Below are positions 1-64,000 of a stretch of DNA of 64,000 nt, in pieces. Source of the DNA: Sarcocystis neurona. Lineage: Eukaryota; Apicomplexa; Conoidasida; Eucoccidiorida; Sarcocystidae. The stretch is from NCBI GenBank assembly GCA_000727475.1, contig KL647293.1, positions 2,430,588-2,494,587 on the forward strand, in the 5' to 3' direction. Positions within the stretch are counted from its first letter, which is position 1, and each line of letters begins with the position of its first letter. The position numbers and the translations under genes are program-made. The notes beneath the pieces are model-generated. The model was not told the origin of the DNA, ran no database searches, and saw only the letters and a list, made by a program, of their open reading frames with translations.

Positions 1-11396
<11,396 letters not shown>

Positions 11397-11522
11397 GGTT
11401 GGAAAATAATAAGCCACCTTCATGGAAGAATCACGAGAGGCGACGCAAGATACCGATGGAAGAAGCAGTTTCCGTCCACCCTGAGCATGAAAAATGGGAA
11501 AGCAGCACTGTCCACCGAACAA

Positions 11523-14500
11523 GTGACGACTCTTTGTCTAGAAGGCGTAAATTAGACTGGTATTTTGCGTCGTGTGGGCGGTTCAGTGTACAGTGAAGAA
11601 CTAGGCGTGGACAAAGCTGTTCACAGGGTACGATGAGCTTCCTTATCGCGTGGTGTGCAGCTAGAACTATCGGTGTGTTATGTGTAAATTGCATCAAATG
11701 CGAAACGCACGGTTCACGATGCTTGTTGCCCACCGTCCCAAACGCACAGCGGTATGGGCTCTCCGACTTCCCTCCCTTGGCCGCCTACGGGAAGACCCTG
11801 ATGTATCTGTGCAGATGTCGTCAGCATGGAGTTGAAGTACTGAAGTCGTCAGCTGACAAAAATGTGTTTGAAATGTCGAAAACCGGCAGGTTGAAAAGTC
11901 GATCTTGATCAATCTGTCCACATACTCTGGAGCTCTCGGCCATCTCGAGCAGCTGCCGACGCCCACTGCACCGCACAAGAGACAGGGCCGGCAGAAAAAG
12001 CGGCGGGGCTGCGTTGCCCTATTCGGTGCATGTGTGACAAGTAGTTAGAGACAACAGATTTCAGCGCACTCTTGCGCACTCTGCACGAAACGTACGGAAG
12101 AAGGCATTTCAAGTAACGATTTTGAAGAGTCCTGTGCGCATCAAGACACAGCTCATCCCAACTCCTTCGCATGATTACGGACGTGGTCGCTTGCGCTCGC
12201 ACCCTCCAGCGTGGCTGTGCTGCGTAGCCCGTCTCCCACCATGGCGATCCTTGTCTCGCTCCACCAACATTCATCTGTCAGAGAAGCTGGTCCTTCCCTC
12301 AGACACACAGTGATTCGGCAAGGGACCAAAAGCGCCAGACACCCCATCCTACTGGCAAAACGTCTAGTTTCGCGCCAGCGCTCCGGTGTAGCTCGTTTTA
12401 ATCGGCCTCTACTGCTGATATGTACTTCAACGGCAACAAAAATACTCGAATAACTTTTCAGGTCGCAGCCTACTACAAAAGTGGAGACTGGCTCGCCAGT
12501 GCATACACCTGTGACGGGAAAAATGCGGCACAATCTACGAAGCCACACGTATAACCAGCCGCCAGAGAAGTGGCGAGTAGAGCCGTATAGTTTGCCCGCC
12601 GGATGCCGGAAGTGCGGGATGTAGCTTACCTCCAGAAGCTCTCCATAGTCGTAACCGCGGGCGAGGAATATGTTTGTCAAAGCAATGATGCATATAATTT
12701 TACTCCGAACCAGTCACAAAGCACACGGGCTCGACAGGCACACGCACGTTCAGGTGTCTATACACGGATGCATAATAGGGAAACGCGGGCGTACACCTGA
12801 GTGCGTATATACAGCGTGAGAAACAGAAAGCGTGGGTACGGCTGAGCAGCGCGACTCTGACGCTGTAGACAAGCCAAACTAGAAGCAGAAAAAGACAAGG
12901 TTTCCAGGTCCTTACCTCTGTCTGAAGAGCGTATACAGCTGCTGGTTGGAACTAGGCTGAAAGGAGGAGGTTCGCCCATTTTTCACCCCTGTTGCTGCAG
13001 TGGTTACATATGCGCCCTGTGCCACCGACAGGTTTCCATGCACATCTTGTAGATACGCATCTGTATAATCTGCCTGTGTAACCTGCCAGCTTAGGCCTCA
13101 GGCGTACGACCACATACACTCTACCTTTGCGCACAGCGATAGACACACACTGTGCGCTTGGAAAAATTTATTCATATATGTGTAGATGCGAACAAAGAAC
13201 TCCTACCATTTATCCATACTTACTATACACGTATTACTGTGTGTCCTGAGAGATGCATACAACAGCTTTTCTCGTTTTCTGACCTCCCTGTGACACTGGG
13301 TATACGAGCTGCCGGTAAGACAACCACCATTGGGAGGGAGATGGGAACTCCAAAGTCTCCTTGCCACCAACAGCTACTCCATCGCAACAGACACAACGCA
13401 GGCATGTGCAACACCTACAGGAGCGATGAAACCTAATAGTAGAGAAGCTACTCACTGCTGTAACCATTTTTCCTTTGCGCAGATAATACGTTTCTCGACA
13501 AAGCAGCGAACGACAGTCCGTGTGCGCCGAACGTAACCGAAGGAGTCGTAAAACACGATTCTCAAATCAAATCCCTGCACAAGCGTATGCCTGAACACAT
13601 ACTTGTTGCGCTCGTACACACAGTGCAGTTGCACACAGTGGAAAATGGCAATCTCTAGACGCCGCGACTGGTCCGTCATAGGGACCGGCAGACGCCGCAC
13701 AGAGTTACACGTGGATACGAGCTTCTACAGTGATAACACGAATGCGGAGAACAACTTCTATTTACGTTACATTTCTAATGTGTGTCACCGCCCGCGAGAG
13801 CATCTGTCACCGCTGACTGCGTTGAATATTCAGGCTATTCAGGCCGCGCTTATTCCACAGCCTCCGCCGCAGTCCTCGGTGTCCCACCACCCCAGGGTGA
13901 GATTCCGAAACCAGAAACATGTAATGAATCTTACATGAATTAATGAGTCGTTCCCGGCGGGAAAACAAGCGTGGAGGACTCCTACCATTTGAGATTGCTC
14001 GGCAGTGATAAAGTGGTAAAGTGTACGATAGCAGGCAGAAACAATATTCGGAAGAAGTCCGCTGGACCGTAAAGTGGTACACTTTGATGCGAACTTATGG
14101 CTCGGTGTGGCCTGGTAAGCGTAGCAACCACAACGATGAAAACACGCCCTCTCTCTCCAAGGAAGACACGAGTACACGAGGTATACGCCTTCAGGAGTGT
14201 TAGAGCGCTCACGCCCTCACTAAAAACGCGTAGCTGTGGATACAGTTCAGCCTTCCTCAACAATACATTCCGAACCTGCTTCCACCTGCTTGACAGTCAC
14301 TGGGTCACTGATTTGATATTTTTATGTGGCAGCGAAGAGACGAACCGTATAGGAATGACCATCTTCGATTGGCCACTGCACTGTCTTCCAAATTCGAAGA
14401 TTGCCGCGTGCATCACAACGGATACACCTAGATCAGACCTGTACCCTTGCCAAAGACTGGCACCTTCTGAACTGTTGGGTGGAGAGCGTGAGTATGCGGC

Positions 14501-16590
14501 TACCCAGCGTGCCATCAACTACGCGTACGGTCTACGTGTGCAAAAAGACTGTCACGCAACCGACTGGACGAGTGCTCACCATCTACGGTGCACCGTGGCA
14601 TTATTAGTTTCAAATGCGGGCTACCCCCACTATGTACTTACAGCGCTCAGTCAATGGCTCACAGAGTTTATGCCCTGCAGTAAGTATTATTCCTGATGTA
14701 TGTGATATTTTCAGCTGAATCCAGCTGCACTGCCACACGACGTTCATTGTGGTACACTTGCTATTCGTGGGCTAACTCCCAAGCGGGGACAAACACTACC
14801 AGCATCTTGACGCGCATACATTTCCACCAACGAAACGTCTGGCAACACGTGCCCACACGGGGTCCTCGACGTTGTACTGTTTTCGCGTCGGTAGTACAGA
14901 AAATGCAACAGCGTCCAAAGTTGTGTGACGGGGCGTTGCTCCAGTGTACGAAAAGCCCTACGCGTTTTCATGCCATTCTAATAGGAAAGGCTACGTCTAA
15001 GGTGTTCCTTCTGTCCATCTACCGGTACACGGCTCACTGTGCACGAGGCAGACGCGGCGAAGGTACATACCTATTCGTGTGTGAACGGCGTGTTGCGAAC
15101 CAAGGCCTTGGTAAGGCGGGACTTACCATCGAAATGCTCATCTACCACCCACCGATCTGGTGGGATCCTGCAACGTCGTGGTGCGTCGACGGGTAGGCGG
15201 CAGCATAGACGGTCTGCCGCCGCCAACAAGCGGAGAAGGTTGGGGCAAAAACTTTAAAGTACTGATGTACCGCATGACCGGAAACGGAAACGCCAGTTCC
15301 GTGCTCTCTGCGACGGGAGGTGGGGAGCACGCTCTGGTATATTCAAATACGTGTCGTGGTCTTTCACAAAGCGTGGAAGTGGCGGCGTGGACAGCTGCGG
15401 AACTTTCCACCACCGAAACTGGCGGTGGAAGCTGAAGAAGGTGAAGTCAATACACCGATGGTGAAGTGAATTTATGCAAAGCTTTTGGAGATTCCGAGCG
15501 GCGAAGGAGACAAAGCATTGGAGCTGTCTATTCAGCCCTTCAGTTGAGCCCCCAAGCGTAAACCGCGCCACATCGCTTCCGCGTCCCGTACATCACGTCA
15601 CCAAATCCTGGCGTATTCGTCGTAGTTTGCGTCAAGTTTGCTTTTCGTCCACTTTGGAAGTGTTAAATTGTTCCCTTGTGGAGGAGTTCTGCCAGGGTTT
15701 GCATAGCAGAATTAATCCCCAGTTTCTGTCATTAAGGGGTGTCAGAGTGTCTTCTTCCTCTGTGAAGTGCGCAACGTTGTCGACGCGAGTTTTTCCCGCG
15801 CTTATCCGCCCGCGGTTCGTACATCTCTCTTTACAAGTCTTCAACGGGGCGTCAGTTTCTATTTCGTGGTCTTGTTGAGACGAGCAACAGCGAAGCCGCG
15901 GCGGACGTGCGGCACGTCACGCGCTCTTCATCTTAGAATAAATCGCGTATGTTGTCTTTCCCGTATAGTGAACGTCCGTATGTATTGCCAGGGGATTATG
16001 CATGTTTACGTGTACAGCAGAACAGCGGTCGTACGCCGGTATATCCCAGGCATACAGAAGTTTCTTCTCTACCGCCGTTCCCCCAGCGTATTTTCTCAAC
16101 CAATACGTCGGTGTTCGCGCGTTCTCAGGCATGTAACTGCGCGTACACATGCATTCAAGTGGGCGTGTTAATTGAGCACGTGACATGTAACCGATTTGTA
16201 AGTCGTTTTCACGCCTGTTGTCAAAGCGGAGCAACCGAGTATTTTTTGCGTAGTCTTCTTTGTGGTTTTCTGTTTTGTGAGAGGCATTTCTCCGTTGCGC
16301 CATCCAGTGTACAGAATGCAATTGTATCGCGCGTGTCTGTTTCCGTCTTCCTCTGTATACACTGGTTCACCACACCACAGTCTATGATGCGTGTATGCCT
16401 TGTTGAGACGATATTTGCGCACGTATGTCGATAACACGAAGCACTCAAGACGTCCCTGCTTTGTAAAGCTCTTTAGATACCCGAGGTACAAATACTTTCG
16501 TGTAGCGTCTCCTCGACGTCCTCTTTCTTTTGCGGACACTCCGTTCTTGGATAACTGTTCGCCACTAGAATCGCCTGCCTCGTCAGGTGT
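11523..16590. other. Repeat-poor intergenic DNA, no recognised gene
   Basis: About 5 kb of balanced-composition sequence between the TPI 5' end and the helicase leader. The longest frames (for example 14097-14696 plus, 14696-15196 plus, 12153-12680 minus) overlap each other on both strands, lack recognisable domains, repeats or signal peptides, and show no convincing splice-linked partners. Short lineage-specific exons could be hidden here, but none can be supported by eye. The TPI promoter and the 5' regulatory region of the divergent helicase gene should lie in it. Confidence 0.5.
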
Positions 16591-23184
<6,594 letters not shown>

Positions 23185-24837
23185 CCAAGAAAGCAGAAAC
23201 AGATTGCTGCAATCAGCTGCGAAGCAGAAAGACTGCATAAAGACGGGCGAAACGGTGGAAACGGAGAGGGAGATCGCACACTCGAGATGCGGACAGAAGG
23301 TGTGTGTGGGAATGTACACATGTGTGTCGACACGTATGTAGGTGTAAAGTGAGACATGTTTCTGTCCATGTATTTCTGTTGAGGACAGCTAACAATGCGT
23401 ATATATGTAGATAAATGTATTTATGTGTGTAAGGAGAGAATGCTGTCTCTGCTGCACCTGTGTTTGAATGATGTGAAATGTAAACGTGTGTTGGTGAAGG
23501 GACGTCTCAGTGTAACATGCTGCATGTAGGACACACACTGACGCAATGCAATATAGGTTCAACTACAGAGCGTGTGTACGTGTGTGTATGTGTATACATG
23601 TGCATATGTACGTAAATGTGTAGACCTCTACTTTTGATAAAGATTTGTTGGCATAGCTATGTGGCAAAACTTGTTTGGAAGTGGGCCTCGAGTAACGCAC
23701 TGCGATCGGGCAGACCACGCGCAGAAGTGCGAAAACGAATGTGGCGCAGAATTGTGATCGACTGAGTCAGCCGTCTCACTAGGTTTTGCCTTCGTTGTTG
23801 GGGTGCATCCGTGCTTCAGAAGCTGCGCATTGATGTGTCTGTATCTGTGTGTGGGTGTGTATCTGTTGTATACGGCGGTGGCTCAGAGGGCCCGTAGATG
23901 GATGTTCATGTGTATATATATGTGGGTATATACATATGTAAAGATGTCTAATACTTGTGTAGGTATATACATGTGTGTTGGTACTTGTGTGTGTACGACA
24001 CGGCACGTATAGCCATCTTACCGTAGACAGTTGTGCACGTGGATGTACCGGTATAAGTAAAATACATTATTACGTATACCATCAACTCTGAACGGATACG
24101 CATACGTGTATGCCTTGTACGTATAAGCGCCCTAAAGGTGCGACGTACGCGTACGTGACTAACGTCTAATGGTGTCATATGAGTGTGTATACACTTCTGC
24201 ATAGAGCACAAACTGCGTATTTGTCTATTAGGTATGCGCTTGCAATGTACAGGGTAGACCTCGTACTGACACATACGTGTACACGTACATGCGTATCATG
24301 CAGATAGGACCCGCAATTGGTTTTTCTAAGGAAGATTTCTGTATGACGCAGGGTCGCTCAGGTTTGCGAGGCTGGCTTGTCTTCAGTTGAACTTTATGTA
24401 TGTTTACCCGTTTTTGTATCTGTACTGTATAGCTATATATGTACGTAGTGTAATGGTGTGCCAGCGTGGCGTTTGCATGCACTTAGTAGAGCGTCTTGCG
24501 TGTCCACCTTACTAACGTGTATATTAGATGTATGCGTATATTAGAATGTGTGGCGTGTACAAGAAACCGCGTATTTACAATCAAAGATTAGTGCCCCCCA
24601 TTCGCGTTTGCAGCTTACACATGTATAAGCGTATCCGTAAAGAGGGTCCTCAATCAACTTTGAGCAAGCAAGCACCTTTGTGACGTCAGCAGGGACAGAG
24701 GAGGGCGGTTACATTCGATTACACGGGCTTAAATACTATGACTTCCGTCGAACTCCGAGGTCACGCACGCGCGCGTCGCCGCGTCAGGCATTGAACGCTT
24801 CTTGCACATTTGCGCTGCAGTTTTATATCCTGTTCTC
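23185..24837. other. Intergenic repeat-containing DNA 3' of the helicase
   Basis: Contains GTGTATGTG and ACGTGTATAC microsatellite DNA (23,290-24,530) and presumably the helicase 3' untranslated region. No coding exon or RNA gene was recognised. Confidence 0.5.
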
Positions 24838-25045
24838 GATGGCCACACACGTTTAATACCTTTTTTAGTCTCGGAGTCTCCCATGGCCACACGTTTAATT
24901 ATTGCCAGACCTTTTTTAGTCTCGGAGTCTCCCATGGCCACACACGTTTAATTATTGCCAGACCTTTTTTAGTCTCGGAGTCTCCCATGGCCACACACGT
25001 TTAATTATTGCCAGACCTTTTTTAGCCTCGGAGTCTCCCATTGTG
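24838..25045. repeat. 53-bp tandem array, four copies
   Basis: The unit contains ttttttagtctcggagtc followed by tcccatggccaca, then cgtttaattattgccagacc. T-runs start at 24861, 24912, 24965 and about 25018 (periods 51, 53, 53), with a partial copy before the first. Copies are nearly identical, indicating recent duplication. The frame is open on both strands but encodes only the repeat. Confidence 0.85.
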
Positions 25046-25055
25046 ACTCTCCGAG
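25026..25055. repeat. Imperfect inverted repeat closing the 53-bp array
   Basis: Ctcggagtc, a nine-base spacer, then gactctccgag. The right arm is the reverse complement of the left apart from a two-base insertion. It lies exactly where the tandem array ends. Confidence 0.5.
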
Positions 25056-25059
25056 AGCC

Positions 25060-25680
25060 ATCACATGAGCTTTAGCCACTTGCGTGATGGTGATCGCTGC
25101 ACTATCAAAGCAGCATCACGAGGCTGCCTTCTAACCCAGTGTCCCGTGTATCCTGCGCGCAGTTGAAGCTTGACACATGCTGTAAGTAAATATCTCGATG
25201 ATAGTTGGACACATTGCTTAGAAGCGAGTAACATACTTCCACGGTTGTACTTCCACCCAGTAGTCAAAAAGGCGTAACACACCTCCATCTTTCTAAACCG
25301 CGAGACCTCGTCAGTAGCCCTCCGTGGCGCCTTCTGCGCTAACTTGACTCGCAGGCTCACCTCACGTGGCCATTCGTACTGTGCTTCACTATCGCGGATT
25401 CCTTCAGTGGAAGGAAGGCGCGACTGTAACATGTTGCGACGCTGTAATACTAATGTTGAAGAGCGCTTTTAGACCTGGCGTGGCACGGGGCACGAGAAGG
25501 GGGCTTGGATGGTACCTGCAGCATTTTTTGCTCCTGGCAGCGTGGGAGTGCGCGCGTTCTATGTAGGAATTGTGCCGGCATGATATGGCAGAATATGAAT
25601 GGGAGTGAGCGCGTTTGATGTAGGAATTGTACCGGCATGATATGGCAGAATGTGAACCGTAGGGACGTACGAGTAATAGG
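25060..25680. other. Spacer between tandem array and tRNA, with a 57-bp duplication
   Basis: The sequence atgtaggaattgtgccggca starts at 25561 and recurs at 25618 with one change. The copies span about 25544-25660, immediately downstream of the tRNA on its strand. No gene was recognised in the rest. Confidence 0.6.
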
Positions 25681-25684
25681 GGAT

Positions 25685-25755
25685 GCGTCAACCGGGAGTC
25701 GAACCCGGGTCACCTGCTTGGAAGGCAGGTATCCTAACCGTTGGACTATTGACGC
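25685..25755 (-). tRNA. tRNA-Gly (anticodon UCC)
   Basis: On the minus strand a 71-base cloverleaf can be drawn: acceptor stem GCGTCAA/TTGACGC fully paired, an anticodon stem CCTGC/GCAGG around the loop CTTCCAA (anticodon TCC), and a T arm CCGGG/CCCGG enclosing TTCGACT. The B box GGTTCGACTCC is intact. No intron is present. This is a standard nuclear tRNA gene standing alone in repeat-poor DNA. Confidence 0.95.
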
Positions 25756-25759
25756 TCCA

Positions 25760-27365
25760 GCGGGAAATCTGTTCTTCAAAAGGGTTAACCGGAATGAATG
25801 GTCTCAATATACCGCCTGTCCGCGCGGATCGGTGACCGACAGATTTCTCACCTGCTGTGCGTCCATATTTCCTGACAGATATTTACGCGGAACTAGGAAA
25901 AGACCTCTCTACGGGACACGAAAGTATATCTCCGTGCCTCTGCGTCTGGAATTTTCAACTAATTGCTGATACGTAGTAGAACATGGGAACCCAGCTTCCC
26001 CTGTTCACGAACATTTCAAATCAGATGGCTCACGTTCTATTCTGCACGAACACCGCAGGGGGTGCATCAGGTAAACTGACAGGCAGGCATCACTTTGGAC
26101 TTCTTCTGAACCTTCGCGTTGGGGAGATACCTCAAGCAAGCTCAAATGTTCATGGGACGACTTGACTTTATCACCACTCCGCCGGGTGTCAACCATCCGA
26201 CGATGGGGTTCCCCAGGGTACACAGTGCAGGGTTTCTAGCACTACTCAAAGCTTCAGTGATGTTCTAAAGCAATTTCAGGAAGCACATTAATGCTGCGCC
26301 ATTTTTGCAGTGTGCAGGAAGCTGCATTCACGCACTACGTTTATAATTGAGGTAGAGGCAGGACAAAGTTTTCTTCTTGCTGGAAATTTCGGTTGAAACT
26401 GCTGCACCACCTACTCATGGAAATGTTCCGCGGCTGTCACGGTGTCAGTCGGATATTCCGTCGGACCGGAACACAATCGCGAAGGCAAGCCTCAACGTTT
26501 TGCTACCGCGGTTGCTCACAACGGAGGAGACTTGTCACACTGCGTAAAAGGCTACTATATCTCCTTCGCACGTACCGTCATCGTCAGAAGTGCACTAACC
26601 TATAGTGTTGAAACAGTTAACGGACCTGCCTGCTTCCGTTCCTGTATGTCACTGCCTCCTTGGCCCCGTGCGGCACTCAAACGAGCCAAAAACCAGGAGG
26701 CCCCGAACTAAGCAGCCGACGCCCAGCTCACGGCATAACCGTGTGTCCTTTTGTATTCTCAGATATTTACGCTTAGAAGGGAATTTGTCTATGACGTCCC
26801 TATGATGGCAGTGCTTGATGGAACCGCTCCTCATGGGCGGGTACATTCAACTCAATTCGCGCATCAAGGAGCATCGGTAAGTTCACGCTCGCGCTGCTGA
26901 AACTGTGGAGTGTCTGCTGCGTTGAACACGTCCAATCAAAAGTTTGCTGCCGTGCACTGTGACAGTATTCCCGCGTTTCACGTGTCTCGTCAGAACTACG
27001 CCCACTATCTCCGCGGGCTTGTAACTACGGAACCTCTACATATCCGGCTTTTTCCATCTAACATGTCAGTAAAACCCGGACGCGAGGTTCTCTGCAACTC
27101 TGGACCATGTGAGTGCGACTTTTGTGCAACTTTGGCGGCATCCTCTGGGTGCCCTAGTGTCCCATTTCCTTAACGCGGACGATTTGCTGGGGGGTGGCAG
27201 ATGGAAGACAGCTTTGGTGAATACAAAGCGCTGCTTTCACGTACAGGAAAAACTCGTAGCGCATACGGTTGCTACCGCGAGGTGCGCACCTCTGCGAGTT
27301 AGTGCCCCTTTTCAAGGTCGGGTAGCACGTTGCCCTGGCGTTGTTCTACCGTCGTGTCATTGACA
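25760..27365. other. Repeat-poor DNA upstream of the lipase-like gene
   Basis: No recognised gene. One plus-strand frame, about 26,410-26,711, reads through ordinary-looking protein sequence (for example HNGGDLSHCVKGYYISFAR) but has no start in good context, no clear splice borders and no family I know, so it is not called. The lipase promoter should lie near 27.0-27.36 kb. Confidence 0.4.
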
Positions 27366-29366
27366 ATGGTTCCCTTGATCTTGCCCTTATTGACGGCAGC
27401 GCTAGCGGCCAGCACGCCTGCACACTCGACGCAAGACGACAATGCCAGGACTACGGCAAATTTCAAACTACTTGGGGCGACTCCACAGGACGGAAGTATT
27501 GTACTCGCAGGAAGTGATTCAGGTGGCTTCTTTCCCGTGTCTGGCGATTGTCCGGTTGCCGCGTCCTTTTTTGTCGTGGAAGCAGCTATTTTTCCCCCGG
27601 GACACAAAGAGGAGGTAGACTTAGGAAATGTAAGCTCATTTTTGCAATCATGCCTTTGTCTGGCCAAGAAAAACCCCGTTAAGGCTTTTAGTATCTGTGT
27701 GCAGTTGACCACCCTCAGCTATTACACACTCCTAAACTCAGAACGAGCCTCTGAAGCAGGAAGAAACTATGGGGAGCGTGATCAGACGTTCAACAAATAT
27801 CCCCCAGACAACGAGAACCAAAGCGTAAATACTCGCGGTTTCACGACTCAGGATGAAAGAACAAGCGCTGGAAACGTGCTTTACCGGTTACGAAAGGGTC
27901 TAGCGGAAATATTTCCATTCTCGTCCTTTGCTAGTGGTTCCACGAATGAGAAAGATGTTTTTTTCGCTCCTCACAGCCCAAATCTCCGTAGCGAAACCAA
28001 TGTGTCTGCGAGCTTCTGGAACAGCTGGAAACTGGGGTCTACGAGAGAGATGGAGTTTCGTACATCTGCAACAGGAGGCAGTTCACTTGTTCAGGGGCCG
28101 ATCGTGAATCTCGGTACACTATACTGTCGCAACCTAGCGGACTTCCACGCAGAGGGCTGCGCATGCGGAGTGGTGAAATTCGTAGAAACCAGCATTATTG
28201 CAGCCCACCCGAGACCTGTATGTGCCCCAAGCCGAACGACTACAAGAAATTCGGTTGTCCACGCTAGTTATCACGTTGGGCCGATTCCTACTGAACCATT
28301 TTGTAGCGGGGAAGCACAAACAGCAGTGGACTTGCCTTTAGTATCCTCTCACGAATATCGGGGTATTCTTTCCTCTCCAGGCAATGCTTTACCTCGTATC
28401 CCCTCGCAAGTCCTACAAAAGGAAGGACTGACTTACTCGTATCTCTGGGACGCGATTGACCATTTGTACCAGTTTCACGAAAAAACGCGATGTTTGTCAG
28501 ATGATTGCCAGGTCCCTTGTCTTCTGTCAGGCTGGACGTCTGAGGTTGTTGTGGATGTAGCAGAGCCTCACGTCACGCCCTCAAACCCCCTCTGCGTTTT
28601 TGCACGCAGAAACAAATCGCTTCTCATTGTTATCCGAGGCGCGCTCACGCCTGCTGACTGGGCAGTTTCTACAGATTACAAGTTAGTAGACTTCTCACCA
28701 GGCCGTGGCGCGAGCCTCGGCAAAGTTTCCGCGGGTTTCCTGCAAATGTACGCTGCGATTTGGCCAGCTCTGCAAACATTTATTGTCGCCACGAAGACGC
28801 AGCAAGAAGTGGAGCGCATCTTGATCACTGGGCACTCTATGGGTGCCGCCGTCGGCGCGCTTCTTTCTGTGGCACTTGCGGCTTCTTCTATATATAACAA
28901 ACAAGTGGATGCAGTGCTGTTCGCATCGCCGCGCTCAGGCGACACACAAATGATGGATTTCTGGGGAAGTCACGTGAACGGCCGAGCAATACAGTTCTCC
29001 CTCGACATGATCACAGGGGTTCCCTGCCTGCGGATGCCAGTCTGCGAAGCAAGGAAAACATACACGGATACAACACCTCTCGTTTCCGAATTGTCACCAG
29101 TGAATCGCGTACCACAGACACGTACACGCTCAAAAAGTGTCTCTTTCGCTTATGAATATGGTAACTACCCCAACGCTGCAGTTTTTGAGCCCACTGAGCT
29201 GCCAAATGCACCAGATCAGCATCCGGCCCACATCCACTATAACCACTTTTGTGCCTACGCCTGCTGGCTGGCAACACGATTTGACAATAGCAAGAAGAAA
29301 ACCATGTGCAACAAGAATACATATATGGACGATTCTGAAGACCCCTCCGTGTGCCCAAAGTTGTAA
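27366..29366 (+). CDS. Secreted class-3 lipase-like alpha/beta hydrolase, single exon
   Basis: A 666-residue protein starting at ATG 27,366 (gacaATGg context); the frame is open slightly further upstream but without an ATG. An N-terminal hydrophobic segment (MVPLILPLLTAALAAS) looks like a signal peptide. The catalytic domain is C-terminal: the nucleophile elbow GHSMGAA puts the catalytic Ser at about residue 491, FASPRSGD follows, Asp 547 in SLDMITGVPCLRMP is the likely acid, and a His in HPAHIHYNH (622-627) completes the triad. This matches the class-3 (fungal triglyceride) lipase fold, which hydrolyses acylglycerols or phospholipids; the substrate is unknown. The ~330-residue N-terminal half is not recognisable and contains many Cys, suggesting an oxidising compartment. 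The gene has no intron and no CAG tract, unlike the other protein genes in the window. Confidence 0.85.
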   Translation: MVPLILPLLTAALAASTPAHSTQDDNARTTANFKLLGATPQDGSIVLAGSDSGGFFPVSGDCPVAASFFVVEAAIFPPGHKEEVDLGNVSSFLQSCLCLAKKNPVKAFSICVQLTTLSYYTLLNSERASEAGRNYGERDQTFNKYPPDNENQSVNTRGFTTQDERTSAGNVLYRLRKGLAEIFPFSSFASGSTNEKDVFFAPHSPNLRSETNVSASFWNSWKLGSTREMEFRTSATGGSSLVQGPIVNLGTLYCRNLADFHAEGCACGVVKFVETSIIAAHPRPVCAPSRTTTRNSVVHASYHVGPIPTEPFCSGEAQTAVDLPLVSSHEYRGILSSPGNALPRIPSQVLQKEGLTYSYLWDAIDHLYQFHEKTRCLSDDCQVPCLLSGWTSEVVVDVAEPHVTPSNPLCVFARRNKSLLIVIRGALTPADWAVSTDYKLVDFSPGRGASLGKVSAGFLQMYAAIWPALQTFIVATKTQQEVERILITGHSMGAAVGALLSVALAASSIYNKQVDAVLFASPRSGDTQMMDFWGSHVNGRAIQFSLDMITGVPCLRMPVCEARKTYTDTTPLVSELSPVNRVPQTRTRSKSVSFAYEYGNYPNAAVFEPTELPNAPDQHPAHIHYNHFCAYACWLATRFDNSKKKTMCNKNTYMDDSEDPSVCPKL

Positions 29367-31595
29367 CGGCTGCGACGACAGCGTAAGTCACCATCGAGAG
29401 CGAGGCGCAAAAGTGGCGCACTAGAACCAGAAGAACGCAGCGCTTAAGCCAAAATTTTACTGGATTCATTGTGTTTCCAAGTTCGAAGCTCACGATTGCA
29501 TGTAGGACGAAGAAAGGCAAAGAAGCGTATTTAGTACTGAAAGACGTAGGTGGTGCTGGGTGAAAGCACTGCAGAAGCCGCGCAGTAGAAAGAAGAGTGG
29601 GCTCAACACTAGTGAGGTGGCATCGAGTTAATGAAGAAGACGTTGTCGCCGATTGTGCCCGGAGAGGCATTGCTAAGAACTTTTTGAGCTACTAGGCATA
29701 CAGAGGGAGACATCGCACAGGACTTGAGGGGCACAATAATACAGCACAGTGCAGAAGGTAGTGCCTGACAAAAAAATTGAGCGAACTATTAGAAGCGGCT
29801 TACATAAACAATTCATTAGATTTGTAAGGGACGAAACAAACTTTTACTATGTGGCTAACCTTGGCAGAGTCGTACGAAGGAAAGCAACATTTCCAGCGCG
29901 AGTCACTTAAGGCTCCTTTTTATGCGGCGAGAGCTTACGACTAGGAAATTTGACAAAGACACACCACGGAAAGTTTTCACTCTCAACGTCCCTGCCGAGA
30001 GTCGGGAAGGAAGTGGCTTTGTTACTTGAGATGAGAATGCCCCCTATCAATTCGATACGCCACAAATCGCCCAGTTAATGTCCGGGAAGTACGCGACGTC
30101 GTGTGTCCGTCTTAACCGTCCAACGGTGTGTGAAAAATCTGGAACATTTTTCTGCTGCGTGTTTTCGTGCGTGAGCACCGGCACGAATGTGCAGAAGTGT
30201 TTCATTCTGCGCTGTGTTTCATCGTAACTGTGCAAAATCTCCGCGTACATCTGAGAACGACTGTATAAACGCATATATGGGTACGTATGCCTGCGCAGGT
30301 GGTGGTTGCTGTGTGCCCTTTAGTAACATTTGGGGTCATGAAGACGTTTGGCAGACCAACAGCGGCGTGTGAGCTGAAGTGTTTCATTACTTTCCACGGC
30401 CTATTGTAATACGTGGCCACCAGCTTCCCAGTAGAATGGGGGACAATGGAATGGTTTTTGGATTCTTTCGAGCACGATCACGTAAGACACATATGTGACG
30501 CCCGCAGCACAGTTGTTCGTAGTTCGTGGTGATGACACCCACCGGCCTGTTTTTATACACTAAAGTACGCAATTGCACATAGAACTTCGTACAGACTCGC
30601 GAGTACTCACGCCTGCGCCTGTGAAAGTCAGGCACGCATACACACATATCCGTCACTACAAATATAAACACATTTATCCATGTCTGTATGCACACAAGCG
30701 TTGGTTGTCCCGATGTTTCGTCAGCGAGGCGGGCCCTTCATCGCTGTAAAGCAGGATATTCTCAACGTGTGCAGCAGATCTCTGCTGTTCTTCCAGAAGG
30801 TGTCGTTGCCCTTCGTGCACAATTTTTTCTAAAAGTGTTTAGGAAAAAATGCCTTTCTGTGTGAGATTTCTGCTTATGTCTTTTTCCGTAAAGCAGAACT
30901 GGCATTCCAGGAGGTACTTAGGTGAAAGTAGCACGTCTTTTCGCGTACACCTATAGGCGTGAAGACACATCCTACACGTGTGTACACACGGTCAAGGCGA
31001 TGCTTGCGTTTGCGTGTCTTGCTTGCGTCCTTGTGTATTTCGTGTTCTCTGTGTAGCTGTTGGTTCTTCGTTCTATCTCATCAGATCAATCAAGTTACTA
31101 GTGCACTTGAAGACACGTAAGGTCCCCTTTCTGCTTATACGGCGGTGGCAGAGGCCCACGTAGCATTCGTCCGGGAGTATACGCTACTACTTCTGCAGGT
31201 TTCAGGCAACCTTCCCTTCTTTTCTACGTTTCTGCTTCCCTTTTGCAGAAGTGCTGCGCGCAGCTCTCCGCCTTTTCTGTGGGCACCTCGCACTCACGAC
31301 GGGAGAGGCTCTCACACATCTCCCTATACAAGTTGATTTATGAGTAGCTGTATACCAATGGGGGACCTTCGAGATATTCTGTTTCCCTTGTTGCTGGTGC
31401 GGTTGCTGATGCCAAAGGTGTCAGCGCCTCGGTGCAGTCACCAGTGCTGCAGATTTATCGTTGTCTACTCTCTTTTTTTACTTAACACAGTCCTTTCATC
31501 CTTCTGTCACATGCACCATAATACATATCAAGCAACATATATATATATACATGTAAATACATATGCTACCAAAACACATGTATACTTATGCTAGA
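29367..31595. other. Repeat-poor intergenic DNA between convergent genes
   Basis: 3' flank of the lipase-like gene (plus) and of the COG3-like gene (minus). No frame with recognisable coding character was found; frames such as 29011-29670 minus overlap the lipase coding region as shadows. Short TA and CA microsatellites appear only near 31,520-31,580. Confidence 0.5.
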
Positions 31596-31846
31596 TTAAT
31601 ACGGGTCCTCAGGCAATTCTGTATTCTCCACCAGCCTTTTTCTTTTGTTTCCGTGAAGACATGCTGCGACTGGCTGCTGTTGCTGCGAGTGCTTTTCTCT
31701 GTCGTCAACAATCCTGCGTCTCTTTCTGTCCATCTGCTGCTGCTGCACCAGCTGGCTTAACGCGGCATGTTTCGCAAAGAAAGATGCAAAACTCGAATCT
31801 GTTAAACCGAGGGGCTTCTCTATCCACAACGTACGGTCGTAGCCGC
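31596..31846 (-). CDS. Terminal exon of the COG3-like gene
   Basis: Follows the acceptor GCGATTGCAG and ends at TAA. It encodes GYDRTLWIEKPLGL, a helical stretch, QLVQQQQMDRKRRR, and the end ENTELPEDPY. It starts with two bases that complete a Gly codon from the 32236 donor, so phase is consistent. The basic patches KRRR and KRKR are not typical of COG3 and may be a lineage tail. Confidence 0.7.
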
Positions 31847-34800
31847 CTGCAATCGCAGTAGCAGCAGGAGCAACCGCAGCAGCGACAGACTATGGCGGCG
31901 CGCCACATACTAGTGAAATAGCACATGCACCATATAGTAGACATATATATGTATACACACATACACACACGTGGAGATGGACATATGGCTTCTAGTACTT
32001 CGTACATATATATACAAACGTAGACGTACGCCTGCACGTGTATACACATATGTTTATATGTGTATGTGTTGACATTCACGCACTTGAACATAGAGCTTCG
32101 CACATACGTGTATATATATATATATATATGTATATACGTACGTATGCACACGTGGACGTCAGTTGTCAGAAACAAATTCACACATGTGTGCACATATATA
32201 TATATATATACGTGTGTTGTCATGTGGCGGTGTACCAGTGGAGCAGAAAACCTCACTAATTTGAAAGGAATCGAAAAACAGCTTTTGTTCCCCTGTGTGC
32301 GTGAGCAGCTTGCTGCTTTGACGCCTGAGAAAGAGAGGATGAGGAGAATTCGCCATACAGAGTCTCCCAGTCGTACACTCGTCAGAAGATTCAGACACTA
32401 AAGGCGGCAAAAAGAAGGTCGTATACGGTCACACGTATAGCAGGTCTGCAGACTTAGGAGCGCATCAGCCTGTACCTCGCGCCAACTTCAACAGTATATA
32501 AACAAAGACGTAAACGTTTGTGTCTACGTGTATGTGGGCCTCCTATCTGTATTTGGAAAGCAATAGAAGTGCAAGGAGACAAAACTTTCCTACACAAGTA
32601 CACTCACATACACAAATATATAAGAATTCGCACTCAGACCGAAGAAGTGCCGTCGAACAGCTACAAAACAACAGCAGCAACAGCAAGAGAAGACCTTCTT
32701 CACATGCCGAAGCAGACTGGCAGCAACACAGTACAGCAAAGTACCTTGGTTCAGAGTGTCGAAGCAGCACAGCAGCCCACGCAGTGCACCGTGAGCAGCA
32801 CATGAATATCCGCGCCGCAGCGCCACACCTTCTTCCACCAGCAGTCCCGTCGAATACGTACGTATAGAGGGAAACAAAGAGATAGAGAGGGAGACGAGAA
32901 ATGGAGAGGGCCAGAAAATAAGACAGGGTCACACTGAGATAGAAAGAGTTCCACGCTGTTGATCTCTCGTAGAGAGAGGGGAAGAAAAGTGAGCGATGGC
33001 AACGTAAAAATCGAATACGTATACTCGTAGACAGACGACACTGATATATGATATATATATATGTATGTAGAATAGATACATTTTTATATCTCTGTGTATG
33101 AAGAGTAGGCACGGATGCGTTTACATACGTTTCTGTGCGTGCATATTGTCATCCGTGTCTATTCGTCATACACGGAGAGAGAGAGACACACACACACAGG
33201 CATCTGCGGACAAGTAGGGAGAGCCGCAGAAATACAGGCGGGTTACCAAAGACCGACACAGCCGCAGTGGGGCAGCAGCAGCGGCAAGAAATGCACCCGC
33301 CCAGGCGGTCTCGACCACCTGCTGATGCAACGCTTGAAAGCAGCAGCCCGCAGCAGCAGCTGTCAGGAATTTGTGGCAGCAAGGCAGACGATGAAAACGA
33401 AGGCGAAGCGAGGGCGAGGCCGATTACCTCCGCAGCAGGACAGCAGCAGTTCAGTGTCGCAGCAACAGCTCACCTAGCAGCAGCAGCAGCATCCTAGCAG
33501 TTTAGCAGCTCAGCAGCAGCGGCACAACGGCAGCGGTGTAACAGGAGGACGGCTTCATATCAGAGATAAGTCCAGAGGCAACTGCAGCAGGGGCAACGCG
33601 AAGCAGTGACACACCTCTCATGCAAGCGCAACAGCAGCAGCAGCACCAGCCCAGCAAGCGCAGACGTGTCAACTTCTCTGAAAATTGAAAGAGACAAGAT
33701 TTTGTTTGTCGTTGATGTGGGTGTGGATCCGTGCACAAGAGAGAAACGTCCACAAAACTGTACACAGTTGGATTCACAGACGTACTTTCTTCACAGGTCC
33801 AGCCCTACATATATATATTATACGTAAAGGCACGAACAAACACACATATATATATGTCCATCTCTATTTTTTTCTAGCCACAAGCATTACAAGAGTGTAC
33901 GTATATTAATCTTCATGTATGCGTCCTTATATGTACACGCGTGTTTGCCATTGATATCTCTTCTATGTATACAAACACAAATATTTAGTACAGGCACATG
34001 GCGTATAGATACGTCCATTTGTGTATCCTCTGGGCAGTCGCCTATGTGCATACGTGTTCCTACATGTGAACGGATGAAAAACAAAGCACAGACTGAGATG
34101 GACCTGCAATTTTTCCGTATAGATACACGTCGAAATATAATTTGTACTTTCTTGGCAGGCGAGACTCACATGCAACGGCAGCGTTGAGAAGCCAGCAGGC
34201 AAGCGCTTCGTCTGCAAAGGCCACTTGTTCTCCAAGTGGAGACAGACCACCGTCATCTTCATCCCTCCTGCAAATTTGCAGGTATTCGCAGTCAAACATA
34301 TACACGTATAATTTAGCGAATATATATATATTATGTGTGTGTGTGTATGATTGAATCAATACAAACAGACATAAGTATACATATGCATACTTATACATGT
34401 ATGTATCGAAGAAATCAAAACAAACGAACGTGTTCAAACGAAGAAACTCTTATAGTGAAGCGAGTGAAAACAGTATGAGATACACGTATATTTACTTATA
34501 TCATATCGAGTGAATACACGCATAAAAAAATGAATATATATATACATATCTAGTGAACACCAGATACATATATATATATGTATGATATTGAGTGAATACA
34601 CATACAAAAAGTATATATATATATATACGTAGTGAACACCAGAGACACATATATATATATGTATATATATATGTATATATATATATATTTCATTAAGCGA
34701 ATACACACACAAAAAAGTATATATATACACAAAGTGAACACTAGATACACACATATGTATATACATATATATACAGATATTATAATAAGTGAACATACGC

Positions 34801-37800
34801 ATAAAAAAATGTATATGTATATATGTATAACATCAGATACACATACATATATACGTATACATATATTATATTAAGTAAATACAAGCATAAAAAATGAATA
34901 TATATATATATATATATGCACTCGTGACCCACAGACGTTTCGTCGAAGTAGTACATGACCATAATGAAGCAAAGAGATAAGACATATGCATATATATATA
35001 TATATATGCTTATGAATACACACCCAGTCAAATGAATATATACATATATGGGCAACTAAAAGATTAAATGTAAACATATATATTCAAATGAATAGATTCC
35101 CACTATGGGAGCAAAGAAACAAGAGAAATATCATCTATTATAGAGCGAACACACATATATGGAACTCTATATATCCTGCAGAATCGAACAGACACACACA
35201 TATACATACATTTATATGTGTATGTGCACAAGCATACATATACACTCTCATGTGCGTACTTGCAAATAATCAAATGCCTATACATAGATATATATATGTA
35301 TATATACATATACATATATATCTACAGAGAGAGACGAATACAAATATATATATATATATATATATATGTGTATATGGATATATGCAACAAGAACACACAT
35401 TCACACACTAACACACACACACACATATATTCTCGAATATATATATGTGGACATGCGTAAAAGTGGTTGCGTACGCCTGTTGTGGGAAAGTCACTTCTCT
35501 CACTTGGCCAAGAGAGGTATTTTGACACGCCAATGACAAGACATTGACCACCAGTACACACAAACACACACCCATATATACGTATACGGTAAATATATCT
35601 TTCTATGCACGCTGAACCACCGGTGTTTATGGTACGTGCATACGCTCAAATCCATATATATATACATATATGCATATATATATGTATGTGTCCCTGTATG
35701 CGTTTCGACAAATACACGTATTTTCCACACGCGCGGAATGACGGGGGATACAGCCAGAGAAAAGAAGGAAGAGGAATCCGTGGAAAGGCAAGGAGTGGCA
35801 GACTTACAGCAGCAGGTGGAGTTGCTGCTGCAGGACGAACAGCAGCTGGCGCTGTTGCTGCTCTGTGTCAGGGAGGTCGCGATCTTCTGCGTCGACGGGC
35901 TCGACCGCAACATCGCAGATGCCCAGCAGCAGAGAGCCGTGCTCCAGGGCCTTCTCTATACAGATCTGTGTTCAAATACCCATGACCACACACACACACA
36001 TATATATACATATATATGTACATATATACACGAATATACACATACGCACCCATACATACATTTACGCCACAACACGTCGTCAACTTACAGAAGAAATGTT
36101 TTGCTGCTGCGTGTGTGTCTTTAGCGACCTCGTGAAGAAGCCAACAAACAAAGATCCACATTTGCTTCTTTTTTCGAGGAAGACACATAGAACCCGTCAC
36201 ACAGGACACAATCGCCAGCGTATAAATCAGGCAAAAAGAACTGCTCGTCTATAAACTGAAGGTCGACGCGAGAGAAAAACAGAGTCACTGCCGAACGGAT
36301 GTCCCAGTGCACAGAGACGAAGCTGCGGTATCCCTAGAAAGCAAGAAGAAAAGTACGCACATGGCAGAACTACTTCTCTCGGATCACGAAGAAAGCTCCA
36401 TTTTCGCTGTGTTGGTGGAATCTTTGCAGTACGTGCTGCTGCAGTGGATCGCTGTGTAGCGCTCGCCGCCCCGCCGAGGCACAGAAGAGGGCAGATAAGA
36501 ACATGTCGAAGGAGAAGCCGGACGCAAGTTTTAGGCGTGCGGCTCCAGTCCTACGCGCTGGGGCGGTGGGCGAGCGTAAATTCTCCCGGAGACGCAAAGG
36601 ATTTACAGGCGTGCATGCGGCAACATCAGTAGACGAGGATAACGGGACTCAAAAGTGCGTCTATGTGTGTCGAAATGTGCGTGTGTTTTTGACGCATGCG
36701 CTTGCCGACGTACTCACATATTCGCTCTATCCTACGAAGAGCAATATCCAGAGAGAAGGGTGAGACACGTCCATGTACGACACATGTCTATGAAAAGCAG
36801 CAACTTCTGTAAGAGTGACGGCAGAAAGAGAAAAGACCGTAGAAGCGGTTGTTCTCGCCGTGACACTCTGCCCACGGCTTTTTGAGCAGCAACAGAGATG
36901 ATGCATCGGGTGGTAGGGGCACATCGCGAAGGCGACGAAGCAGCGACGAGATGAGGAAAAGAAGAAGAAAACAAGAGAAACGAAAAACAGAGAGACAAAG
37001 TTGGCGCGACGAACAAAACGAGAGTTCAGGGGGCGAAGGAGACGAGGGCAATAGGAGGGGGCGACGTTAACGAGCGACAGCAGCGCCCCCGCGACTTTGC
37101 TGCTGCGGTCCCGCGCTGCACGAGAGACACACACGCGACGTCGCAGAGGGAGACGGGAGGGGAGGGCAGCGGCGAGGAGCGCAGACGGAGACACAGAGAG
37201 AGCAGAAGGAGGCCAAGAGCGAGACAGAGGGAGATAAGGAAGGGAGGGGCTTTTTGAAGAAATGGAAAATTTCTTGGAATGTAGGTGGTGACTCACTTTT
37301 ACGCTGACGAAGCACGCAGGCAGCTCGGGATTCTGCGGCGTTAGCGCAGTCCGGAGGAACAGCACCAGACTTCTCTGCTGCGGGTGCCAGGGCTCCTGCT
37401 GCGGCTGTTCTTGCTCGTTCTTCCTCTGTCTGCATGGCCAGTTTTTGCTGCTTTTTAGTGAAGTTGCGCTCCATTTGCTGCTGCTGTCGCTGCGTCTTCT
37501 CTCTCGGTGCTGCTGCTTCTCTGAAAAGGAGATGCACGGCGTTCTCTCCGTACGTCTCTTTTCCCTCTCCGTCTCCTTGTGCAGGCGACCTGCTGCCGGG
37601 CGAGCAGACGCCGGGCGATTTGCACCAGCAGCGGACAACGCACCCGCCGTGGCAGGCAGGACAGACGCTGCAGCAAAAGCAGCAGAGGAAGACGAGAAGG
37701 AGGAGGTAGTCACTGCTACAGGGACCCAGCAGCGGGCTGTACTGGGAACTGCGATTTGCTGCTGCTGCTGCTGTTCCTGCTGCTGCTTTGGCGTCTGCGC

Positions 37801-40800
37801 TGCTGGTCGGAGACGCGATTTGTCCGGCAATTCTGGGGAAAGGGCAACTGCTGCCACAGGCGGTGGCTCGTCTTCCGCTTTCTCGTCTTCATCTGCAGCC
37901 GTCGTTCTTCTCGTTCTTGCTGCTCCTCCTGCCGAGGCGGGGGGCGGGGGGCTAACCTCTTCGTAGCGGAGCGTAGTGAGTGTGCGGAAGCGCCGCAACA
38001 CCAGCAGCAGCTGGTCGTGCAGCAGCGCTGCCCTTCCTACCGCCGTGTGGCCACGCAGCAGGAGCTTCCTCACACTTGCCATATCCGGAAAGTAGGAGAC
38101 GCCGTCTTCGTCTCCTTTCCAGTCTCCCAACACTCCTGCTGCCGCCTCTCCTCCTTGTCGATCCACTGCGTCAGTATCCGTGTGCGGCTGCTGCTGCTGC
38201 GGCTGTTTACTGTCGCTCGTCGCTGTTCGTTCTGCTGCTGCTGTTCCCCCTCCTCTTGCTGCTCTTGTTGCTCCTCGCCTTGCTGCGACCTGCTCTGGGA
38301 CAACAGCCCCACCAACAGCATGAGCGCTGTCACCGCTGCAGCGCGATCCCCTTCTGCTGCTGCTGCTGCTGCTCTGCTTCCCCCAGACAGCCGTAACCGA
38401 TCGACAGCTGCTCTTCAGCTCCTCTTCCTCCTCCTCCTCCGCTTCCTGCTCTTCGGTGCCGCTGCCGCTGCTGCTGCTGCTGCCGTGTGTGCAGTTGCTG
38501 CTGCAGCAGCTCGCCTCGACGTCGTCCCGAACCCTACGCTGCCCAGACTTCTTCGCTCCCGTCCTCCGCAGCACTTCGCTTCCCCACCCACACCCAGCAT
38601 GCCCACCACCAGCAACAGCGGCCGCAGTCACAGGAGCGGCAGCACGAGGAGAGAACGGAGCAACAGCAGCAGCAGCATCCAGCGTGTCGCGGTCTTGCTG
38701 CAAACTTCCTTTTTCTCTTTTTGCTGCTGCAGCTTCGTGGAAACGCGGAAGCAGCTGCTGAACGAGAAGGAGAATCGCACATCAAAATCCACACACGCGT
38801 CTCTACTGCATGCAAAAAATTAGTAATAACACATAAAACTCCACATACAGATACAGACGCCGACGCTACACACACACACATGCGCACAGACACACCGCCA
38901 GACCCTTTCCTACCTAAAGAAGGAAGGCGGCCTACAAAATTACATATAGGTATATGTGTACACTCACATATACACACATGTGTAGACGTGGGACAAATAC
39001 ATCCAGAAATTTATATATATGTTTGTGTGTACACTCGTATATATAGGTGTGTATGTGTTGGAGAAATATATGAAGGTCTCCATGCTACTTACACATAAAA
39101 CTTCACGGACACGTGTACGCACCGAGGCTACACACACGTGTACGCACAGATACACCGCGACAACCTTTCCCACCTAAGGAAAGAAGGCGGTAAACAAATA
39201 TATATATACATATATATGTATATGTAGGTTCATATACGTATGTGTGCATATCTAAAACAAATACAGAAAGAGTGCTATAGATATGAAAGTGAATAGAATA
39301 CATATATGCACGAATGGATGTGTACAGAGATAGACACCGACATACGTATAATATGTAGAAACACTAATATCCCGACAGGTGGATATATATATTGATGGAC
39401 AGATAGATACGGATGGACACATATGCATACACAGATATACATATAGATATATGTACAGATGGGTTTCTTCCTACGAACAGCCATATACGTATACGTGTAT
39501 ATATGCAACACTGTAGAGACGAATAGGAACACAGATAGATAGATATAGATACGAAGTTGTATCAAGTCAACGCATGATTTGTGAGCTGCTGTCGGTTCGG
39601 TGTCTCAGAAAAGAAAAGTGTTGCAAAGGAAGAAAGAATAGGCGAAATACTAACAAAGACAGAGAGGAAGAGACGGCGTGAGTTCGTTTATCTCCCGTGT
39701 CTCCCCGGCACCTGCTGCAGCGCATGTTACGGCAGACTCGGCGACACCGGAGGGGGGGCATGCAAATGTCAAAGGTCCTCTGCTATGCTGCTGTTGCTCC
39801 TGTTGCTGTTGTTGCTGCCGCCGCTGTTGCTGCTGCTGTTGCTGCTGCTGTTGCTGCTGCTGCACTCCTCCCAGCAAGTGTTGCTGCACCAGAAGGTCGC
39901 TGAGACGCTGCCGAAGAAGAAGAGACAGAGACAGCGACTTCTGGGAGAGAAGACTGGGACGCGGCAAGAAAGACGTGCGCAGGCCTAATGCACATTGGTT
40001 TATATGCGCATGTCTACTTCCTGGGCAGCCGATAGGGGGGGGCCGGCAACGGGAGGCAGTGCGCGCGTTGGACGTGAAGCTCGACACATACGCCTGTTTG
40101 TACGAGTCCTCGTCTGTTTGTGCGTACTTCCCTTTTCTCTTTCTCTTTTTCCAGATATACAGACGCATCTCTCGGACAGCTCTACATGTATACTGCATGT
40201 CCACATATATTCACGCAGATGCTGTACATATATATGTATATGTATGGACGGTGCATATCTGTGTCTAGCCGAGCTGCTACATACACATATATATATATAT
40301 ATATATGTTATGTATTTCCATATATTCATGCAGCTGATATGCATGTATATACACATATGTATGTACATCTGTATATGTACATACATGTTTACGGATGGTG
40401 CACACACACGTCTGTTAAAGCTGTTACTCTTGTACTTTCATATATCTATATATGTATAGACGTATGAGTAGTACATACCTATGTGTACTCGAGCTGCTAC
40501 ACACATATATACAGACGCATATATACGTGTATATGGTACATATCTTCTTATATTATCGCAACTCCCACATATATATATATATATATATGCGCTGCAAATC
40601 TACGTGTACTGGTGCAGCTGGCATATATATATGCGCATGTATATATTGACGGTATGAGATATGTACGTTGTACGGTTGTAACCTCCACGCTCTTTTGTGT
40701 GGGGCGCGCGTATTTGTGTGTGCGGAGGTGGCTCTTGAGAGCAGTTCGAGTATGTCACACTACTGCTGCTTTCCTTTACACATATATATGTATATGTGTA

Positions 40801-41145
40801 CCCCGGTCAATTTCTGCGCACGTGCAACGGCGTAGATATATTTGTGAGCAGCTACAGCGTCAGACGCGTATTTTCTGCTGCTGCTGCTGCACCTCCCTCT
40901 CCTTCTGCGTCTCTCTGTCTCTTTCTCTTCCATTCTCTCTGCCTCAGTCCCGACATATGTGTACGCACGTGTACCTAAAAGACGCATATATTTATACGGA
41001 TATATATGTGCGCGTCCGTTCATACGCGTAGTGTTCGCACGTGTGTAAAAGAAAGAAAACCGTGTTGTGTGGTCGTACAGATAAACGGAGAGATACGCAA
41101 GTCGGACGAAAGGGACAGCACGAGAAAGAAACACTGCATGCATGC

Positions 41146-41185
<40 letters not shown>

Positions 41186-43427
41186 GGGAAGGGACAGATA
41201 TGGACGAGGGAGACACAAAGGAAGACTGAGACACAGAAAGAGAAAGATACGCACGTATATATATATATATGTGTACAAATATGTATATATAAGGAGAGAG
41301 AAAGGGGGCTACGCATGCGTATGCATGTGTGTGTAGGTGAAGAAAATATATACGTGTGTTGAAGCCGCGTGTAAGAAGGGGCATTCGGTATGGCGAAGGT
41401 ACCTGCAGCAGCGCGTCGAGAGACCGCTGAACGACCCGCAGCACATGTTGGCGGAAGAGATCTAGTTGCTGCTTCCATGACTCGTTGCTGTTGATCTGCC
41501 ATCTCTGCGGGGTGGGTGTTGTTGCTGCTGCAACAGCTGTGAGGCATTTGCTGCTGCGTGTGTGAAACTGCGCTGCTTTGGCTTTTCTCTTCTTCTCCTT
41601 TTTCTCTTCCTCTTCCTCTGGCCTCTCGTCCCCCTCCTCGGCTTTTTTCGGGCCTCGCCGTGCTGCTGCTGCTGCAGCGTCATCGCTAGCCGGCTGCGGC
41701 AGCCGCTGCGGGCTGCAGCAGAAAAATCTGCTGTTGCTGTTGCTTTCTTCGTCTGCAGTCTTCAGAAACGGGTAGGAGGTCGACAGCTCTGCTGCGTATA
41801 GCTCTGCCACGACTCTTGTCGTTTTGGTGCTCTCTCTTCTTCTGGCGGCTAGTACGGCTGCACGCGCGCGACTTTTTCTTCGGCTTGCTGCTGTGCTGCG
41901 GCGCTCAACACGTGCCTTGCTGCTGCCGCCTGCTGATCCTCCTCCTCCTCCTTTTCCTCGTTGCGGGAGTGCCGCACCCGTTGCTGCTTCTCGCAGTCGA
42001 CCTCCGCCTCCAGCGGCCGTCGCAGCAACAGCAGCAGCGTCCCTCGGCCGTGCCGCACAGAGACGCTGCTGCAGCAGCTGCCTGCGGTTGTTGCTGCTGC
42101 TGCTGGGACTGCTGTTGCCATCAGGGCAGCTGAATGAAGGACCACAACCGCCAACAACCGAAGAGGCCCTTCGAGTCGCAGAGACGCTGGAACTCTCCGA
42201 CAGAAGCAGCAGCTGCCGGTCCGCCTCTTCCCTATCCTCCTCTACTTGCTGCTTCTTCTTTCTCTTTTCTCTCACACCTGCGAGGCAGCGAGGCTGGCGC
42301 CAGTGGGTGACGCTGCCCACTTTCGAAACTCGCAGCAGAAAAGTCCCCACCTTCTGAGTTTTGCAGCTGCCCCTGCTGCTGCTGTTTACCTTTGTCAAAG
42401 TATCTCTCCCCGCCCTCTTGCCCTGCTGCTGCTGCATCTGGACGCGTCGCTGCTTCCGCCTTGGCGAGGACTGCTGCTGCTGCTGGAGCGTCGACTGCTC
42501 GTTGTTCATTTTCCGTCGAAACGGTTGATAACCTCCTCCTTGCTGCTGCTGCTGCTCCTGCTCTCGCCTTTGCTGCTGCTGGCGCTTCTTCTTGTCCGAC
42601 GTCCCGTGCTGCTGCCTCACCTTCGGGCGGGGAGGACGCCACAGCAGCAGCAGTCGCGTGGGAGGGGGCCACGTACCCCCACCACCAGCAGCGTCGTGCG
42701 CAGACGGTCGTGCACGTCCTCCGGTAGAAAGACAGGCGCATTTGTTCTCTTTGCTGCTGCTGCTGCTGTTGCTGCAGTTGGCCGGTGCCACGCCGCACAG
42801 AAGCGGCTCTGCCTCCGGAGGCAGCAGCCGCAGTATGGACTGCGAGCAGGGTACCCGCGCCGGCAAAGAACAAGCAGCAGCAGAAAAAGAGGAAAAAGAC
42901 TGGCTGCTGCTGTCTGCAGTTCCTGCTGCTGCCTCAGGAAGTCCGTCTTCGTCGCGTCTGCTGGGCTGTCGAGAAGCAGCACCGATAGCGGTGCAGCAGC
43001 TCGTTGCAGCACGTCCCACAACAACAGAAGTCAACGGCGAAGAAGAGACAGGGCTGGTCAGTGCGTGGAAGAAAATATAGGAGGCGCTCCTTTCTTCTTT
43101 TAATCCTTTCAGAAATCTTGCTGCTGTTGTCGTCAGCATTCCTGCTGCTTCTTCTCTGTCTATATCTCCTTCATCTGTACTTGCCGCTGCTGCAGACAGT
43201 CCCGCTATTGCAGTGGCACCTTGCTGCTGCTGCTGCTGGAAGTGCGTGGGGCCTCTGCTTGAAGACGTGTGGGGGCGCATGGCTGAATAAAGAGAGACGG
43301 GAGGGGGAGAGCGAGGCCAGGCGAAGGAGACTAGCAGCCAGCGACTGCTAAAAGAGAGAATTTTAACTCCGGAGAGTTGCTGCAGGGCAGACACGATCAG
43401 CAGCTTCTGTCGGCCGTCCGCGAGAAG
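31596..43427 (-). CDS. COG3: COG3/Sec34-like Golgi tethering subunit, many exons, provisional model
   Basis: COG3 is a lobe-A subunit of the conserved oligomeric Golgi complex, which tethers retrograde vesicles. Exons I can support, 5' to 3' on the minus strand: a stop-free block 43427-41403, then 40942-40802, 39907-39731, 38757-37297, 36333-36129 (3' edge uncertain), 35965-35808, 33332-33247, 32831-32745, 32660-32612, 32324-32236 and terminal 31846-31596 with TAA. The family evidence is the pattern IRSAVTLFF...IDEQFF, which matches the conserved RSG...EFF segment, and LRGLLCCFDTLNQAVRR then HFFGLS and GEQKLFF, which match the C-terminal segment of COG3. Phases agree from 32831 to the stop and across 40942-37297. 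Gln and Ala runs interrupt the conserved parts, for example 13 Gln near 39,860. The N-terminus, an exon near 36.5 kb and some frames are unresolved. Confidence 0.6.
34490..34925. repeat. Degenerate tandem array, about 90-bp unit, five copies
   Basis: The core agtgaatacacgcataaaaa recurs at about 34504, 34591, 34696, 34787 and 34874 (spacings 87, 105, 91, 87), separated by TA microsatellite and a gtgaacaccagatacac segment. Length differences come from the TA runs. It lies in an intron of the COG3-like gene. Confidence 0.7.
36129..36333 (-). CDS. COG3-like exon with the RS...EFF-type motif
   Basis: The acceptor CTTGCTTTCTAG is strong and the frame is open for 68 codons (YRSFVSVHWDIRSAV, then the IDEQFF motif, then LYAGDCVLCDGFYVSS). 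The downstream border is unclear: the frame stops at 36,121, while a second frame continuing HEVAKDTHAAAKHFF ends at a perfect GTAAGT donor near 36,083, so a further short intron may lie inside. Confidence 0.55.
36880..37290. other. Purine-rich (plus) / pyrimidine-rich (minus) intron tract
   Basis: Lies directly after the donor of the 37297 exon on the minus strand; the gene strand is C/T-rich for about 400 bases. It resembles the biased tracts in the TPI and helicase introns. Confidence 0.55.
37297..38757 (-). CDS. Large low-complexity exon of the COG3-like gene
   Basis: 1,461 bases, 487 codons, phase 0 at both ends. The acceptor is CTTCTCGTTCAG and the donor AAAA|GTGAGT. It begins QLLPRFHEAAAAK, runs through Ala, Ser, Glu and Gln tracts, and contains one ordinary helical island, YFPDMASVRKLLLRG to LRRFRTLTTLRYEE, which is probably the conserved part. 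Opposite-strand frames here are shadows of the CTG/CAG tracts. Confidence 0.7.
38825..39330. repeat. Two-copy duplication, period about 262 bp
   Basis: Acataaaact at 38831 and 39093, then matching gctacacac, gcacagayacaccgc, cctttccyacctaa and gaaggcgg segments in both copies. It sits in the intron between the 38757 and 39907 exons. Confidence 0.65.
39731..39907 (-). CDS. Poly-Gln exon of the COG3-like gene
   Basis: 59 codons, phase 0 at both ends. The acceptor is preceded by an excellent C/T tract (CTGTCTCTTCTTCGGCAG), and GTAACA is the likely donor. It begins RLSDLLVQQHLLGGV and continues with 13 Gln, two Arg and further Gln. It joins in phase to KLTG of the exon ending at 40802. Confidence 0.65.
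40180..40660. repeat. Diverged repeat with gagctgctacayacaca cores
   Basis: The cores at about 40270 and 40491, with surrounding TATATGTATA and GACGTATG segments, suggest an old duplication of about 220 bp within microsatellite DNA. No exon was seen. Confidence 0.4.
40802..40942 (-). CDS. COG3-like exon with basic and Ser-rich start
   Basis: 47 codons, phase 0 at both ends, from AERMEEKETERRRRR to HKYIYAVARAQKLTG. The second half can be aligned with the COG3 segment that follows the FRQ...L region. The acceptor is weak (GGGACTGAG), so the 5' edge is tentative; the donor is GGG|GTACAC. Confidence 0.55.
41403..43427 (-). CDS. Stop-free Gln/Ser/Ala-rich block, probable COG3-like 5' region
   Basis: Opens after the acceptor AGTGTCTCAG (LLADGRQKLLIVSALQQL) and stays open to the strong donor CTGCAG|GTACCT. 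The last part, ESWKQQLDLFRQHV then LRVVQRSLDALLQ, resembles the COG3 segment with a conserved F(R/K)Q. The middle holds Gln, Ser, Ala and Lys/Glu tracts, and one or more introns may be hidden inside. Confidence 0.55.
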
Positions 43428-43927
43428 CTGAGACACTCCCCACACAAACAGCAGCAACGACAGCAGGAACGTGGGCGCCGCACCAGCAATAACAGCAAAC
43501 GCAGCAACCCGCTCCGCCAAAAAAGTCGCAGCAGCAGCAGCGCGTGCAGCAGCAGGTGTAGCAGTGGCAGCAGCAGGCGCAGCAGCAGCAGGACGTCTTA
43601 CGGCGGCCAAGGAGATTTTTCAGCAACAGCAGCACGCAGCAGAGAACTGCAACAGCAGCAGCACAGCAGGAGAGTCGTCAGCGCAGCAAAGTCGTTGCCG
43701 CAGCAGGACGGCCGCAGTAGCAGTTCTTGAGGAAGAGTCGTAGTAGCTGCAGGCGCAGAGGAGTTGCAGACGCGAGAGTAGCAGCAGCAGCAGCACTACC
43801 GACTCACGAGGACGAAGAGGAGGAGGAAGAAAATGAGGAGGAGAGAAGAAAAGATTAGAAAAAAAGGGTCAGCAGGGCAAGCGAAAGAAGCCACGTCAAC
43901 GAAGCACCATCTACGAGACAGGGAGTT

Positions 43928-44245
43928 CTATACAAAAGAGCAGCAGAAACCCTTTTCTTCATAAAAGTACAGTTTTTCCGACAGTGAACAGAGAGAGAGA
44001 CAGACATTCTTCTCTATTCTGCAGCGGAAGAAGGCGCGTGCAGCCTCCCGTGATGAAGCACCCATAAATATACAGACACACACACACACACATACACAAA
44101 CAGCAGCAACAGCAGAAGAGAACTCGTACAGAGAGTAGAAGAGAAGAAAAGCGCAGTTCTCCAGAAGAGAAGAAGTCGACAGGAGGGGCGGGCAGATATT
44201 TGACAGGGAAATCACCACGCGCTAAAACTCTCCGTACAAAACACA
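43928..44245 (-). CDS. Possible small exon, uncertain
   Basis: After a plausible acceptor (GAGAGTTTTAG near 44,225) a frame reads RVVISLSNICPPLLS to YSLYEFSSAV before running into a (CA/TG)n tract. Composition is protein-like, but neither phase with neighbours nor a firm donor can be shown. Confidence 0.25.
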
Positions 44246-44603
44246 AAGAGAAGGTTACGCATACATATATATGCACGTGCGTACCTATGTCGATAGCTAT
44301 AGGTATGGATACATACGTGTGTATACAAATATGTCTCCGTAGACGAATCTACAGAGAGTAGACGGCTACAGAAAAGGAAGTAGAGGTCTCTCTACTCCCG
44401 GGCGCATCGCGAGGGCCGTCGCAGTCTTCTTTTCCTTGGTGCGGCTGCTGGTGCTGCTGCCTGCCGACTGTGCTGCTGGCGTTGCTGCTGCCGCTGGTGC
44501 TGCTGCTGCCAGTGCTGCTGCAGCTGGTCCCGGTGCCGTTGCTACTGCTGCTGCTGCAGAAACGCGCATGCGGTCGTCGCCGCTGAAGCAAAGCGAGTCT
44601 CAC

Positions 44604-44672
44604 CTTTATATCTTCGTGCGATGATTCAAGTCGACGCAGTTCCTCGTGTGTGTGCTTCAGCAGCAGCTCGCT
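44604..44672 (-). CDS. Small exon, charged amphipathic helix
   Basis: 23 codons, phase 0 at both ends, SELLLKHTHEEL to SSHEDIK. The acceptor follows a CTG/CTC tract (GCCGCTGTTGTTTCAG) and the donor is AAAG|GTGAGA. The upstream CTG repeat (44,680-44,800) would be poly-Leu if coding, but is better read as the intron pyrimidine tract. It could belong to the COG3-like gene or to the gene with the giant exon. Confidence 0.6.
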
Positions 44673-45119
44673 CTGAAACAACAGCGGCAACAGCGACAGC
44701 AGCAGCAGCATCGGCGGCAACAGCAGCAGCAACAGCAGCCCCGGCAGCAGCAGCCACGGTAATAGTTGCAGAAGGGGAGTGACAGCAGCAGCTGCGAGTG
44801 GGGCAGCAGCAGCAGCGCAAGGAGGAGACACTTCCCGCGGGGGCGAGGAGGAAACGGGAGAGACACGTGCAAGCACCCAGACAGCGGAGAGGGTGGTATG
44901 AGTGAAACAAAACCTGGGGAGACTTTCGTTTTTGCGTAAGCGAAGAAAGTACCGCAGAAATTCGTGCGGGTGTACAGCTGCTCCGCTTCCAACTGCCTTT
45001 CGACGAGCAGGTGCAGGCAGCAGGATCGGCAGCAGCAGCGTCAGCACCAGCAGCAAAAGACGCGGACCCACCTATGAACAAAAACTCAAAACCACTCGCT
45101 CAGCTAACGCCTCGTGCGC

Positions 45120-46100
45120 CCTTATATACATATACACGCATACATACTCGGTGACGATACGCATATATATATATATATGTAGGTGTATTTGTATATTTGT
45201 ACAGATATACACATGCCTACACACATGGATACATGCGTCTGCATAGAAATAAACAAGTACGTACACATAGATCTATATAAGTATACAAATGGACATACGC
45301 ACATACGTATACGCAAGTATACATCTATGTGAAAATATGCGATAGACAGCTATAAAGAGAGAATAGGAGAAAGAGTGCAACACACACAAGCACTCACCAG
45401 TCACTACTATATATATATGTACACATGTATATATGTGTGGGTATGCATACATATGTATGCATATACATGTATATAGAGAGATAGGAAGATACGGATATAT
45501 CTGTATGTGGATCCATATGTATGCATACGTATTTATATATACACATACACACACTTGCGTATACATACGTGTGTGTGCGTGTGTGTGTGTGTGTGTACAC
45601 ACACACAAATACTCATATACATATATGTATAGATATTTCTATATATGTATGTATATGGGGATGTTTACATCTCTACGTATATATCCATGTGTATGTGCGT
45701 CCCAACGGGGGTCTAAAAGAGAGCGAGAGAATATACACATATATGTAAGGTAAGTATTCTACGTGGTTGTGCGACCCTGGGCATCACCGTCTCAACTACA
45801 GGAGAGACATATAAAATGTTGAAGACGTCATTAATGCCTCAGTCTTGCAGGCACGTGGGTGTTGCGTGGAGAAATGGGAAGAGAAGGAGGAGGCTTTTCG
45901 CAGCAGAAATGAGGAGGAAGAAGGCCCCAGCAACGGGCGGGGGGACTTTGCCAGAAGCAGCAGCAGCACCAGACACACAACAGAGCCGTTGCCGACTGCT
46001 TTCGGCAGAGAGGAACTTCGAGGAGTTGCCCCGTAGGGCACACCACTAGACGCACAGCACTTCAAAGACACAGAGATAGAGATAGAGGGGGAGACACGGA
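45120..46100. other. Microsatellite DNA and a possible coding fragment
   Basis: 45,120-45,760 is TATATACGTA and CA/TG repeat DNA. Between about 45,800 and 46,050 all frames are open for some distance, with ordinary codon composition on both strands, but no strand or splice borders can be chosen. No gene is called. Confidence 0.35.
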
Positions 46101-46139
46101 CGTAGTCACGCTTGCATGAGATTCAGCAAATTCGATAGT

Positions 46140-46770
46140 TGTGATCACAGTGAAAGGCGTAGCAGCAATACAAGTAGCAGGAGAAGCAAAAGTAGAAGTA
46201 GAACGGGGAGGAGAAGAAGTAGCTGCAGTAGTATAGTAGTAGTAGTAATAGTGGAAGTAGTACTCGTAGTAGTAGTAGTGGTGGAAGCAGCAGTAGTAGT
46301 AGAAGTAATAGAAGTGATAATAGTACAAGTAGTAGTAGTAGTAGAGGTGGTAGCCCTACAAGCATTCCGAGTAGTCGAAGTTGCAGTAGTAGTAGTAGCA
46401 GTAGTAGTAGTATCACTAGTAGGAGTGCTGCAGGAGTAGTACTGCTAGGCGCGGTAGTTGTAGTAGTAGTAGTAGCGGTAGTAGTTGTTCAATTAGTGGC
46501 AGTAGTAGAAGTAGAAGTACTACAAGTAGTAGTAGACGTAGAAGTAGTAGTAGTAGTAGGAGCAGTAGTAGTACTAGTAGGAGCAGTAGTAGTACTAGTA
46601 GGAGCAGTAGTAGTACTAGTAGGAGCAGTAGTACTACTAGTAGGAGAAGTAGCAGTACTAGTAGTATTGGTGGTAGTAGTAGTAGTAAGAGTGCTACTAA
46701 TGGTGGTGTACTGGTGGTGGTAATGATGGCAATAGTAGTAGTTGTGGGAGTTGTTGTTGTTGTCGCACCC
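46140..46770. repeat. AGT/TAG triplet island with a 21-bp minisatellite core
   Basis: About 630 bases made of AGT triplets with periodic changes. Inside it the unit agtactagtaggagcagtag recurs with a 21-base period between about 46,555 and 46,660. It reads as Val, Ser or Tyr/Leu/Thr runs depending on frame and strand. The motif is unrelated to the CAG triplets of the exons and lies in what is probably an intron or spacer, so I do not call it coding. Confidence 0.8.
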
Positions 46771-46904
46771 TCTCGCCTTTCCAGGCAGATTCGCCGGCAG
46801 AAAAAAAACATCAGAAGGGACTTTTCTCGTGGAAGAAGTTGATGTAGGTGTGTACGGGTCAGCACACGTTGACATATATTCAACTAAAATATACTCACCC
46901 ATAC

Positions 46905-47420
46905 ATATACGTAGTATCTCTGTGTGTGTACGTGTCTCTGTGTGTGTGTGTGTGTGTCCCCGCGTGTGTGAATCTCTCTCTATATATATCTATCTATATA
47001 TACATATATATTTATCCACACGTATATAGTGTGTCCTTCTCTGTGTGTGTCTCTGTGTGAATGTCTCTCTCTCTCTCTATATATATATGTATATATATAT
47101 GTGTATAGGCCTATCCGTACATATATGTAGTGTATTTCTCTGTGTGTGCGTGTGTGTGTGTGTAAATGTCTCTCTTTCTATATGCATACATATATATATA
47201 TATATATGTATATATGTATATACCCGTATCTGTACAAATGTGTAGTGTGTCTGTGTGTGTCTCTCTCTCTGTATATACACGTGTCTCCACCCACATATCT
47301 GTACATATATAGTGTGTCTTTTTCTGTGTGTGTCTGTGTGTGAATGTCTCTCAATATATACATATATGTATATACATATACATACTTATCCCTACATATG
47401 TGGAGTATATCTTTGTGTCT
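46905..47420. repeat. Tandem array of about 100-bp units of GT, CT and TA microsatellite
   Basis: Units begin with tagtgtryctytgtgtgtg at about 46,913, 47,030, 47,128, 47,238, 47,310 and 47,402, each followed by a tctctctct tract and a TATATATGTATA segment ending in a ccgtacatat-like stretch. It is a higher-order array built from microsatellite modules. Confidence 0.65.
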
Positions 47421-47935
47421 GTTTGTGCCTCTGCGTGTGTGTGTGTGTGTATGTGTATACGCATACTCGTATCTACTTGCACAGGGCTATGCACACGTGT
47501 ATATTTACACATCTATATATGTATTGCGTCCACGTATATTCCATACGTGTATAGGGAGAGAGGCACCATACAGAAGGAGAAGGAAAGGGCGAACAGTGTC
47601 GGGGAAGAAGGGCGTCTCCTCCAAATAGCGAAGAAGAAGAAAAGAAGGTGTTGTTCAGCGGACTGGAGAGAATATGCGTTCGACTACGAGAGTGGCATTT
47701 CCTGCATTTCTTGACGACCTCCGTCTCGGCGATGGAGAAGACGCCACAACAACGAGAAAAGGAGAGACTACTCGAAAAAAGGAAGAGAAGAAGGAAGCGG
47801 CCGAAGAGACGAACAGCAGAGGCCCACGGAGGGACACAGCGAGAGAATCCTCCTCGACGCCCCCTTCTCTTCTTCTTCGCTTGTCCTCCTCCTCTTCGCG
47901 AGAATTCGCTCATCACAACCCCCGCAGGGACTTGC

Positions 47936-48038
47936 CTTTTCAACTTCTTGCTTGCAGCGCATGTTGACGAGGTGCAGACTGCGGAGCCGGTGACGTCGCT
48001 GCTGCAGCAAAGCGTCGCGTCGACGCTCCAGCGCCGCT
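47936..48038 (-). CDS. Small coiled-coil exon with a probable GC donor
   Basis: A strong acceptor (CTTCTTCGCTTTGCTGCC then AACACACAG) starts an exon that encodes AALERRRDALLQQRRHRLR and ends NMRCKQEVEK. It begins with one base that completes a Ser codon with the two bases left by the 50500 donor. The end fits AAAG|GCAAGT, the consensus of rare GC-AG introns; no GT donor fits as well. Confidence 0.5.
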
Positions 48039-49658
48039 CTGTGTGTTGGCAGCAAAGCGAAGAAGTGAAAAAAAGAGACAGATCAGCTCTATACGAGGGT
48101 CCGCGTTGTGCACCACAACACACACGCGTAGATCTACTACCCGAGCACACGCAGATATATGGAGGGCTGGTCTTTGGGGACGGGGCACGGAGATGACAGC
48201 AGCTCGACACGTTTGTGTGTACGAGAGCAAGAGGACTTCCTCCTATCCACAACAAAAACGTCGCCCTCAACGAGAACTTCCGTCCCCCCTCCTTTTCTGC
48301 GAGCGACGCTCTCTCCTGCTGCACAAAAACGGGCGCCTTTGCCGACGAAGACGCAGGGCCTCCTGCATGCGCAGTCATCGTATGTCTCTGCGTATGTGTG
48401 TGTGTGTGTGTTAAGCACGTCGGACTCCGCACATATACGTGCGTCCACATATATGTATGTGTGTTCAGCAGGCGGAGCGCCTCACAGAGAGAAGGAGGAG
48501 GCCGCTTCGCACCTGCTCCTGGAGACGCTGCGAAGCGCGCGCGTCCGCGATACAGAAGGCCGGAAAGGAGGAGAAAACAGAGCGGGACACGCAAAAAGAG
48601 ACGCAGAAGGGGACCGGGAGGATGGAAGGGAAGGCGCGGAAGAGGGGGATAAAACGGCTCCCGACCGCGAGTAGAAGCCGCTGGCTCAGACACGAGTCAC
48701 AAGCCCGCAGCAGGTACAGCCGCGGTCACTACGACGGTGGGGCATATCAAGAAGTCAGCAATATGTCCCTCTTTATGTATTTGTGTGTAGGCGTCTGTGT
48801 TTATACGCGTGGGCATGTGTGTACACTCGGAGAAACGGCCTGGCAAGACTGAAGAACCCAGCAAAAATACACCTATCTATCTACACATATAGATGGAGGT
48901 AGAAGAGTGATAGGCAGCTACGAATGTGTGGCGGACGTGGAGATCATAAATAAAGGACGTGGCAAGTACCGCCTAGGCACCTCTCTCTATCTCTCTGTGC
49001 AAGCATCTGTATGGACAGGTGATTATATATATGTATATGTGAAGACTGCTTCAGCCCACGCCCCTGCACTTCACCCAGACTACACACATATGTACACATA
49101 TATCTTTCTGCGCTGGACCGCACGTGTACAAATGTTCACCGTTAAATCCTTGTACATATATATAGGTATACAGTCAACTGCGTGTGTATTCATATATATA
49201 CATATGCATATACATATACATATGTATATACGTATAGGATTAATATGTACACGCATATCATTGTATGCATATATGTATATATGTATGAATAAGTGTGCGA
49301 ATATAGAATGAAATAGGCGGATATAAAGCTATGTATGTATGCGTGCATACACATATATATATATATGTATGTGTGGAAGCACGTGTATGTGTGTGTAGGT
49401 GGCGCCGCAGTAAAGGACTGTACAGAGGAGAAGCGACAGACGCAGGTCGAAGTCTGCGGGTCGAAACAGATATATGTATCAACCTCACACAGCGCATATA
49501 TTTTTACATATTTGGGAAGAGTTGCATGCGCGTGGAGAGGAATATGGAGAGACGGGACCCTGGAGACCTTTTCCACGTGCGCGTTATACACCTGATGGTG
49601 TCTTCGACGTATATATGTGTGTGTGGCCACATACAGAGAGACACATACAAACTCACGA

Positions 49659-49694
<36 letters not shown>

Positions 49695-49959
49695 AAACGT
49701 TTCTGAGTACACGTACATGCAGAAATATGCGTACATAGTAAATACACACAGACACATATAAATGCATCCGTAGATATAGAAGCAGTTACACGTATATACA
49801 TATATGCTTGGCAAAGGAGGACTGTCAGCGGGCTTATGAATACATATACATCTGTGCAACAAGCTGCATGTGCACACACCTATCTGTGATAGAGGATCTA
49901 CATATATATATATACATATATATATGTTTATACGTATATCCAGATGCATGCCGCAGAGG

Positions 49960-50300
49960 ATGTATATATATATGTATGTATGTACATAGGTGTATATGTA
50001 CATACGTGGACATGTGAGTGAGGATACATATAAATATTATGTACACAGGTGTATATGCAAATACATATATACGTGGGAGAGAATGTATATATATATGTAC
50101 ATAGGTGTGTATGTACATACGTTAACATGTGGGACAGGATACATATATATATAGATATATGTATAATGTCCATATGTGTATATGCAAATACATATACACG
50201 TGAGAGAGGCTGTGTATATTTACATGTACATCGGTGTACATGTATAACATATTTGTGTGGCCGAGGAGAGAGTGGTGGATATTCACGTACATATATGTGT
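49960..50300. repeat. Tandem repeat, about 130-150 bp unit, two to three copies
   Basis: The segments gtacataggtgtatatgtacat, a gtgggagagaatg or gtgagagaggctg segment, and gtgtatatgcaaatacatata recur in the same order from 49,974 to 50,290. It is a diverged array in non-coding DNA. Confidence 0.55.
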
Positions 50301-50499
50301 GCCAGCGGATCGGATATATCAGTATGTGCGTATGCGTGTGTGTACACATGTATATATATATATATACGTATGCGACGGAAAACAGACATATGTGGAGAAC
50401 ACGGGGACCTGAAGCTGCGATGGAGGAGACGGCGTTTTCTACGATGGAGAAGTGAAGAGGGTGGGTCTCCCCTCCATCTTCCCTCTGCGTGTCTCTTAC

Positions 50500-50618
50500 G
50501 AAATATCGTCGTTTTCCTCGAGAAGTGGACAAGCGGAAGAGAAGTCGTCGAAAGCTGCAGACTTCTCCTCAGTTGCCGAGGTCTCGAGGAAATTCATGGC
50601 GTCCTGCAGCACAGCCGC
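50500..50618 (-). CDS. Small acidic exon following the giant exon in phase
   Basis: The acceptor GCTGCTGTGAG is preceded by a CTG-repeat tract. The frame reads AAVLQDAMNFLETSATEEK and ends PLLEENDDI with two bases over, at the donor C|GTAAGA. It is in phase 0 with the donor of the giant exon at 52673 and in phase with the exon starting at 48038. The strands and phases agree, but transcript evidence is lacking. Confidence 0.55.
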
Positions 50619-51315
50619 CTCACAGCAGCAACAGCAGCAGTGGCAAAATTCCTTCACTTCATACACTTCTACACACATCCATACACCGAGCGGTTTACTT
50701 TTCTCTATCGCCTTCTTCACTCAGTTCTACACACATATATATACAGACACACACACACACATACACATTTGTATATACGTCCGTTCACGTATACTCAAAT
50801 AAATATACACAGATACACACATATACACAGGCACACACACACGCACGTATATATATATGTGTATAGGGACATACATAAGTATACATAGAGACACGCAGAT
50901 GCACTTTTTCTCTATTCGTCTACATCAATGAATTAGATATATACAGACAGATTACCAGACATATACGCACACGTAGAGAGATATGAATATATCTCCACAT
51001 ATACACAGAAATTTACATATATCCGGTGTCATGTCCAGACACACAAACGTATAGATATGTGTCTGTGCAGTCATACAGACAGCTGTTCCCTATCCGTATC
51101 TCTATATCTATCCATATCTGCCTATCTATCTATGTCTATTTATCTATGTCTATGTATCTGCTTCTATCTCTATATATATGCATTGGAGGAGTACGTAGGG
51201 AAGTCTACACCGTCATGTATAAGTGAAAAAAGTGTAAACTCAAAACAAGAGGATAAATGCCCGATATATATATACATACATGCGTACATTAGACACGGAC
51301 GTCCATATACACGTC

Positions 51316-51354
<39 letters not shown>

Positions 51355-51374
51355 AACTCCGCACGTTGTTGGGG

Positions 51375-51515
51375 GGATACGGCATCGCAGAGGATGCCTG
51401 GTGGCCGCAACTACTCCTTTGAAACGAATTTTCACGAGGTGAGTTGTCCCGTCATTTTCTGCGGGGAGTTCAAAATCGGGAAGACAGAAGAGGAGGTTGA
51501 GGAAACAAATCCCCG
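51375..51515. other. Ambiguous exon-like segment, strand undecided
   Basis: On minus, a very good acceptor (GATTTTGAACTCCCCGCAG at about 51,475) opens a frame NDGTTHLVKIRFKGVVAATR. On plus, a frame MPGGRNYSFETNFHE ends at a GTGAGT donor (51,440). Both look real in isolation, and neither fits the phase of flanking exons. Confidence 0.3.
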
Positions 51516-52672
51516 CACAAATGCCTTTTCTCCCGGTGCAACAGCAAATCATACGAGACGCACAGAAAGACACATAAACACACACGTGCAGATATCTACG
51601 TATATACATATGTGAAATATACGTGTGCACATACGATACATGTATATGGATTCATACGTGAGGGATTGAAAGATATTCACACATACATATATATTTATAT
51701 GTGGACACAATATACATGTGTATGTACATATATAGGATAGACATACCAGAGTCACGCGTCCATCCACATATACACTCATGTGTATATATATATGCGTACG
51801 TCAATGTTTGCATAAAATATACATATATACATATGTATACATATGCGTGTGTACTGCATATATAGACGTGAGACGAAGATGCATCTATACGCATATGTGC
51901 AGAGGAACAGACATAAAAATAGAACCAGATGTACACGAAGACAGATGGTTATAAGACACATATACATATATATGTATACAGGTGTGTATATCAATTATAT
52001 ATATATCGAATACATATATATGTGTATATGTATATGAGTTTACTTGTGTGTGAGCATAGCTTTGTGGAGGGGCAGACATGAAGATAGAGAGCAAGAGATC
52101 AGCATTTCTGAAGAAGTACACACGTAGGGGGGACGGGAGTTTAAATTATGGACGGGATGGAGAGCTGCTCCTGCACTGGAAGACCGCGAGGTGAATACGG
52201 AGGATCGGAGAAGATATAAAGGGACAGGAGAAGGAGAAGCGAAAATGAGTAGGGGATAGTTGTGCCTGTAGACTCTGCTCCACCGCAAAGACGACAGCTG
52301 CAGCGACCTCTCCCACAAACATATATATATGTGTATATGCATGTGTCTGCATGCAGTTCTATGGATAAGCCTGTATACATACATATACACATGTACGTTT
52401 CTATACGTGCATGCACATATATGTGTATGAAGAGGCCTGCGTGCGCACATACATACTACACACGTGTGTATGCCTGAATGGCCCAGCGCGCAAACACACA
52501 CATATACATATACCCACACACATATATATGTATGGGTGAATGGATCTGCGCGCACACACACAGATATGTACGTATACTCACATATATATTTATACAAATA
52601 GACACGCCTGTATAGCCGTGTGCGTCCGTAGATGTATACAATGAAGTGCCTTTACATAGGCGGCTGCCTCAC

Positions 52673-54302
52673 CTGAAAAGTGCGGGCTTTCTGGTGGAGA
52701 ATTTCGTGCTGCGCTGCGTAGAAATCTCGTAGAACCCTGCAGCTCTCTCCCACGAGCCACTCCTTCGCAGGATATTCTTCGCCTGCTGCTCCTGTCTCCC
52801 TCTCTTCTACGCCGTCGCCCACGACGTGCTGAATCTGCTGCTGCTGCTGGGGCGTCAGCGGCTGCCGATGCTGCGGCTGCTGCTGCTGCTGCTGGATCTG
52901 CAGCTGCTGGTGCACCTGCTGCTCCTGTTGCTGGTGCATCTGCTCCTGTCGCTGCTGCGTTTGCCGCAGGTCTTGTTGCTGACGGTTGAGCAGCAGCGGG
53001 CGCTGTGGTAGCGGCGAGGTTGCAGAGACGGAGACAGGAAGTTTGGGCTTCCCTGGGGGATTGCAGCGGACGTGTGCTTTGCTTCTAGCAACTGTTTTAA
53101 GAGAAGACTTAGGATTTGAAGAAGAAAGAAAGTCAGCTGCTGCTCGAAAAGAAGAAGAATACTTAGTCGGGAGAGAAACTGCGGCTCTCGTGGAGACTTT
53201 GCCAGCGCGGCAGGAATTTAACGTTCCCTCACAGAACTTCCTCGCTTTGCTGCTGCCTTCTGCTGCTGCGGCCGGTCTTGCTGCTGCTACTGCCGTTGCC
53301 GTTGCAGTTTCCCCTGCTGTTCGACCTGCTGTCCCTGTCGCTGCTCCTGCTACTGCTGGTGTTCCTGCTCCTGCTACCGCAGCTGCTGCTTGCTTTGCAG
53401 CAGCAGTTTGTAGCGCATTCATGGAGAAGCCTGCAGCAACCGTTCGCCCAACGCAGCGCAGCAGCTCTTCTCCCTCTTCTGCCTGCTGCTGGTACTGCTG
53501 TGGCAAGGAACGGTGCTGGTGCTGCTGTGACAAGGAACGCAGCAGCTGCTGTTCTCTGCCCCACTGCTGTCTTCGGTGCTGCTTCTCCTCTTTTTCCGCT
53601 CCTTCCGCGTCGGACGGGTGGTGGGGATGCTCCCGTTCCTTCGTTGCAGCTACGAACTGAAAATGCTGCTGCTGCTGCTCTCGCTCGGAAAACTGGCGTT
53701 GCGGCTGCTGCTGCTCGGGGGAGAGGAGGGCGGGAAGAGGGGGGAGCAACAGCTGCTGCTTTTGCTGCACTTGTCCCACGTGGTTTTCTCCAGGGGGACG
53801 GGATTTTCCTGCCACTGGGAAGTCACCGTTGCTGCTGCTGTCTCGTCTCCGGAGAGACGCCGCCATCGGAAGCTTCCCTCCCACAACGTGCGCCTCAGGA
53901 AAGGAAGGAGAATAAGTGCTTTCCTTTCCTGCGGCAGCAGCAGCATCAGTGTGACCAGCCGCAGCAACCGACAAAGCGGCTGTCTCGCCCCTGTCATCGG
54001 CTACAGCTGCGGAAGCAGAAATTCTCCGCTTTTCGCTGAGGAGAACTGTAGCGGACATCTGCTGCATACGCAGCGCAGCGGCAGAGACAGTCAGACGAGC
54101 ACGCTCTTTTCCTATCGCATCTGTAAACCGCTCCTGCTGTTGCTGCTGCTGTTGCCGTTGCTGGTGCTGCTGGTGCTGGTGCTGGTGCTGGTGCTGGTGC
54201 TGCTGTTGCTGGTGCTGGTGCTGGTGCTGGTGCTGGTGCTGCTGTTGCTGGTGCTGCTGTTGCTGGTGCTGCTGTTGCTGGTGCTGCTGTTGCTGGTGCT
54301 GT

Positions 54303-54334
<32 letters not shown>

Positions 54335-57300
54335 TTGTTGCTGCTGTTGTTGCTGCTGTTGCACCTGCTGCTGCTGTTGAACCTGCTGCTCGGCCTCGTG
54401 CTGCTGCAGGGTTGCTCCTGCGCTAGGAGCTGGAGACGGCTCTTGCTGAGTCTGCAGGCAGACCCTTTTCGCAGATCCACGCAGCAGCTGTTGCTCGCAG
54501 AGAAGCTCTGGCGTTCCTGCGGCTGCCACTCTTCTTCCTCCCTCTACGGCAGGACTTTTCCTTGTGTGTGCTTGCAAGAACGACCTCTCCTGGTTTTCCT
54601 CTTCCTTTTCTTCATTTGTTCTCAAAGTCTCCATCACAGGAGACCCTCTGTCTGCTGCTGCTTCCGCTACGCCGTGCTGCCAGCGCATCGCTGTCTGGGG
54701 TCGAGACTCCCTCTGCAGCAGCTGCTGCTGCTTCTTTGCCTGATAGGGGGTTTGCTGCTGCTCCTGCTGCTGCAGCCCCGGCACCGCCGCCCCCTGCTGC
54801 TCGCTGCTCTGCTGCTGGCGAAAGAGCTGCTCCTTGCGAGAATCTTGCTGCTGCTGCTGCCCGGCGTGTGCCTCCTGAATTCCGCTAATCGCTCCGTGAC
54901 TCAGCAGAGACGGAGAAGAAGCTGCTGCTGTGTTTTTCGCCAACAAGGCGGAATGCACAGACTCCAGGGGTCTCGTCTCGTGCCGCCAGCAGCAGTTGCT
55001 GCTCTGGCTTGTCCTTACAAGTGCCGTCGAAAATCTTGCCTGTCCACACAGACAAGTCCTGCTGTACGCATTCAGTGAAGTTGCAGTCTCCTCTGCTGCT
55101 GGTTGGCCCGTCCCCCTCGCGTCTCCCTCTACGACGCACCCGCTGCTGTTTCTATTCATCGGCGCTGTTTTCTTCAGTGCTTCCGCTCTCGTTGTTGCTG
55201 GTGCTCCCGTCTCCCCACACGCATGTAGCACGGCGACAGCACAGCTGCGGCGTGTCCTTCTGCCTGCTGCTGTTGCCGCTGCTTCCTCCTCTGCAGCTTC
55301 TCTGCCGCTTTGTCCCTCGAGATGAAGCATATGTGCTGCTGCTCGTGTTGTCCCTACTGATTCTTCTGCTGCTGTCACTCCCACGGCGGAGACTTCTGCA
55401 GCCTCTCCTCCTGCAGCTTCTGGCAGAGTGTCTCTGCAGCAGGCGCTTCTCTGATCTTCTGTGGGTGCTGTTGAAGCGGCAGCAAGTGCTGCCGCTGTCT
55501 TTACTGCCGTTGCTGCTGCTGTTGCCGGTGACTTCCACCCTGCGTTTACGACGGCGTCTCTTTCGGAGAACTCTCCCCTTTGTCTACTTGTCTCGGCGTC
55601 GTCTGTCCTCGGGTCTGCTGCTGCTTCACTGGTCAACTGCTGCGTCTCCGTCAGCGCTGCTGCTACTGTTGTTGCGGCTACCGAGGCCGCTCCTGCTGTC
55701 GTGATGTCGAGAGAAGGTGACACGCTTGCTGCTGGTGCGACCGCAAAATTTTCGGCTGTTGCTGCTTCTACAGATCCCCCTGCCACTGCTGCTTCTGCTG
55801 CTTCTGCTTGTCTTTCTATCTGCGTAGATGCGACTGCGCGAGCTGGTGCAGCGCCTGTCTCTCTACTTCCGGCTGTTGCCAATTGCTGGACCGGTGCTGT
55901 TGCGCGCGGCGTTGTCGTCTCCCACTCCCCCGAGAGCCCTCTTCGAACTGTTGCTGCTGCTGCTGCCAAGCTAGCTCGTGCCGCTGCTGCTTCTCTTGCT
56001 GCTGCCGCTTCCCTTGCTGCTGTTGTGTCTCTTGCTGTTGGTGCTGTCCGTCCTGCAGGTCCGGCGGCCGGTTCTGCGGCTGTTGCTGTTGTCACTTGCA
56101 GCAGGTCGCCCCCAGTTTTTCTGCTGCTGCTGCTGCTGGTGCTCACTCTCTCTCTGCTGCCGCTGCTGCTTGGGAACATCGTTCCGCCCACTTGGCGGCC
56201 GTACTGGGCAAGGATGCGCCCTGCCAGTGCCTCTGCCTCTGTCTCCTCCTCTGTCGCTGTTTCTCCTGCTGTCCCTGCACCCTGTCGCCGCTCTCTCGGT
56301 GCTGCTGCTGCTGTACAACCTGCAGTGCCAAATCGCCTCAGCAGCGAAGACAACGCAGCAAACGCTGCTGCTGCTTCTTCTTTTTCCCCACTCCTCTGCG
56401 GTTCCTCTCTTCTTCCCGCTGCTGTCCCAGACGCACCTGCGACAGCATCTGCTGTTGGTGTTGCTGCTGCTACAGAGTCTCTTTCTGCTGCTGCTGTTGA
56501 GGAAACTGGAGAGCCACTTGCTGTTGCTGCTGTTCGGGCTAAGTAGTAAGAAAAAGGGAGGGCACCTGCTGCTGCTGTTCCTCTTTGTGTGGCCTCTCCG
56601 TCTGCTGCTTCTGCATCTCCTGCAAGGAATTCACATCTCCCCTCTGTCGCGGATGTTTCATCTGGTGCTGGCAAGCCTGCCGCTACTCTCGCTGCTGCTG
56701 TTGCCGCCGGTACTGCTACTGCTGCTGCTGCTGTTGCTGCTGCTGTTGCTGCTGGTGGTCCTGCTGTTGCTGCTGCTGCTGTTGCTGATGTTCCTGCTGC
56801 TGCATTTGCAGGGGGAGCACACGTTGCAGGGGAGCTTCTCCGTACTGCTGCTGGTAGCAGCGAAGTTCTTCTCGGCAGCACGTCGTCATGATATGGAGTA
56901 TCTGTTGTTGCTGCGTCTTTCTCTGCAGTTGAATCTGCTTCTCCTCCGTAACCTTCATCTCCTATTGCTGCTGTGGTTGTCGCTATTGTTCCTGCAGCTG
57001 CTGCTTCTTCTTCTGAATCGTAATCTGCTCGCTCTGTGACGGCTGCTCTACGAACGGCTGCAGCTTCTTTCGCTGTGCATGCTTTTGCTGCTGCGGCTTC
57101 TGCGTCCTCTGTTTCTGTGTCTCCTTCTCCGACGGTGTCTCTCCCTGCTGCTGCCTTTCCGTCTGCTGTTGCTGCAGGGTCACTGGCAGTTATTCCTGCG
57201 TCTGAATGACCGTTGATTTCTTCTCTTCTGCCTGGGAACTTTTTTGCTGCTACGCCCCGGAGGAATGCCGCCGCTGCTGTTGTTCCTGCGCCAGCTGCTG

Positions 57301-58485
57301 GTGCTGCTGCATCTGCTGGTGCTGCTGCACCAGCTGATGCTCTTGCGTCTGCTGCTGCTGTTGCAGTGTTCTGCGAAGCGCCCGCTGCCAGGACTCGGTG
57401 GAACTGCGGCTGGGCGTGTTTCTCATACATGTCGGAAGAAGAAGACGAAGAAGCAGGAGGAGCAGCAGCAGCAGGCAGAGAGACTGAGCAGCTAGCTTCA
57501 GAATCCTGCTGAAGAACCGCATGCAGTTGCTGCTGATAGAGAGGAAGAGCAGCTGCTTCACCAACGGAGGGAACCGCTGCGCAGCGGGGGGGCAGGTGGT
57601 CAGGAAGGCCCAGGTGCTGCTGCAGGACAGCAGGGACTTTACCAGCAGCAGGGAAGAGACGCAACAAAGAAGCAGCAGCTGCAGCTCGAGCCGCGGCTGA
57701 GGTGAGCGGTGCAGCAGCAGAAGTAAACGAAGGAGCAGCATGTGGATAGCTAGCACCAGAAGCAGAAGCATCAGCAGCAGAAGCGTCAGCAGCAGCAGCG
57801 GAAGAGGCAGAACCAACAGCAGCGGCTCCAAGAAGAGGACGAGTAGGAGCATCAGCTGCATCAAGAGAAGAAGGAGAAGGAAAGGGAGGACGGGCAGTCG
57901 CAGCAGCAAGGGAAGGTGTAGTAGCAGCATCGACATCAAGTGGAGGAGAAGGAGCAGCAGCAGCAGCGGCGACAACAGTGGGCATGCAAGCAGCAGCAGA
58001 AGTAGGCGTCCCAATGCCAACCCCGACAGGAGTTGCGTTAAGGCGTGGAAGAGCACCCGCAACTTCGGCAGATTCACCACCAGCGCTGTCTGCATGCGCA
58101 ACAGCAGCGGCCGAGGAGGAGGAGGGAGAGAAAGCGACAACGGGAGACACAGCAGAGGCAGCAACAGCAGCGGCGGACCCAGAATATCTATCTATCTGAC
58201 TCGAGTTCAAGGAGGAAGGAACTGCGGCAGCAGCACATTGAAGCCCTCTCCATGTTGTGGCAGTTTCTGCTGCCGTTTGCTGCAGAAGCGGGACAGCTTC
58301 GGCTGTAGAGTCTGGAGTCTCTCGCAGGCCTGTCCTACTGAAAAGCAACTGCAGTGCATCCTGAGCCCGCGGCTGCACTTCCGTTGCTCGCCGCTGCGTC
58401 TCCGGGTGCTGCTGCTGCTGTTGTTCGCGATGCTGTTGCTGCTGCTGTCGCTGCTGTTGCTGGTGCTGTTGCTGCTGTTGTTGTC

Positions 58486-58541
<56 letters not shown>

Positions 58542-61500
58542 TGCTGTTGTTGCTGCAGTTGCTGCTGGTGTGGCTCTTCTTGTTGCTGTTCCTGCAGCTG
58601 CCGTTGCTGTAGCTGCTGTTGCTGTAGCTGCTGTTGCTGTAGCTGCTGTTCCTGAAGTTCCTGTTGTTGCTGCTGTTGTGCCTCTTGCTGTTGCTGTTGC
58701 TGCAGCCGTTCGTGTTGATGCAGCCGTTGCTGCTGCTGCTGCTGCCGTGTGTGCGGATGTGGGGCTGCGGCAGCACCTGCAGAAGACAGGGCTCCGAGAG
58801 ACCCTGTCGAAGATAGAAAAAGCAGCTGCTGCTGTGTTCCCACCGACGCTGGACTCCCAAGGAAACTGCTGCTGCTGCGACGATATGTAGGACGCTGGTG
58901 CGCCGCCTTCTCGTCACCCCACGGAGACGAACGTTTGGTACGTGGACTTGCTGCTGTTCTTACTGCTTTTGTTATAGACGCTGCTGCGGCACCTTCTACT
59001 GACAAATCTACCCTTCTCACAAGGAAAGCTGCTGCTGCTTCCTCTGCGTCAATTGCTGCTGCTGCCTCTCCAACTGGCGCTGCCGCTATCTCTGAGTCAA
59101 TTGCTGCTGCTATCTCTCCATCTGCTCCTGCTGCTGCCGCCTCTGCATCTGCTGCCGCTGGTGTCGCCTCCGCATCTGCTGCTGCTGCTGTCGCCTCTGC
59201 ATCTGCTGCTGCTAGTGCCTGTGCGCCAATTGTTGCTGCTGCGATCTCTGCGTCTGTCGCAGCTGCTGCTGCCTCTGCATCTGCTGCAGTTGCTACCGCC
59301 TCTGCATCTGCTGCTGCGGGTGCTGCCTCTGCGGGTGCTGCCTTTGCATCCGCTGCTGCGGGTGCTGCCTTTGCATCCGCTGCTGCGGGTGCTGCCCTTG
59401 CATCTGCTGCTGCTGCTGTCTCTGCGTACCCTGCTGCTGCCAGCTGGGTGTGATTGGCATCTGCAACAGATCGGGAAGCTGCTTGGGCATCGCCGGCTGC
59501 TTTCCCTGCCGCCGCCGGTCCTTCTCTCGTTGCTGTTACTGCGTCTGTGCGGTGCAAGCAAAGTGCTCCTGCGTCTTCTGTTGCTGCTTCTGCCTCAGCT
59601 GCTTCGGTTGCTGCTGCTGCTGTTTCTGCTGCACCCGTTATTGCCGCTGCTGCTGCAGCTGCAAGCCGCGGTCCCAGCCTCGCATGAACGGCAGGCTGCT
59701 GCCCTGTTGTCACTCCGTCTGTTGCCGCTCTGTCCGCTGCTGCGGTTGTTCTCCTTGCTGCTGTACGACTGGCCGCGGTATCAGCAGCTGCTCCTGCAGC
59801 ACTTCTTGCTGCGGGCTTTGCTGCTGCTTTCTTCTGCAGCTCATGTGCGGAGACAGCGTCACCTCCTGCAACGCCTGCAGCACCTGCGTTCTTCCTCTCA
59901 GACCCATTTCTCTTTGCTGCTGCTGCTGCTGCCTCTACAAACAATTGAGACGCATGGCCTTCCTGTCTTGCGAAAGCTGCTTCTGCCGGCACGCCGACTG
60001 CCCGCTCAGTTTCTTCTTCTGCTGCTTCAACAGGAAGGACAAGCAACATGCGCGACTCTCTGTCACCCAGTGAAGCAGCGGGAAGAGAAAAGGTCTCTGC
60101 GCTGCTGCTCTCCGTCTCTTGTCCCTTTCCTTCACTTTCTGCTGTTGTCCGTGCTGCAGCATCTTCGCTGCTGCATTCGGTACGCTCACGGTCTACAGCC
60201 GGCGCAGGCGACCTGCCTGCAGCTGCTGATGTTGGACGGGGCGCTGCTGTCGAAGTAGATAATGCTGTAGAAGCTTTTAGAGCGGTTGTTCCTGCTGCTG
60301 CTGCTGGCAAAGATGGGGAGACTTTCGCTCGGTCAGCGGTACGCCCACACGGAGAGCCACTCTTTCTCTTCTTTGTAGCGCTGCTGCTGCTGCTTCGAGC
60401 GCGCAGGCCCTTGGCGACAGCCGCGAGTTCTGCGGCGGAGCGCTGGTCCCCTGAGGCCGCCGCAGCCGCAGCAGCGGCAGCGGCCGCGGCAGAGGCGGCA
60501 GCTTCCGCCACCCTGGCCGCTTCCGCTGCTTGCAATCCCGCAGTCTCTTCTAAGAAGTGCGGCGCGAAGGGGCTCGAAGGCACCGCAGCAGCAGGACGCT
60601 TCCGTATGAGGGCCGGAGACGGCGGAGACACCGGCACTTGCTCGGGCGGCATGGGGAAGTGCCTCGGGGAGAGGGCCACGAGCAGCGGAGAGAGAGACGT
60701 AGAAGACGCAGAGACGGCAGCGGGAACACCAGCAGGGAGACCTGCAGGGACAGCAGCAACCAGCAAGTTTCCCGGTGCCGAGGCAGAGGGAGGAGGAGGA
60801 GCAGCAGCAGCACCGAAGACGGCGTCGCGAGCGGCAACAGCGGCATCAGTCACAAGAGATGGACGATTGTTCGCAGCAGGAGCAGCAGCAGTGCAGGAGG
60901 AGCTGGTTCTCGGGAGGGATTGTCCGTCGGTTGCGGTCGGCGAAGACGCAGGAGCAGCAGCAGCCGAGCCAGGGAGAGCTGCAGAGGCACGAACGCATGC
61001 AGCAGCAGTCGGAGAATAGGGAAGAAGGCCAGCAGGAAACTCAATCGCAGCAGAAGAAGCTCGATTTACTCGCTCTTCACTTGCAGCAGCAGAAGCAGCC
61101 GATAGTCTAAAGGATTGCATACAACGCGGGGACGCCTGCAGGGCTGCAGCAGACTCTGGCGTGTCGCATACAACGACGCACAGCTGCGTGAGGCGTCTCT
61201 CCATCTGTAAACCAGCAGATGTTTCTTCGTTCCTGTCGTCGGCCCCGCGTTGCTCCTGTCGCTGCTGTTCTTCCTGCTGTCGCTCCTGCTCTGCCGGCTG
61301 TCGCTGCTGCTCTTCCCGCTGTCGCTGCTGCTCTTCCTGCTGTCGTTGCTGCTCTTCCTGCTGTCGTTGCTGCTCTTCCTGCTGTCGCTGCTGCTGCTGT
61401 GGGTGCAGCTCCGTTTCAGCGAAGGGAGGATCCGAGGGCTGTCTTGACCGCCATGAAGGAGACGCGAAGGGCGACAGAGACGAGACAGCCACGCCTGCAA

Positions 61501-63715
61501 CAGGACAGGCAGCGGCAAGAGAATCTTCAGTAATAGCAGCAGCAGCAGAGAAGGCAGAAGAGGCCAGTGCCAGTCCAGCAGCAGCGGCAGTGACTCTTGC
61601 AGCCACAGGAGGAGAGAAAGTAGCAGCAGAGACGGCGGCCTGGGCATGAAGCGACGGTGCAACTTCTGCCACCTGCTCGGCAGGCGCTGCAACACGAGGA
61701 GAAAAAGCGAAGCCGCTCCCGCTGCTGCTCCTTTTGTTGCTGTTCCGGCTGCTGCTGTTCTTCCTGTTGCTGCAGTCGAAGAAGAGGAGCCGGCGACGGA
61801 GCGACTCTGTAGGGCTGGCTTCCTTCGCAAGCAGAGAAGATGGGCTGCAACAAGGTGAGACGACGTTTGCTGCTGTTGTCTGCTCCTCGGGAAGGGCAGC
61901 CACGCAAAGTTGTTGCCGCTGCATCTGCGTCTGCTGCTCCTGTAGGTGCTCAGTTTGCTGCTGTGTGTCTCGATTCAACAACCTCTCCTCCTCCTCCTGC
62001 TGACCTCCCAGGTCAAACTGCTGCAAGGGCAGCAGACCCATCTCGTTCTCCTGCTGCTGCTGCCCCTCTGGCACGTCTTGATGCTGCTGGGGTTCCCACT
62101 GCTGCTGCTGCAGGCCGCGTCTCTCTCGCGCGTGCAGAGCTGCTGCCGCTGCAGCTTCGAAGGAAGCGTCGGCAGGTCGCTGCGTCCGTGAGCAGCATAG
62201 ACTGTCCGGGCTTTCTCTTACAGAAACCTCTTCATTTTCGTCAGCACATCCTGCTGCTGTGGGGCTCTCTCCTTCTCTCTGGAACTCTTTTCTCTCTCTG
62301 TCTTCTTCTTCCCTGTCACGCGGTGCACCTGCTACATCCTTCGCGTGCGCTACCCACCACCTTCCTCTCTCTGCTGCTGTCTTTGGGACCGCTGCTGCTG
62401 CCGCTGAGACTTTTGTTGCCGCTGCTGCAGTTGTTGCTCCTGCTGATGCCGCTGTTGCTGCTGCTGCTCCTTTTGCAGTTCCTGCTGCTGCTGCTGCTTT
62501 TGCTTCTGCAGCACGGGGAGATTTCTGCTCGGTTTGCAGCAGACGGGAAGAACTGCCTCTTTCTCCTACGCCTCGTGCTGCGTCGATATTGTCTCCTCGA
62601 GCCTGCGCAGCAGGAAGTGCAGCAACAACTTCACGCTGATTTTCTTCTTCTTCTTCTCCTTCGCCTCCTACCTTTTCTTCGCCTTCCTGCAGAAAATGAA
62701 GAGCAAGAAGGTGGCCAGGCGCGGGAGGAGACACCCGACCCGCATGGGCGCATCTTGCTGCTGCTGCAGTCCCTGCTTCGCCGGTCGCTGCAGTTGCTGC
62801 GTCCTTCCTCTCGAGCTCCTCCTCGCCGGCCTCCTCGTCTAGAGGTTGCTGCTGCTGCAGGACGAAGAGACGTTTCTCCGGGTGCTGCGGCTGTTTTGTC
62901 TCTCGAGTGCAGACGGTACCTCCTGCAGCAGCAGTCGCCAACGGCGTGATCCCCGCGCCGTCGCTGTTGCTGCTCACTTCGCAGCGGGCAGTCGGTTTGC
63001 TGCTCCTGCTGCTGCTTCTGCTCGTGCTGTCGCCGCTGCCCCGGTGACTGCTGCTGCGCTCCTCCCAAAACATGCTGCTGCTTGACGTGCTGCCTCCTTT
63101 TTCTGCTTCGCTGCTGCTGCTGTAAGCAGACAAAATGCTGCTCCCCTCGTTGCCGCTGTTGCTGCTCGCATATCTGCTGCTGCTACTGCTGTCCTTCTGC
63201 CTGCTGCTACACTTGCTTCTGCTGTTTCTTCTTCGTGTGCCTCTCCTGCTGCTGTTGCTTGTCAGGCAGCCGCTGCCGCTGTCGCTGTCCCACCTTCTGC
63301 TGCTGCCGTCGGACACAGGACTTTGTTCCTCAACGCGTCCGCCTCTGCTAGAAAACGCAAGCCTGCTGCTGCCGCTGCTCGGCCTTGCCCTGCTCTCGCT
63401 GCTGCTGCATGCGCTTCCGCCGCTGCTGCTGCCCTGCCGTGGACTCCCTGTCCTGCTGCTGTTGCTGCTGCTGTCTGCAGCTCGTGTCGCTGGTGCAGCA
63501 GCAACAGCAGCAGCACCGGCAGACAACCTCGTGTTGCTCTCGAAAGTCCACACCCCCGGTGCAGACGGGCAGCCGTCGTCGTCTCCTCGGTTTGTACGGA
63601 GAAAAGACGGAGACAGAGATGCGCTGCATACACACACACAGACAGGACGCGTACGCCCAGCTGTTCCTTTGATGCGCAAAGACAAATAGATTGACAGACA
63701 CGAAGAGAGAGGCAT
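52673..63715 (-). CDS. Giant Gln/Ala/Ser-rich coding exon, 3,681 codons without a stop
   Basis: Open from ATG 63,715 to the donor CTTTTCAG|GTGAGG at 52,672; no other frame in the region stays open nearly as long. Product from the N-terminus: Ser/Arg-rich; long Ala-rich stretches with AADAEA-type repeats (59,010-59,430); a QQRQQEE repeat (61,220-61,390); a poly-Gln region (58,400-58,750); a second Gln region with His-Gln alternation (54,120-54,420); then a more ordinary C-terminal segment, EYPAKEWLVGESCRVLRDF then YAAQHEILHQKARTFQ. No known domain was recognised. The true start is uncertain: a C/T tract and AG near 63,590 could make this an internal exon. It may be its own gene or the 5' exon of the COG3-like locus. 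The protein would be largely disordered. Confidence 0.8.
54120..54420 (-). repeat. CAG/CAC tract coding poly-Gln with His-Gln alternation
   Basis: Within the giant exon: a run of about 20 Gln, then QQQQH units four times, then alternating HQ. Codons are mostly CAG and CAA with CAC/CAT for His. The alternating block has a 6-base period and the QQQQH block a 15-base period. Confidence 0.85.
58390..58750 (-). repeat. CAG/CAA tract coding the longest poly-Gln region
   Basis: Gln-rich for about 120 codons, with an uninterrupted stretch of roughly 25 Gln near 58,510-58,585 followed by Arg- and His-interrupted runs. CAG and CAA are interspersed, which should slow slippage compared with a pure CAG run. 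Confidence 0.85.
59010..59430 (-). repeat. Ala-rich octapeptide-type repeat (AADAEA units)
   Basis: About a dozen units of the form AAxADAEA/ADAKA in tandem, each 18-27 bases long and GCA/GCT rich. The regular Asp-Ala-Glu spacing distinguishes it from plain poly-Ala and would favour helix. Confidence 0.75.
61220..61395 (-). repeat. QQRQQEE heptapeptide repeat
   Basis: Seven to eight tandem copies of a 21-base unit coding EEQQRQQ, ending in EQERQQEEQQRQEQ. The charged heptad-length repeat predicts an extended single helix or coiled coil within the otherwise Ala/Gln-rich protein. Confidence 0.8.
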
Positions 63716-64000
63716 ACGCAGATATATATGTAGAGAGTTTTACACATATCTATATATATATAAAGAGAGGTAGAGAGGCGAATGTACACATATACATACA
63801 TATATATAGATAAATAGATGGATACATCCATATAGACACCAATATACGTAGACGTACATATATATATTCATAGAGAGAGTGTGTCATGGGGAAGGATACA
63901 GATTGAGAGAGAAAGAGATAAAGAAACGGAGATGGAGAAGCCTATACATATATGTGTAAATACGTAAGTACACTGTAGAAAACGCATAGAGAGATACGCA
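63716..64000. other. TATA/GAGA microsatellite DNA upstream of the giant exon
   Basis: Contains TATATATA, ACATATACATA and AGAGAGAGA stretches. Either promoter and leader of the giant gene or an intron upstream of its first recognised exon. No exon was seen. Confidence 0.4.

Follow-up and report, generated by a model that had tools for sequence, protein, structure and literature searches.

An 11-kb minus-strand exon as the probable main part of the disordered arm in a KNL1-like kinetochore scaffold

Results and Discussion

Two giant exons in a single open frame

The window, that is, the whole stretch of 64,000 nucleotides that was analysed, contains a minus-strand reading frame without stop codons from 52652 to 63739, corresponding to 3,695 codons. 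The remaining five frames over the same interval contain 42-72 stops apiece, and their longest open run is 515 codons. For comparison, we simulated sequences with Markov models that kept the base statistics of order 1, 2 or 5 (400 runs in total, six frames counted). The longest frame was 487 codons at first order (200 runs), 696 codons at second order (100 runs) and 753 codons at fifth order (100 runs). The 11-kb open frame is genuine, as had been claimed in an earlier sequence-only reading of this DNA, which described about 3,681 open codons on the minus strand and broken frames elsewhere. The frame consists of 22.6% Ala, 10.3% Gln and 9.8% Ser.

The exon within this frame, which we take as the main part of a disordered Gln/Ala/Ser arm, is probably located at 52673-63623 (-), since an upstream exon ends in a phase-2 donor that matches the acceptor at 63623 and no stop interrupts the frame once the two exons are joined. 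It would thus be bordered by the acceptor tgcag/c (phase 2) and by a plausible donor, cag/gtgagg, at 52673 (phase 0). A start codon had been proposed at 63715, but reading from there yields MPLSSCLSIYLS...VCVCVC, the translation of a TG-rich stretch ending in tgtatgcag, and the acceptor tgtatgcag/c at 63623 most likely makes this peptide (MPLSS...VCVCVC) intron read-through. Nor is the proposed length of 3,681 residues supported, as the exon probably comprises 10,951 nt (3,650 codons plus 1 nt) and would be part of a longer protein.

The upstream intron, placed by the acceptor and the fit in phase, covers 63624-64000 (-) and continues past the end of the window as far as extended coordinate 65550. 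Beyond it, within the adjoining 10 kb, lies a second giant exon of up to 1,589 codons, at extended coordinates 65551 to at most 70319 (-), with the donor gaagaaag/gtaagg (phase 2) and the first Met at codon 55. The giant exon is therefore not single, as had been thought. Joined, the two contain 5,240 codons and zero stops. By an entropy cut-off, 62% of the 5,240 residues are of low complexity, which agrees with the previous description of a largely disordered Gln/Ala/Ser coding exon. Ordinary sequence begins only in the last 30-40 codons of the 11-kb exon, near the donor, also as described, and the 30 final codons (EWLVGES...TFQ) form the start of a presumed coil.

Relatives in Eimeria

A homologue query with residues 3630-3681 (the last 52) alone gave no match. 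A query composed of islands from the exons identified P0002 (E 7.2e-10, 52% identity over 15% of the query), which in turn led to full-length hypothetical proteins from Eimeria flavescens (2,196 aa), E. praecox (2,059 aa) and E. brunetti (1,994 aa); Efla_006283 and the E. praecox and E. brunetti proteins are referred to as P0003-P0005. An HSA/SWI-SNF idea, suggested by the look of the last codons, was dropped once these relatives emerged. In the homologue searches, scoring was limited to the 7,984 and 7,995 candidates sharing most words, within set length ranges, so that the absence of Toxoplasma and Plasmodium matches is uninformative. Pfam gave no match for the 11-kb exon, three downstream frames on the same strand, the typed spliced pieces or the 4 relatives, and PDB sequence searches were of no help.

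In the Eimeria proteins, the arm up to an EW pair is 1,322-1,484 residues long and contains Gln/Ala-rich repeats. Helices were predicted in the P0002 fragment at residues 51-83, 89-149 and 152-232, with low confidence in parts, and the C-terminal domain has a predicted RWD-like fold (moderate confidence), with human KNL1 among the structure matches. The conserved segment LLADIRHKES...AWPRS, a candidate for a preceding RWD domain, was modelled with pLDDT mostly <40. Some of the Eimeria gene models seem imperfect: P0004 from E. praecox contains a probable retained intron at about residues 1255-1310, directly after SWVDYREERLRE, and P0003 and P0005 are without conserved pieces, likely gene-model errors.

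Downstream exons

Downstream of the donor, a series of smaller exons was modelled on the minus strand. The small exons were chosen by eye with phase considered, and this applies to the agreement seen at five junctions from 65551 to 43427. The first coil exon, DAMNFLETSATEEKSAAFDDFSSACPLLEENDDI(S), at 50500-50603 (-), has ag/gt borders, enters in phase 0, leaves in phase 2 and has a codon score matched by 20 of 577 open control windows. The second, (S)AALERRRDALLQQ...CKQEVEK, at 47936-48038 (-), is read from phase 2 to phase 0 into a GC-type donor, gcaagt; its codon score was matched by 14 of 577 windows, and one other frame has a nearly equal score. The third, SELLLKHTHEELRRLESSHEDIK, at 44604-44672 (-), is in phase 0 at both ends (score matched by 53 of 736 windows) and, joined to the next exon, aligns with the Eimeria sequence EIRGFxxTSGDLR-LLADIRHK.

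The next exon, at 41403-43427 (-), opens with the first conserved segment, LLADGRQKLLIVSALQQLSGV...AWPRSPP (43302-43427), contains Gln-rich inserts and ends in ...VVQRSLDALLQ; it includes the candidate first RWD domain. The conserved segment was recovered by tblastn (43427-43302; 49-52% identity to P0003-P0005, E 1.4e-6 to 3.1e-6; 38% to P0002, E 2.6e-5) and by an HMM profile of the Eimeria C-terminal part (iE 1.6e-7). A possible Gln-rich exon starting RLSDLLVQQHLLGGV was placed at 39665-39907 (-), with provisional borders, from an ag acceptor and the reading frame only.

The first part of the C-terminal RWD-type domain, YFPDMASVRKLLLRGHTAVGRAALLHDQLLLVLRRFRTLTTLRYEE ... LVLFLRTALTPQNPELPACFVSVK, is located in an exon at 37297-38313 (-) with a provisional 5' border, where positions 38091-37957 match P0002 by tblastn (62%, E 1.5e-6) and the HMM (iE 1.3e-13). 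The order of the two tblastn stretches in the window is the same as in the Eimeria proteins. The second part, ICIEKALEHGSLLLGICDVAVEPV..., was placed by the HMM at 35808-35965 (-). Alone, 35965-35816 yielded iE 0.005 with the C-terminal-part profile and 0.0002 with the last-domain profile, and the opposite strand of this exon gave iE 0.0044, so that the exon taken singly is weak; joined to the previous exon, it aligned without gaps at iE 2.9e-8. The whole spliced C-terminal model scored 96.1 bits. A 3' tail of the domain was sought in 30.0-35.8 kb and not found. When a 94-residue C-terminal piece was searched against the whole genome, with two candidates scored, this locus gave E 1.1e-11 and the other 0.02. 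The latter, at G000:C8:498535-498729 (-), is a weak second RWD-type match (38%) and could represent either another RWD protein or chance.

Two further pieces were rejected. Positions 44954-44992 (LEAEQLYTRTNFC) clash in phase with the next exon and spoil the length of the coil, and 36124-36333 (GYRSFV...SSRGR and a stop) was discarded as last exon because the profile joins 37297 to 35965 without gaps. The codon scores of the rejected pieces (matched by 37 of 918 and 22 of 250 control windows) were similar to those of the kept exons, so that codon use supports the latter weakly. The rejected pieces are still inside some of the homologue, Pfam and PDB queries, both of them in one homologue and one Pfam query and one each in two PDB queries.

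Connecting the giant exons to the conserved domains

That the giant exon is spliced to the downstream exons is inferred from the need for such exons, from phase and from spacing, and it is the weakest step of the model. The 11-kb frame is stop-free up to a good donor and thus needs downstream exons. The distance from the EW pair at the end of the 11-kb exon to LLAD is 122 residues here, as compared to 123 residues in three of the four relatives and 106 in the fourth, whose gene model is without one piece. Similarity in the coil was insignificant, with 150, 1,209 and 358 of 2,000 shuffles scoring as high against P0002, P0004 and P0005, respectively, and a profile of the Eimeria arm gave no match to the arm here.

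The arm and the first coil exons thus have no sequence similarity to Eimeria, and between the 11-kb exon and position 43427, where firm homology begins, lie about 9 kb with small exons only. Both observations would also fit a pair of neighbouring genes, one consisting of the giant repeat exons and encoding an unrelated coccidian protein rich in repeats, the other consisting of the KNL1-like exons that start at about 44.7 kb and continue downward. We consider this arrangement rather unlikely, since the 11-kb frame runs unbroken into a good donor, every junction in the model fits in phase, the EW-to-LLAD spacing is nearly that of the relatives (122 versus 123) and a similar long disordered arm precedes the coil in Eimeria.

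A KNL1-like architecture

With the exons joined into one gene, the locus most resembles KNL1/Spc105/Spc7. KNL1 has been characterised as a mostly disordered protein that carries a coil and, at its C-terminal end, tandem RWD domains, and whose N-terminal part docks protein phosphatase 1 (PP1) and Bub1-Bub3 (PMC9252888); PP1 is reported to be bound by SILK and RVSF motifs, both of which are switched off by Aurora B (PMC6715587). The locus here has the long disordered N-terminal region, as judged from low complexity and an A/Q/S-rich composition, and the predicted fold in the relatives suggests a C-terminal RWD domain. SILK and RVxF occur once each in all three full-length Eimeria proteins. With the arm, the two motifs, the helices and the RWD domain taken together, the Eimeria family, and therefore this locus, is best read as KNL1. 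The 11-kb exon would accordingly be the larger part of the N-terminal arm of what is probably a KNL1-like scaffold of the outer kinetochore, corresponding in coccidians to KNL1/Spc105 and probably identical with AKiT1 (AKiT1-KNL1). The sequence-only reading had found no function to name; the downstream exons and the Eimeria relatives point to this one.

Apicomplexan KNL1 is already recognised, and a Plasmodium paper writes AKiT1 with a superscript KNL1 (PMC10499817). We regard the locus as a probable AKiT1/KNL1 orthologue that would act at the kinetochore, the likeness to AKiT1 being one of taxon and expected role, not of compared sequence. Among the matches listed in an open-literature search on AKiT1/KNL1 with Toxoplasma or Sarcocystis there was no paper on a Sarcocystis KNL1. 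The locus shares with the Eimeria proteins the C-terminal domains, the order of parts and the Gln/Ala-rich arm repeats, but the Eimeria arm is shorter, with islands that are unrecognisable in the arm here.

There are also differences from KNL1. SILK and RVxF lie some 370-400 residues into the Eimeria proteins, not within the first 70. No SILK/RVxF pair was found in the 5,240 residues modelled here, where the 5' end of the gene is provisional; a loose upstream pair, SLLR...RVLF at about 70.55 kb, is at chance level (106 of 500 shuffles). MELT repeats, which recruit Bub3-Bub1 and are common in KNL1 proteins but reported to be altered in some lineages, for example Arabidopsis (PMC12595034), were searched for with the pattern M[DE][LIVM][ST], which occurs 0 times in the 4 relatives and 0 times in the two giant exons. 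Similarity at the Pfam level is lacking, with no Spc7 (PF08317) match in the 4 relatives or in the genome, the latter with weak controls. A genome search for Bub1/Mad3 gave no match, as was also the case in the control genomes, and there was a partial match to Ndc80.

The absence of MELT, of any Pfam match in the relatives and of Spc7 in the genome would also fit a gene for another RWD protein with a long repeat arm, from the kinetochore, Mediator, Fanconi or ubiquitin pathways. The VIA-align rows with similar Z include GCN2, RNF25, the Fanconi core, the inner kinetochore (CCAN) and Mediator, and the Fanconi, CCAN, Mediator and LTN1 chains among the structure matches presumably contain RWD-type domains. 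We nevertheless find such an identity improbable, given that SILK and RVxF are present in 3 of 3 full-length Eimeria proteins along with the arm, the helices and the C-terminal RWD-like domain, which is the combination seen in KNL1.

Trinucleotide repeats and the length of the arm

The pattern search of the giant-exon sequence identified runs of 23 and 21 Gln (Q23, Q21), a run of 12 Ala (A12), an H/Q array and three copies of QQRQQEE. The repeat classes listed previously were thereby recovered for poly-Gln, the H/Q array and QQRQQEE, but no tandem AADAEA-like units were obtained by pattern, and only imperfect copies of these are visible by eye. The two giant exons contain 32 CTG runs with at least three units, of which 31 are in the alanine phase, one in the cysteine phase and none in the leucine phase (p 3.5e-14, a nominal value as the runs may have common ancestry). 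CAG runs are distributed over the Gln (32), Ala (47) and Ser (20) phases. Trinucleotide repeats are thus tolerated according to the encoded residue, indicating selection at the protein level, and such phase-biased runs argue that the frame is translated; this is the best evidence for translation in the sequence. The lengthening of the arm is best explained by CAG-type triplet expansion with selection against runs of Leu and Cys. CAG-type coding repeats have been described for Eimeria, and those here resemble them (PMC7564333). A 528-base piece from the 3' end of the exon had at least 85 further repeat-driven matches in the genome (40 of 453 candidates scored), some of them within the same exon.

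CAG-type runs are also frequent nearby, with 15 CAG and 7 CTG runs that reach at least four units in the introns and exons of window positions 36000-52600, but it is most improbable that the open frame is an untranslated by-product of such repeats, considering the 5,240 stop-free codons over two joined exons, a 3,695-codon frame compared to at most 753 in simulations, the alanine phase of the CTG runs and the 38% of residues that fall outside the low-complexity cut-off.

Up to the EW pair, the arm here is about 5,160-5,210 residues, and the model totals at least about 6,340 residues, as compared to about 2,000-2,200 in Eimeria (a sum by hand from the upstream first Met, with several provisional borders). 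Most of the length difference is located in the arm.

Proposed function

In the KNL1-like model, the small exons at 52.7-35.8 kb encode the C-terminal coil and RWD-type domain or domains, through which the protein would be anchored in the kinetochore with the arm pointing outward. Judging from the predicted fold, anchoring by the C-terminal domain is likely. SILK and RVxF in the Eimeria arm would dock PP1, opposing Aurora-type kinases at the spindle attachment; the arm of the species here may well do the same, the motifs having been seen in Eimeria. Recruitment of the checkpoint through MELT is unlikely. The arm would have grown to about 5,200 residues by expansion of CAG/CTG-type repeats, almost only in the Gln, Ala or Ser phases.

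More tentatively, the protein could be a KNL1-type scaffold of >6,300 residues whose arm became about 3.5- to 4-fold longer through runaway trinucleotide expansion, filtered in phase for Gln, Ala and Ser, and which, without MELT, would serve as a phosphatase-only, checkpoint-independent tether with a length free to drift. Loss of several canonical kinetochore components, the Mis12 complex among them, has been reported for apicomplexans (PMC9252888). Our results suggest that the phosphatase-docking layout of KNL1 was kept in apicomplexans while the arm length is nearly unconstrained, and they provide a giant, anonymous coccidian gene and its unnamed Eimeria relatives with an identity that can be tested. 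The locus would also offer a natural test of how much a kinetochore scaffold depends on the length of its arm.

Genomic context

The DNA had been attributed to Eimeria, which is probably wrong. The genome contains 20 matches to the SRS domain (PF04092) and none to the Eimeria TA4-type antigen PF11054, which we take to be a marker family of Eimeria and which was searched for without a positive control. T. gondii, N. caninum and Sarcocystis are reported to carry SRS genes (PMC12132954), and the genome is probably sarcocystid. Several of the SRS-domain matches fall within a single 7,628-aa open frame close to the end of a contig (G000:C4:15764-22528, -), which is longer than the frame of the 11-kb exon. 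Elsewhere in the window, a DEAH-type helicase gene in exons (Helicase_C, HA2, OB_NTP_bind) is located at 17291-23181 (+), a 687-codon frame with a Class 3 lipase domain at 27303-29363 (+) and a tRNA-Gly (TCC) gene at 25684-25755 (-).
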